DNA of 45,810 nt. Origin: Armatimonadota bacterium (GTDB taxonomy: Bacteria; Armatimonadota; Hebobacteria; CAIYQO01). Where the stretch lies: the NCBI GenBank assembly GCA_029553475.1, contig JAKPKV010000046.1, positions 1 through 45,810 on the forward strand, in the 5' to 3' direction. Shown in pieces: positions 1 to 45,810 of the stretch. The translations under genes were made by a program, and so were the position numbers. A model generated the notes under the pieces. The model had not been told where the DNA came from and did not search any database. It was given only the letters and a program-made list of their open reading frames with translations. How positions within the stretch are numbered: the first letter of the stretch is position 1; every line of letters starts with the position of its first letter.

Positions 1-59
1 CAACAATCCGAGATCACCAGCCTGCAGCCCCCGCGCCCCCCCCCCACCACCACCTGGAG

Positions 60-109
60 TGGTACATTTTCAAGTTATCGTTTTTGGTACATTTTTAGAT
101 TACCATCTA
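60..109. repeat. Two tandem 25-bp imperfect repeats, possible insertion-sequence end
   Basis: TGGTACATTTT occurs at 60-70 and again at 85-95, and the bases that follow are also partly alike (TTATC against TTACC), giving two head-to-tail 25-bp units. Arrays of short direct repeats at an element end are typical of IS21-type insertion sequences, so this may be the end of an element lying left of the window. No transposase is visible inside the window, so the assignment is a guess. A C-rich run lies just to the left at about 28-55. Confidence 0.4.
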
Positions 110-464
110 CAGGCCTGAAACCTCACCGCCAAGGATACCGCGTATCCTGAAGCAATGTGCCTGCCGAGAGCGAGGTTCGGCACCCATATGTATGGCAGCA
201 CTCCCACCGATCCGTCACCAGTTGCCAAGCGGGACGACTATCACAGGCCGGTCAGACAAAGCTGTCCAACCTAGGAATACGTTCCCGTTAGGTGCGACAC
301 GCCTCCTCCGAAGTAATGAGCGCCTCGAATTCCTGCTAGTCCAGGGGTTAATTTTGCATAACCCTGGATACAACATCTAGTGTGCACCTAGGTCAACTGA
401 ATACCACGTTAAATATTTCAAGATAATTTACTATACACCTATCGTACTATATATCCAAAGTAAC
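110..464. other. Non-coding stretch, imperfect hairpin at 341-367
   Basis: No convincing gene is seen. A 62-codon frame at 192-380 has no ribosome site and no recognisable protein features. An imperfect hairpin (CCAGGGGTTA at 341-350 against TAACCCTGG at 359-367, one bulged G) lies downstream of the TolB-like gene, which ends at 465 on the minus strand. It has no T-tract, so its role as a terminator is uncertain. The last 60 bases are AT-rich. Confidence 0.4.
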
Positions 465-1637
465 TTACCAGGACAACGATACAGGTACTTGAGTTTTATC
501 AAGCGTTACTTCGTATCCGTTTTGCCATTTTCCATTGTTATCTTTCTTCCACACCCATAAAGTAGAGCTAGAATACGTGCTTTCATATAAATACTTCGAG
601 CGAATAACTGCAATGCCATCACCTCTATTTGACCAACATGAATCCCAAATTGCCCCTCCAGGGCCACCAAGATGTATGGCTTTCTCTTCAGGATTCACAG
701 GATTCAGTGGTATGATATCTGGCGATATGCCTGTTAGCATATAGTTATAGTCTTCTGGATAAGGAATCATCAATACTGAATCCCCGGTTGGTGACCAACA
801 TAATATCCTTCCTCCACGTATTCTTTCCTTCCGTAAAAATGGATCGGGACATCTATTCTTTATGTCTAACTTATAGTATTTGTCCATATGATAATCCCAA
901 AACCATATTTCACACGTTGAGTCTGACAGATTAATGGATTCGAAAGACAATAAACTCCCCCCGGGTTGCCATTTCGGGTTGAATAATACTTTCCCTTCCA
1001 TATTAGGACAACACAACGCTTTGCGAATATCTGCGATATCTTTTCCCTTATTATCTTCCATACTTACAACGAATAACTTTGATGTAAGTTGCTTGCCGGC
1101 TTCTGGTATTATACATACTTCTTCGTACGCCATCATGTTTAAAGCTTGCGAAATGTCTAGATTTCCAATTTGTTCGACAACAGTGTTTTTCCATAGCCTG
1201 GATGTGTTGTCATAATCAGCATCACATATTGGCGCCAACCATGTTGAGTAAGTAGGGTAAGGTCTATCGAAAGCTAAAAAAATGATATTCTTATTATCTA
1301 TTGTCCACCATGCTTGCTTGGTTGTAGATACTTGGCTATAACGCATATTATCAAGAACCATACTTTTGCATTTCTGAATATCATATATGTATAAGTCATC
1401 ATCGGACCAATATAAAAAAGCCTTACGATCATATGACCATTTTGGTTTATGACCATCAGCAACAACTAAACTTATAATCCCTCTATCAATGTCAAACGCA
1501 TATATCCCTGGCGTCTTGCGTGAAAATTTATTATTTACAACTTCTATCAACAGCTCATTTCCTGTAAACGAAATCGCTGCGTTAATATTAACCGACACCA
1601 AAATGTAAACAAAAATAGATACTATGTATTTCAACAT
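465..1637 (-). CDS. Secreted TolB/WD40-like beta-propeller protein
   Basis: Predicted exported protein of 390 residues. I start it at ATG 1637, not an in-frame codon further upstream, because AAGGAG (1644-1649 on the complement) lies 6 bases before it and the protein then opens with a clean signal peptide (MLKYIVSIFVYILVSVNINA). The body has repeated beta-strand blades of TolB/WD40 type, such as GIISLVVADG, PKWSYDRKAFLYWSDDDLYI, FNPKWQPGGSLLSFESI and CWSPTGDSVLMIPYP. It probably acts as a periplasmic or surface binding protein; no catalytic motif is seen. It is the last gene of the minus-strand run that includes the broken metzincin-like gene, and its ribosome site overlaps that gene's stop codon, so translation was probably coupled. 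The gene is much richer in A+T than the right part of the window. It is the only member of the run that looks intact. Confidence 0.7.
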   Translation of the reverse strand: MLKYIVSIFVYILVSVNINAAISFTGNELLIEVVNNKFSRKTPGIYAFDIDRGIISLVVADGHKPKWSYDRKAFLYWSDDDLYIYDIQKCKSMVLDNMRYSQVSTTKQAWWTIDNKNIIFLAFDRPYPTYSTWLAPICDADYDNTSRLWKNTVVEQIGNLDISQALNMMAYEEVCIIPEAGKQLTSKLFVVSMEDNKGKDIADIRKALCCPNMEGKVLFNPKWQPGGSLLSFESINLSDSTCEIWFWDYHMDKYYKLDIKNRCPDPFLRKERIRGGRILCWSPTGDSVLMIPYPEDYNYMLTGISPDIIPLNPVNPEEKAIHLGGPGGAIWDSCWSNRGDGIAVIRSKYLYESTYSSSTLWVWKKDNNGKWQNGYEVTLDKTQVPVSLSW

Positions 1638-1647
1638 ATTTATCTCC

Positions 1648-4600
1648 TTACCAGCTTGCACCTTGCGGATTTCTTATGTCGCCTAAAGGTCGGTCGCCTT
1701 GTGCTCGACGAAAAGCTCCATGAGGGATACCTATGTGTTCCCATGCTTCGTATCTGTGCCGACGAAAATGCTGTACATCAGGATTAGGTGGCATGGTACT
1801 ATTTACTGGTCCCCATACGCTATACAGACCTGGAGCAAGGCCAAAGATACCGAAATAATCGTATAAATGGCCAGCCATCACACATGGATCCGTTACTGCA
1901 TCAACAACAACGTAACGATTGCATCCAGGATTTGAGCAGTGGCCTGTCCCGGCAGCATGACCTAACTCATGTAATATTGCGTTTGTCATTGCAGCTTTAT
2001 CATTCCAGTTTGGAGGCCGTCTTCCCCCAGGTCCGGCTTCAATAATTTTGGGGTCTACAGCTATGCGGTCAGGTAAGCTCCTTTGATGAACACCATCTGG
2101 CGCATCGCGCAACAGCAACATTCTATTCGCACCACCTTCATTGCTATCAATAGTTAATCCCGCGACAGTATCACTATTAGTAATGAATCCATCAACTGGT
2201 GCCACAACAGTTGCAACTCTGCACCTTGTACGAGCGGTTGTATTTCTTATGGCATTACCGATATCTCCTACAGGTAAATTATTAATCATGTGAAAAGCAC
2301 CGTCTTCATCTAAATAGGGGGCATTAGCAGCAATTATATCTAAATTAGCTGTAATGATATTTGCACTTCTGGGGCCAACTAGACTTCGGACTCCTGCTTC
2401 AAGTTTGTCTAAATCACAGTCTGGCCAGTAACCATCGTTGGTTGCGATATATATCTGAAACATGAAACTACCATTATCAACCCAAGTTCGATTGGTCGCC
2501 CACATTCTCCCTGGTGTATGATCACGTCTATCAAGTGCCATACGCCCATCGATAGCAGAAAAAATGACTCTCCAGTCAGCATCATCCTCATCTTGTTGGT
2601 GCAATTCATATACCTTTATTCCATCCTTACACCCATCGTTATCGTTATCCCCACCATACAATGTATTGATACTGGTACCCAATTCGGTTTCATTACCATC
2701 AAATGGTCTTTCAATCAAGTCATCACCTAGCGGAACAACCATGACTTGATCGGCATCTGATTCGTCAGTTGTAGTTGATGTGAGCATATACCAAACTTTC
2801 ATAATTGATCCATTTATACCTTCATCAATGGGGGTACTTTCTCCAAATATAATACCATGGTTTTCCTCAGTAAGTGATAACCTTTGCGGTCCTTTTAAAG
2901 TAACAGCATCAACGTAAGACGAAGTCGCTGGATCCCACTTCAGTAAATAAATCTCATATGCATATGTTCCTCTACCAATCGGCGGCATTCCTTCTTCTAA
3001 CGGGTCACCTCCAGCTACTAGCTTTAATTCAATATCACTGCCCAGTGATCCACAAATACGCCATGCGTAACCATGGTCTCCGTTTGGATCAGCTAATAAA
3101 CTTAATGGATCAGTTGATCGGTTCTGAATCATATTATTTGATACGCCACCTGTATCCCAGCATATTAACACACCATCATATTCATATGATCCGACTTCTG
3201 AATCATCAAACGATACTGTTACCCGAGGATCACAATATTTCGAAGTAGAAGATGGGTCATATTTCAGGTAGTCAATATTACCCTCTGAAGCTGTGATCCC
3301 CGTAATGACTACATTTTTGACAAAAGTAGATAATGCTTTTGGGATTATATCATATGTTGAGTTATCCGCTAGTTTTTTATATTCAACAGTACGATACTGG
3401 TAGTCACCATTTGACGCAACCAAATTAATGGTATGTGCACCATTGTGTCCTAATGGTAACAACGTTGTATCCCAGTTAAATATACTCCTATACAAAAGAA
3501 TAGTACCTGAAGAGTTGGCAGTCGTTGGCAATTCAGAAGACGTCCAGGTTGTTCCAAAGTCTTCCGACTTTTCCCATTCTACCGATAAATTGAACGAGAA
3601 TGGCCGTTCCGCTGCGGGCGGATCATGTAACGTAGACTCTTCTTTGATACCAATAGATAACCCTTCCTGGGGCGAAAGAATTTGATATCCATTCGGAACT
3701 TTAATAATCGTAGCTACCTTAACAGTTCCTCCGACTATACTCGTAATGGGATTCATTGCCGAATTATATAGCGAAAAATATATTTCGGGTTTACCCATCT
3801 CCAATGATCCGTTCACACTGACTGACACAGTATCGCTAAACGTAACACCATTATTGTTATAAATTAACACTATCTGTTGGACAGTACTAGGAGCTGTCGC
3901 TGAACGCCCTTCTACCCACATAGTTTTCTGGAAATTCCCACTCTTGCTCCATGAGAATTCATTCCCTCCTGGAGATGACCAAGCAACAACGCCCCCTTCT
4001 TATTATTTTCATCGAAAACGCCTATATATTCGCCTAAAGATCTAATAGTCACTGTACCACCAATGGATCTGGGTTCAACCGATAAAAACACCGGTATTAA
4101 GTCATTTTCTCCAATAACACCTTGCCCCAAATTCATATTTGATTCGCTCGCATCTGCTGCCATATTACTATTGTCATCATCACTATTAATAGGCAGTACT
4201 GCCGGAATACTATCTTCTACTTCGGGTGCTACCCCAGCAATATCGATATTAACTCGTATAGCGTAAAAGGTCATTGAAACTTGGGAATACCCACAGCGTG
4301 CAGTAATTGTTTGCTCTCCAGGCGTGCTTCGCCGAATTGCGCGTTTCGTATTATTTTGACTTTGTCCCCCTCCCCGTCCATTCGATCACATAATTCGCTA
4401 TTGTGCTGATATCGTATGCTGCAGGCGAGATCGTAACTTGAACAGTTACTGTTGGCGACTGATTATCTGCCGAAGTTAATGCTTGTAGACTACCTTCAAC
4501 AGTATTTATCGGTAAATCACTTGACAGGGACTGTATATCGGTAATACCTATCACTACAACTTTTACACCGATTGAATTCTCTAACGGCCGAAGCAATGTA

Positions 4601-5483
4601 ACATCAAAAATCCCAGTAACTCCGCGACTAACCATCCTTCTCAACTGATTACCAGGAAATTCGCTGCCTCCTTGCCATGTAACTCCCATCATTGAAATCT
4701 CTGATACATCTACTCCAGAAAGATCCGGATATGTCACTGCAGTCAAAAGAACATTATCATCAACTGTATTACTATCGCCAATATTGGAAATACGAGCAAC
4801 CCACGTCTCTGGCGATTCAGACGCGAGCAAGAACTCTCCGGACACAGCGACATCTGTAACCTGGTACACAATCACTGTCGCAGCGGTAGAATCATCACGA
4901 TGCGTATGCGGATCATCGTGCGAATGGATGGAGTAACTCGCCGTATACGTATACTCACCAGGGGTCGTCGGAAGCGGAATATTGACCGAGATCCCACTTG
5001 CGCCATATGTATCCACCGAGATCGGCGGGGCGATGCCTGGGCCGGTAATCGTGACAGTTCCGGGTGTTGGCTCACCATCTTCCAACTCTACGCCACTTCC
5101 GGCCTGGAGAATAATCGTCGCTGTAGCGGTAGAGCCAATATAGTAGTATCTCTTTGCGAACTGTAGCGTCACACGCGAGTTTGCCGTAAAGCCGTCGCTG
5201 CTATGAGATGAGGAGTCGGTCGGGAGCGTCTCTCCGGCACGCGCTGGGCCAGCTTTTTTCGACTTAGGGATAGCGTTCTCACAATACAGTGCGGTCACTC
5301 GCGAGACTGGTGTCGCCTCTGCAGCTTGTAGCAGGCGTGAAGTTTGCGTCGCCTTTCTGTCAGCTTTGCCCTGGCGAGTAGCATTACTATGATCATCACC
5401 CAATATCATTGCAGGTAGCATGAATACGCATAGAGTAGGCCGATTGCTACCAGTATGATCGTCATGCGAAGAGGTGTCTTCAC
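1648..5483 (-). pseudogene. Large secreted metzincin-like protein, split by three frameshifts
   Basis: About 1,280 codons that read as one secreted protein only if three frameshifts are repaired. The start is GTG 5483, with AAAGGAG (5490-5496, complement) 6 bases upstream, giving MKTPLRMTIILVAIGLLYAY, a signal peptide. The frame then changes at about 5406-5430. It changes again at a five-C run (4366-4370; removing one base restores the frame) and at another five-C run (3992-3996; adding one base restores it). The middle part reads VNIDIAGV...INSDDDNSN, a segment I know from large secreted proteins of uncultured bacteria. Near the C-terminus are HELGHAAGTGH, the HExxHxxGxxH zinc motif of metzincin proteases, and a later CVMAG that could be the Met-turn. 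The gene begins 29 bases after the carboxypeptidase stop and ends under the TolB-like gene's ribosome site. Real decay and sequencing error both remain possible; the 5' shift is not at a homopolymer. Confidence 0.7.
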
Positions 5484-5512
5484 GAGCATCTCCTTTCGCC
5501 GTGGGATTTTCA

Positions 5513-7034
5513 TCAGTACCCCAGGGTGAGAATGTCGTATTTCGAGCGCGATTCCGGCCCATACCCAACTGTCTTCCAATACGCGTTCCGCTGTTGGGTC
5601 CGAACAGCTAACCGTTTCCTGACCTGCAGATGCCAGGTCTTTCCCGGCTCTGTCAGACACCATTGTTCAATGAAATCAGCAGATATCCTGCCGAGGTGTT
5701 GAATTTGCAACAGCGTTAATCTGTTCTGCGGGTATCGGTCATTCGCCTCAAAGGTGAGGGGAAGGCTTCCGAAACGCGCACTGCACCACCCGTATAGGCG
5801 AAATGGCATCCATCCGGATTGCCAGACTCTGTCTGGCCCAATTCGGAATCCGCCATCATTCAACCGTTGAAGCAGCTCTTTGTTCAGCGGGAGAATCGTC
5901 TTTGCATATTGTGCATCAACAAATGGACAAAAAAAGTTCGACCCTTCATTGGCTTCAACGTTATGGAGAGACATCGCGATGTCAATTGATTGTCCACTCT
6001 CAATATACGCGATGAGATATTTTGCATAGTCAAAGACTTCTCGTGGTGTCTTCTCGTCATACGGCAAGGTAAACTTATCCGTGAGCGAATCAAAAGTACA
6101 GTCCACGTTCCCATCGGGGTCTTCGATGGGAATGAAGAGCCAATTATTTGGTACAGGTGCGTGCCGTTGGCGTGATTGGAGTTTGCTCAGCAGCATACCG
6201 TGAAGCATCCAACTCGAACAATGCTCTGTCGCATGTTCACCTGCAATCACCAGCACGGTTTGCGGGGTATCCCCAGAAGATGCTGGCGGGTTCGCGCGTT
6301 CGGATGGCGTGCTGCTTCCGAAACCATGGAGTTGTGCGGCCAATGAGATCAATTTCAACGCCAGCAATCTTTGCGGTTTGCAGCCGCTGAATGAACTCTT
6401 GGAAAAACCGATATGTATACGGCACCCGCATCGCCACCGTCGCCGTGGGATAGGCAAACCGCTGCGTGATCCGAAACACATTGATCCCCGGCACCGCCTC
6501 CGCGTGGTCCACCTCCCGCCACGCTTGCCAGTATTGTCCATCCGCCGAGAGGAACTGCTCGGCCACCTCCTCCGGGATGACCATCTGGTCGGGCACTTTG
6601 CCGGTCCCGGCGAATCTCGCCTCCCCCTGTTTGAACGGGTCCCCACTCACCCACCGGCCGTCTTGGTCTTTGATGAACCACTCGTAGGTTTCATACTGCG
6701 TCGGGTCGGCATACGTCATCACCGGCACCAGCCCCACCCATTTCTTCACGTCAGCGGCATTGCCCCTGGTGTCGTTGCCAGCCATGGAGAGGCCGATGGT
6801 CACTCCCTTGTCGGTGGGTAGGTCAGTGAAGGTACCGGCGAACCAGTTGTGCGCCGGTGAGGCGAGTTTGACGTAGTGGGGGGTGATTTGATCGACGACT
6901 TCCAGGTTGAAGCCGTCCTGGGGGGAGACGGCGATGGGCGGCGGGTCCAGGGAGCGTGGCAGCATCGCCTCCTGGGCGGATGCACACAGCATCCCCGCCA
7001 GGAGCACACACACACAAGCCCTCCTCGCCACCAT
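5513..7034 (-). pseudogene. M14 zinc carboxypeptidase with one frameshift
   Basis: Two overlapping frames make one peptidase M14 protein of the cytosolic-carboxypeptidase type. The first (from ATG 7034) has a signal peptide (MVARRACVCVLLAGMLCASA) and the beta-sandwich that precedes the catalytic domain in this subfamily, ending in VAMRVPYTYRFFQEFIQRL and VEIDLIGRT. The second carries the catalytic domain: GEHATEH supplies the HxxE zinc ligands, IEDPDGN resembles the substrate-binding loop, SLHNVEANEG a later zinc His, and LTFEAND the catalytic Glu. The frames must be joined at about 6316-6332 by a one-base change. The 3' half (5.5-6.3 kb) is visibly less GC-rich than the 5' half (6.4-7.0 kb). 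It heads a minus-strand run with the metzincin-like and TolB-like genes, so the set may have been a surface or periplasmic proteolysis locus. The frameshift separates the N-terminal domain from all zinc ligands, so it should be inactive if real. Confidence 0.72.
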
Positions 7035-7082
7035 GACCGCCGTGGCATGCGTGCCGCTCCGCTTCCGCTCGCTAGGAGATCA

Positions 7083-7128
7083 CGCCCGGTGAATGAATAA
7101 GTTTACCGGGCGCTCACTCTACTGTCAA
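7083..7128 (-). promoter_or_regulatory. Promoter of the carboxypeptidase run, with overlapping dyad
   Basis: On the minus strand TTGACA (complement of 7123-7128), a 17-bp spacer and TAAACT (complement of 7100-7105) form a good housekeeping promoter. An 8-bp inverted repeat (CGCCCGGT 7083-7090, ACCGGGCG 7105-7112) brackets the -10 element. It could be an operator, or a terminator hairpin for the gene ending at 7154; it has no T-run. Confidence 0.55.
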
Positions 7129-7153
7129 GCGCTGTTCATGGATCATTATTGTG

Positions 7154-8665
7154 TTACTGCAGTTTTTTGAAGAGCCGCCGCGCCTCGATGGCTTTGGGGT
7201 GTTCCGGGGCGACGTCGTTCAGGTTGGTGAGCCATTTCCGTGTCCCCTCGACATCGCCGGCGGCCACCGCGCGCTTGAAGAGCGCATACATGCCGTCAAT
7301 GGCGCCTTGGGACAGGCTATTGCGATAGGCCAGCTTGTCCGCGTCGGCCATCCCTTCCGGATTCCCGGCCTTCGTCACGGCGGCCTGCATCTGCGTGTGC
7401 AGCGTCTTGGCGTCGTCAATGCGGCCCTGCAGCATCAAAGTCGCGTAGGTGGTCCGGGCCAGGTTCAGCAGACAACACAGCTTCTCGGGAGAATTGGTGT
7501 CGCCCGCTTGCGCGAGCAGCGGCTAGGCGCTTGTCAGGAAGGCTTGGGGCTGCGGGCTGGCCAGGCGCTGCAGATAGGCGACGGTATCCGTCCGCTGGAG
7601 CAGGCCGCTCTGATCGAGCTTGCCCAGCGCGGCCTGGAAGGTCTCGTGCAGCGTCTTCGCTTCTTCCCCACGCTGCGCCTGCTGGAGCAGCGGATAGGTC
7701 AGCGCCAGCAGATCCGCCGGCATCTGCGTGTCCGCCAGCGTGGCCGGTGTGGTCAGGGCGGTGATTTCCTTGATGCCATCCGCCAGCAGTTCGGCGGGAC
7801 GCGCCTGCGCCGCCGCGGACCAGTAGACGCGCGTCACCTCACGCGCGAGCGGCGTGCCCCCCTCGACGCGCCCGCGCGCCTCCCGCAGCCGGCGGTGCGT
7901 CATCTGTGCTCGTTCCACCTCGTTCTCCGCCAGCAGGCGGGTGAAGTAGCGCTGCAGGTAGTCCGACGTGCACGGCCACTGTGTCACCCGCGTGATGCGA
8001 TACGTCGAGCACGGGTTGGGCTTCGGTGACGAATTGCGCGGGATTGATGCGGGCGAGGAGCGCGCCGTAGTCATCCTGATCGGCCACGGCCCGCGTGTGC
8101 TGCTCGTTGCCGAACTTCGCCAGCGCCTGCTGGATGGCGACGTGCAGGCGGCCATGCTTCTCGACCCGTTTGGCGATCATCAGCGGCTCGTAGACCTGGT
8201 GGGCGAGGCTGAGCGCGAGTCCCAAGTGCGCGGGGGCGGTAGCGGCTTGCAGCGAGGCGTGTATCTCTTGCTGCGCCTCGGTCAGGAAGGCTTTCGGATC
8301 CGTCGCGCGGAGCGCGCCGAGGTAGGCGCCGCTGTCCGCGTGCCGCGGCAGGAGATAGGTCGCTTCGGCCGTGAGCGCCTGGATTTGGCGTGGAGCGCCA
8401 CGGCATCCGGCAGGCGTTTCGCCGTCATCAACGGCCCATACAGTTGGGACGTGAGGTATTGGGTGCGCGCGGCTTCCGTCGGCCCTCCGAGCGTCGTCAC
8501 TCCCAAGATAAAGGGGACGGCTTCCACGAGAAACTGGTCAGGATTGGTGGCACGCAGGGCATCGAAATAGAAGCCGACATTCACGGCGCGCCCTGACTCA
8601 GGCGCCCGCAGGCGCGCCAATGCGTCCTGGGTGGCAGTGAAGAGCGCGCGCGCGTCGGGGGGAAC
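7154..8665 (-). pseudogene. Helical-repeat (TPR-like) protein remnant: truncated, frameshifted, nonsense codon
   Basis: The translation consists of roughly 100-residue alpha-helical units. Each has a segment like YLGALRATDPKAFLTEAQ followed by one like YEPLMIAKR...A..LH, and about five units are visible. The C-terminal part (AIEARRLFKKLQ) is TPR-like. Four lesions are seen. One frameshift lies at about 8380-8386 in a short A run. A second lies at about 7962-7970. An in-frame TAG at 7523-7525 sits where the other units have Gln, consistent with CAG to TAG. The 5' end is missing: no start codon with a ribosome site is found and the frame closes at about 8674, where unrelated DNA (a DUF5131 fragment) begins. 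Lesions of three kinds argue for true decay. Function was probably protein-protein interaction. It lies upstream of the carboxypeptidase run on the same strand. Confidence 0.75.
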
Positions 8666-8667
8666 GG

Positions 8668-8778
8668 TCGGCCTTCAGCGCAAAGATTCCGTTCTTTTTC
8701 ACGCAGTGGGGCGGAGTCAACAAAAAGAAGGCCGGGCGATTGCTGCAAGGCCGTACATGGGACGAGGTTCCCGATTGA
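8668..8778 (+). pseudogene. 3' remnant of a phage-type DUF5131 (Gp37/Gp68) gene
   Basis: One plus-strand frame ends with [20 protein letters not shown] followed by [12 protein letters not shown] and a TGA stop. This matches from memory the characteristic C-terminus of the DUF5131 / phage Gp37-Gp68 family (PFFFKQWGG...GRLLDGRTWDEMP). Only about 36 codons remain; the rest of the usual ~250-residue protein is absent. Its left limit coincides with the truncated 5' end of the minus-strand helical-repeat pseudogene, which points to a deletion or rearrangement joint at about 8660-8675. Confidence 0.6.
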
Positions 8779-8991
8779 CGATTTTATCGCTCAAAGGCGG
8801 AACTATTATGGAAATCTGTTAACACCAGTTCCGTTTTGCCGAAATTGGTTCCGCCTGCTGGTAACCTGCGGATACCTCTCTCAGAGCGGCAGAGAGATTG
8901 GGGCAAATTTGGGCAAGGGGGCGAGAGCTGTAGTGCTAAGAGTCGCGACGCCCATCTCTCTCAAAGAGCGATCTTGAGCGTGCAGATACGC

Positions 8992-9019
8992 AAAAAACCG
9001 CCAGCGATGACGCTGACGG
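8992..9019 (-). terminator. Intrinsic terminator, minus strand
   Basis: Read on the minus strand: CCGTCAGCG, loop TCAT, CGCTGGCGG, then TTTTTT. The 9-bp stem has one G-U wobble and the T6 tract follows directly, as in a classical Rho-independent terminator. It lies 290 bases beyond the glmU stop and in the same direction, so it probably ends the glmU transcript. Confidence 0.75.
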
Positions 9020-9137
9020 CGTGCTCACCTCGCGCGAGGCATGTTCTTCGCAAAACAGATGACTGGCTCACCTGATACGTGCCGTGGAGAGCACGGACAC
9101 CGAAGCACGGTACAGCGTGACGACCTACTACAGTTAC

Positions 9138-9281
9138 CCGGTAGTCCGCGCCCTCCGCCCGCCCCGATGGAATCGTGGGCGGCGCGTGGGTGACGCATTG
9201 CTCCACCGTGCCCGAGGATGGTGTTGTCGGGCACGGTTCCATATTTTGGTCACACGCGCCGCGGAGGGCGCGGACTACCGG
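9138..9281. repeat. Nested inverted repeat with 21-bp perfect outer arms
   Basis: The outer arms 9138-9158 and 9261-9281 are perfect reverse complements over 21 bp. Inside, GGCGCGTG (9181-9188) faces an imperfect partner at 9249-9260, and a perfect 10-bp hairpin has CCGTGCCCGA (9206-9215) against TCGGGCACGG (9227-9236) around an 11-base loop. It looks like a small palindromic element or a structured RNA downstream of glmU. No open frame inside is credible. Confidence 0.7.
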
Positions 9282-9304
9282 AGTTGCATCAACGCAACGG
9301 GTGC

Positions 9305-10675
9305 TTATTGCTCCTCCGGCATGGCCCGGTCTTTCACCACGCGGGCGGGGACGCCGAACGCCACTTTCCCGGCGGGCACGTCGTGGGTGACGACGGCGCC
9401 GGCGCCGGTGAGGGCGCGTTCGCCGATGGTGATGGGGGCGACGAGCAGATTGCCGCTGCCGATGAACGCCTCATGCCCGATGGCGGTGGGATGCTTGCGC
9501 GCGCCGTCATAGTTGCAGGTGATGGTGCCGGCGCCGATATTCACCCCGTCGCCCACGGTGGTGTCGCCCAGGTAGCCGACGTGGTGCACGTGGCTGTTCG
9601 CCCCCACGCGCGTGTTCTTCAGCTCGGCATAATTGCCGATGGCGCTGCCCGGCCCGATGTCGCAGCCCGCGCGGAGGCGGGCATACGGGCCGACCTTCGC
9701 GCCGCTCCGGAGCACGCTGCGCTCGGCGTAGGAGCTGATGACGGTCGTGCCGTCCTCCAGCGTCATGTCGAAGAGCTGGCTGAAGGGGCCGACCACGCAC
9801 CCCTCGCCGATGCGCGTGGCGCCGTGCAGCATGGTAGAGGGGTGAATCACCGTATCCTGGCCGATCACCACGTCGTCCTCGATGTAGGTCGTCGCCGGGT
9901 CAATGATGCTCACGCCGTTGAGCAGGTGGCGGCGGCAGATCTGCGCGCGCAGGCGGGCTTCCGCCTCCGCGAGCTGCGCGCGGTCGTTGATGCCTTCCAC
10001 CTGGCCGGGGTCGGCGGCGATCACCGCGCCCACGCGGGCGCCGCGCGCGGTCGCCAGCGCCAGCACGTCGGTGAGGTAATATTCTCCCTGGTCGTTGTCG
10101 GGCGTAATCTCGTGAAGGAGCTCAAAGATCAGCGGCGCCGCGAAGCAGTAGCTGCCGGCGTTGATCTCGCGGATGCGCCGCTCCTCGGGGGTGGCGTCGC
10201 GCGCCTCGGTGATGCGCAGCACGCGGCCATCGCCGCCGCGGATGATGCGGCCGTATTTCCCGGCGTCGGGCAGCACGGTAGTGAGCACCGTCACCGCGTT
10301 CTCCTCGCGGCGATGGGTTGCCAGCAGTTTGGTGAGCAATTCAGCGGGCAGCAGCGGCACGTCCACGCAGTGCACGAAGACGGTGCCGGCAAATCCGCGC
10401 AGCGCCTCCTCCGCGCACAGCAGCGCGTGGCCGGTGCCGCGCTGCGGCTCCTGCACGGCGAAGGCCACGTCTTCGCCCGCCGCCGCCGCCCGGACCGCCG
10501 CCGCCTGGTGCCCCACCACCAGCACCACCCGGTCAATCCCCGCGTGCCGCGCGGCCCGGATGGGGTAGTGCAGCAGCGGCTTGCCGCACAGCGGGAACAG
10601 CGCCTTCGCCCGCGACGATTTCATGCGCGTGCCTTTGCCGGCGGCGAGGATCACGGCGACGGTACCAGTGCTCAT
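9305..10675 (-). CDS. glmU: Bifunctional UDP-GlcNAc pyrophosphorylase / GlcN-1-P acetyltransferase
   Basis: GlmU makes UDP-N-acetylglucosamine, the precursor of peptidoglycan and lipopolysaccharide, by acetylating glucosamine-1-phosphate and then uridylating it in the cytoplasm. The 456-residue length is normal. The N-terminal uridyltransferase has AVILAAGKGTRMKSS, the nucleotide-binding loop. The C-terminal left-handed beta-helix has the hexapeptide repeats plus HHVGYLGDTTVGDGVNIGAG and TITCNYDGARK, which hold the catalytic His and the Tyr/Asn/Lys positions of the acetyltransferase site. The start at ATG 10675 is set by AAGGAG five bases upstream. It has its own promoter at 10709-10737. No lesions, unlike the genes to its left. 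Confidence 0.96.
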   Translation of the reverse strand: MSTGTVAVILAAGKGTRMKSSRAKALFPLCGKPLLHYPIRAARHAGIDRVVLVVGHQAAAVRAAAAGEDVAFAVQEPQRGTGHALLCAEEALRGFAGTVFVHCVDVPLLPAELLTKLLATHRREENAVTVLTTVLPDAGKYGRIIRGGDGRVLRITEARDATPEERRIREINAGSYCFAAPLIFELLHEITPDNDQGEYYLTDVLALATARGARVGAVIAADPGQVEGINDRAQLAEAEARLRAQICRRHLLNGVSIIDPATTYIEDDVVIGQDTVIHPSTMLHGATRIGEGCVVGPFSQLFDMTLEDGTTVISSYAERSVLRSGAKVGPYARLRAGCDIGPGSAIGNYAELKNTRVGANSHVHHVGYLGDTTVGDGVNIGAGTITCNYDGARKHPTAIGHEAFIGSGNLLVAPITIGERALTGAGAVVTHDVPAGKVAFGVPARVVKDRAMPEEQ

Positions 10676-10708
10676 CAGGGCTCCTTCCGGGAGGATCTGT
10701 CGGGCATC

Positions 10709-10737
10709 ATGGTACCGTGAGGCGGGAGGGGTGTCAA
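10709..10737 (-). promoter_or_regulatory. glmU promoter
   Basis: On the minus strand TTGACA (complement of 10732-10737), a 17-bp spacer and TACCAT (complement of 10709-10714). Transcription would begin near 10702, leaving a leader of about 27 bases with the AAGGAG site. A small palindrome just upstream (AGGCCTA 10753-10759 against TAGGCCT 10773-10779) could end transcription from the HEAT-repeat gene. Confidence 0.7.
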
Positions 10738-10789
10738 CGGCTTTCGCGACGCAGGCCTACTGTATACACAAATAGGCCTTTCCCGGCGC

Positions 10790-11659
10790 TCACGCCGCTT
10801 TGCGCACCGCGCCGGCGCCGGGAAAGACGCGCAGCGCCTGCTGGGCGAGGGCGCGCAGGGCATGATCGCCGCTATCGGCGAGGTTAAAGAGCGGTTCCAG
10901 GGCGCGCGGGTCGCCGATGAGCACCAGCGCTTCCGCGGCGCGGGCGCGCACCCGCGCGTCGCGGTCGTGCAGCCGGGCCAGGAGCGCCGGCACGGCCGCG
11001 CGGCAGCCGATGACGCCCAGGCTGGCGGCGGCGGCCGCGCGCACCGCCGGCCAGCGGTCCGCCAATGCCGCCAGCAGCCCCGGCGCCGCCGGCAGATTCC
11101 CCGGCCAGGCGAGACGCACGGCGGCCGCATGGCGCAGGCGCCGGTCCCCCTGCCGCAGCAGGGCAAGGAGTACGGGCAGCGGGGCGCCGTCATCGCCCAG
11201 CCGCATACAGGTTTCGGCGGCGGCCAGTCGCACCGGCGCGACGCGGTCGGCCAGCGCCGCGCGCAGCCCGGGCAGCGCGGTGACATCGCGCAACGCGGCT
11301 AATGCCGTGATCGCCGCCAGTCGCATCGCCTCCGGGCGGTCGCGCAGGCGCGCGACCAATGGGCGCACCGCGCGGCTGTCGCCCAGCCGTCCCAGCGCCT
11401 CCGCCGCCGCCACCCGCACGGCACAGTGGCGATGGCGCAACTGATTGATGAGAAATCCCAGCAAGTCATCCGCCTGCTCGCCATGCAGCAGCGCGAACAG
11501 CGCCCAGCTTTCCCGCGTCGCGCCGGGCTCCGTTCGCCGCAGGATCTCCACCAGCGGCGAGAAGCGCGCCCAGAAGGCGGCAAACGCGTCAGGCGACGCG
11601 CGCTCCAGCCGCCGCAGCGTCCCGGCATCAATCCAGCGCATTTCATCAGGCAGGGTCAT
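10790..11659 (-). CDS. HEAT-repeat protein (PBS-lyase-like repeats)
   Basis: A 289-residue alpha-solenoid. After a ~75-residue N-terminal region come about six HEAT-like repeats of ~31 residues with the usual signature, e.g. AVRVAAAEALGRLGDSRAV, AMRLAAITALAALRDVTAL, PVRLAAAETCMRLGDDGA and RVRARAAEALVLIGDPRALE. Such proteins are binding scaffolds; the partner cannot be told. I start at ATG 11659 (GGAG 7 bases upstream) because the open frame further upstream is low-complexity Pro/Arg/Ser sequence shadowing the intergenic region. It is divergent from the URO-D family gene, with 200 bases between, and ends about 50 bases before the glmU promoter. Confidence 0.8.
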   Translation of the reverse strand: MTLPDEMRWIDAGTLRRLERASPDAFAAFWARFSPLVEILRRTEPGATRESWALFALLHGEQADDLLGFLINQLRHRHCAVRVAAAEALGRLGDSRAVRPLVARLRDRPEAMRLAAITALAALRDVTALPGLRAALADRVAPVRLAAAETCMRLGDDGAPLPVLLALLRQGDRRLRHAAAVRLAWPGNLPAAPGLLAALADRWPAVRAAAAASLGVIGCRAAVPALLARLHDRDARVRARAAEALVLIGDPRALEPLFNLADSGDHALRALAQQALRVFPGAGAVRKAA

Positions 11660-11859
11660 GGCCGTGCTCCATCGCGTGGCAATCTCTCGCCTCTCATCAT
11701 ACGTCGCATTTCCGCCCGGGCGTGTCGGCGTAGCAGACAAAACGCGCCGCACCATGTCGGCAGGCGCCACCCCACCCCGCCGCGGCACGCGGCGCAGGAA
11801 ACCCCCGCCGCGCGGCGAAGGGAATGTCTGGACGCCATCACGACAACGGGGTGAGGGAC

Positions 11860-12990
11860 ATGACGCGAAAAGCACGCCTCCTGGCGCAGCTTGCCGGGGA
11901 CGACATTGACCGGGTGCCGATAGTGGGCGGCTGGAGCCTGGGCGCGCGGAACCTGGCGGCGCTGGGCGGGATGACGGTGGAGGCATACCTGACCGACCCC
12001 CTCGCGCACGTCATCGCCGCCAACCGCCGGCAGGGGGTGGACGGCATGGTGCCGCCGATTATTCCGCAAGACGTGGATGCCATCCGCGCCGGATCGCTAC
12101 AGGAGGAAGGCTTCACCGAGCTGGAGCCGGAGGCGATCTTGCACCGGGCGGAAGCTATTCCCGATTCCGCGGACGAGATCCTGCGCACGCGGTTTGACGC
12201 CGCCGCCGTGGACGCGGAGTTTCGCGAGCACTTTTCCCGCATGACCGGGGCGATGGACGACATCGCGCTGGTGCCCACCATCTGGGCGGCGCCCGCCAAC
12301 TTCTCGCTCTATTTCACTTACGGCTACGTCGCCTTCCTCTCCGCCGTGGCGCTCTACCCGGAGGCGGTGGCGCGCATCTACTGGGAAGACGGCATCCTCT
12401 CCCGCGAGCGCAACCACCACATCATCCGCCTGTGGAAGGAATTCGATCTCATCCCGCTGCTCTTCACCGGCGACGACATCTGCACGAACGACGGCCCGAT
12501 GGTGCAGCCCGCGTTCCTGCGCGACGCCTACTGGCCGCACGTCGCCCGCGCGCTGGAGCCGTATCGCGAGGCCGGTATCCGCTGCATCCATCACTGCGAC
12601 GGCAACGTGATGCCGCTGGTGGATGACATGGTGGCGGCGGGCTTCACCGGCTTTCAGGGGTTCCAGTATGAATGCGGGGTGGATATTTATGACCTGCGCA
12701 CGCGCCGCGGCCCGGACGGCGAGGAGATGCTCATCATGGGCGGCCTCTCCGTCACCCGCACCCTCCCCTTCGGCACGCCCGACGACGTGCGCCGCGAAGT
12801 GGACTATTGCCTGGACGCCACCGACGGCGGCCGCGGCTTTCTCCTCTTCACCAGCAACGTCACCGGCGTGGAAGTGCCCCCGGCGAACCTGGAAGCCGCC
12901 TACCGCCACCTAACGGCCTACGACCCGCGGGTCGGCCGGACGGGTGAGAAGATCGTCACGCCGCCGGCGCTGGGGATAGAGCCGGGGTAA
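11860..12990 (+). CDS. Uroporphyrinogen decarboxylase (URO-D) family protein
   Basis: A 376-residue TIM-barrel protein of the URO-D/MtaA superfamily. Features are a middle segment FSLYFTYGYVAFLSAVALYP, a metal/substrate-type segment IRCIHHCDGNVMPLVDDMVA, and a C-terminal LIMGGLSVTRTLPFGTPDDV leading to the usual R-x-E-V-D. In heterotrophic bacteria with many such paralogues they are not haem enzymes but are thought to be cobalamin- or cofactor-dependent methyltransferases, or of unknown role; there are no haem genes nearby to suggest HemE. The start at ATG 11860 follows GAGGG, and earlier in-frame codons lack a ribosome site. Confidence 0.75.
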   Translation: MTRKARLLAQLAGDDIDRVPIVGGWSLGARNLAALGGMTVEAYLTDPLAHVIAANRRQGVDGMVPPIIPQDVDAIRAGSLQEEGFTELEPEAILHRAEAIPDSADEILRTRFDAAAVDAEFREHFSRMTGAMDDIALVPTIWAAPANFSLYFTYGYVAFLSAVALYPEAVARIYWEDGILSRERNHHIIRLWKEFDLIPLLFTGDDICTNDGPMVQPAFLRDAYWPHVARALEPYREAGIRCIHHCDGNVMPLVDDMVAAGFTGFQGFQYECGVDIYDLRTRRGPDGEEMLIMGGLSVTRTLPFGTPDDVRREVDYCLDATDGGRGFLLFTSNVTGVEVPPANLEAAYRHLTAYDPRVGRTGEKIVTPPALGIEPG

Positions 12991-12994
12991 AGCA

Positions 12995-13589
12995 CTACGG
13001 CGCCGGCCCTTCCCGTCTTGGCCGATAGACAATCCCGTCACGCGCGCTCAGCGTCCCGCCGGGGAACCACGCCTCGACGGGCTGGCGCTCAACGCGAAAT
13101 AGCCCGGTCAGCCAGCTATGCCACTCGGCATGGGGGAGATAACGGACCGCGCGAAAACTCTCGCGCGGCCAGTCGGCGGCAAAGGGCAGCTCCGCCATCC
13201 AGCCGGCGGGATACGACGTGAGGTCATGCTCCGCGCGGTCGCTGATCCGTCGCGGCAGGTTTTCGCGCCCGTAATCGCGGCTGGTGCGGTAAAAGGTATA
13301 CCCGGCGCGCGTGGCTGCCGCTCCCAGCGGCGGCAGCACGATGGCGGCGCCGAGGGTGCAACAGATCACCGCGGGCTGCATCCAGCCCGGCCGCGGCTTC
13401 CAGGCCGCCGCGGCGATGAAGCAGAGGGAGGCGACGACCATGATCTGCAGCGGACCCCCCAGGTGATTGGCGTAAACCGGGTGGTAGAGACTGGTACCCA
13501 CCGCGGCGAGGAGGGCGGCTCAGCAGCAGCGGCGCCAGCGTGATGGCGATGGTGCCGAGCATACCGAGCGCGACGAAAGTGCCTGCCAT
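12995..13589 (-). pseudogene. Small membrane protein with one frameshift
   Basis: Two frames join into one protein of about 197 residues. The first opens at ATG 13589 with a hydrophobic segment MAGTFVALGMLGTIAITLAP; the second continues with ALLAAVGTSLYHPVYANHLG, then two or three more hydrophobic helices (LQIMVVASLCFIAAAAW, AVICCTLGAAIVLPPLG) and a soluble C-terminal domain (LPFAADWPRESFRAVRYLPH). The joint lies at about 13513-13522, where one extra base has been gained or two lost. I do not recognise the family. It is squeezed between the URO-D gene (tail to tail, 4 bases apart) and the sugar isomerase gene. A sequencing error cannot be excluded. Confidence 0.6.
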
Positions 13590-13615
13590 GTGCGTGTCCT
13601 CGCGTCCATTTTCCC

Positions 13616-13649
13616 CCGAACGGCGGGCATCTCAGCGCCCGCCGTTCGG
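13616..13649. terminator. 13-bp perfect hairpin after the isomerase gene
   Basis: The arms 13616-13628 (CCGAACGGCGGGC) and 13637-13649 pair perfectly around an 8-base loop. It follows the stop of the minus-strand isomerase gene (13661) and precedes the broken membrane protein gene. No T-tract follows on either strand, so it may be a Rho-independent-like pause or simply a structured spacer. Confidence 0.5.
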
Positions 13650-13660
13650 TGCAATCCGCC

Positions 13661-14416
13661 CTATCTCCCCATCGCCTTCAGCCCACGCAGGCATCGCGCG
13701 ACGGCGTCCAGCGGCGGGTAGGCGTCGCTTTCGTATTCGACGATGTACCAGTCGGTGGCGGCGGCGTCACACGCGGCGAAGATGGCGGCCCAGTCGGAGG
13801 CGTCCTCGCCGATGGGGGCGTTGAAGGGGTCGGCGGCGCCGGGGGTGTAGGGCTTCAGGTGCACGGTGCCGGCGCGGCCCGGATACTGGCGCAGGATGGC
13901 GGCGGGGTCGGCGCCGCCGTGCATGGCGTTGCCGGTGTCGAGCTGCATCACCACCCGGGGGTCGGTATTGCCGAAGAAGGTGTCCCATGGGGGCTCGCCG
14001 TCCAGCGGGGTGAATTCCACGGTGTGGTTGTGGTAGCCGGTCACCAGGTCGTGCGGGGCGAGTGTATCGGCCAGCGCGGCGAAGAAGTCGGCCATCGCCC
14101 GCCATTTCGCGCGGCTGTCCACCAGGTCGCCCGGGATGCCGGGGACGATGATGCGGCGGTTGCCGACCGCGGTATTCAGCGCGATGGTGGCGGCAAGCGC
14201 GTCGCCCTGCACCATGCTGAACGGGGTATGCCAGCCGCAGCAGACCAGGCCGACTTCATCGAGCATGGCGCGCAGCAGCGCCCCGCTGAGCGCCGGCGGC
14301 CCGGCGAATTCCACGCCGGCGTAGCCCATCTCGGCGACGGCCGTCAGCGTGCCGAGGGGATCGCGGGCGAAATCGTGGCGGACGGAATACAACTCCAACC
14401 CGATGGGGATGCGCAT
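13661..14416 (-). CDS. Sugar phosphate isomerase/epimerase (AP-endonuclease-2-type TIM barrel)
   Basis: A 251-residue cytoplasmic TIM-barrel enzyme of the xylose-isomerase-like family. Typical motifs are ELYSVR near the N-terminus, EMGYAGVEFAG, GYHNHTVEF, VVMQLDTGNA, TVHLKPY and the final YIVEYE, which supply the acidic and His ligands of the divalent metal. The substrate is probably a free or phosphorylated sugar or inositol; it cannot be specified. The start at ATG 14416 is fixed by AGGAGG 8 bases upstream; twenty further in-frame residues upstream lie in the spacer. It lies 130 bases after the HAD phosphatase gene on the same strand, so the two may form a small carbohydrate-metabolism operon. 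Confidence 0.88.
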   Translation of the reverse strand: MRIPIGLELYSVRHDFARDPLGTLTAVAEMGYAGVEFAGPPALSGALLRAMLDEVGLVCCGWHTPFSMVQGDALAATIALNTAVGNRRIIVPGIPGDLVDSRAKWRAMADFFAALADTLAPHDLVTGYHNHTVEFTPLDGEPPWDTFFGNTDPRVVMQLDTGNAMHGGADPAAILRQYPGRAGTVHLKPYTPGAADPFNAPIGEDASDWAAIFAACDAAATDWYIVEYESDAYPPLDAVARCLRGLKAMGR

Positions 14417-14546
14417 GGGGCAAACCTCCTGCTGGTGTGCTGGGGGTATTGTAGCGGTTGCGCCAGCGGGGGGCAAGGGGCACGGGGGCGTCTCCGCGCA
14501 ACCGGGCCATCCCGTTCGTAATCGGGGCGCCGCTCCGCCGCGCGAC

Positions 14547-15227
14547 TCACGACGGACGCTGCTCGTCGGCGAGCAGGACGAGGAAATCCTCCGGTCCCAC
14601 TTCCGCCAGGCTGTCCACCACGCGGTCGGCCTGGGCGAGCGCTTCGCGGGGGTGATTCGTCGTCACGGCGAGGGCTTTCATGCCGCCGGCTTTGGCGGCC
14701 TGCACGCCGGCGACGGCGTCTTCCACCACCACGCAGTGGGCCGGCGGCATGCCCAGGCGGTCGGCGCCGAGGAGGAACACCTGGGGGTCGGGTTTGCCGC
14801 GGGTGACGTCCTCGGCGGAGACGATGGCGTCAAAGCACGCCGCCAGACCGAGGGCGCCGAGGATGAGGTCCACGTTGGCGCGCGGCGTCGAGGTGCCCAT
14901 CGCGACGTGGAAGCCGGCGGCCTTGAGCGCGGGGAGGAGGGTGAGCACGCCGGGCAGCGCGGTGATGCGGCCCGTCACCAGCTCGCGGAAGAGCGCTTCT
15001 TTTCGGTCGGCCAGCCGCGCGATGTCTTCTTCGGGGAGAGGATGGCCGAGGAGGATGGGAAAGATGTCGCGGTTGTGACGGCCGAAGAGGCCGGCGAATT
15101 GCTCGCGGGTGATGGTATAGCCCTCTTCTTCTCCGAGCGCGGCGAAGGACTGAAAATGCCCTTCGGCGGTATCCACGATGACGCCGTCGTTATCGAAGAG
15201 GACGGCGCACTGGGCAGGCGTGAGCAT
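14547..15227 (-). CDS. HAD-superfamily hydrolase, beta-phosphoglucomutase-like
   Basis: A 226-residue haloacid-dehalogenase-type phosphatase or phosphomutase. Motif I is VLFDNDGVIVDT (nucleophile Asp and Asp+2), followed by an alpha-helical cap domain, motif II as AMGTSTPR, motif III GKPDPQVFL and motif IV VVEDAVAGVQAAKAGG. This pattern is that of the beta-phosphoglucomutase/phosphoglycolate phosphatase subgroup, so a sugar phosphate is a likely substrate. GGGAG lies 6 bases before ATG 15227 but touches the earlier ATG 15233, so I prefer the later start. Its leader contains the nested hairpin at 15248-15307. Confidence 0.88.
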   Translation of the reverse strand: MLTPAQCAVLFDNDGVIVDTAEGHFQSFAALGEEEGYTITREQFAGLFGRHNRDIFPILLGHPLPEEDIARLADRKEALFRELVTGRITALPGVLTLLPALKAAGFHVAMGTSTPRANVDLILGALGLAACFDAIVSAEDVTRGKPDPQVFLLGADRLGMPPAHCVVVEDAVAGVQAAKAGGMKALAVTTNHPREALAQADRVVDSLAEVGPEDFLVLLADEQRPS

Positions 15228-15247
15228 CGGCATCTCCCGAACAGGGT

Positions 15248-15307
15248 CTCCGCGCCCCCGGCAGCACCGCGTGCCGGTGAGACACCGGCGCTCCCGGGGG
15301 CGCGGAG
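15248..15307. repeat. Nested GC-rich hairpin upstream of the HAD gene
   Basis: Outer arms 15248-15261 (CTCCGCGCCCCCGG) and 15294-15307 are a perfect 14-bp inverted repeat. Within them is a second perfect hairpin, GCCGGTG (15273-15279), loop AGA, CACCGGC (15283-15289). It lies 20 bases before the HAD start on the transcribed side. The outer arm resembles the GGGGCCGCGGAGTT arm of the palindromic element at 17170. Confidence 0.7.
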
Positions 15308-15616
15308 TTATAGTCTAGCAGATATCGCCGGCCGGGCGCCAGCCTCCCCCGGCTGCACATCCGGGGCTGAAGCCCCGCAGTGGCGTGGACTGGCTGGAGC
15401 GGGCCGACGGACCAGATACCGGGCAACGCGGGAGCAAGTTGTCACAGAGCATCACATGAACACCGCGCGTCACGCCAGATGCGCGATACCGACCCGCCAA
15501 CCTTTGGCGAGCAGATCAGCGTATCGTCAGTATCCAAACAGTACGGATGAAAGTCCATCGGCAAGCGATATTAATGGTGCGATCACAAATTTATGGTTTC
15601 CCGAGAAAATAATTCG
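15308..15616. other. Non-coding stretch between the HAD and flavin-reductase-like genes
   Basis: No gene is supported. It holds a hairpin CGGGGCT-GA-AGCCCCG at 15362-15377 and a 27-bp copy of the dispersed repeat at 15396-15422. From about 15500 onward the DNA becomes A+T-rich, in line with the neighbouring flavin-reductase-like gene. Confidence 0.5.
15396..15422 (-). repeat. Dispersed repeat, copy A (27 bp)
   Basis: On the minus strand this differs at only two of 27 positions from 17286-17312, and it also matches 32224-32249. The shared core is CCGTCGGCCCG. It is the shortest of the three copies of the modular element and is inverted relative to the other two. Confidence 0.75.
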
Positions 15617-16210
15617 TCATGATTGCTCCTTTTTAAACAAATCCTTCCAATCTCCAGTCACGCCCTTCGCGACGGGGTTCAACGTATAATATAGACCTGC
15701 CCCTGAACTTTCCCATATAACTGGCGCGGCTAATCGCATGCGTTCTTCCAAGCTGTGTGTCTCGTCCATGAGTTCTTTTGCCGCCAGTACATTGCGTATC
15801 TTGCAGATGAAAACCTCATTGCCTTGCAGGGGGATTGATTGATGGACCTCCAGCTCGAATACCCACGGGCTGTCTTTCAATATAGGCACGTCCAGCACCG
15901 CCCCACGCTCAATCTCTATTGGTATATCCATTTTCCCCGGCGTATAGCCTGCGGTATGGCCCAAATAATCTGCGAGCGGGAGCAATGCTTCGGTCACAAG
16001 ATTCGCGGAAAAAACCTTTGCTGCGCGTATACGGTCAATAGTCAGCTTTCCCCCGCCAATACTCGCCATGACGCCCAATTCCGAGTCCCAGCAATAACTG
16101 AACCAACAAAACAATCCGAAATTTGGCGTGCCGTTCTCTTTGTATGTCCCGTACAGGAACAGTGCTTGGGGGCAAAAACTATTTATTGGGCCGATTGATA
16201 CTTTTTCCAT
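15617..16210 (-). CDS. Flavin-reductase-like FMN-binding split-barrel protein
   Basis: A 197-residue protein of the flavin reductase/flavoredoxin family, which binds FMN and either reduces flavin with NAD(P)H or carries electrons. Visible features are the N-terminal barrel (NSFCPQALFLYGTYKENGTP), GVMASIGGGKLTIDRIRAAK and FSANLVTEALLPLADYLG, typical of the clostridial-type members. The start at ATG 16210 is supported by AAAGGAG 8 bases upstream. Base composition is far more A+T-rich than the neighbours, and a transposase fossil begins about 80 bases away, so it was probably acquired by transfer. Its physiological partner is not visible. Confidence 0.8.
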   Translation of the reverse strand: MEKVSIGPINSFCPQALFLYGTYKENGTPNFGLFCWFSYCWDSELGVMASIGGGKLTIDRIRAAKVFSANLVTEALLPLADYLGHTAGYTPGKMDIPIEIERGAVLDVPILKDSPWVFELEVHQSIPLQGNEVFICKIRNVLAAKELMDETHSLEERMRLAAPVIWESSGAGLYYTLNPVAKGVTGDWKDLFKKEQS

Positions 16211-16290
16211 TTTCCATACTCCTTTTGGGGAATTTCGGTATCTCCGTCGAATAGAGTTGTTACCACACATGTTCTGCCAAGGAGATGCCG

Positions 16291-16470
16291 ATGGGCCAAC
16301 TCAGCGAGAGAGTAGCAGCTTTCTGGGATCGTGTCCAGACCTCGTCGTTTCCCGCGCTGGAAGCGAAAGGTCTGCGGCTGGACGTACCGGGGGCAGGTGC
16401 CGAGTGAAGCGACGTTCAGCCGGACGTTTCGCGACTTTGCCGAGACCGGGCTGGCCGATCAGGCGCCCGT
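16291..16470 (+). pseudogene. Transposase fossil (IS1182/ISNCY-like), internally deleted
   Basis: Two pieces of a DDE transposase remain in different frames. From ATG 16291 (AAGGAG 6 bases upstream) MGQLSERVAAFWDRVQTSSF then PALEA matches the usual N-terminus of this transposase group and stops at 16405-16407. An overlapping frame reads VCGWTYRGQVPSEATFSRTF followed by RDFAETGLADQ, which matches the region normally about 100 residues further in. The intervening part and everything after ~16470 are missing. It lies next to the compositionally foreign flavin-reductase-like gene. The family assignment is from memory of conserved motifs. Confidence 0.6.
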
Positions 16471-16513
16471 TCCTCACGCGCGGCAAACGCGGCAAGTTCG
16501 CCGTGACACGGCC

Positions 16514-16993
16514 CTAGTGCAGCAGCGTGGCGAGCATGTCGAACGGCGACGTGGCGGCCAGCGGGGTGAGCCGCTCGCGCAGCTCGCGGGCCAATGCATA
16601 GTGCGGCTGCATGATGAGCGCGCGGCGCAGGTGGCCGAGGCAGCGGCGAGCAATCCGGCGGCGGGCGCGCGCCACCGCGAGCTTGTACGAAAACAGCTTC
16701 TGCTTGCCAAAGTGCTCCACCACGCGGGCGCACATCTCGGCGTGGCGGCGTTCGTCCAGCGCTTCGCGCCAGGTGGTGCGCAGGCGGGCCAGCGAGACGC
16801 CCGCCACCGCCAGCTCTTCGATCAGGTCGCTGCCGATCTCCTCGGCGGCGGCGAAGGCGTAGGAATAGTGGGCTTCGGGCGAGCGGGGATTACAGCGCAA
16901 CGCCTCGCCGAACACGCCGAGGGCGGCGGCGAATTCGTGGGCGCAGAGATACTGGCGCCCCCGCGCCATCGCATGCTGATACCGGTCTCCCAT
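16514..16993 (-). CDS. TPR-type helical protein, paralogue 1
   Basis: A 159-residue soluble alpha-helical protein. A TPR-like helix pair is seen near the N-terminus (FAAALGVFGEALRCNPRSPE AHYSYAFAAAEE) and another near the C-terminus (CLGHLRRALIMQPHYALARE). The start at ATG 16993 has AAGGAGG 5 bases upstream. It is clearly paralogous along its whole length to the gene at 17433-17909 (shared AHY, FAFAA/EEIG, KLAVARARRR and HYxxARELxEKL patterns). The two lie in tandem on the same strand, separated by the 32-bp inverted repeat. Function unknown. Confidence 0.75.
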   Translation of the reverse strand: MGDRYQHAMARGRQYLCAHEFAAALGVFGEALRCNPRSPEAHYSYAFAAAEEIGSDLIEELAVAGVSLARLRTTWREALDERRHAEMCARVVEHFGKQKLFSYKLAVARARRRIARRCLGHLRRALIMQPHYALARELRERLTPLAATSPFDMLATLLH

Positions 16994-17432
16994 GCCAACC
17001 TCCTTCGAGAATGAGGCTGCAAGGGGAACGCAGCTACCTGTATAGTGTATATTCCTCAGTTTCGGCCTGACTATACGTGCCGTGGATCATCACGCTGTCC
17101 ACGCCCGGCGTCTCTCCCGATACATGCGCTGTGCCACATGCCTCCCGCATTGCTCGGCATCCGGGGGACACCGGGGCCGCGGAGTTGTACTCCGCACGCG
17201 TTGGCATGCTCTGTGTTCAACGACAGGGTGAGGGCACGCGTGCGGAGTACAACTCCGCGGCCCCGGTACATGCTCCCGCTCATGACCGGTATCCGGCCCG
17301 TCGGCCCGCTCCGGGGGGACGCACACCCGCCGATGAACAGCCCACCAAAGCGGCACCACCGGGATGGCACGTGTGCCCGCACGCGGAACCCGGTGGCGCC
17401 TGCCTGTCGGGTAGATGCGCGCCATCCACGCG
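16994..17432. other. Spacer between the TPR paralogues, holding the palindromic element
   Basis: No gene is supported; the open frames here are products of the GC-rich palindrome. The spacer contains the large inverted repeat at 17170-17267 and the conserved flank to about 17350. Such an insertion between tandem duplicates is a plausible site of recombination. Confidence 0.5.
17170..17352. repeat. Modular palindromic element, copy B (32-bp perfect arms)
   Basis: The arms 17170-17201 and 17236-17267 are perfect reverse complements over 32 bp with a 34-base loop. Each arm itself contains GCGGAGT-TGT-ACTCCGC, a 7-bp hairpin. The complement of 17170-17226 is co-linear with 32160-32216: CTGTCGTTGAACACAG, 6 variable bases, CCAAC, 2 variable bases, then 28 identical bases. 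The right flank to about 17350 (including CCGATGAACAGCCCACCAAA) also matches the flank of the copy at 32 kb. Confidence 0.85.
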
Positions 17433-17909
17433 TCAACTCAGCACGGCGGCCACCAGGCTCAGCGGCGAGGCGTCCGCCAGCGGCTCCAGCTTCTCCAACA
17501 GCTCGCGGGCGAAGGTGTAATGCGGGCGCATGGTGACGGCCATGTGCAGGTGCTTGACGCAGGACGCGAGCCGCCGGCGCGCGTTGGCGGCCGCGAGCTT
17601 GTAGCGGAAGATTTTCCTTTTCCCGTAGACCGTCGTCACGCGTTCGATGGCTTTCGCGTGATTATCCGGGTGCAGCGCGTCCTGCCAATTCATGTGCAGA
17701 TGGCCGAGGGAGATGCCGGCCTTCGTGAGGGCGACGAGGAAGTGAGCGCCGATCTCTTCCGAGGCGGCGAACGCGAAATAATAATGCGCGTCCGGCGCAT
17801 CGCGTTTGTACCTCAGCGCTTCCTGAAATGCGGCGCGCGCTTCAGCGAATTCGTGGTCGGCGGCATACTCCTTGCCCTCCATCATCGCTTTCGCAAAGCG
17901 GTCAGTCAT
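17433..17909 (-). CDS. TPR-type helical protein, paralogue 2
   Basis: A 158-residue soluble helical protein, full-length paralogue of the gene at 16514-16993. The TPR-like pairs are EFAEARAAFQEALRYKRDAP and CVKHLHMAVTMRPHYTFARE; the middle carries FAFAASEEIGAHFL and RKIFRYKLAAANARRRLA. I start at ATG 17909 (GAGGTG upstream), not at an in-frame codon near 18002 that would add an unstructured stretch. Role unknown; a dimerising or scaffold protein is possible. Confidence 0.75.
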   Translation of the reverse strand: MTDRFAKAMMEGKEYAADHEFAEARAAFQEALRYKRDAPDAHYYFAFAASEEIGAHFLVALTKAGISLGHLHMNWQDALHPDNHAKAIERVTTVYGKRKIFRYKLAAANARRRLASCVKHLHMAVTMRPHYTFARELLEKLEPLADASPLSLVAAVLS

Positions 17910-18037
17910 GGGGGTCCACCTCAAATAATCATCAGCAGCACGGGAGAAAATCGGTCCGACCGACCCCGGATCGGGGCATGGTCGCCGTGATAATGATACC
18001 ACGCTGTGGTGTTCAGCGCCAGTCGGGGCAACGTGTG

Positions 18038-18046
18038 TGGTATAAT
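18038..18046 (+). promoter_or_regulatory. Extended -10 promoter for the secreted-protein locus
   Basis: TGG followed by a perfect TATAAT (18041-18046) makes an extended -10 element. No good -35 is seen at 16-18 bp. Transcription would give a leader of about 125 bases to the LPP20-like gene. The -10 is embedded in the palindrome GGTATAATACC (18039-18049), a possible operator. Confidence 0.55.
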
Positions 18047-18176
18047 ACCGCCGTCAACTTCTCGCGGCAGGGCTGCCGGTCGAACGATCCACCGATTTTT
18101 CGCGCAGCTTGGCAACTCTTTCCCATTTTCGCGTATTACTCAGTACAGCACCGCTGACGCGGTGGAGGAGGATGCG

Positions 18177-19037
18177 ATGCGAGTCGTGCTGTTGAGCGTC
18201 GTCACGCTGGCGCTGATGGCGCCGCTGCTGGCGGGCGACACGCCGGTGACCATGACCGGCGTGCTCGAAACACCGACCGTGGGCGGCGCGGTGAACTGGA
18301 CGGATGGCGTCGCGCGCGCCATCGGCATCGGGGCGCCGCCAGCCCAGGTGCGCGGCCCCCAGGCGGCGGTGCTGGCCCGGCGCGCGGCGCTGCTGGACGC
18401 CCGCCGCAATCTGCTGGAAGTCATCCAGGGGGTGCGGATTTCCTCGACCACCACCGTGCGCAACGCCATGACTGAAGATGACGTCATCACCAGCAGCGTG
18501 CAGGGCTTCATCCGCGGCGCGCGCGTGGTGCGCGAGGAAACGCGGGCGGATGGCGCCGTGCTGGTGGAAGTGGCGGTGGCACTCTATGGCGGCGCGGAGA
18601 GCCTGGCCGGCCGTCTCGAGCTGCCGGAGCGGCTGGCGTCCGTGCCCGAGCCGCCGAACGCTGATCTCGCCGCGCCGCCGGCCGTGCAGGGCAACTATAC
18701 CGGTCTGCTCATTGACTGCCGGGGGGTAAAGCTGGCCCCGGCCATGTGTCCGAAAATCCTCGACGTGAACGGCGCCGAGGTGTGGGGCAGGGTGGAGGTG
18801 ACGAACGACGTGCTGCTGGAAAAGGGACTGGCAGGCTACTACCCGTCCGTCGAGCGCGCCCTGGAGCTGGGCCGCGTGGGCCGCAACCCGCTCATCATTC
18901 GCGCGGCACGCGCCGCCGGCAACGGGCAATTCCCCACGGACGCGGTGGTGAGCCTGGCGGATGCCCGCCGCATCCTCGCCGAAGACGCGGCGACGCATTT
19001 TCTGCGCAAGCTGGCGGTGGGATTCGTCGTGGAATGA
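18177..19037 (+). CDS. Secreted LPP20-like protein
   Basis: A 286-residue exported protein. The signal peptide MRVVLLSVVTLALMAPLLAG lacks a lipobox Cys. Residues ~60-140 have the LPP20 pattern: ARRAALLDARRNLLEVIQGV then RISSTTTV, SSVQGFIRGARVV and VLVEVAVALYG. LPP20-type proteins are envelope proteins and often accompany flagellar or surface structures (for example beside FlgO/FlgT), but no flagellar gene is present here. The C-terminal half (TGLLIDCRGVKLAPAMCPKI onward) resembles regions found in other LPP20 family members. GGAGGAG lies 6 bases before ATG 18177. It is first of three same-strand secreted-protein genes. Confidence 0.75.
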   Translation: MRVVLLSVVTLALMAPLLAGDTPVTMTGVLETPTVGGAVNWTDGVARAIGIGAPPAQVRGPQAAVLARRAALLDARRNLLEVIQGVRISSTTTVRNAMTEDDVITSSVQGFIRGARVVREETRADGAVLVEVAVALYGGAESLAGRLELPERLASVPEPPNADLAAPPAVQGNYTGLLIDCRGVKLAPAMCPKILDVNGAEVWGRVEVTNDVLLEKGLAGYYPSVERALELGRVGRNPLIIRAARAAGNGQFPTDAVVSLADARRILAEDAATHFLRKLAVGFVVE

Positions 19038-19100
19038 AGCGGGGCGGGGTGCAGGCAGCATGTGCGGCCATGCGCGGGGCGCAGAGGCGGCGGGCTTTTC

Positions 19101-19125
19101 GAGTACGAGTACGAGCACGAGTACG
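19101..19125 (+). repeat. CGAGTA-type hexanucleotide tract
   Basis: About four units of period 6 (CGAGTA, CGAGTA, CGAGCA, CGAGTA) lie 24 bases before the CsgG-like start codon. Similar tracts occur at 22834-22879 (opposite strand) and 32108-32133, all outside genes. Confidence 0.7.
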
Positions 19126-19148
19126 GTAAAGGCGGGAGGAATACGACG

Positions 19149-20717
19149 ATGGTGCGCATCAGCCTGTTACTGGTCGGAGTGCTGTTCATGGCGGGGGCGT
19201 GGGCGGTGGATGACGCGGCGCTGATGGCCGCCTCCCTCGCGCAGCAGTTGGTCGCCGACGCGGCGGCGGGCGCGGTGAAGGGCAAGACGCTGGCCGTGGC
19301 GCGTTTCGCCAATCGCAGCGAAGACGAGGACATCAACCCGGTCGTGCTGCAGGAGAAGCTCATCACCGCGCTGGTGAAGGCGCGCTGGTGCAAGGTGGTG
19401 GAGCGCGAGCGGCTGGACCGCGCGCTGGCGCAGCTGAAGCTGGACGCGGCCGGCCTCACCGACCCGGCGACGCGCAAACAGCTCGGCAAGCTGCTCAGCG
19501 CCGACTACCTGCTGCTGGGCAGCGTCGCCGGTCAAGTCGGCAGGATCACGGCCGATGCCCACCTGCTGGCGATCGAAAGCGGGGAGATCGTGCTCGCGGC
19601 CGACTACCCGCCGAAAACGCAGCGGCCCGGCACGGCGACGGATGCGCGCATCCCCCCGGCGGCCGACATCGTCACGGATGACGCGGACGCGGTGGTGCGC
19701 CTGCAGGCCTGGAGCTCGGCGGAGGTGGCGGTCACCTCGTCCGCCTGGGAGCGCGGGCCGGCGAAGCGCGGGGCGGTGCGCTGGCTGGTGGAACAGGAGA
19801 TCCTGCGAGACGCGGAGGACGTGCTGGAGGCCTGGAGGCCGGAGATCACCGCGCGCATCTACGCTAAAGCGGACAGCTACGTGCTGGAGATCGTCCCGCG
19901 GGAAGATGCTTACTACCTGCGCCTGAACCTGACGCACATCACGCGTGAGCTGGTGAGCATCACCTTCGGCAAGATCACTCCGCGGGTGGCGGTACTCACC
20001 ACCGAGCAGATTCTCACCCGCCCGGCGCCGGACCCGGCGGTGCAGACGGCCATCAACGCCGCGCTGCTGCAATATGGCTTCCAGGTGGTGGACGTGGCGC
20101 AGGCGAAAGCGGCAAAACTGCGCGAATCGCTGCTGCAGGCGGAATCGGGCGACGCGCGGGCGGTGAACCTGGTGCGCCAGGCCGCCGGCGAGCTGGATGC
20201 CGACCTCTTCGCGCTGGGAGAGAGCTTCGCCCAGCAGCGCGAGCGCCGGGACGGTTTCGATGCCCGCGTCGAGTACCGGCTGGTGGAGGGCGCGACGGCG
20301 CGCCTGCTCGCCTCCATCGCGCAGGATGTCTCCCTCACCCGCGCCGAGGAGCCGAAACTCGATCCCGCCTCGCTGGTGCTGGCCAAACGGGCGCTGCAGC
20401 GTGCGGCGGAGCGGACGGCGCCCCGCATGGCGGCGGAGATGCTGAAATCATTCGGCAAGCCGGTCTACCGCCTGCGCGTGTGGAAGATCGGCAGCTACGA
20501 TAATCGCGAGAAGATCATCCAGGGATTGAAGGATGCCTTGGGCGGGGCCACGGTCACGGCGACCACCTTTGACCTGCGCGGCACCAACAGCGCGGTCTTC
20601 GCCATCGGCACCAAGCGCGACGCGGACAGTATTGCCCGCGCCCTGCGCGCCATCCCCGGCCTGAAGATCAAGGTCACGGAGATCGCCTGCCGGTCGCTGG
20701 TGGCGGAGGTGGAGTGA
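19149..20717 (+). CDS. CsgG/FlgO-like secreted protein
   Basis: A 522-residue exported protein. After a signal peptide (MVRISLLLVGVLFMAGAWA, no lipobox Cys) residues ~40-150 form a CsgG/FlgO-type domain: TLAVARFANRSEDEDINPVV, LITALVKARWCKVVERERLD and LGKLLSADYLLLGSV. A second, degenerate copy of the fold may follow (VAVLTTEQILTRPAPDPAVQ, ADLFALGESFAQ), and the C-terminus has a small alpha/beta domain (VYRLRVWKIGSYDNREKIIQ). CsgG forms outer-membrane pores for curli and FlgO-like relatives support flagella; neither partner set is present. GGGAGGA lies 8 bases before ATG 19149. It stands 111 bases after the LPP20-like gene and 179 before the next secreted protein. Confidence 0.75.
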   Translation: MVRISLLLVGVLFMAGAWAVDDAALMAASLAQQLVADAAAGAVKGKTLAVARFANRSEDEDINPVVLQEKLITALVKARWCKVVERERLDRALAQLKLDAAGLTDPATRKQLGKLLSADYLLLGSVAGQVGRITADAHLLAIESGEIVLAADYPPKTQRPGTATDARIPPAADIVTDDADAVVRLQAWSSAEVAVTSSAWERGPAKRGAVRWLVEQEILRDAEDVLEAWRPEITARIYAKADSYVLEIVPREDAYYLRLNLTHITRELVSITFGKITPRVAVLTTEQILTRPAPDPAVQTAINAALLQYGFQVVDVAQAKAAKLRESLLQAESGDARAVNLVRQAAGELDADLFALGESFAQQRERRDGFDARVEYRLVEGATARLLASIAQDVSLTRAEEPKLDPASLVLAKRALQRAAERTAPRMAAEMLKSFGKPVYRLRVWKIGSYDNREKIIQGLKDALGGATVTATTFDLRGTNSAVFAIGTKRDADSIARALRAIPGLKIKVTEIACRSLVAEVE

Positions 20718-20896
20718 GGACACGGCGCGCGGAGGTGGGGGGAGATGGGGCACGGTCCCTTCGGCCCCCCGCCCCGGGCCAGTGGGCACGGGGGGAGGGG
20801 CGCCGGGCACGCACGCCGATATCACGGCACCCCCGGGCCGGGGGTGAGGGAGCGGCCAGCAACCTGGCACACAGCGTAGAGTCGGGAGGAAAAAGG

Positions 20897-22798
20897 ATGC
20901 GCACGATCATCATCACGGTGATTGGCCTGCTGGCCGGCGCGGCGGCGCTGGCGCAGGGCTTCCTGGAGGAGGGGGTGCTGAATCGGAAACGGACAGGGGT
21001 CACGTCCTATCCGGTCTATATCATCTCCAATCTGCCTGAGCGCGCGGTCGTGCCGGTCATGCGCGGCAGCCTGGACGTGAAGCGCGGCCATTTCCGCTAC
21101 GTCCCGCTGCACGACGTCGGGCGCCAGGGGCGGCGGAAACGCGACCTGCTGCCGATGGCCCTCGGCAAAAACGCCGAATACGTGGTGGTGATGGACGCGT
21201 CGGCGGCGCTCTCCGCGGAGGACGCCGGGCGGCTGGCGGCGCTGCGCGAGGCGCTCTTCCCCGGCATGCCCGAGCCGCCGGCGGGGCAGATCTTCGCCTT
21301 CGCGCACAGCGCCATCCGCGCCAAGGACGAGTTCCAGCTCTTCATCAGCGTGCCGCACGCGCGCTGGCTGCCCGCCGTGCGTGCCGACCTGGCCGCCGCG
21401 CTGCCCGAGCTGACCTCCGGGATACCCTACACCTTCGCGCACGCCATCACCCGCACGCTGGTGCTGACGAACGACCCCCAAACGCGGGCGCTGATGACCG
21501 GCGTCTTCCGCTACGACGACCCGCAGATCTTCACGCTGGACGAGTTCGCGGCGTTCCGCGACGCTGGGCCGGCGGAGCGGCGCATCCTCGCGCTGAACTG
21601 GAACGGCGACGAGGAGATCACCCCGGCGATGGCGGTGCAGGTGCTACCCGCGCCGCTGCGCCCCCGCTGCGCCGCGCAGACGCCGGACCGCATGGGCATC
21701 ACCGGCTGGCAGCGCTTCTGCCGGCAGGCCATCGCCCAGCGCTTCGAGGAGGACGGCGGCGTCACCTGGGTGATCGCCGCCCCCACGGCCGCCTATCTGC
21801 GCGCGCTGGCGGCGCAGGTGAGGCGCAACCGCTTCCTCGGCGGGCCGTATCGCGTGGAGCTCTGCGACCTCAGCTACGTGGATAAGCTCTCGGTGGGCGT
21901 CTACCTCGCCACGCCGGACGTGGACCGCAACCGGCTGGTGCTGCAGCAGCGCATGGAGGAGATCGTCGGCGGCGTGCTGCGCTCGAAGGTGCGCTCGATG
22001 GTGTCCACGCAGAACTGGGGCCAGACGCTGCAGGAGGCGCTGGGCCAGGATCCGGAGACGGACAACCCCTTTCGCCGCCCGGAAAGCCTGCGCATGGTCA
22101 ACCAGGCCAGCGATTCGGATGCCGTGCTGCTGCTGTGGGTGAAGACGCTGAGTCCGAAGGTGACGCATGACATGACCGCCAGCCGGTTGACGCGCCCCTA
22201 CCCCGCCTTCACCGAGCCGGAGCCGAAGCCGCCGAACCCCAACGAGCGCGAGTATATCATCTGCGGCCAGCATATCTACCCCGGCGAGTCGGAAGACGCG
22301 CGCCGGCAGAGCGAAGCGTACCGGCGCGACTACCGGCGCTATGAGGAGGAACAGGATCGCTGGGAGCGCCGCAAGTGGGAATGGCAGCGCGGCGCCGAGC
22401 AGTATCGCGTCAACTACGAATTCACCGTCACCGCGCGGCCCAGCGTGGCGCTGTCCGGCTATCTGCGGCTGCTCGATTTGAAAGGCCCGCAGCGCATCCT
22501 CTGGAGCACGGAAGTGGAGCTGGCGCGCACGGGCAACAGCTACGCGCTGAACACCATTCCCGTACAAGTGATCGGCGAAGGCCGCGACCCCCGCCAGCCG
22601 GAGATCCGCGCCGACTACCGCGACGCCTATACCTGGGCGGAATGCACGCGCGCGGTGAACGGCGATGCCATCTACGGCGTCGGCCAGACCGCCCTCCTCG
22701 ACTCGCTGCGCGACGGCGTCCACCGGCTGGGCGAAAACGCCCTGTGGGCAACCGACCTGAAATCCTGGAACCTGCCGGTGAAGCGGGTGCGGCAGTAG
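20897..22798 (+). CDS. Large secreted protein of unknown function
   Basis: A 633-residue protein with a signal peptide (MRTIIITVIGLLAGAAALAQ). I do not recognise the family. The N-terminal half is alpha/beta (YVVVMDASAALSAEDAGRLA; VTWVIAAPTAAYLRALAAQV). Residues ~465-505 are a highly charged, probably coiled-coil stretch (SEAYRRDYRRYEEEQDRWER), and the C-terminal part is beta-rich (YEFTVTARPSVALSGYLRLL). GGGAGGA lies 6 bases before ATG 20897; the longer in-frame extension upstream is low-complexity intergenic sequence. Position and strand place it with the LPP20-like and CsgG-like genes, so it may be part of the same envelope machinery. Confidence 0.6.
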   Translation: MRTIIITVIGLLAGAAALAQGFLEEGVLNRKRTGVTSYPVYIISNLPERAVVPVMRGSLDVKRGHFRYVPLHDVGRQGRRKRDLLPMALGKNAEYVVVMDASAALSAEDAGRLAALREALFPGMPEPPAGQIFAFAHSAIRAKDEFQLFISVPHARWLPAVRADLAAALPELTSGIPYTFAHAITRTLVLTNDPQTRALMTGVFRYDDPQIFTLDEFAAFRDAGPAERRILALNWNGDEEITPAMAVQVLPAPLRPRCAAQTPDRMGITGWQRFCRQAIAQRFEEDGGVTWVIAAPTAAYLRALAAQVRRNRFLGGPYRVELCDLSYVDKLSVGVYLATPDVDRNRLVLQQRMEEIVGGVLRSKVRSMVSTQNWGQTLQEALGQDPETDNPFRRPESLRMVNQASDSDAVLLLWVKTLSPKVTHDMTASRLTRPYPAFTEPEPKPPNPNEREYIICGQHIYPGESEDARRQSEAYRRDYRRYEEEQDRWERRKWEWQRGAEQYRVNYEFTVTARPSVALSGYLRLLDLKGPQRILWSTEVELARTGNSYALNTIPVQVIGEGRDPRQPEIRADYRDAYTWAECTRAVNGDAIYGVGQTALLDSLRDGVHRLGENALWATDLKSWNLPVKRVRQ

Positions 22799-22833
22799 CG
22801 CGCGGGGTGCGCCTGATCCCACGCGTTCACACG

Positions 22834-22879
22834 CGTGCTCGTAACTCATACTCGTAATCGTCATCGTCATCGTACTCGA
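22834..22879 (-). repeat. Hexanucleotide tract, minus-strand copy
   Basis: On the minus strand the units read CGAGTA, CGATGA, CGATGA, CGATTA, CGAGTA and then decay. Same family as the tracts at 19101 and 32108. It follows the end of the 633-residue secreted protein gene. Confidence 0.65.
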
Positions 22880-22989
22880 AGGCATCCCACTTTCCCTCGC
22901 CCTCCCGATCTCTCTGGCCGGCGAGACTCCGTCGCGCCGCGCGCGGAGGAACCGCTGCCGCATTTCCCCATACTCCCCGCGCGTCACCC

Positions 22990-23045
22990 CTTCACCTCTT
23001 CACCCCTTCACCTCTTCACCCCTTCACCCCTTCACCCCCTCACCT
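22990..23045 (+). repeat. Seven tandem 8-bp units CTTCACCY
   Basis: Seven consecutive 8-base units alternate CTTCACCT and CTTCACCC, the last with one change. Three units of the same motif lie on the other strand at 39025-39048. The stretch 22799-23087 has no gene otherwise. Confidence 0.85.
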
Positions 23046-23087
23046 CTCCGTGCTGAAAACGCCCAAACCGCCCGCAACGCGCCCACC

Positions 23088-23133
23088 TTGACACCCCCCT
23101 CTCCTCGTGCTACGATTACAAACTTCGTGTTAC
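23088..23133 (+). promoter_or_regulatory. nikR promoter with candidate NikR half-sites
   Basis: TTGACA (23088-23093), a 17-bp spacer and TACGAT (23111-23116) form a strong promoter. GTGCTAC (23107-23113) overlaps the -10 and GTGTTAC (23127-23133) lies over the transcription start, 20 bp apart start to start. GTGTTAC is the half-site predicted for NikR in several non-enteric bacteria, but there it is arranged as an inverted pair with GTAACAC; here the two are direct repeats. Autorepression by metal-loaded NikR is a reasonable guess. Confidence 0.6.
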
Positions 23134-23144
23134 GGAGGTGGCGC

Positions 23145-23564
23145 ATGCCCACGCTGGAACGGTTCGGCGTCTCGATGGAGGAGGAGCTGCTGGCGCGCTT
23201 TGACGCGCTCATCGCCGCGCGCGGCTATCCGTCGCGCTCCGAGGCGCTGCGCGACCTGGTGCGCCAGGAGCTGGTGCGCGAGGAGTGGGCCGACCCCGCC
23301 GCAATGGTGGTCGGCACGCTGACGGTGGTCTACGAGCACCACGAGCACGACCTCGCCAGCACGCTGGCCGATCTGCAGCATATCCACCACAACGCGATTA
23401 TCTGCACCACCCACGTCCACCTCGACGCGCACAACTGCCTGGAGGTCATCGTGCTGCGCGGGCCCAGCGCGCAGGTGCAAAGCATCGCCGACACGCTGCG
23501 GAGCACCCGCGGCGTGAAGCACGGCCAACTGGTCTGCACTACCACCGGCAAAAATGTCGGATAA
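23145..23564 (+). CDS. nikR: NikR-type nickel-responsive transcriptional regulator
   Basis: A 139-residue ribbon-helix-helix regulator with a C-terminal ACT-type metal-sensing domain; as a tetramer with bound nickel it represses metal-uptake genes. The DNA-binding strand is near residues 2-10 and the helices follow (SRSEALRDLVRQELV). All four high-affinity nickel ligands are present: His79, His90, His92 and Cys98, matching H76, H87, H89 and C95 of the E. coli protein, in HVHLDAHNCLEVIVLRG. GGAGGTG lies 4 bases before ATG 23145. It heads a five-gene run with a small secreted protein and the CbiMN, CbiQ and CbiO transporter, so it most likely controls that run. Confidence 0.93.
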   Translation: MPTLERFGVSMEEELLARFDALIAARGYPSRSEALRDLVRQELVREEWADPAAMVVGTLTVVYEHHEHDLASTLADLQHIHHNAIICTTHVHLDAHNCLEVIVLRGPSAQVQSIADTLRSTRGVKHGQLVCTTTGKNVG

Positions 23565-23607
23565 CGTTGTCGCCCCATAGATCACACCTCGAAGGAGCTG
23601 TCACGAC

Positions 23608-24270
23608 ATGTTCACCCCCCTTTCGCGACGGATCGCCCTGATCGGTCTGCTGCTGGCCGTGCCGCCGGCCTTCGCCGCCTACAGCGGCTTGGTAGGCATC
23701 CCCACCGCCGACATCATGCCCGCGGGCGCATACGCCGTCGTCGCGCAGACGGACGGCGCGCTGCCCGGCCGCGACCTCGATACCTATCTGCTTTGCGCGA
23801 CGGTGGGCGTCACCGACTGGCTGGAAGTCGGCGCGGATTACGACTTCAGCGCCGGCGCGGCGACCCGCGGCTACCTGGACGCGAAGCTGCTGCTGCCCAC
23901 CGCCGCGGAAGACGGCGCGCCGCACATCGCCGTCGGCGTCTTCAACATCGCGCGGAACACGGACGCCTCGCCCTACGTCGTGCTGACGCGCGAGTTCCCG
24001 CCCCTGCGCGCGCACGCCGGCGCCATGCTGCTGGACAACGATCCGCAGGCGTTCTTCGGCGTGGACCGGGCGCTGGGCGACCGCTGGGCGGTGATGGCCG
24101 ACTACACCACCGGCCCGGCGCAGTGCGCCACGGTGGGCGTCTGTACCGATCTCACCGACCGGCTGAACCTGCTCGTCGGCGCGCTCTTCCCCAATGCCGG
24201 CGGCGAGACGCGCTTCACCGTGCAGCTCGGTTTCGGCGGCAGCTATCGCGCCTGTCCGGCGCAGGAGTAA
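23608..24270 (+). CDS. Small secreted, probably outer-membrane barrel protein of the metal-uptake run
   Basis: A 220-residue protein with a signal peptide (FTPLSRRIALIGLLLAVPPA FA). The mature part has amphipathic beta-strands, an N-terminal motif YSGLVGIPTADIMPAGAYAV, and a C-terminal strand ETRFTVQLGFGGSYRA, as in small porin-like barrels. I do not know a name for it. GAAGGAG lies 8 bases before ATG 23608. It stands 43 bases after nikR, and its last codons overlap the ribosome site of cbiM, so it is co-translated with the transporter. Inference: it lets nickel or cobalt cross the outer membrane. Confidence 0.65.
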   Translation: MFTPLSRRIALIGLLLAVPPAFAAYSGLVGIPTADIMPAGAYAVVAQTDGALPGRDLDTYLLCATVGVTDWLEVGADYDFSAGAATRGYLDAKLLLPTAAEDGAPHIAVGVFNIARNTDASPYVVLTREFPPLRAHAGAMLLDNDPQAFFGVDRALGDRWAVMADYTTGPAQCATVGVCTDLTDRLNLLVGALFPNAGGETRFTVQLGFGGSYRACPAQE

Positions 24271-24274
24271 CACC

Positions 24275-25351
24275 ATGCATATCCCCGACGGTTATCTCGG
24301 TCCCCAGACCTATATCCCCGCGTGGGTGGCGATGGCGCCCTTCTGGGCGGCGGCCTCGGCGAAGCTGCAGCGCGAGCTGCGGCTGCGGCAGGTGCCGCTG
24401 CTGGCGCTGGGCGCGGCGTTCACCTTCGTCATCATGATGTTCAACGTGCCCATCCCCGGCGGCACCACCGGCCACGCGGTGGGCGCGGTGCTGGTGGCGG
24501 CGCTGCTCGGCCCGTGGGCGGCGGTGATCGCCGTCTCGCTGGCGTTGATCGTGCAGGCGCTGATGTTCGGCGACGGCGGCATCACCGCCATCGGCGCCAA
24601 CTGCCTCACCATGGCGGTCATCATGCCCTTCGTCGGCTGGGGCGTCTTCCGGCTCTTCGGCGGGCACGCGACGACGTCGCCGGCGCGCACGCTCGTCGCC
24701 GGCGCGGCGGCGGGCTATATCGGCCTGAACGTCGCGGCGCTCGCCACCGCCGTGCTCTTCGGCCTGCAGCCGCTGCTCTCGCGGGACGCGGCGGGGCTCG
24801 CGCTGCACAGCCCCTTCGGCCTGGGCATCGCCGTGCCCGTCATGGCCGCCGAGCACCTGCTGGTCTTCGGCTGGGTGGAGGCGCTGGTCACCGGGCTGGC
24901 GCTGGTCTACGTGCGGCAGACCATGCCGGAGCTGCTGCCGACAGCGGCCCCGGCGCCCCCCGCCCGCCCCTGGAAGCGCGTCGCCGTCACCCTGCTCGTG
25001 CTCGCGCTGCTCTCGCCCATCGGCCTGTTCCTGCCGGAATATTTCAAGGCCGGCGACGCCTGGGGCGAGTGGGCGCCGGAAGACCTGCCGGCGCAGATGC
25101 AGGAGCATGGTTTCGCGCAGGGATATATCCCGCGGCAGCTCGAGCGGGTGAGCGGGCTGTGGCGGGCGCCGCTGCCCGACTACGCGCTGCCCGGCCAAGA
25201 GGCCCCGCCGGTGCTCGGGATCGGCTATGTCCTCTCCGCCCTGCTCGGCATGGGGATGATCGTGCTGCTCATCGTCATGGCGCGCCGTTTCCTGACCAGA
25301 AAGGAACCCGATGGTCTCGCTTCCGGCGTGGATGCATCCGGCGGCGGCTGA
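24275..25351 (+). CDS. cbiM: Cobalt/nickel ECF transporter substrate-binding subunit, CbiM-CbiN fusion
   Basis: A 358-residue inner-membrane protein. It begins MHIPDGYL, the CbiM/NikM N-terminus whose free amine and His2 bind the metal. It has the conserved core (VPIPGGTTGHAVGAVLVAAL, IVQALMFGDGGITAIGANCL) in six or seven helices. The ~130-residue extension has AWGEWAPEDLP, a large periplasmic loop and a final helix (VLSALLGMGMIVLLIVMARR), as in fused CbiMN/NikMN proteins. AGGAG lies 7 bases before ATG 24275. CbiM captures Co2+ or Ni2+ and couples to CbiQ and CbiO. NikR upstream favours nickel; the B12-dependent reductase 10 kb away would need cobalt. Confidence 0.93.
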   Translation: MHIPDGYLGPQTYIPAWVAMAPFWAAASAKLQRELRLRQVPLLALGAAFTFVIMMFNVPIPGGTTGHAVGAVLVAALLGPWAAVIAVSLALIVQALMFGDGGITAIGANCLTMAVIMPFVGWGVFRLFGGHATTSPARTLVAGAAAGYIGLNVAALATAVLFGLQPLLSRDAAGLALHSPFGLGIAVPVMAAEHLLVFGWVEALVTGLALVYVRQTMPELLPTAAPAPPARPWKRVAVTLLVLALLSPIGLFLPEYFKAGDAWGEWAPEDLPAQMQEHGFAQGYIPRQLERVSGLWRAPLPDYALPGQEAPPVLGIGYVLSALLGMGMIVLLIVMARRFLTRKEPDGLASGVDASGGG

Positions 25352-26198
25352 TCCCGCGCCCATCGCGGCCCCGCGTCGCCACCCGGCGGTGCGGCGCGGG
25401 CTGGCGGCGATGCTGCGCCTGCTGGCGGCGCTGCTCGACGACCGGCCGGCGGCGCGGCGCGGCCTGCTGCAGGCGCTGGACCCCCGCGTGAAGGCGCCGG
25501 CGCTGCTCGGGCTGGCCGTGGTGGCCACGCTGCTGCACGGCCTGCCCGCGCTGCTGGCGGTCTACGGCGTCGCGCTGCTGCTGGCGCTGCTCTCGCGCAT
25601 CCCCGCGCGGCAGCTCTTCGGCGCCTGGCTCCTCGTGCCGCTCGTGCCCGCGCTGGCGGCGCTGCCGGCGGCGGTCAACGTCATCACCCCCGGCGCGCCG
25701 GTGCTGCCGCTGTGGCCGGGCGCGTCGGTGACGGACGCCGGGCTCTACGTCGCCGCGCGGCTGATGCTGCGCATCCTCGCCTGCGTCACCTGCACGCTGC
25801 TGCTGGTCAACACTACCCGCCCCGCGCGCCTCTTTCACGGCCTGCGCGGACTGGGCGCGCCGAAACTGGCGGTGATGCTGCTGGCGATGATGGTGCGTTA
25901 CCTGGCGGTGGTGGCCCGCGCCGCCGAGGAGATTCACCTCGCCAAACTCAGCCGCACGCTGCTGCCCGGCACGCTGCGTCAGGAGCAGACGTGGGTGGCC
26001 GCCGGCATGGGCGCGCTCTTCCGCCGCACCCGCGCCCTCGGCGAGGACGTCTACCTCGCCATGCTCGCCCGCGGCTATACCGGCGAGGCGGCGCTGCTGG
26101 AGACGACCCGCCCCGGCCCGCGGGAGTGGGCCTTCCTGGCGGCGATGGCAGCGATCGGCGCGGGAATCTGGCTGTTGGACGCGGGGATGGGGAGATAA
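25311..26198 (+). CDS. cbiQ: ECF transporter transmembrane subunit CbiQ
   Basis: A 295-residue inner-membrane coupling protein. After ~60 soluble residues it has several helices (LLGLAVVATLLHGLPALLAV; VMLLAMMVRYLAVVARAAEE). It carries the ARG motif in MLARGYTG, which rests on the ATPase; the second ARG-type motif may be AKLSR. It starts inside cbiM (41-base overlap) with AAAGGA before ATG 25311, so translation is coupled. It links substrate capture by CbiMN to ATP hydrolysis by CbiO. Confidence 0.92.
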   Translation: MVSLPAWMHPAAADPAPIAAPRRHPAVRRGLAAMLRLLAALLDDRPAARRGLLQALDPRVKAPALLGLAVVATLLHGLPALLAVYGVALLLALLSRIPARQLFGAWLLVPLVPALAALPAAVNVITPGAPVLPLWPGASVTDAGLYVAARLMLRILACVTCTLLLVNTTRPARLFHGLRGLGAPKLAVMLLAMMVRYLAVVARAAEEIHLAKLSRTLLPGTLRQEQTWVAAGMGALFRRTRALGEDVYLAMLARGYTGEAALLETTRPGPREWAFLAAMAAIGAGIWLLDAGMGR

Positions 26199-26241
26199 CC
26201 GGCGATGACCGTTTCACGCTATCGCGTACCGGTGGAGCACG

Positions 26242-27066
26242 ATGACTGACGCACTCTATGCTGTGGAAAATATCTCCTTCGCTTATCCGGGCCGGCCGGC
26301 GTGCCTGCGGGACGTGTCCTTTGCCGTCGCGCCCGGCGAGCGGGTGGCGCTGCTGGGGGCGAACGGCAGCGGGAAGACGACGCTGCTGCACCTGCTGGAC
26401 GGGCTGTATTTTCCCACCGCGGGCGCCATCACCGCGTTCGGCGAGACGCTGACGGAGGAGGCGGTGGAGCGGCCGCCGTTCGGGCCGCGCTTCCGGCAGT
26501 CGGTGGGCTTCCTCTTTCAGAGCGCGGACGTGATGCTTTTCAACGCGACGGTGGAGGAGGAGCTGGCGTTCGGGCCGCTGCAACTGCGCCTGCCGAAGGA
26601 GGAGATTGCGCGGCGCATCGAAGACACGCTGGCGCTGCTGGAAATCAGCCACCTGCGCGACCGCGCGCCGCAGGCGTTGAGCGGCGGGCAGCAGAAGCGG
26701 GTGGCGCTGGCGGCGCTGCTGGTGCTCGCGCCCCGCGTGCTGCTGCTGGACGAACCCACCGCCAATCTGGACCCGCGCAGCCAGGCGATGCTGCTGGAGC
26801 TGCTGGACGGCCTGCGCGCCGCCGGGGTGACGCTCATCACCGCCACCCACGACCTCACCCTCCTCCCCCACCTCGCCGACCGCGCGCTGGTGCTCAGCGA
26901 GGACGGCGCGCTGGCCGCCGACGCCCCCGCCGGCGCCGTGCTGCATGACGCCGACCTGCTCCTCGCCGTCAACCTCATCCACGCCCACCGTCATCGCCAC
27001 GGCGCCGTGGAGCACGCCCACCCGCACGCGCACGTGCTGGGGCACGAGCATTCCCACGAGGGGTGA
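26242..27066 (+). CDS. cbiO: ECF transporter ATPase CbiO with His-rich tail
   Basis: A 274-residue ABC ATPase. Walker A is GANGSGKTT (residues 39-47), the Q-loop FLFQSAD, the signature LSGGQQ, Walker B VLLLDEP, and the switch His ATHD. The C-terminal ~30 residues are extremely His-rich (HAHRHRHGAVEHAHPHAH then EHSHEG), with about 11 His. Such tails bind Ni2+/Co2+ and may store or sense metal. GGAG lies before ATG 26242. It powers uptake through CbiMN-CbiQ. No terminator hairpin with a T-tract was found in the 280 bases after it. Confidence 0.93.
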   Translation: MTDALYAVENISFAYPGRPACLRDVSFAVAPGERVALLGANGSGKTTLLHLLDGLYFPTAGAITAFGETLTEEAVERPPFGPRFRQSVGFLFQSADVMLFNATVEEELAFGPLQLRLPKEEIARRIEDTLALLEISHLRDRAPQALSGGQQKRVALAALLVLAPRVLLLDEPTANLDPRSQAMLLELLDGLRAAGVTLITATHDLTLLPHLADRALVLSEDGALAADAPAGAVLHDADLLLAVNLIHAHRHRHGAVEHAHPHAHVLGHEHSHEG

Positions 27067-27313
27067 GCGCGGTTCGCGAGTTGCCGGGGAAACCTCCTCC
27101 GCAAAGAGCAGCCGCGTGTTGGTCGTGCGCCTCGCAGCAAAGCGGCTTGTCCCCCGTAGCATCCCCCATAGCTTGAGCGGAGGGGGAAGCTTTAGCGAAG
27201 GGGGGAGTGGCGCCGCCCCGGCAGTAGTTATCGCACGGTTGGGAATTCGATAAGCCCCGGCGCGACTCGCGTCGGCTTCCAGACTCGCTGCCAGACGCGC
27301 ACTGCAGCATGAC

Positions 27314-27342
27314 TGGACCGTTCCCGCCCCCCGGTGTACAAT
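27314..27342 (+). promoter_or_regulatory. nadK promoter, leaderless start
   Basis: TGGACC (27314-27319), a 17-bp spacer and TACAAT (27337-27342) are followed after only 6 bases by ATG 27349. Transcription would therefore begin at or next to the A of the start codon, giving a leaderless mRNA. No Shine-Dalgarno site precedes that ATG. The preceding 27067-27313 holds no gene. Confidence 0.6.
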
Positions 27343-27348
27343 GCCCCC

Positions 27349-28215
27349 ATGCAGATTGCCATGATCGCCACGATGAATCGGCCGCACGCGGTGGAGATCG
27401 TGCGGCGGACGGTGGACTGGCTGCGGGCGCGGGGGCACGCGGCGCGCATGGAGACGGCGCTGGCGCTCTCCATCGGCTGTCCGGAGCTGGGGGTGCCGGC
27501 GGACGCGGTGATGGCGGGGGCGGATCTGGCGCTCTCCATCGGCGGCGACGGCACCATGCTGGGCACCGCCTGCCTGGCGGCGCCGCACCGAGTGCCCGTC
27601 CTCGGCGTGAACGCCGGCGCGCTGGGCTTCCTCACCGAGCTGACGCCGGAAGCGCTGCCCCAATACCTGCCGCGCGTGCTGGCGGGCGACTACACGCTGG
27701 AGCCGCGCATGATGCTGCGCGCCCGGCTCCAGCGGGGCGACGCGGCGGTGGCGGCATCCACCGCCCTCAATGACGTCGTGGTGCGCCAGGGCGCCGCCAG
27801 CCGCATGATTAACCTGGAGGTGCGGGTGGCCGGGCACCGGCTGGGCCGCTTCGGCGCCGACGGCCTCATCGTCGCCACCCCTACCGGCTCCACCGCCTAC
27901 TGCCTCTCCGCCGGCGGGCCCATCGTCCACCCCGGCGCCTCGGTGATGGTGCTGGTGCCCATCTGCCCGCACAGCCTCGCCTTCCGCCCGATGGTCATCC
28001 CCGCCACCGACCCGGTGGAGATTCTCTGCCAGAGCAACAGCCACGGCGACGAGATGCTGGTGACGACCGACGGCCAGCAGCCCGTCACCGCCCAACCCGG
28101 CGACCGCGTCAGCATCGCCGTCGCCGCCGAACACGCCCTGCTGGTGAAGCTCGGCCTCTTCTCCTTCTACGACCGCCTGCGCGAGAAGCTGCAATGGGGT
28201 GGGAACCGCGGGTGA
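27349..28215 (+). CDS. nadK: NAD kinase
   Basis: A 288-residue cytoplasmic enzyme that phosphorylates NAD+ to NADP+. Diagnostic motifs are SIGGDGTML (GGDGT at residues 65-69), GVNAGALGFLTEL, ALNDVVVRQG and FGADGLIVATPTGSTAY, followed by SAGGPIVHP. ATG 27349 is preferred because the -10 element lies only 6 bases upstream; a GTG at 27334 overlaps that promoter. Convergent with the large lyase-like gene; a 33-bp inverted repeat lies between the two. Confidence 0.96.
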   Translation: MQIAMIATMNRPHAVEIVRRTVDWLRARGHAARMETALALSIGCPELGVPADAVMAGADLALSIGGDGTMLGTACLAAPHRVPVLGVNAGALGFLTELTPEALPQYLPRVLAGDYTLEPRMMLRARLQRGDAAVAASTALNDVVVRQGAASRMINLEVRVAGHRLGRFGADGLIVATPTGSTAYCLSAGGPIVHPGASVMVLVPICPHSLAFRPMVIPATDPVEILCQSNSHGDEMLVTTDGQQPVTAQPGDRVSIAVAAEHALLVKLGLFSFYDRLREKLQWGGNRG

Positions 28216-28242
28216 TGGTGAATAGAGAATGCAGAATAGTGA

Positions 28243-28270
28243 ATTGAGAATGGAAAATTGAGAATGGAAG
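28243..28270 (+). repeat. 14-bp tandem duplication ATTGAGAATGGAAR
   Basis: ATTGAGAATGGAAA is followed directly by ATTGAGAATGGAAG, inside a longer A/G-rich low-complexity run beginning at about 28214, just after the nadK stop. Confidence 0.8.
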
Positions 28271-28291
28271 ACTGAGCTGGGTGTAAATACT

Positions 28292-28381
28292 GTCACCGTC
28301 TGGAACAGGGCGAGAGCCCGGCCGTATACAGGTAAGTTTACCTATACTCGGCCGGGCTCTCGCCCTGTTCCAGACGGTGAC
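28292..28381. repeat. 33-bp perfect inverted repeat between convergent genes
   Basis: The arms 28292-28324 and 28349-28381 are perfect reverse complements over 33 bp. The 24-base A+T-rich loop carries its own near-palindrome AGGTAAGTTTACCT (28330-28343). It lies between the nadK stop (28215) and the stop of the minus-strand lyase-like gene (28395). It could act as a bidirectional terminator, but lacks T-tracts and is unusually long and perfect, so a small palindromic mobile element is also possible. Confidence 0.85.
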
Positions 28382-28394
28382 TATCCTGCAACGC

Positions 28395-31300
28395 CTATTG
28401 CAGTTTGATCGTAAACGTATGGCTGCCGGCCGGCAGGTTCAGCGTGAACCAGGTGTTGGCCTCCACTTTCACCGCGAACGGGGTACCGTTCACCGTCACC
28501 TCGGGGATGCCGTGGCCTTCAGGCAGGGTGAAGGTGACCATGTGCGGGCCGGTGCCGGCGCTCTCGCCCACCGCGGTGTTGCCGATGATCTCCACCGCCG
28601 CCTGGGCATTCGTGGTCAGCGCCCAGCCATCGCAGGAGACGGTATCGTTGTTCCCCTTCAGCATCGCCAGGCGGATCGTGCCGTTCGTGTAACGCCGCAC
28701 GAGACTGATTTCTCCATTGACATGCATGTCGCCGGATGTCGCGCCGGCAGGTATCCCCGGAGAGAAGAGCACGAGGTCAATGCCTTCCATGTGCTTGATC
28801 AGTAGCCCCTTCCCGCCGATCATCGTCATTTCCGCCGGCCCCTGCCCCGGCGCGCGGGGGTAGAGCACGCTGAAAAAATCCTCTTTCGAGCCGGCTTTAC
28901 GCACATGGACGCCGGTCTGCTCTTCCTCGAAGAACCCCCAGGGATTCACCCACTGCTTGTATGTGAAGGCATTTTTCGTGAAGTCCGGATTCGCCGGGGT
29001 CAGCACGTGGGCGTCCAGGTCCACGCCGAAGAGGCCGGGGAAATGCGCCACGTTCCCGGTGATCTCCGGCTCCTTCGCCATCACCCACACGTTCCAGGTG
29101 AAGGTCTGGTTCGGCTGCCCGTCTTTGGTGCTGTCGCGCAGCACCAGGTAGGTCGCCCCCATCTGGTCGTCGGATTTCACCAGCAGCAGGTGGCGGGTGT
29201 GCCGCTGATTCCCGCTGCCACAGGAGAGGCCGGTGGAATAGTCGAGGGTGCGCGGCAGGCTCAGCACCGCCTGCGCCGATGCATTCATCTCCCGCGGGCC
29301 GCCGCTCATGCCCCAATGCGTATGCGGCGCGGGGCGGTCGAAGGCGACGGTGGTGTGATAGTCCGGCCGCCACATCGTGCGCACTTCGTCCCCCGTCGCG
29401 CCGCGATGCCCGAAATCCACGCAGAGGGGCACGCCCTTGGCGTGATAGAGGATGCTGTTGCCATCACCCGGATCGTAGTGGTGGGTATAGTAGCCGCAGC
29501 GATGGGCGACGTAGCTGGCCTTCGGGTCGGTCCACGAAGTGCGCAAGATGTTGCCAAAACCTTCGAATTTCCGCGCCAGCTCGGCCGGCGGGGCGGCGGG
29601 CAGCCCCGGATCGCAAATGGCGAGGATGAAGCCGGGGACGCCGCGCCCGCTGTTCAAATTGCTGTAGGATTGCGCCTGCCAGTAGTACTGCTGGCGCGCG
29701 CTGTAAGCGGGATCGCTCTGGGCGGTGGCTTTCGCCATCCAGCCATTGAAGGGCGTGGTGAAGACCGGAAAAGCGTCGCCGATGCTCGGCACGGTCATCG
29801 GCGCGGGCACGCCGGCGGTCTGCGTCGGCGGGAAGCGGTGGTCCGGCGCGGTGAGGATGAAGCCGTAGTAGTCCATCGTCGCCCGGAAATTCGGGTCGGC
29901 GAAATAGTCCGTCCCCCTCACGTTCTTGATGGCCTGCGCCAGCAGGAACATGCCGTCCAGCGACGGCGCCTGGTACATCGGGCATTCGAGCCAGGCGCCG
30001 CCGGGAGCAATCCAGTCCGCCAGCTCGACTTTCAGCTCCTCTTCCGCGAATGTCACCCACCGCGCGGCGTGCGGGTGGCCATCGAGGAAGAGGCCGAGCA
30101 GCCCCAGCGGCAGCTTGAGCAGGCTGGTCATATTCGGGTTGGCGCTGCAGAGGCCGAGGTCGGTGTTCCAGTAGTCCGGATGGTTGAAGACGTAGCCGGC
30201 GAAGACCAGCGCGGCCTCGATATCCGCCTTGTCCTCGGCGGTGAGATACGCGGAGTCGGCGAGGGCGTCGTAGGCCAGCAACAGGCGCAGCATGGTGGTG
30301 CCGGACATGTGGCCGTTGCCGCCCAGGCTGGGATGGTACGGCGCTTCCAGGAACTGCTCCAGCACCTGACCGGCCATCCCCTTCACCCCGGCGGAGAGGA
30401 TGAGGCCGTATTGCGGGTCGGCAGAGCCGACGTAGGCCAGCGGCGCCTTCTCGTAGAGGCCGTTGCCCACGTAGTTTTCATCGAAGAACTTCTTCCAGCC
30501 TTCCTTTTGTATCTTCGCGTCCGGCACGCAGCCGAGCCGCGTCATATAGGTGGTGGCCTTGGCTAGCTCGGCCTTCAGCATGGGAATGGTCGCGGTCTGC
30601 GTGCGCGCGCGGTCAATATCCGCCTGGGTGAAGAGCAGGAACGGGTGCGTGCGCGCGGTGCGGGGGTAGTCAAAATGGAAGTCCTTCACCTCGTCCAGCG
30701 GAAATTCGCCGTACTTCAGGTGCTGGCGGCGCAGGGGAATCTCCTTCATCGCCTGCGTCACGTGCGCGCTGGCGGCGCCGAGGGTGAAGGCCAGCTCGCG
30801 GCGGGCGGGGGAGAAGGTCTCCGTGCCGTCCGGTTTCTTTTGCGTCCACGCGAGCAGGCCGAGGGTGATATCGAGCCCCCCGCCGGGGCGCGCGATGATG
30901 GGGATCGTCGTGCGGGCGAACCCACTCCAGTCCACCGGCGACCAGCGCGAAGGCCGCAGCGTCAGCACCCCCACGAACGGCTCCGCGCCGTCCTGGTAGA
31001 ATCCCGCCCAGGTGGTCTGGTCCGTCAGCCACCAAAAAGACCACGGACAGAGCTTGCTGATCACCTGCTCGTTCGCAAAATCAATCGGCGCGGGCTGCAA
31101 GCCTTTCGTCTGCGCGGCGTAGTAGTTATTGCGCCAGTAGACGCGGTCGGCGCCCAGGCCGGGCTGAAAGGCGAAGCGGAAGGCGGCCGCCGGCGCCTCG
31201 ACGTCGGTGGCATCGGTGAAGAAGGCGGCGTCCTGGCGCGCGCCCAGCGAGATCTCCGCCTGGTAGGAGCGGTCATCGGTGAAGGTGAGGCGGTAGCGCA

Positions 31301-31874
31301 CGGTGGTGCGCACGGGACCGGCCTCGATGACGCTGGTGACGGCCGCTTTCACCCGCAGCGGCGGATCGGCATTGATCCAGGCGCCTTGCCCGTACCACCG
31401 CGCGCCGTCCGCGCTGCCGATGGCGAGCAGCGGCGCCGGCAGCGCCGCCAGCTCCACCGGTTTCGCCAGCTTCGCGGTGAGGCGGGGCAGGCGCAGCGTG
31501 AGGTGCCCGTTGCCGAGCAGCAGCTCGTTGTCCAGCACTTTCAGCCGCAAGTCGCTCTTCGCCGAGTCGCCGGGCCGCAGATGGAGGGTGACGGCGCCTT
31601 TGGGCGGCAGCGAAACGACCGTCCACGCGGTGCCGGTCACCTTGCCGCCCTTCAGCGCCAGCCCGCTGATCTGCGTGGGCAGCGGCACGCCGTCCGCATC
31701 GGTGAGGGTCAGGCGTTTCGGCAGCGTGCGACCGCCGGGATACGCGAAGTCGAAATGGACGAGCTCATCCGTCCACTGGTGCCGCAGGTAGTCCCGCACG
31801 GTGAAGGTCTGCAGCGGCGGCGCGGCCTGCGCGAGGGCGGCAGCCAGGAACAACAGGGTCACGAGATATCGCAT
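28395..31874 (-). CDS. Very large secreted polysaccharide-lyase-like (heparinase II/III-type) protein
   Basis: A 1,159-residue exported protein, intact. Signal peptide MRYLVTLLFLAAALAQA. Residues ~20-390 are beta-rich (YRLTFTDDRSYQAEISLGAR; ILALL-type sheet). From ~410 an alpha/alpha-barrel begins with HPFLLFTQADIDRARTQTAT, as in DUF4962/heparinase II/III-like lyases. Residues ~780-1,000 form the following beta-sandwich (CGYYTHHYDPGDGNSILYHA, VPLCVDFGHRG), and the C-terminus ends in a small beta domain (WFTLNLPAGSHTFTIKLQ). Such enzymes cleave uronic-acid polysaccharides by elimination; the substrate cannot be told and I cannot place the catalytic Tyr/His with certainty. GGAGG lies 6 bases before ATG 31874. 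No sugar-transport or SusC/D gene is beside it. Confidence 0.72.
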   Translation of the reverse strand: MRYLVTLLFLAAALAQAAPPLQTFTVRDYLRHQWTDELVHFDFAYPGGRTLPKRLTLTDADGVPLPTQISGLALKGGKVTGTAWTVVSLPPKGAVTLHLRPGDSAKSDLRLKVLDNELLLGNGHLTLRLPRLTAKLAKPVELAALPAPLLAIGSADGARWYGQGAWINADPPLRVKAAVTSVIEAGPVRTTVRYRLTFTDDRSYQAEISLGARQDAAFFTDATDVEAPAAAFRFAFQPGLGADRVYWRNNYYAAQTKGLQPAPIDFANEQVISKLCPWSFWWLTDQTTWAGFYQDGAEPFVGVLTLRPSRWSPVDWSGFARTTIPIIARPGGGLDITLGLLAWTQKKPDGTETFSPARRELAFTLGAASAHVTQAMKEIPLRRQHLKYGEFPLDEVKDFHFDYPRTARTHPFLLFTQADIDRARTQTATIPMLKAELAKATTYMTRLGCVPDAKIQKEGWKKFFDENYVGNGLYEKAPLAYVGSADPQYGLILSAGVKGMAGQVLEQFLEAPYHPSLGGNGHMSGTTMLRLLLAYDALADSAYLTAEDKADIEAALVFAGYVFNHPDYWNTDLGLCSANPNMTSLLKLPLGLLGLFLDGHPHAARWVTFAEEELKVELADWIAPGGAWLECPMYQAPSLDGMFLLAQAIKNVRGTDYFADPNFRATMDYYGFILTAPDHRFPPTQTAGVPAPMTVPSIGDAFPVFTTPFNGWMAKATAQSDPAYSARQQYYWQAQSYSNLNSGRGVPGFILAICDPGLPAAPPAELARKFEGFGNILRTSWTDPKASYVAHRCGYYTHHYDPGDGNSILYHAKGVPLCVDFGHRGATGDEVRTMWRPDYHTTVAFDRPAPHTHWGMSGGPREMNASAQAVLSLPRTLDYSTGLSCGSGNQRHTRHLLLVKSDDQMGATYLVLRDSTKDGQPNQTFTWNVWVMAKEPEITGNVAHFPGLFGVDLDAHVLTPANPDFTKNAFTYKQWVNPWGFFEEEQTGVHVRKAGSKEDFFSVLYPRAPGQGPAEMTMIGGKGLLIKHMEGIDLVLFSPGIPAGATSGDMHVNGEISLVRRYTNGTIRLAMLKGNNDTVSCDGWALTTNAQAAVEIIGNTAVGESAGTGPHMVTFTLPEGHGIPEVTVNGTPFAVKVEANTWFTLNLPAGSHTFTIKLQ

Positions 31875-32045
31875 GAAAAGCCTCCGTTAGCGCTGTCATT
31901 GGAGTTTGACACCGAACACTCCCGAGCGTTGCGGGCTGCCCACGCGTCGGCACATCGTGACCGTCGTCCGGCATGCCGTTTTGGCCCGCCGGTCTCCGTC
32001 GCGGCCGGCCCTTCCTGGAGGGCGAGCACGAGTCGTGCCCGGAGC

Positions 32046-32093
32046 GCGGACATCTTGTCCGCCCGTGCGTGGGAACGCGGACATCCTGTCCGC
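32046..32093. repeat. Pair of 17-bp palindromes GCGGACATCYTGTCCGC
   Basis: GCGGACA-TCT-TGTCCGC at 32046-32062 and GCGGACATCCTGTCCGC at 32077-32093, each followed by CCGT. Each forms a short hairpin with a 7-bp (first) or comparable (second) stem. They are spaced 31 bp apart start to start. Confidence 0.8.
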
Positions 32094-32107
32094 CCGTATC
32101 CCATTTC

Positions 32108-32133
32108 GACTACGAGTACGACTACGAGCACGG
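32108..32133 (+). repeat. Hexanucleotide tract CGACTA/CGAGTA
   Basis: Period-6 units CGACTA, CGAGTA, CGACTA, CGAGCA. Same family as the tracts at 19101 and 22834. It directly precedes the modular element copy at 32151. Confidence 0.7.
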
Positions 32134-32150
32134 GCGCTGACGCGCTGATG

Positions 32151-32300
32151 ACGCGTATGCTGTCGTTGAACACAGCGGGTACCAACTCGTGCGGAGTACA
32201 ACTCCGCGGCCCCGGTGTCTGCCCGATATCCGGTCCGTCGGCCCGATCCGGGGGACGCCCACCTGCCGATGCACAGCCCACCAGAGCGGAAACACGTTGG
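32151..32300 (+). repeat. Modular palindromic element, copy C
   Basis: Contains ACGCGT (32151-32156), CTGTCGTTGAACACAG (32160-32175), CCAAC and then 28 bases (32189-32216) identical to 17240-17267, followed by a flank matching 17286-17350 (32224-32287, including CACAGCCCACCA). Unlike copy B it has a single arm and so cannot form the large hairpin. Confidence 0.85.
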
Positions 32301-32390
32301 CCGAGCGCATGCATCGGGGAGGTGGCTCGCGCCTAGCGGGCGGACTCCTGTCTTGTCCGGCAGACATGAATCGTTTCTTGATATTTTCGC

Positions 32391-32419
32391 TTGACGGGCC
32401 GGGGAGCGGGGGGTAGTAT
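32391..32419 (+). promoter_or_regulatory. Promoter of the TraF-type outer-membrane protein gene
   Basis: TTGACG (32391-32396), a 17-bp spacer and TAGTAT (32414-32419). Transcription would begin near 32426, giving a leader of about 88 bases with AAGGAG before the start codon. Confidence 0.65.
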
Positions 32420-32513
32420 AGGAACTGCATATAGTGCTTGCGCCACCCCCGGGCGCGCTCCGGCTGCCCGGCATAGACCCTATACCCGTCACAGTACACG
32501 AAGGAGATTTGCC

Positions 32514-33803
32514 ATGACACGTACCCTGTTCGTCCTCTTCTCCGCCCTGCTATGCGCCCTCGCCCTCGCCATCGAATTCCAGCCCATCGGCTTCGAGAGC
32601 ATCGGCATGGGCGGCGCCGGCGTGGCCAGCGCCCGCGGCTCCATGGCCGGCTATTACAACCCGGCGCTGCTCGCCGCCAGCCCCGACCTGGTCGAGGTGA
32701 ACCTCGGCGGCGGTTTTGGCGTGCGCGAGTACAACCTGGCGAACAACATTGACCGCCTGGCCGAGCTCGACCTGTCCGGCACGGTGCAGCGCATCGCCGC
32801 CAACGCGCCGCTGGGACCGAACACGCCGCAGGACCGCGCGAATATCCAGGAAGCGCAGACGATCCTGACGCAGATGGGCAACGAGCGCAACACCCTCGGG
32901 ATCATGCCCTCCTTCACCGCGGCCGCCCAGGTGCGCAACATCGCCATCGGCGCCTTTCTGACCTCCGACGCCGGCGCGCAAGGGATCGTGGACCCCGCCC
33001 GCACCGCGCTCATCATTGACGGCGGCGGCGGCATCTACTACGCCTACGACCCGGCGGCGGACACCTACGGCCTCTCGGACGCCGCCACCTACAATGCCAC
33101 CTCGCTGGAATTCGCGCTGGACAACACCACGACCTACCTGAAGCTGGACGGCCTGGCAATCCTGGAAGTGCCGGTGAGCTACGCGCGCCGCCTGCCCATC
33201 CCGGTGGGCACGCTGGCGGTGGGCGTCTCCGCGAAGGCGATGCGCGGCATGACCTACCGCGCGGACGTGCAGATTGATACCGAGTCCGGCGAGATCGAAG
33301 ATCAACTGGAGAACAACGACAGGACGAGCACGACCGTCGGCGTGGATATCGGCGCGCTCTACATTCCGCCGGTGGCGCGCAACCTGCGCGTCGGCCTCGT
33401 CGGCAAGAACCTGAACTCGCCGAAATTCGAGCGCGTGAACGCCACCGACATCGAAGTCTCCCCCATGTGGCGCGCCGGTGTCGCGATGGACGTGGGACGG
33501 CAGGTCAGCTTCGCCGCGGACCTGGACCTGACCAAAAACGACCGTTTTGACGGCACCGAGTCGCAGTTCATCGGCGGCGGCATCAACTACCATCCCAACG
33601 GCTCGCTGTCCTTCCGCCTCGGCGCGATGAAGAACCTGGCGAACTCGGATGACGGCGTCATCGGCACGCTGGGCATCGGCCTGGGGCTGAAAGCGCTGCA
33701 GCTCGACCTCGCCGTGCAGGCCGCGACGAAGTCCGGAGCCTACGACGGCCGCTCCATCCCCCGCTACGCCCGCGCCAACCTCGCGCTGGTCTCGCGCTGG
33801 TAA
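32514..33803 (+). CDS. Outer-membrane beta-barrel protein, TraF-like (TraF_2) family
   Basis: A 429-residue exported protein. Signal peptide TRTLFVLFSALLCALALA. The mature start FQPIGFESIGMGGAGVASAR then GSMAGYYNPALLA is the hallmark of the conjugal-transfer-TraF-like / FadL-like barrel family, in which an N-terminal plug is followed by about 14 strands (for example VPVSYARRLPIPVGTLAVGV, LRVGLVGKNLNSPKF, IGTLGIGLGLKALQLDLAVQ). Despite the family name, most members have no link to conjugation and there are no tra genes here. It probably transports hydrophobic or other small molecules across the outer membrane. AAGGAG lies 7 bases before ATG 32514. It is a single-gene unit with its own promoter and a downstream hairpin. 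Confidence 0.8.
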   Translation: MTRTLFVLFSALLCALALAIEFQPIGFESIGMGGAGVASARGSMAGYYNPALLAASPDLVEVNLGGGFGVREYNLANNIDRLAELDLSGTVQRIAANAPLGPNTPQDRANIQEAQTILTQMGNERNTLGIMPSFTAAAQVRNIAIGAFLTSDAGAQGIVDPARTALIIDGGGGIYYAYDPAADTYGLSDAATYNATSLEFALDNTTTYLKLDGLAILEVPVSYARRLPIPVGTLAVGVSAKAMRGMTYRADVQIDTESGEIEDQLENNDRTSTTVGVDIGALYIPPVARNLRVGLVGKNLNSPKFERVNATDIEVSPMWRAGVAMDVGRQVSFAADLDLTKNDRFDGTESQFIGGGINYHPNGSLSFRLGAMKNLANSDDGVIGTLGIGLGLKALQLDLAVQAATKSGAYDGRSIPRYARANLALVSRW

Positions 33804-33822
33804 TCGCCACCGCCCGCTCTCA

Positions 33823-33866
33823 CACGGCGCCGCGTCCGCCCGCCATCAGGCGGGCGCGGCGCCGTG
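33823..33866 (+). terminator. Long GC hairpin after the TraF-like gene
   Basis: CACGGCGCCGCG (33823-33834) pairs perfectly with 33855-33866, and CCCGC inside pairs further with a 4-base bulge. It starts 20 bases after the stop codon. No T-tract follows, as with other hairpins in this GC-rich genome. Confidence 0.6.
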
Positions 33867-34148
33867 CCGCCACACTGGGGACTGTCCCCATTTCACGACG
33901 AACGGGGTTTGGTGGGGACGGGGTGCAGAGGCGGACGCGCCTTGCTGCGGCTGCGGCGCTACTACGAACGATTAGGCACGGCCCGTCCGCCGGAAACCAC
34001 CCTTTGTATTTCCTCGCGCCTTTGCGTCTTTGCGCCTTCGCGTGAGACTATTCCACAACACGACTCCCCCCGTTTGGCGAAAACGCGGAAAATCGGGGGG
34101 AGTCAGCGGGAGGAACGGGGGGTCGCCGCCATGGGGTGAGAGGTGCGC
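33867..34148. other. Spacer with 8-bp array and 11-bp hairpin
   Basis: No gene is supported. Three 8-base units CTTTGCGT, CTTTGCGC, CTTCGCGT lie at 34020-34043; this low-complexity motif is, to my knowledge, scattered through many unrelated bacterial genomes. GACTCCCCCCG (34062-34072) pairs perfectly with 34094-34104 around a 21-base loop. Confidence 0.6.
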
Positions 34149-34164
34149 GCCACATATCTAGTGT
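34149..34164 (+). promoter_or_regulatory. Candidate NrdR box
   Basis: Eleven of 16 positions agree with the NrdR-box consensus ACACTATATATAGTGT; the right half (ATATCTAGTGT) is nearly perfect. It sits about 22 bp upstream of the nrdR -35. NrdR boxes usually come in pairs some 30 bp apart and I see no clear second box, so the call is tentative. Confidence 0.4.
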
Positions 34165-34186
34165 TAATTTTTCCTCAATTCCCCTA

Positions 34187-34215
34187 TTGACACCCTACGA
34201 CTAGTGCGGTAGGAT
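34187..34215 (+). promoter_or_regulatory. nrdR-nrdJ promoter
   Basis: TTGACA (34187-34192), a 17-bp spacer and TAGGAT (34210-34215). Transcription would begin near 34222, about 36 bases before the nrdR start. Confidence 0.7.
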
Positions 34216-34257
34216 ATTTCTGCCCCACACGAGCACCTGCGGAGCGAAGCGAGAATC

Positions 34258-34791
34258 ATGCGTTGTCCACTCTGTCACGCTGAAGACACGCGCGTCATCG
34301 AGACGCGGACCAATGACGACCAGGGCACCATTCGGCGCCGCCGGGAATGCCAGGAGTGCCGCCGCCGCTTCACCACGTATGAGCGCTGCGAAGAGCCGCA
34401 GCTCTACGTCATCAAGAAGGATGGCCGCCGCGAGCTCTTCGACCGCGAGAAGCTGCTGCTGGGCATCACCCGCGCCTGCGAAAAGCGGCCGGTGAGCCGG
34501 GACGCGATTGAAGGGGTGGTCTACGATATTGAGCGCGCGCTGCGCGACTCGCTGTGCGACGAAGTGCCGTCCACGCAGATCGGCGACCTGGTGATGCGGC
34601 GCCTCCGCGATCTGGACGAAGTGGCCTACGTGCGTTTCGCCTCCGTCTACAAGGAATTCCAGGACCTGATCGCCTTCCTGCACGAGATCGAACGCCTGCT
34701 GGAACGCGCGCGCCGCGAGCGGCTCGCCGAGGAGCAGCACACGCTCTTCGATCCGCAAGAGAGCGACACCGCGAAGATACCTATACGCTGA
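34258..34791 (+). CDS. nrdR: Transcriptional repressor NrdR
   Basis: A 177-residue repressor of ribonucleotide reductase genes. The N-terminal zinc ribbon has Cys3, Cys6, Cys31 and Cys34. An ATP-cone follows from about residue 46 (PQLYVIKKDGRRELFDREKL, then YDIERALRDSL and IGDLVMRRLRDLDEVAYVRF) and binds ATP/dATP to sense the nucleotide pool. Its C-terminus (AEEQHTLFDPQESDTAKIP) is a little longer than usual. It lies immediately upstream of nrdJ, its expected target, and a candidate NrdR box precedes the shared promoter, so autoregulation is likely. Confidence 0.96.
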   Translation: MRCPLCHAEDTRVIETRTNDDQGTIRRRRECQECRRRFTTYERCEEPQLYVIKKDGRRELFDREKLLLGITRACEKRPVSRDAIEGVVYDIERALRDSLCDEVPSTQIGDLVMRRLRDLDEVAYVRFASVYKEFQDLIAFLHEIERLLERARRERLAEEQHTLFDPQESDTAKIPIR

Positions 34792-34813
34792 CCGTCACCG
34801 GCGTCGGTGACGG
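34792..34813 (+). terminator. Perfect 9-bp hairpin in the nrdR-nrdJ gap
   Basis: CCGTCACCG, loop GCGT, CGGTGACGG. It begins right after the nrdR stop. With no T-tract it may only reduce readthrough, stabilise mRNA ends or act as an attenuator. No cobalamin riboswitch signature is seen in the 130-base gap. Confidence 0.55.
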
Positions 34814-34920
34814 GAAGTGCCCGAACGCGCGCCTCCGCGACGGGCGTAGTGTCGCTGTTTTCCCGCCTGAACGGCCTTCAGGCACCAGATATATCCGGTA
34901 TGACGAAAAAGGAGCCCCCC

Positions 34921-37662
34921 ATGCCCAATACCGATTTACCGCTGCCCGGCACCGCTGATACAATCGGTCTTTTCGGCCCTGACACGAGCGGCGCGCTGCA
35001 CGTCGAGCGCTACTTCACCCAGGAAGGGGTGCATCCCTTTGACGAAGTGGAGTGGGAGCATCGTCACGCCAGCATCGTCGCGGAGAACGGCGAAGTGATC
35101 TTTGAGGCGGACGACGTGGAGATGCCGGCCGCGTGGTCGCAGCTCGCCACCAATGTCGTCGTCTCCAAATATTTCCGCGTGGCGCAGGGCAACCGCGAAA
35201 AAAGCCTGCGCGCGCTCATCGTGCGGGTGGTGGCCACCATCAGCGCCTGGGGCTTGCAGGACGGCTACTTCCAGAGCGAGGCGGAGCGGGACATCTTCGC
35301 CGACGAGCTGACCCACCTGCTGCTCTATCAGAAGGCCGCCTTCAACAGCCCGGTGTGGTTCAACGTAGGCGTGGAAGCCGAGCCGCAGTGCTCCGCCTGC
35401 TTCATCAACTCGGTGCAGGACACCATGGACTCCATCCTGGGGCTGGCGCGCACCGAGGGGATGCTGTTCAAGTTCGGCTCCGGCACCGGCACCAATTTCT
35501 CCTCGCTGCGCGGCAGCAAGGAGCGCCTCTCCAGCGGCGGTTTCGCCTCCGGCCCGGTATCCTTCATGCGCGGCTTCGACGCGTTTGCCGGCGTCATCAA
35601 GTCGGGCGGGCGCACGCGGCGCGCGGCGAAGATGGTCATCCTCAACATTGACCACCCGGACATCCACGAATTCATCTGGTGCAAGGCGCACGAGGAGCAG
35701 AAGGCGTGGGCGCTGATCGAAGCCGGCTACGATGGCTCCTTCGGCGGCGAAGCCTACGCCAGCGTGATGTTCCAGAACTCCAACAACTCCGTGCGCGTCA
35801 CCGACGACTTCATGGACGCGGTGATTCGCGACAAGACCTGGCAGACGCGCGGGGTGGTGGGCGGCGCCCTCATCGAGACGTTTCGCGCCCGCGAGCTGAT
35901 GCGCGAGCTGGCGGAGGCGGCGCATCTCTGCGGCGACCCGGGCATGCAGTTCGATACCACGGTGAACGACTGGAACACCTGCCCCAACTCCGGCCGCATC
36001 AACGCCAGCAACCCGTGCTCCGAGTTCATGTTCCTCGACGACAGCGCCTGCAACCTGTCGTCGCTGAACCTGATGCGCTTCCGCAAACCGAACGGCGATT
36101 TCGATGTCGAGTCCTTCCGCCGCGCCAGCGCCATCATGATCCTCGCCCAGGAGATCATCGTGGACCGCGCGGCCTATCCGACGCCGCTGATCACCACCAA
36201 CGCGAAGCAGTATCGCCCGCTGGGCCTCGGCTACGCCAACCTGGGCGCGCTGCTGATGGCGAACGGGCTGGCCTACGACAGCGACGAGGGGCGCGCGCTG
36301 GCCGCCGCCATCACCGCCATCATGACCGGCCAGGGGTATCTCACCTCCGCGCAAATCGCCTCGCGCCGGGGACCGTTCAGCGACTATCTGCAGAACCGCG
36401 ATCCCTTCATGCGCGTGATGCAGAAACACCGGGCGCAGGTGGACCGCATCGAACGCCTGCGCAGCGTGCGCGAGCTCATCAAGGCCGCCCGCGCGGTGTG
36501 GGACGAGGCGATCAAAATGGGCGAGCAATATGGGTACAGAAACAGTCAAGTCAGCCTACTCGCGCCGACCGGCACCATCGGGTTCATGATGGATTGCGAC
36601 ACCACCGGCGTGGAGCCGGACATCGCGCTGGTGAAATACAAAAAGCTCTCCGGCGGCGGGATGTTCAAGATCGTCAACCTGACAGTGCCGATGGCGCTGA
36701 AGAACCTGGGGTACAGCGAGGCGCAGATCTCCGAGATGCTGCACTATATCGAGCAGCACGACACTATCGAGGGCGCGCCAGGATTGAAAGACGAGCACCT
36801 GCCGGTCTTCGACTGTGCCTTCAAACCGGCGAATGGCCTGCGCAGCATCCACTACATGGGCCACCTGCGCATGATGGCCGCCGTGCAGCCGTTCCTCTCC
36901 GGCGCCATCAGCAAGACGGTGAACCTGGGCAAGGACACCACCGCCGACGAGATCATGGACATCTACATCGAGGCGTGGCGCCTGGGCCTGAAGGCGGTGG
37001 CCATCTACCGCGACGGCAGCAAGCGCACGCAGCCGCTCACCACCAAGCTGGACAGCGGCGAGCAGGCGACGGCCGACGCGCCGGCGACCGAATATAAACC
37101 CGTGCGGCGCCGCCTGCCGGACGAGCGCACGGCCATCACCCACAAATTCAGCATCGCCGGCCATGAGGGGTATCTCACCGTCGGGCTGTTCGAAGACGGC
37201 CAGCCGGGCGAAATCTTCATCAAGATGTCCAAGCAGGGCTCGGTGGTCTCCGGCCTGATGGACTCCTTCGCCATCGCCATCTCCATGTCGCTGCAATACG
37301 GCGTGCCGCTGCAGACGCTGGTGGACAAGTTCTCGCACTCGCGCTTCGAGCCGTCCGGCTGGACGCCGAACCCGGAGATCCCGATGGCGAAATCCATCGT
37401 GGACTACCTCTTCCGCTGGCTGGCGATCAAGTTCCTCGGCGACACCGCGGACCTCTACGTGACGCGCACGAAACCGGCGCTGAACGGCAGCGAAGACGGC
37501 GAGGAGGCGCTGGACGCGCGACACGCCGAGCCAGCGGCGCCGCCCGCCGGCTTCGACAACCAGTCCGACGCGCCCCCCTGCCACAACTGCGGCGAGATCA
37601 TGGTGCGCAACGGCGCCTGCTACAAGTGCCTGAACTGCGGCAGCACCAGCGGGTGCAGCTAG
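34921..37662 (+). CDS. nrdJ: Class II (adenosylcobalamin-dependent) ribonucleoside-diphosphate reductase
   Basis: A 913-residue cytoplasmic enzyme making deoxyribonucleotides with a B12-generated thiyl radical, independent of oxygen. Visible are the redox Cys in EPQCSACFINS, the specificity/active loop GMLFKFGSGTGTNFSSLRGS, the radical-site motif NPCSEF, ACNLSSLNL, and the conserved LAPTGTIGFMMDCDTTGVEP. The C-terminal half has VSGLMDSFAIAISMSLQYG and IVDYLFRWLAIKFLG, typical of the long NrdJ group. It ends in a Cys-rich tail (CHNCGEIMVRNGACYKCLNC) that reduces the active site. AAGGAG lies 6 bases before ATG 34921. Preceded by nrdR. It needs cobalamin, hence cobalt; the cobalt/nickel transporter 8-10 kb upstream may be relevant. 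Confidence 0.96.
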   Translation: MPNTDLPLPGTADTIGLFGPDTSGALHVERYFTQEGVHPFDEVEWEHRHASIVAENGEVIFEADDVEMPAAWSQLATNVVVSKYFRVAQGNREKSLRALIVRVVATISAWGLQDGYFQSEAERDIFADELTHLLLYQKAAFNSPVWFNVGVEAEPQCSACFINSVQDTMDSILGLARTEGMLFKFGSGTGTNFSSLRGSKERLSSGGFASGPVSFMRGFDAFAGVIKSGGRTRRAAKMVILNIDHPDIHEFIWCKAHEEQKAWALIEAGYDGSFGGEAYASVMFQNSNNSVRVTDDFMDAVIRDKTWQTRGVVGGALIETFRARELMRELAEAAHLCGDPGMQFDTTVNDWNTCPNSGRINASNPCSEFMFLDDSACNLSSLNLMRFRKPNGDFDVESFRRASAIMILAQEIIVDRAAYPTPLITTNAKQYRPLGLGYANLGALLMANGLAYDSDEGRALAAAITAIMTGQGYLTSAQIASRRGPFSDYLQNRDPFMRVMQKHRAQVDRIERLRSVRELIKAARAVWDEAIKMGEQYGYRNSQVSLLAPTGTIGFMMDCDTTGVEPDIALVKYKKLSGGGMFKIVNLTVPMALKNLGYSEAQISEMLHYIEQHDTIEGAPGLKDEHLPVFDCAFKPANGLRSIHYMGHLRMMAAVQPFLSGAISKTVNLGKDTTADEIMDIYIEAWRLGLKAVAIYRDGSKRTQPLTTKLDSGEQATADAPATEYKPVRRRLPDERTAITHKFSIAGHEGYLTVGLFEDGQPGEIFIKMSKQGSVVSGLMDSFAIAISMSLQYGVPLQTLVDKFSHSRFEPSGWTPNPEIPMAKSIVDYLFRWLAIKFLGDTADLYVTRTKPALNGSEDGEEALDARHAEPAAPPAGFDNQSDAPPCHNCGEIMVRNGACYKCLNCGSTSGCS

Positions 37663-37678
37663 CCCGTTGCTCTGCTCT

Positions 37679-37716
37679 GCCGCCGGCCCCGCTTCTCCGG
37701 AGGCGGGGCCGGCGGC
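37679..37716 (+). terminator. 14-bp GC hairpin after nrdJ
   Basis: GCCGCCGGCCCCGC (37679-37692) pairs perfectly with 37703-37716 around a 10-base loop, 17 bases after the nrdJ stop. No T-tract. A second 8-bp hairpin (CGCTACGG 37721-37728, CCGTAGCG 37745-37752) follows. Confidence 0.65.
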
Positions 37717-37804
37717 GTTACGCTACGGACATATTGCGCCTGCGCCGTAGCGGAACACGGCGGCTTCTGCTGCCCTGAGCAGACCGGGGGGAAAAGGATG
37801 TCCG

Positions 37805-39016
37805 ATGGTTGACGGCACCGTGCCGAGTGTTTTTCCGCGCCGCGCGCGCCCGTCGTGGTGGCGGCGCCTGTGCGCGCCGCTGCTGCTGGTGCTGCTGCTG
37901 GCCGGGCTGGCGGGGTGGCGTGCGCCGCGGCCGTTCCGGCTGGTCGGCGTGTATCCCTGCGGGCCTGCCTATACCCTCATTCCGCTCACCACGGGCTTTC
38001 TGTATTTCGCGGATGAGGACACCCTGCTGCAGCGCGGCCCGACGGGAGCGGTCAACTGGCGGGTGACGCTGCCGCCGAATACCGACGGGTGGGGCCCGAC
38101 ACCGTCGGAATTCGCCGTGTCGCCCGATGGGCACCTGTGCGTCACGCTGGAGCCGCGGGCCGGCATCGCGCGCCTGCGGCTGTATCGGGAGGGGACGCGC
38201 ATCGCCGTCCACGACCTGCGCCTGCCGACGCGCTTGCGCGACCCGCACAACGTGAACCTGAAGCTGCTGAACGACGGACGCGCGTTCCTCACCATCGAGA
38301 TGGCGACGGACGCTTTGCTCTTCGTGGTCACGGAGGCGGCGCTGCTGGGCAGCGGGCGCATCGCGAAATTCTGCGTCTTCACCCCGGACGGCACGCTGGC
38401 GGTCTCCGCCGGCCGCGTCACCAACATCATCCCCATCCATATCGCCAACGGCGCGGTGCGCATGAGCAGGAGCGTGCCGATTTCGGCGTCCCTGGATCTG
38501 AACGAATACCTCTATAACGGCAGTGACCGCTACAGCGCCCTGTATGCCCCGCACACCATCATGGAGGCGGACGGCACTATTCATCTGCCGACCGGGAAAA
38601 CTCTCAACCGCCTCGGGGAGGATTGGCGCAACACCGGCATCATCTCGCCGAACAGCCGCTACACGGCCTTCGAGAACGGCGCCGGCACGTCGCGCTTCTA
38701 TGATCCCACCACCGGCGACGGGTGGTCCACGCGGTGGGACGTGGGCGTGCACACCTACGATGTCACCGATGACGGCCGCTTCGTCCTCCTGCACCGCTCC
38801 ATGGCTCTGCCGCCGCTGGTGGAATCGCTCTGCAGCCTGCTGGGCATCCGCCAGCCCTGCCTCTACGCCACTTACTTCCTCATTTATGAGCGTCCCGGCA
38901 TCCTGCGAGCGGCGTATCGCAATCGAGACAACGTCGTTTCCTGGTGGTTCTCCGCCGACGGCCGCACGCTGGCGCTGAAGGAGGCAAATGCGCGGATTCG
39001 GCTGCTGCGGTGGTAG
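37805..39016 (+). CDS. Membrane-anchored beta-propeller-like protein
   Basis: A 403-residue protein. A short basic N-terminus (PRRARPSWWRRLCAP) precedes one hydrophobic helix (LLLVLLLAGLAGW), so it is anchored in the inner membrane or exported. The rest has repeating propeller-like segments such as FAVSPDGHLCVTLEP, FCVFTPDGTLAVSAGRV, TGIISPNSRYTAFENGA and VSWWFSADGRTLALKEANAR. This suggests a WD40/PQQ-type fold with no recognisable active site. GGAAAAGG precedes ATG 37805, and a nearer ATG at 37799 is followed by an early stop. Function unknown; a single-gene unit. Confidence 0.6.
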   Translation: MVDGTVPSVFPRRARPSWWRRLCAPLLLVLLLAGLAGWRAPRPFRLVGVYPCGPAYTLIPLTTGFLYFADEDTLLQRGPTGAVNWRVTLPPNTDGWGPTPSEFAVSPDGHLCVTLEPRAGIARLRLYREGTRIAVHDLRLPTRLRDPHNVNLKLLNDGRAFLTIEMATDALLFVVTEAALLGSGRIAKFCVFTPDGTLAVSAGRVTNIIPIHIANGAVRMSRSVPISASLDLNEYLYNGSDRYSALYAPHTIMEADGTIHLPTGKTLNRLGEDWRNTGIISPNSRYTAFENGAGTSRFYDPTTGDGWSTRWDVGVHTYDVTDDGRFVLLHRSMALPPLVESLCSLLGIRQPCLYATYFLIYERPGILRAAYRNRDNVVSWWFSADGRTLALKEANARIRLLRW

Positions 39017-39024
39017 GCGCGGGA

Positions 39025-39142
39025 GGGTGAAGAGGTGGAGGGGTGAAATAGGCCCGAAGGGCCGTAAGCCGCCAGGCACGGGTGGAGCAACGCGGAACCC
39101 GTGGGAGACGCGCCGTACTATCCGCCAGAGCCCTGAAAGGGC
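39025..39142. repeat. 8-bp array plus three hairpins, probable dispersed intergenic repeat
   Basis: On the minus strand 39025-39048 holds three 8-base units of the CTTCACCC motif also seen at 22990. Next come three hairpins: GGCCC-GAA-GGGCC (39051-39063), CACGGGT (39077-39083) with ACCCGTG (39097-39103), and GCCCT-GAA-AGGGC (39130-39142). This order resembles a repeat type I recall in genomes of Planctomycetes, Verrucomicrobia and Armatimonadota. It lies between the convergent propeller and OLD-like genes. Confidence 0.65.
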
Positions 39143-39227
39143 GGCAGCAGAGAACATCGGGCGGCCATAATGTCGAGTCTCGCCCGCCCATCTGTTGCGT
39201 GGGCAAGCGTGATTGATGTATGGTTCC

Positions 39228-41162
39228 CTACTCCGCGTCCCACCCGCGGACGATGGCATTGACGGCGGCCACGAGGCGACCGGCGTTGTCCAGCGCGTCG
39301 AGGGGGAGGTCGGGAAGGGGCGTCCGCGCGATGTGCTGGAGGAGCTGGCGGGCGACGCGGCGGCGATCAAACGGCGAGGCGCCGATGGCCGCAAGGCGGC
39401 GGGCGGCGGCGACCGTCACCGGCGCGACGGGGGCGACCGGGCCGGCGTGCGTCCACTCGCCATTCAGGCCATACGCGGCGCGCACCTGTTCCGCGTAATA
39501 CGCGTGCGGGAACACATCTTCCAGGCTGCGCGGGCCATCGGCGCCCAGCGCCTGCCCCACGGTCAGCACGCATCCTTCCTCCACCATCCACGGGGGCACG
39601 CCCTCCTCTTCGCCCTGTCCGGTGCGCAGCAGCGCCACCCGGCGGCGTTCGGGGGCGAGCACTGGGCCGATGAGCGCCATGGCGCTGCCCCCCCCGGCCG
39701 GCGTGATGACCAGCCGATCATCCAGCCCCTCGCGCCCCGCCGCCCGCAGCAGCGTGGAGAGGGCGTCAAGCAGCCAGTAATCCGCCACATCCTCGACGAG
39801 CAGCGTGTATTCGTCCGCGAGCACTTCCCGGGTGAGGGAGAGCCCCAGCGCGGCCTGCAGCGCCAATCGGGCGGCATGATCGCCGCGCGCCCAGTCGCGG
39901 TGGAAGCGCGTGCCGTCCTGTCCGCACTCCTCGGCGAGGTAGATGGTGTCCGGCCGCGCGTAATCCAACATGAAGGGGAGATTCGTGGTATAGACGAGCT
40001 GATTCCGCTGAGCATACTCGCGGAAGCGCGCCAGCAAGTCGCGCTGGGCGGCGGCGTGCAGGTGCAAGCCCGGCTCATCGAGCAGCAGCACGGCGTTGCG
40101 GAAGCACGCGCCGGTTTCATACATGAAATTCAGGTCGAAGGAAAAAAACCACTGAAAACCGCGCGACCGATCTTCCAGCGGCACCATCACGCCGGTCTCC
40201 AGGTCGCGCACGAAGGTGACGAAATGCTGGCCATCGGCCTGGAACTGTATGGCGTAGCGCTTCTGCGTCCAGCGCGGCGCCATCTTCTCGGTCAGCGTCT
40301 GCGCGGCGTCGTTCAGGTCCATCATGCGGCGCTCGCGGTTCGGCTGCTGGGCTTTCCGCACTTCCGCGTCGAGGTCCAGCCCCGCCAGCGCGAGGATTTT
40401 CAGGAAGGTGCCGTCTTCATCCGTCAGCCGGCCGGCGTCGCGGCGGCTTTTCACCTGATCGAGCTGGGCGGAGCCGCGGAAGATCTGGTAGTCATCCATG
40501 TACAGGAAGGTGGGCAGCCAGCCGTGGACCATCTCGATGACTGTACGCGCCAGCGGTTTCACGCCGTCACCCTCGTCGGCGGATGTCACCTGCAGCGGCA
40601 GCGGCCCCGCCGCCGGGGGCCGGGAGATGGGCGCCATCTCGCGCACGACGAAGGGACGGTTGTACGCCAGCGCGCGCCGGCGCGCGCTCTCCATCAGCGC
40701 GGCCCACCCCTGCTTCATCTCGTCCACCACGTCGCCGGGACGCTGTTTCAGCGCCGCGGTGATGGCGTCAATGACGCGCCGCGCGTCCGGCTGATACTCC
40801 GTCTCCAGCGGGAGGAAGCGGTAGTGGTAGTCACCGCGATAGGTGCGGCTGATTTCGACGCCGGTGAGCCAGCAGGCCGCGGGGTCGGCGACCTGGAGCG
40901 CCTGGCGCTCCTCCTCGGTGAAGGCGAAGCGGACGGTGGCGACGGGCTGCGCGTCATCGCGCTCGCGCCGGCGGGCTCGCGGCCACTCGCGCTCGATATC
41001 ATACCTCCGGTCATCGGCGGGATGGAACTTCCAGAGGGCTTTCAGCAGCGTGGTCTTGCCGGATTCATTCTTGCCCACGACGACGGTGGTGTCCCGCGCG
41101 TCAAGCCATCCCGCATCTATGATGCCGCGGTAGTATTGCACTCGGAACCCGAGCATCCGCAT
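39228..41162 (-). CDS. OLD-family-like AAA ATPase with degenerate Toprim region
   Basis: A 644-residue protein of the ABC-type ATPase plus Toprim architecture (OLD nucleases and relatives). Walker A is GKNESGKTTLL (residues 30-40), Walker B AVLLLDEPGLHLHA, with LVYTTNLPFMLD after it as the switch. The C-terminal region starts like a Toprim domain (YTLLVEDVADYWLLDALSTL, VITPAGGGSAM). Where active members have an Asp-x-Asp after the next strand this one reads VALLRTGQGEEEG; a later SLEDVFPHAYYAEQV is conserved. It may therefore not be a normal nuclease. I start at ATG 41162, 9 bases after AAGG; ATG 41171 is possible. The gene lies 55 bases after an outer-membrane barrel gene on the same strand. 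No UvrD-like helicase (Gabija) or other known defence partner is adjacent. Confidence 0.7.
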   Translation of the reverse strand: MRMLGFRVQYYRGIIDAGWLDARDTTVVVGKNESGKTTLLKALWKFHPADDRRYDIEREWPRARRRERDDAQPVATVRFAFTEEERQALQVADPAACWLTGVEISRTYRGDYHYRFLPLETEYQPDARRVIDAITAALKQRPGDVVDEMKQGWAALMESARRRALAYNRPFVVREMAPISRPPAAGPLPLQVTSADEGDGVKPLARTVIEMVHGWLPTFLYMDDYQIFRGSAQLDQVKSRRDAGRLTDEDGTFLKILALAGLDLDAEVRKAQQPNRERRMMDLNDAAQTLTEKMAPRWTQKRYAIQFQADGQHFVTFVRDLETGVMVPLEDRSRGFQWFFSFDLNFMYETGACFRNAVLLLDEPGLHLHAAAQRDLLARFREYAQRNQLVYTTNLPFMLDYARPDTIYLAEECGQDGTRFHRDWARGDHAARLALQAALGLSLTREVLADEYTLLVEDVADYWLLDALSTLLRAAGREGLDDRLVITPAGGGSAMALIGPVLAPERRRVALLRTGQGEEEGVPPWMVEEGCVLTVGQALGADGPRSLEDVFPHAYYAEQVRAAYGLNGEWTHAGPVAPVAPVTVAAARRLAAIGASPFDRRRVARQLLQHIARTPLPDLPLDALDNAGRLVAAVNAIVRGWDAE

Positions 41163-41217
41163 GTGCGTCATCCTTGCGGGGCGGCGCGGGCGGCGCCGTC
41201 CCGATCTTCTCACACGG

Positions 41218-42246
41218 TTACCTGGCGATATCAATGCCGACGAACAGGGAATCGCCGGTGCCGAGCACGTCTTTCGCGTTCAGCAGCGCTTTATTCGTAT
41301 AGGCGGCGATGAGCAGGCCGATGGGCGTGCGACAGGACAGGCCGACATTCAGGCCGCCGTCCAGGTAATTCGCGCGGACGGCGACGGCATCGGAGAGCTG
41401 CTGGGTCACGCCAAACCAGATCAACTCCGCCTCGCGGTCCATGGAGCCGCCCTTCCCGAAGATTTTCTGGTAGGAGCCATACACCGTGGTGCGCGGGGCG
41501 AGCCGGCTCGACGCGCCGAGGGTGTAGGCACGGGTGATATAGCGGTCGGTATCGGGCACGGCGCCGCTCAGCACCACCAGCGGATGCGCGGCATTCGGGG
41601 TCAGGGTGCTCTCGTCTTTCTGGTAGCTGAAGTTCGCGCCCACGCGGACGTTCGGCGCGCCTTTCAGCGGCGCGACGGCGCCAACGCGATAGCCGTAGTC
41701 GGTTTTCGACTTCCCGGTGGCCATGGTCGCTCCCCCCTGGTACACGCTGATGGTGGCGGAGTCCGTCGGCACGAGGCTGATCCCCACGCCGGTGGTGCCG
41801 ATGCGCTGGGCATAGGACACCTCCACGGAGTCGCCGAAGGTATTGAGCAGCAGCGGCGGGGTGCCGGGGGGGACAATCGGCGGCAGCTGCATGCCGGCCA
41901 CTTCGGCGGTGTTGGAGTTGAAGCGGTAATGCACGAGGCGCAAGACGCCCGGTCCGAGATTCGTCTGCGCCGATTGCCAGCCGGAATCAACATCGAACCC
42001 GCTGAAGGAGAAGGTGCCGGTGGCGACCTCGCCGCCCAAAGAGTAGCCGGCTTCGCGAATGCCGAGCATGGTGGGGGCGAAGGAGGCCATGGCGTCGAGG
42101 GTGGGATCCACGCCGCTCATGGAGACCCAGCCGAAGGCCAGGCTGCTGAGCTTGGGCGTATCGGCGTTGAGGGCCAGTTGCCCGACGGACGGAGCGGCGA
42201 GCAGGCTCGCGACTGCCGCGAGCAGCAGCAAACGGTGCAGTGACAT
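41218..42246 (-). CDS. Probable outer-membrane beta-barrel protein
   Basis: A 342-residue exported protein with a signal peptide (MSLHRLLLLAAVASLLAAPS) and a mature part of alternating amphipathic strands (LGGEVATGTFSFSGFDVDSG; VRVGANFSYQKDES; TLGASSRLAPRTTVYGSYQK). It ends in a terminal strand-like SLFVGIDIAR. The middle, TEVAGMQL-type to LLLNTFGDSVEVSYAQRIG, is consistent with a porin or a FadL/TraF-like relative. AAAGGA lies 8 bases before ATG 42246. It has its own promoter at 42354-42382 and is probably co-transcribed with the OLD-like gene 55 bases downstream. Role unknown. Confidence 0.65.
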   Translation of the reverse strand: MSLHRLLLLAAVASLLAAPSVGQLALNADTPKLSSLAFGWVSMSGVDPTLDAMASFAPTMLGIREAGYSLGGEVATGTFSFSGFDVDSGWQSAQTNLGPGVLRLVHYRFNSNTAEVAGMQLPPIVPPGTPPLLLNTFGDSVEVSYAQRIGTTGVGISLVPTDSATISVYQGGATMATGKSKTDYGYRVGAVAPLKGAPNVRVGANFSYQKDESTLTPNAAHPLVVLSGAVPDTDRYITRAYTLGASSRLAPRTTVYGSYQKIFGKGGSMDREAELIWFGVTQQLSDAVAVRANYLDGGLNVGLSCRTPIGLLIAAYTNKALLNAKDVLGTGDSLFVGIDIAR

Positions 42247-42353
42247 AGGCGTAATCCTTTGCAGTGATGAGTCTGTAATACGTGCCGTTATTGGCCCGTT
42301 TCGGCGGCCACTTTCACGAATGAGCGCAGAAAACGCACGACGAGAATTACGTC

Positions 42354-42382
42354 AGTATACCGCACGCTTTTCGAGTCCGCAA
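42354..42382 (-). promoter_or_regulatory. Promoter of the outer-membrane barrel gene
   Basis: On the minus strand TTGCGG (complement of 42377-42382), a 17-bp spacer and TATACT (complement of 42354-42359). It is divergent from the promoter at 42416-42443; the -35 elements are 34 bp apart, and AAGCCCTTGC occurs twice between and within them (42381 and 42410). Confidence 0.6.
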
Positions 42383-42415
42383 GCCCTTGCGGTAGCAATA
42401 TTCTCTGGAAAGCCC

Positions 42416-42443
42416 TTGCAATGCCGGTAAAATATGGTATATT
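42416..42443 (+). promoter_or_regulatory. Promoter of the ketosynthase gene
   Basis: TTGCAA (42416-42421), a 16-bp spacer and TATATT (42438-42443) in a locally A+T-rich patch. Transcription from here leaves a leader of about 170 bases before the ketosynthase start; no known riboswitch is recognised in it. Confidence 0.55.
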
Positions 42444-42619
42444 ATTGATTTACGTTATTATTGGACTATCGTAACCGTTGCCGAACACATCGCAGTTACC
42501 ATTATGGCATCGTTTGTTTTGACACACCCGCGCCCTGCCGCGTCAGGCGCGCGCACTTACCGTGTGCGCGCGGGCTGTCGTGCCGCTTTGCTCACCCCCA
42601 CCCCCCGGAGGACCGCGCC

Positions 42620-43867
42620 ATGACGCCACCCCGCGTGCTCATCACCGGCATCGGCGTGCTGCTCTCGCTCGGCCGCACGGTGGAGGAATTCGGCGACGCG
42701 CTCTTCGCCGGGCGCACCTGCATCGGCCCCATCACGGGCTTCGAGGTCGCGGACAAGCGCTACACCCTGGGCGGTGAGCTGAAGGATTTCGCGATCGAGG
42801 CCGAGCTGCCGAACGCCGACACGAAGCGCATGTTCCGCTACTCGCAATACGCGCTGGTGGCGGCGTCACGGGCGATCAGCGACGCACACCTGGAGTGCGA
42901 CGGCCTCAACCGCGACCGTATCGGCACCGCGTTCAGCACGGCGGCAGCGGGGTTGAGCGAAGCGGTGGAATACGATGCCAAGCGCTACTTCTCCCGCGGC
43001 GACCACGGCATCAGTCCGGTCCTCTGGGCGGAATTCACCCCCAGCGCCTGCACCACGCACGTGGCCATTCACTTCGGGCTGCGCGGACCCTGCGGCACGC
43101 TGTCGGCGGGCTGCGTCAGCGGCGTTGACAGCATCGCCTGGGGCGTGCAGCAGATTCGCGCCGGCCGCGCGGACGCCATGGTGGTGGGCGGCGCGGACGC
43201 GATGTTCACCCCCTTCATGTGGTCGGCGCTGTATCGCAGCGGCATCCTGGCGCCGGTGCCGGAGGACGGCGGCAGCATTCCGCGCCCCTTCTCCTACGAC
43301 CACAACGGCATCGCGCTGGTGGAAGGCGGCTCGGCCCTGGTGCTGGAAAGCGAGACGCACGCGCGGGTGCGCGGCGCGCGCGTGTATGGCGAGCTCTCCG
43401 GCATCGGCAGCGTCGAGGAGGCGCGCCCGCTGACCGACCTCGATCCCTCCGGCCGCGCCTACGCGGTGACGATGCAGCGGGTGATGGCGGACGCCGGCGT
43501 GCCCCCGGCGGCGATTGACTGGGTGTGCGCGCACGGCACCGGCTATCCCGGCGCGGACTGCGCGGAAAGCCGCGGCATCGAGACGGCGCTGGGCGATCAC
43601 GCCTTCCGCGTGCCGGTGAGCTCGGTGCGCGGCGCCATCGGCCAGTCGTTCGCCAGCGGCGGCGGTTTGCAAGTGGCGGCGGCCTGCGTGGCGCTCGCGC
43701 GCCAGCACGTGCCCGCCACGTTGAATTTCTCCCGGCCCGACGACGGCTGCCGGCTGGACTACGTGCCCAATGTGCCGCGCCCGGCGCGCCTGCGCCGGGT
43801 CATCGTCTGCGCGGCGGGCGTGGGCGGCACCCATTCCGGCCTGATGGTGGAGGGATATGACCGATGA
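42620..43867 (+). CDS. FabF-like ketosynthase with altered active site
   Basis: A 415-residue thiolase-fold beta-ketoacyl-ACP synthase. The nucleophile Cys165 is in TLSAGCVSGVDS and His305 in AHGTGYPGADC, matching C163 and H303 of E. coli FabF. The third region, normally KSxxGH, reads VRGAIGQSFASGGG: Arg337 stands for Lys335 and Gln342 for the catalytic His340. Such a change should weaken malonyl decarboxylation, so it may be a specialised condensing enzyme rather than the main FabF. I start at ATG 42620 (GGAGGA 7 bases upstream); the open frame continues upstream without a ribosome site. The stop overlaps the next gene's ATG (ATGA), so the methyltransferase is translationally coupled. No acyl carrier protein is in view. 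Confidence 0.85.
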   Translation: MTPPRVLITGIGVLLSLGRTVEEFGDALFAGRTCIGPITGFEVADKRYTLGGELKDFAIEAELPNADTKRMFRYSQYALVAASRAISDAHLECDGLNRDRIGTAFSTAAAGLSEAVEYDAKRYFSRGDHGISPVLWAEFTPSACTTHVAIHFGLRGPCGTLSAGCVSGVDSIAWGVQQIRAGRADAMVVGGADAMFTPFMWSALYRSGILAPVPEDGGSIPRPFSYDHNGIALVEGGSALVLESETHARVRGARVYGELSGIGSVEEARPLTDLDPSGRAYAVTMQRVMADAGVPPAAIDWVCAHGTGYPGADCAESRGIETALGDHAFRVPVSSVRGAIGQSFASGGGLQVAAACVALARQHVPATLNFSRPDDGCRLDYVPNVPRPARLRRVIVCAAGVGGTHSGLMVEGYDR

Positions 43868-44601
43868 GCATGGCTTCCGCGCTCTGGGACTGGTACGCGG
43901 CGCTGGGCTATGACGCGCTCAACGCGCTGCTGCCGTATGCCGCGTTGCAGGAGGCGGTGTTGACCGCGCTGGCGCCGGCGCCGGGCGAGCGCCTGTTCAT
44001 CGCCGGCTGCGGCACGGGCAACCTGGAAGCGCGCGCGCTGGGGCGGGTGGACGGCCTGGAGATTGACGCGCTGGACTTTTCCGCGACGATGCTCGCACGG
44101 GCGCGCGCCAAGTGCGCCGGCTATCCCTCCGCGCGCCATCACCGGGGTGACCTGTGCCAGCGGCTGCCGTTCGCGGACGCCGCGTTCGACGCGGCGGTGA
44201 TGTGCAACGTGCTGTACGCGCTGCCAGACCGGCAGGCGGCGCTGGCGGAGATCAGCCGGCTCGTGCGCCCGGGCGGCCGCTTCACCCTGTGCGACCGCCA
44301 GCCCGTATCCGACCCCGAGCAGGTGACGCGCGCGCATTTCACCATGCTGCGGGCGCTGCCGGGACGCGAGCGCCTGCGCGGCTGGGGACGCACGCTGGGG
44401 GCGCTGCCGCCGCTGCTGGCCGTGGCGGCGATCAACCGGCGCATTCAGCGCCGCATGGAGTCCGGCGCCTACTACTTTTATCCGATTGAGGAGATTACGT
44501 CGCTGCTGGATACGCTCGGTTTCACGGTCACGCGGGTCGAGCCGGCCTATGCCGAGCAATGCTGGCTGCTGCAGGCGAGGCGCCGAGCCGAGGAGCGTTG
44601 A
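43864..44601 (+). CDS. Class I SAM-dependent methyltransferase
   Basis: A 245-residue cytoplasmic enzyme of the Methyltransf_11/UbiE-like type. Motif I is LFIAGCGTGNLE, followed by ALDFSATMLARARAKC (motif II region), VMCNVLYALPD and the post-motif LVRPGGRFTLCDRQPV. The C-terminal part (AINRRIQRRMESGAYYFYPI) is helical and probably shapes the substrate pocket. Translation begins inside the ketosynthase stop (ATGA at 43864-43867). The pairing suggests modification of an acyl or polyketide-like product, or of its alcohol/quinone relative; the substrate is unknown. Confidence 0.85.
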   Translation: MSMASALWDWYAALGYDALNALLPYAALQEAVLTALAPAPGERLFIAGCGTGNLEARALGRVDGLEIDALDFSATMLARARAKCAGYPSARHHRGDLCQRLPFADAAFDAAVMCNVLYALPDRQAALAEISRLVRPGGRFTLCDRQPVSDPEQVTRAHFTMLRALPGRERLRGWGRTLGALPPLLAVAAINRRIQRRMESGAYYFYPIEEITSLLDTLGFTVTRVEPAYAEQCWLLQARRRAEER

Positions 44602-44607
44602 CGGGCC

Positions 44608-45810
44608 ATGTTTTCCCCCGTACAACTGATTCTGGCCGCCGCGGCCATCTACAACCTGGTGCTGGTCGGGCTGATCCTCTGGAAAACGCACGCCAACCAG
44701 GTGGGGCGGAATTTCGCCTGGTACATCCTCGGCAACGCCGCCTGGCAGGCGTGTATTGTCTTCATGCAGCCCGCTTTCGGGGAGGCGGCCACATTATGGC
44801 TGGTCCGCGCCACCTTCTTCTGCGCCATCTTCTTCTGTTCGAGCTGGATGCTGTTTTGCGCCGAATTCCCGCAGACCTCGCCGCGCTTCCTCACCGCCGC
44901 GCGGGTGATGATCGTCCTGAGCCTGCCCTGGTTCGTCCTCTGTTGGACCCCGTGGCTGATTCCGGACGGGATCACCTTCATGGACGGCTGGGTGAAGGCG
45001 ACCTCCGGCCCGCTGGTCCTCCCCTTCACGGCGTGGATTCAGGGCTGGACGCTGGCGGGCGCCGTGCACCTGTTTTTCAAGACGAAGACCCTGCGCGGCA
45101 TGGACCGCCTGCAGGTCCGCTACATCCTGCTCGGTTTCGTCGGCCTGTTCATCGTCGGGTCCTTCATCAACCTCATCCTGCCCGCCCTCAGCCAGTCCAC
45201 GCGCTACTCATTCTACGGGCCGCTGGCGTCGCTTTTCATCACCACCACCACCACGTATGCCATCGTGCGCTACCGCCTGATGGACATCCGCATCGTGCTG
45301 CGCGCGGGCATCGTCTACTCGGTCACCATCGGCACCCTCTCGCTCATTTTCGCCCTGCTCGTGCCCGTGCTGGACACCTTCATGCAGGCGCACTTCACGC
45401 TGCCCTCGCGCACCGGCAGCTTCATCATCGCCTTCCTCATCGCGCTGGCGTTCCAGCCGCTGCGGCGCTACGTGCAGCAACTGGTGGACCATCGCTTCTT
45501 CAAAAGCGTCTATGACTACCGCCACGCGCTGCGCGAGGCGGGCAGCGCGCTGGCCTCGGCGCATGACCGCGAACTGCTGGTCGAGACGCTGGTTTCCGCG
45601 TTGGCGCGCACGCTGCGCCCGCGCACCATCGCCGTCTTTCTGCCCGACAACAGCGAGGAACTCACCCGGATTTCCCTCACGGGCGCCTGGCCCGAAGCCC
45701 CCGCGGCGATCGGCCCCACCGACCCCGTGCTGCGCTACGTCACCGTCACCGACGAAGTCCTCGTCGCCGACGAGCTGCTGCGCCAACCCGCCCCCGCCCA
45801 CGCCTACGGC
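44608..45810 (+). CDS. 7TM sensor protein with GAF-like domain, partial (3' end beyond the window)
   Basis: At least 401 codons without a stop to the window edge. The N-terminal ~290 residues have seven or eight membrane helices (FSPVQLILAAAAIYNLVLVG; IVYSVTIGTLSLIFALLVPV) in the manner of the 7TM sensor module of histidine kinases. The connecting AIVRYRLMDIRIVLRAGIVY is typical of that module. From ~residue 310 a soluble segment follows (YDYRHALREAGSALASAHD), then a GAF-like domain start (LLVETLVSALARTLRPRTIA VF). A histidine kinase or phosphatase domain is expected beyond the window. The start is ATG 44608, 6 bases after the methyltransferase stop; AGGAG is rather far (12 bases). It may be co-transcribed with the ketosynthase and methyltransferase genes. 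Confidence 0.75.
   Translation, partial: MFSPVQLILAAAAIYNLVLVGLILWKTHANQVGRNFAWYILGNAAWQACIVFMQPAFGEAATLWLVRATFFCAIFFCSSWMLFCAEFPQTSPRFLTAARVMIVLSLPWFVLCWTPWLIPDGITFMDGWVKATSGPLVLPFTAWIQGWTLAGAVHLFFKTKTLRGMDRLQVRYILLGFVGLFIVGSFINLILPALSQSTRYSFYGPLASLFITTTTTYAIVRYRLMDIRIVLRAGIVYSVTIGTLSLIFALLVPVLDTFMQAHFTLPSRTGSFIIAFLIALAFQPLRRYVQQLVDHRFFKSVYDYRHALREAGSALASAHDRELLVETLVSALARTLRPRTIAVFLPDNSEELTRISLTGAWPEAPAAIGPTDPVLRYVTVTDEVLVADELLRQPAPAHAYG

Follow-up and report, generated by a model that had tools for sequence, protein, structure and literature searches.

A palindrome between two TPR-like genes of an Armatimonadota genome is very probably a REPIN of a lineage-expanded REP family, apparently mobilised by a RAYT

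A stretch of 45,810 nucleotides (the window; contig C123 of a 5.27 Mb Armatimonadota genome in 194 contigs, 99.5% complete) carries, between two co-directional TPR-like genes, a long palindrome of which parts recur elsewhere in the same stretch, and this raises the question of what kind of element it is and how it arose. An earlier note on the window had described one modular palindromic element in three places, either a non-autonomous mobile palindrome or a family of structured RNAs, and had read one copy (copy B) as another (copy C) that had gained an inverted arm. The matches behind this description were reproduced, namely the perfect 32-bp inverted repeat of copy B (17170-17201 and 17236-17267), the co-linearity of the reverse complement of 17170-17226 with 32160-32216 (a run of 16 identities, 6 positions that mostly differ, CCAAC, 2 free bases of which one differs, and a run of 28 identities), the right-flank matches (17286-17350 against 32224-32287) and the inverted 27-bp piece of that flank, with two differences, at 15396-15422. 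The genes on either side of copy B are tandem paralogues, as had been stated (46% identity over 158 amino acids). The features of the window are collected in Table 1.

Table 1. Positions of the palindromic repeats and neighbouring genes in the window
Feature	Position	Strand	Basis
Copy B, full REP doublet (REPIN), 98 bp, with perfect 32-bp inverted arms	17170..17267	.	alignment, folding, match check
Left REP unit: ACCGGGGCC + hairpin GCGGAGTTGTACTCCGC (17179-17195) + A	17170..17196	+	copy alignment
Right REP unit (hairpin 17242-17258)	17241..17267	-	copy alignment
Doublet loop, of the type found most often among several	17202..17235	.	copy alignment
TPR-like gene, paralogue of the 17433..18002 gene	16514..16993	-	
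TPR-like gene; distance from its stop codon downstream to copy B about 165 bp	17433..18002	-	
Copy C, truncated doublet with a single REP (hairpin 32191-32207) and part of the inner loop	32160..32216	-	alignment
Repeat X copy with internal deletion between TCCGG direct repeats	17286..17352	+	
Repeat X copy whose internal deletion is of the same kind; approximate end	32224..32300	+	
Third repeat X copy, containing 15396-15422; boundaries approximate	15362..15455	-	
Tandem pair of REPs from another family, GGARC-GCGGACATCYTGTCCGC	32041..32093	+	

Folded as single-stranded DNA, the 98 nt of copy B reached -53 kcal/mol, compared with -20 +/- 2.5 in shuffled sequences (z = -13; 0/200 as good). The 17-nt hairpin GCGGAGTTGTACTCCGC occurs 136 times genome-wide at up to 2 mismatches, while the reversed-pattern control gave 0 matches, and the resemblance of copies B and C is therefore not due to chance. 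The pattern of tag plus hairpin gave 129 matches compared to 6 in the control, and copy B is thus a member of a dispersed family of about 130 REP copies. With the GGGGCC prefix, the hairpin was found in 121 copies here, in 7 copies in the sole congener compared (UR.bin144, an Armatimonadetes MAG, 78% complete) and in none of 59 other genomes of the phylum. When 84,980 species genomes were scanned for the exact REP unit of copy B (records of the genome itself possibly excluded), only UR.bin144 was matched. The family is genus-restricted and has expanded in this Armatimonadota lineage; the difference of 121 to 7 copies between congeners offers a route to studying REPIN expansion. The literature searched contained no paper on REPs in Armatimonadota.

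Alignment of the copies gave the consensus ACYGGGGCC-[GCGGAGT TGY ACTCCGC]-A, with a 7-bp stem and a 3-nt loop. In the REP of this family the foot ACTGGGGCC precedes the hairpin GCGGAGTTGTACTCCGC, and the foot motif is CTGG or CCGG (CYGG), not the GTAG/GTRG of the GTAG REP superfamily. The unit has sharp ends in the 69 singlets as in the 33 doublet calls, conservation in the singlets running from AC, 9 bases before the hairpin, to 1 base after it. The family thus has the conserved 5' foot, short hairpin, high copy number and mostly intergenic position of REPs in the broad sense; under a simple codon-usage model 27/33 doublets and 48/69 singlets were noncoding, and REPINs likewise are mostly extragenic. 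Inverted doublets were called 33 times (one in the congener; two calls of 105 bp are composites), and 21 of the 33 measure 98 bp, the others 75-105 bp, which is the REPIN arrangement of two inverted REPs at near-constant length. Their loops are of several types, some enclosing other palindromic repeats. The "variable linkers" of the earlier note are the ordinary loop of a doublet. The 98-bp doublet of the congener (L122) has a loop related to that of the doublets in this genome, so the doublet form probably predates the split of the two.

Compensatory changes, for which the earlier note had recommended a covariation check, were observed in both stems. In the 32-bp long stem of 30 doublets, 34 cells were changed on both sides compared to 19.2 +/- 3.9 in shuffles (0/500); one covarying position belongs to the 3-nt loop of the small hairpin and has a pairing partner in the long stem alone. 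Such a long hairpin with compensatory changes is a REPIN feature, although homogenisation could add to the covariation because the two arms are homologous. In the small hairpin, 10 of 21 distinct variants were fully paired compared to 2.8 expected (0/5000 shuffles), the compensatory variants being AGT/ACT, ATT/AAT, AAT/ATT, ACT/AGT and CGT/ACG.

Among known systems, the REPINs of Pseudomonas fluorescens SBW25 (Bertels and Rainey 2011, PMC3116915) share with the copy-B family the two inverted REPs around a loop whose length is fairly constant, the conserved ends and the long hairpin in which changes compensate each other, as well as a mostly extragenic position and, at the level of the class, a link to RAYTs. 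They differ in the foot (GTGG(GA) there, CYGG(G) here) and in that no RAYT lies beside the exact REP here. Mean identity was 93.7% among doublets and 91.7% among singlets (39/300 permutations), and singlets are thus not clearly more decayed than doublets, unlike in P. fluorescens. GTAG REPs and REPtrons (PMC3733652, PMC6006769, PMC8266576) share the 20-40-bp hairpin with a conserved unpaired foot on one side, the head-to-head dimers and the avoidance of divergent intergenic regions, but their foot is GTAG/GTRG where CTGG/CCGG is found here. The orphan CGTC REPs (PMC3733652) are likewise a REP family without an adjacent transposase gene; their foot motif is different, and the present genome has a RAYT whose REPs are built in the same way. 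The copy-B family is an addition to the known REP/REPIN class and not a new RNA family.

The search for a REP-type (Y1) transposase advised by the earlier note identified ten PF01797 loci in the genome, and a RAYT query added two further REP-type transposases. One RAYT (C176:120657-121232) matched NF047646 above the cut-off and has CTGGGAGC-GCCGGTGTCCTCACCGGC followed by A on either side, the same plan as the copy-B REP; the hairpin GCCGGTGTCCTCACCGGC has 23 copies in the genome. Several other transposases of the genome are bordered by their own hairpins or inverted repeats. A RAYT normally adjoins its own REP family (PMC6006769), and REPINs share the REP of their RAYT; no RAYT in the assembly lies beside the exact copy-B REP. 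As only REPs of the same architecture flank the C176 gene, the RAYT link holds for the REP class and not for the copy-B family itself. Three REP families in the genome have a foot of the copy-B kind (copy-B, C176-type and GGARC-GCGGACATCYTGTCCGC). Relatives of the C176 RAYT in other Armatimonadota are 57-42% identical, and 14 RAYTs including C176 form a clade (support 100/97). Read by eye and without a blind procedure, the REPs flanking members of this clade have mostly CTGG, CCGG or CGGG feet, with one GTAG foot inside the clade (L154), while the hairpins flanking more distant RAYTs have mostly GTRG feet (GTAG or GTGG). CYGG- and GTRG-footed REPs with their RAYTs in one phylum, with L154 within the CYGG clade, amount to a natural experiment on the co-evolution of guide motif and cleavage site.

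With respect to genomic position, the genes around copies B and C have orthologues in the congener (78-90% identical), and neither copy is present there. Where the window has about 386 bases at the copy B site, the congener shows about 42 that do not align; its copy C site carries an insert that is unrelated, with no REP. As far as these alignments go, the absence of both copies shows a difference between lineages and not a single clean insertion event, because more than the element alone distinguishes empty from occupied sites. Where both neighbouring genes were called (n=73), 29 copies had convergent neighbours, 39 co-directional and 5 divergent ones. Divergent gaps account for 31% of the noncoding bases and 21% of all gaps in the comparison set, compared to 5/73 copies; the family avoids divergent intergenic regions, as REPs do elsewhere (PMC3733652).

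Taken with the RAYTs in the genome, the many copies, the compensatory changes, the missing target-site duplications (see below) and the absence at congener sites support the "non-autonomous mobile palindrome" of the earlier note, and copy B is very probably a REPIN, that is, two inverted REPs round a loop, of a lineage-expanded family that was apparently mobilised by a RAYT. Counting against this are the missing RAYT beside the exact REP, the foot that is not GTAG/GTRG, a diversity of singlets not significantly above that of doublets, the further differences between empty and occupied sites, and the covariation between arms, which may partly be homogenisation. By such a mechanism, each REP would fold into its 7-bp/3-nt hairpin, with CYGG near the foot, when the DNA is single-stranded at replication. 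A RAYT (an HUH Y1 transposase) would recognise the motif and hairpin and cut near the foot, the candidate site being the conserved CY dinucleotide before GGGG. The doublet, folded as a single strand, would then move or be copied into a single-stranded target, leaving no target duplication, and singlets such as copy C would be doublets after decay. We infer the cleavage site and the single-stranded intermediate. The enzyme would be the C176 RAYT acting in trans or a lost sibling, since no transposase here is flanked by the exact copy-B REP.

Two other readings would make copy B something different. The 32-bp arms might be the terminal inverted repeats of an insertion sequence and copy B a 98-bp remnant moved by it, a MITE of a DDE transposon, for which the inverted arms, the uniform length of 98 bp and the many copies would be as expected. 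This is very unlikely: the check for target-site duplications proposed in the earlier note showed that none of 31 doublets is bordered by a 5-bp direct repeat, and hence not the constant-length duplication of a DDE MITE; the 69 solo units end at the foot of the hairpin; the arm is itself a self-complementary hairpin with compensatory changes; and the readable arm-flanked intervals, of 110-740 bp, contain other palindromes and no transposase-sized gene. An autonomous element between arms was also sought, and only nested palindromes were found there. A structured RNA, or an element at mRNA 3' ends that acts as a stabiliser, terminator or processing site, selected for a function in the host would agree with the compensatory changes, the very stable fold and the avoidance of divergent (promoter) regions. 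Against it stand the genus-restricted distribution with its large difference in copy number (121 to 7, in a congener genome 78% complete), two orthologous sites without the element, and a search of the family that found no Rfam family and no terminator-like site; as a primary reading, the structured-RNA family of the earlier note is thus not supported and we regard it as very unlikely, while a role in host RNA could be a secondary effect of the REPs. Integron attC sites were dropped, the copies being scattered singly with no cassette array.

A further variant overlaps with the preferred one and has close to an even chance of being correct: the family is the same REPIN family, and its cognate RAYT is not C176 but a dedicated enzyme that was lost or is missing from the assembly. 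The usual pairing of each RAYT with its own REP family speaks for it, as does the different hairpin, in only 23 copies, around the C176 gene, and the congener has 7 copies of the copy-B REP with no close orthologue of the C176 RAYT found. However, the congener is only 78% complete, no other RAYT of the C176 clade was found in an assembly that is 99.5% complete, three REP families here share this kind of foot, and a single RAYT in E. coli serves several REP types (PMC6006769). Returning to a RAYT acting in trans, we tentatively propose, as a possibility somewhat short of an even chance, that this Armatimonadota RAYT clade changed its guide, CYGG-type feet (CTGG/CCGG/CGGG) having replaced GTAG/GTGG and the cleavage dinucleotide being predicted to have changed as well, and that one RAYT serves several REP families in trans, of which this orphan REPIN is the largest.

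The relation of the copies in the window also differs from that first described. The single modular element resolves into two adjoining repeat families, the REP doublet and repeat X, a separate palindromic family of roughly 190 bp. Among the extracted loci, the left module of X was present in 26 copies and the right module in 18. The proposed gain of an arm by copy C runs in the reverse direction, the two-armed 98-bp form being common (about 30, one in the congener). Copy C is the truncated one because it retains the inner loop of a doublet yet lacks the other arm; the sequence adjoining copy C is a GCATACGCGTCATCAGCGCGTCAGCGC-type repeat, also present beside the copy in L036. Copy C lies in a divergent gap between genes and is preceded by two of the 61 genome-wide copies of the GGARC-GCGGACATCYTGTCCGC REP family, the region being a mosaic of REP-like hairpins in the manner of BIMEs. 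In several places, GGARC-GCGGACATCYTGTCCGC REPs also occur as oppositely oriented pairs about 170-400 bp apart.

A number of further palindromes were observed. In a single case (L129, G000:C121:758-783), the hairpin of a copy-B-family REP contains a C176-type REP with TTGCAC on both sides, which is either a 6-bp duplication or re-use of loop sequence. In L015, L060, L061 and L076, the loops of larger arm-flanked elements enclose a second palindromic element, whose ends resemble GTAGCGGGTCGTCACG / CGTGACGACCCGCTAC; two copies have CAGATA-type sequence on both sides, possibly the target duplication of a different mobile element, and a similar end adjoins a Y1 transposase in L044. Orthologous RAYTs of the two congeners (L046 and L139) are both flanked by GGTAAATCGGTGACAGAC...CGCATTACTGAG repeats, which are of a long-TIR type unlike REPs. 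Finally, window positions 28214-28398 correspond to an orthologous intergenic region (L190) in which the congener has a copy-B-family REP; a different palindrome (AACAGGGCGAGAGCCCGGCCG...) is found here, a difference which points to rapid turnover of intergenic palindromes.

Follow-up and report, generated by a model that had tools for sequence, protein, structure and literature searches.

Three neighbouring genes of an uncultured Armatimonadota bacterium, here called P1, P2 and P3, form a conserved and apparently undescribed envelope gene set. Of 291 Armatimonadota genomes searched, 29 carry a detected P3, representing 20 of 156 genera. In 21 of these 29, drawn from ten families of the phylum, the portion of P2 made up of its SHS2, middle and C-terminal domains (named P2C) is encoded beside P3 or within the same chain. 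Judging from profile comparisons, the trio appears to draw on the same modules as the FlgO/FlgP/FlgT H-ring, and we consider it possible, with a probability of about 0.42, that P1, P2 and P3 cooperate on the inner side of the outer membrane as a scaffold of the envelope that depends on neither flagella nor curli. Among the titles and abstract openings of the open literature, no account of such a gene set was found, nor was any paper on an Armatimonad with FlgP.

The window analysed is the whole 45,810-base contig C123 of a draft genome (G000, a MAG of 5.27 Mb in 194 contigs, with 99.5% completeness and 4.0% contamination). All three genes lie on the forward strand, P1 at 18177..19037 (286 residues), P2 at 19149..20717 (522 residues) and P3 at 20897..22798 (633 residues), and a Shine-Dalgarno-like sequence precedes each start (ggaggagg for P1, gggaggaa for both P2 and P3). 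Coding bias is visible in the trio as GC content by codon position. P2 and P3 were further compared with their counterparts in the same-genus genome G001, which has no intact P1 (NG86 method). Given the low dN relative to dS, both for P2 (dN 0.080, dS 0.498, dN/dS about 0.16) and for residues 1-433 of P3 (dN 0.092, dS 0.473, dN/dS about 0.19), these two are selected genes under purifying selection. Each of the three proteins begins with a signal-peptide-like N-terminus and none of these holds a cysteine, and the proteins are exported, probably to the periplasm; the description of a three-gene envelope locus, with signal peptides but no lipobox in the first two proteins, made in the earlier sequence-only reading, thus holds. 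A simple pattern test on the homologous ORFs, the window's own included (10 for P1, 26 for P2C and 28 for P3), detected a lipobox-like string in two P3 ORFs, plausible in one (L046) and less so in the other (L089). Partial copies, 37-49 bases long, of the gap between P2 and P3 (20718-20896) occur at three other sites of the genome.

P1 remains below the Pfam cut-offs for both LPP20 (22.7 bits, cut-off 25.9) and FlgT_N (16.1 bits, cut-off 28.8). When a family profile of ten rows was searched against the PDB, its first domain (about residues 40-150, 18294-18626, forward strand) matched Campylobacter jejuni FlgP (chain 9hmf_C, E 1.8e-16), 9hmf belonging to the C. jejuni motor paper, and four further chains of FlgP or lipoproteins (E 4e-9 to 3.5e-7), which marks it as an SHS2 domain of the FlgP type. 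Ring formation of FlgP has been tied to an insert between the SHS2 helix and the second strand, according to PMC12222027. Since the alignment with 9hmf_C covers profile positions 50-139 with a single one-residue gap, P1 has, by sequence, the segment from which FlgP builds its ring-making hairpin. The second domain (about residues 165-286, 18669-19034, forward strand) resembles domain 2 of Treponema pallidum Tp0624 (5jir; E 2.2e-17 overall, i-Evalue 1e-14 for domain 2), while Tp0624 domain 1 reached only 5.2 bits, with the domain limits as given in PMC5104382. P1 therefore resembles the FlgP of the basal disk or H-ring of C. jejuni and Vibrio over the ring-forming stretch, by sequence, but differs in having no lipobox, an additional Tp0624-D2-like domain and a locus that is not tied to flagella; it differs from Tp0624 in stopping after domain 2, without the OmpA-like domain 3.

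By sequence, P2 consists of four domains: an N-terminal LpoB/CsgG-like domain (residues 38-150, 19260..19598, forward strand), an SHS2/FlgT_N-like domain (about residues 180-276), a second, middle CsgG-like domain (about residues 274-445) and a small C-terminal domain (about residues 440-522). In Pfam, the N-terminal domain exceeds the cut-offs for CsgG (PF03783, 45.5 bits, cut-off 20.8) and LpoB (PF13036, 39.4 bits, cut-off 22.3), and FlgO (PF17680) falls below its own (19.0 bits, cut-off 22.6). Neither FlgT_N (PF16548) nor FlgT_C (PF16538) matched the window's P2 (P0002); within its family FlgT_N was found in 10 of 21 relatives, and FlgT_M was absent from the Pfam matches of these 21. Six of the 21 also match the Leptospira lipoprotein LipL46 (NF033164, best E 2.6e-11), which the window's P2 does not at E 0.001. 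An AlphaFold model of P2, computed from an alignment of three rows, had a mean pLDDT of 39.1.

The best solved relatives of P2 are the LpoB chains 4q6z, 2mii and 4q6l, to which the N-terminal domain can be aligned end to end at weak E values of 0.005-0.075. The LpoB-like domain of P2, and that of P3, might accordingly contact a bifunctional penicillin-binding protein and activate it, with P1 and a coiled coil of P3 acting as spacers. The Pfam score and a match to the NCBIfam LpoB equivalog TIGR02722 in 3 of 21 P2-family members agree with such a control of cell wall synthesis, but P2 itself scores only 34.6 bits against the equivalog cut-off of 110.55, the other 18 rows have no match, and P2 differs from LpoB in lacking a lipobox and in carrying three more domains behind the first. 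Given that LpoB, CsgG, FlgO and TolB have one fold in common, the LpoB match leaves the function unfixed, and we regard activation of a penicillin-binding protein as unlikely.

The same domain bears on the proposal of the sequence-only reading, an undescribed system for secretion or assembly at the outer membrane, taken here as one of CsgG type. In favour of it, all three proteins are exported, the CsgG score of P2 is above the cut-off and CsgG also matches 5 of 27 P3-family members. However, the match of P2 spans only positions 37-98 of the 210 in the CsgG profile, P2 has no lipobox, and no barrel or membrane-crossing hairpin was seen in P2; residues 38-150, aligned throughout with the compact LpoB, would be too compact for the hairpins of the CsgG channel. 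Curlin repeats (PF07012) were found in none of the 29 P3-bearing genomes, while the E. coli control was positive. Because the match is partial, hairpins were not seen and curlin was not found, a CsgG-type export pore was rejected; an assembly role of the trio is possible, and the proposal as a whole seems quite improbable.

The window's P3 has no match in Pfam or NCBIfam, and none of its 27 family members matches NCBIfam at 0.001. At E values up to 0.1, Pfam gave CsgG in 5 of the 27, GNA1162-like in 4 and FlgT_C in 2. P3 begins with two copies of one domain in tandem (N1 at residues 30-175, N2 at residues 176-335; 20984..21901, forward strand), which match each other at 96.5% in hhalign with a reversed control of 0.2%. 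A stacked profile of 50 repeats gave no significant PDB match (best E 0.047, an unrelated chain), and the best match of the full P3 profile had an E of 0.11. P3 thus represents a family without a name, with a duplicated domain for which no solved relative is detectable. A scan of genome contigs returned two P3 loci, both of Armatimonadetes, and no match was found on plasmids. Behind the repeats lies a CsgG/LpoB-like domain (about residues 325-560, 21869..22576, forward strand), indicated by hhalign to the set of P2 N-terminal domains and by the CsgG matches of the family. The third protein had earlier been described as having no nameable family and a charged coiled-coil-like segment; the segment is there, and no database family names the protein, but it is not without relatives, since it holds a CsgG/LpoB-like domain. 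The segment belongs to an insert with a conserved motif (residues 428-503, 22178..22405, forward strand), in which a proline-rich signature is followed by a charged coiled-coil-like helix. An AlphaFold model, again from a three-row alignment, reached a mean pLDDT of 41.0, with helix 466-502 as its best-scored part.

To relate the modules of the three proteins to one another, profile-profile tests were run with hhalign, each with a reversed control, and all controls remained at or below 5.9%. The SHS2 domains of P1 and P2 matched each other at 97.1%, the middle domain of P2 matched the P2 N-domain set at 96.1%, and P3 residues 325-600 matched the same set at 96.5% (97.4% for the P3 core). The C-terminal part of P3 reached only 12-27% against the middle domain of P2. 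When columns 428-503 of P3 were masked, the match to the P2 N-domain set rose to 97.9% and extended across the whole fold, which places the proline-rich stretch and the coiled coil within the CsgG/LpoB-like domain; the piece behind the insert gave only 19.7% by itself. The first membrane hairpin of CsgG presumably sits at about the place of this insert.

In the searches of the phylum, scoring with alignments covered the top few first-pass candidates of each genome, and the ORFs flanking P3 loci were searched with the family HMMs. The 21 genomes in which P2C adjoins P3 or shares its chain are G000, G001, G002, G032, G040, G043, G046, G047, G052, G053, G064, G066, G111, G206, G219, G228, G243, G244, G245, G246 and G248, and no P2C was found beside P3 in the other eight (G022, G028, G054, G123, G124, G215, G233 and G238). 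P3 sits at a contig end in G054, and about 0.6 kb separates P3 from P2C in G053. Family f18 holds one-chain fusions of P3 and P2C (L090, of 1401 residues, L092, and L045, cut by a contig end), and in L046 of this family the small C-terminal domain alone is attached. Among the adjacent pairs seen, the LpoB-like N-terminal domain is fused to P2 only in G000 and G001, and a separate gene encodes a CsgG-like protein in genomes of family f5. P1 adjoins the pair or P3 in seven of the 29 (G000, G002, G043, G046, G052, G053 and G054), with the order P1-P3-P2C on the contig of G052; the gene run of G002 was read over two contig ends, with one P2C gene split at profile positions 254/252. Neighbourhood conservation, the check suggested along with the earlier reading, therefore shows homologues that are not scattered, and clustering of all called genes in the P3 flanks revealed no other gene group spanning more than three families.

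At the level of whole genomes, P2C occurs in 26 of 29 genomes with P3 versus 48 of 262 without, and P1 in 23 of 29 versus 57 of 262, as counts not corrected for phylogeny. In G001, P2 and P3 are kept and P1 is reduced to a remnant of its start: 491 bases separate the TPR genes from P2, and in them some 20 codons resemble the beginning of P1 before a stop intervenes. An assembly fault behind this loss is possible, because the genome is 78% complete and of low coverage. Given this remnant and the 22 of 29 genomes without an adjoining P1, P1 is dispensable to the set.

The modules of the trio are those of FlgP, FlgO and FlgT, so it could be the H-ring or basal disk of an Armatimonadota flagellum. 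According to PMC6375700, the Vibrio H-ring consists of FlgO, FlgP and FlgT, and the locus tags of flgO, flgP and flgT follow directly on one another in Shewanella, Colwellia and Vibrio fischeri. By eye and in Pfam scans, no flagellar or curli genes were seen among the genes adjoining the trio, as had been claimed before. A flagellum is nevertheless encoded in this genome, by a gene run including FliF and FlgH on another contig (C187), outside the DNA available to the earlier reading. FliF was found in 194 of the 291 genomes and is no commoner with P3 (16/29) than without it (178/262; Fisher p 0.21, kinship ignored); the corresponding counts are 50/74 versus 144/217 for P2C. FlgH is present in 18 of the 29 P3-bearing genomes, and FliF and FlgH are both missing in 11 (G022, G043, G052, G053, G054, G064, G066, G111, G123, G124 and G215), seven of which are at least 95% complete. 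P3 does not follow flagella. FlgH is present with no FliF match in G219 (72% complete) and G233 (67% complete). For P1 the picture is different: genomes with P1 lean slightly towards FliF (60/80 versus 134/211, p 0.07, kinship ignored), and the flagellar cluster of G032 includes two P1-like genes, placed behind genes for FHIPEP, an SRP54-type protein, a ParA-type protein and a sigma factor. The P1 family therefore has some ties to flagella. As an account of the trio, a flagellar accessory is weakened by the two co-occurrence markers FliF and FlgH, as well as by the different contigs, and we hold it to be very unlikely. The window's P2 matches neither FlgT domain, which also separates it from FlgT.

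A relay of surface signals by P1/P2-type proteins to a secreted caspase-like protease, as a form of envelope stress sensing, is suggested by two f5 genomes that group P1-like, CsgG-like and P2C-like genes with an SLH and Peptidase_C14 protein (of which L047 was scanned and scored 84.2 bits in Pfam), but it is scarcely probable, as these clusters have no P3, no caspase gene was seen near the trio in the window and none recurs at P3 loci.

We favour the flagellum-independent scaffold: because relatives keep these ring-module genes together even without a flagellum, the genes may make up an envelope scaffold in its own right. From the sequence relationships we infer ring formation, location and function of the trio as follows. 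P1 subunits would join side by side through the hairpin into rings or arcs, P2 would stack onto P1 through its SHS2 and CsgG-like domains, and P3 would add a further tier, with a coiled coil that extends in the direction of the cell wall or of a partner. Such a structure would probably brace the outer membrane or set its spacing, or it would keep another machine in place at that membrane. The more specific version, an H-ring-type outer-membrane assembly without a flagellum, in which P1 forms the rings, P2 the second tier and P3, as a new protein family, a tier with a wall-ward coiled coil at roughly the position of the CsgG channel hairpin, is doubtful. FlgP and FlgO are lipoproteins, and the absence of a lipobox from P1, P2 and P3 argues against the scaffold, as do the poor models of P2 and P3, from which no oligomer was obtained. 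The dispensability of P1, the eight genomes with no P2C detected beside P3, the lack of a FlgT_N match in P2 and of FlgT_M in its family, and the flagellar ties of the P1 family also count against it. Since Armatimonadetes are listed among the phyla with SLH outer-membrane tethers, according to PMC9388160, a scaffold that spans from the outer membrane to the wall would be plausible.

Flagellar ring proteins are usually viewed as flagellar add-ons, and a non-flagellar set would point to a general scaffold. Outer-membrane disks with FlgP or FlgO have several independent origins, as stated in PMC5758724. If the scaffold reading is true, rings of the FlgO/FlgP/FlgT type would be part of a broader group of scaffolds in the envelope, and flagella may have recruited theirs from this group; P3 would be a defined partner family open to testing in a phylum with a little-studied envelope.

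Genes resembling parts of the exported-protein trio P1 to P3 were found beside caspase-type genes in f5, one family of the Armatimonadota. An SLH and caspase-type gene was located together with P1-like, CsgG-like and P2C-like genes (P2C being the SHS2, middle and C-terminal parts of P2) at positions 2247-7410 of locus L047 and at 6189-13494 of locus L043, each from an f5 genome, and P3 was absent from both clusters.

P1-like genes also occurred in pairs. The genome that carries the window trio holds a tandem pair on another contig (C151, L110 7639-9478), for which the Pfam scan returned no match, and its neighbours were read by eye as lipid A/fatty acid genes. Another pair (G032, L114 7889-9466) lies behind a flagellar gene run comprising FHIPEP, SRP54-type, ParA-type and sigma factor genes. 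In G001, a genome of the same genus as the window, a remnant of the P1 start was detected between 2886 and 3377 of L039, the rest of P1 being gone there.

Within the window, positions 1-4500 have a GC content of 41-42%, versus 65-73% across most of the window, and the Pfam scan of the ORF at 1651-3921 in this low-GC end gave no match; the segment 1-5500 either was acquired as an island or is a contig end of chimeric origin. An 8-base tandem repeat of TCACCCCT-like units (22968-23055, 8 overlapping copies) starts about 170 bases downstream of P3. A NikR-type regulator gene identified by Pfam (23148-23561) precedes CbiM/CbiQ/CbiO-like metal importer genes named by eye (24194-27066), and a 44-base inverted repeat, 93% complementary with a 2-base spacer, is present at 28292-28381. 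The palindromic repeat at 17159-17267, with perfect 32-base arms (17170-17201 and 17236-17267), has an inverted copy of 88% identity 15 kb away (32160-32227), and is probably a dispersed intergenic repeat.
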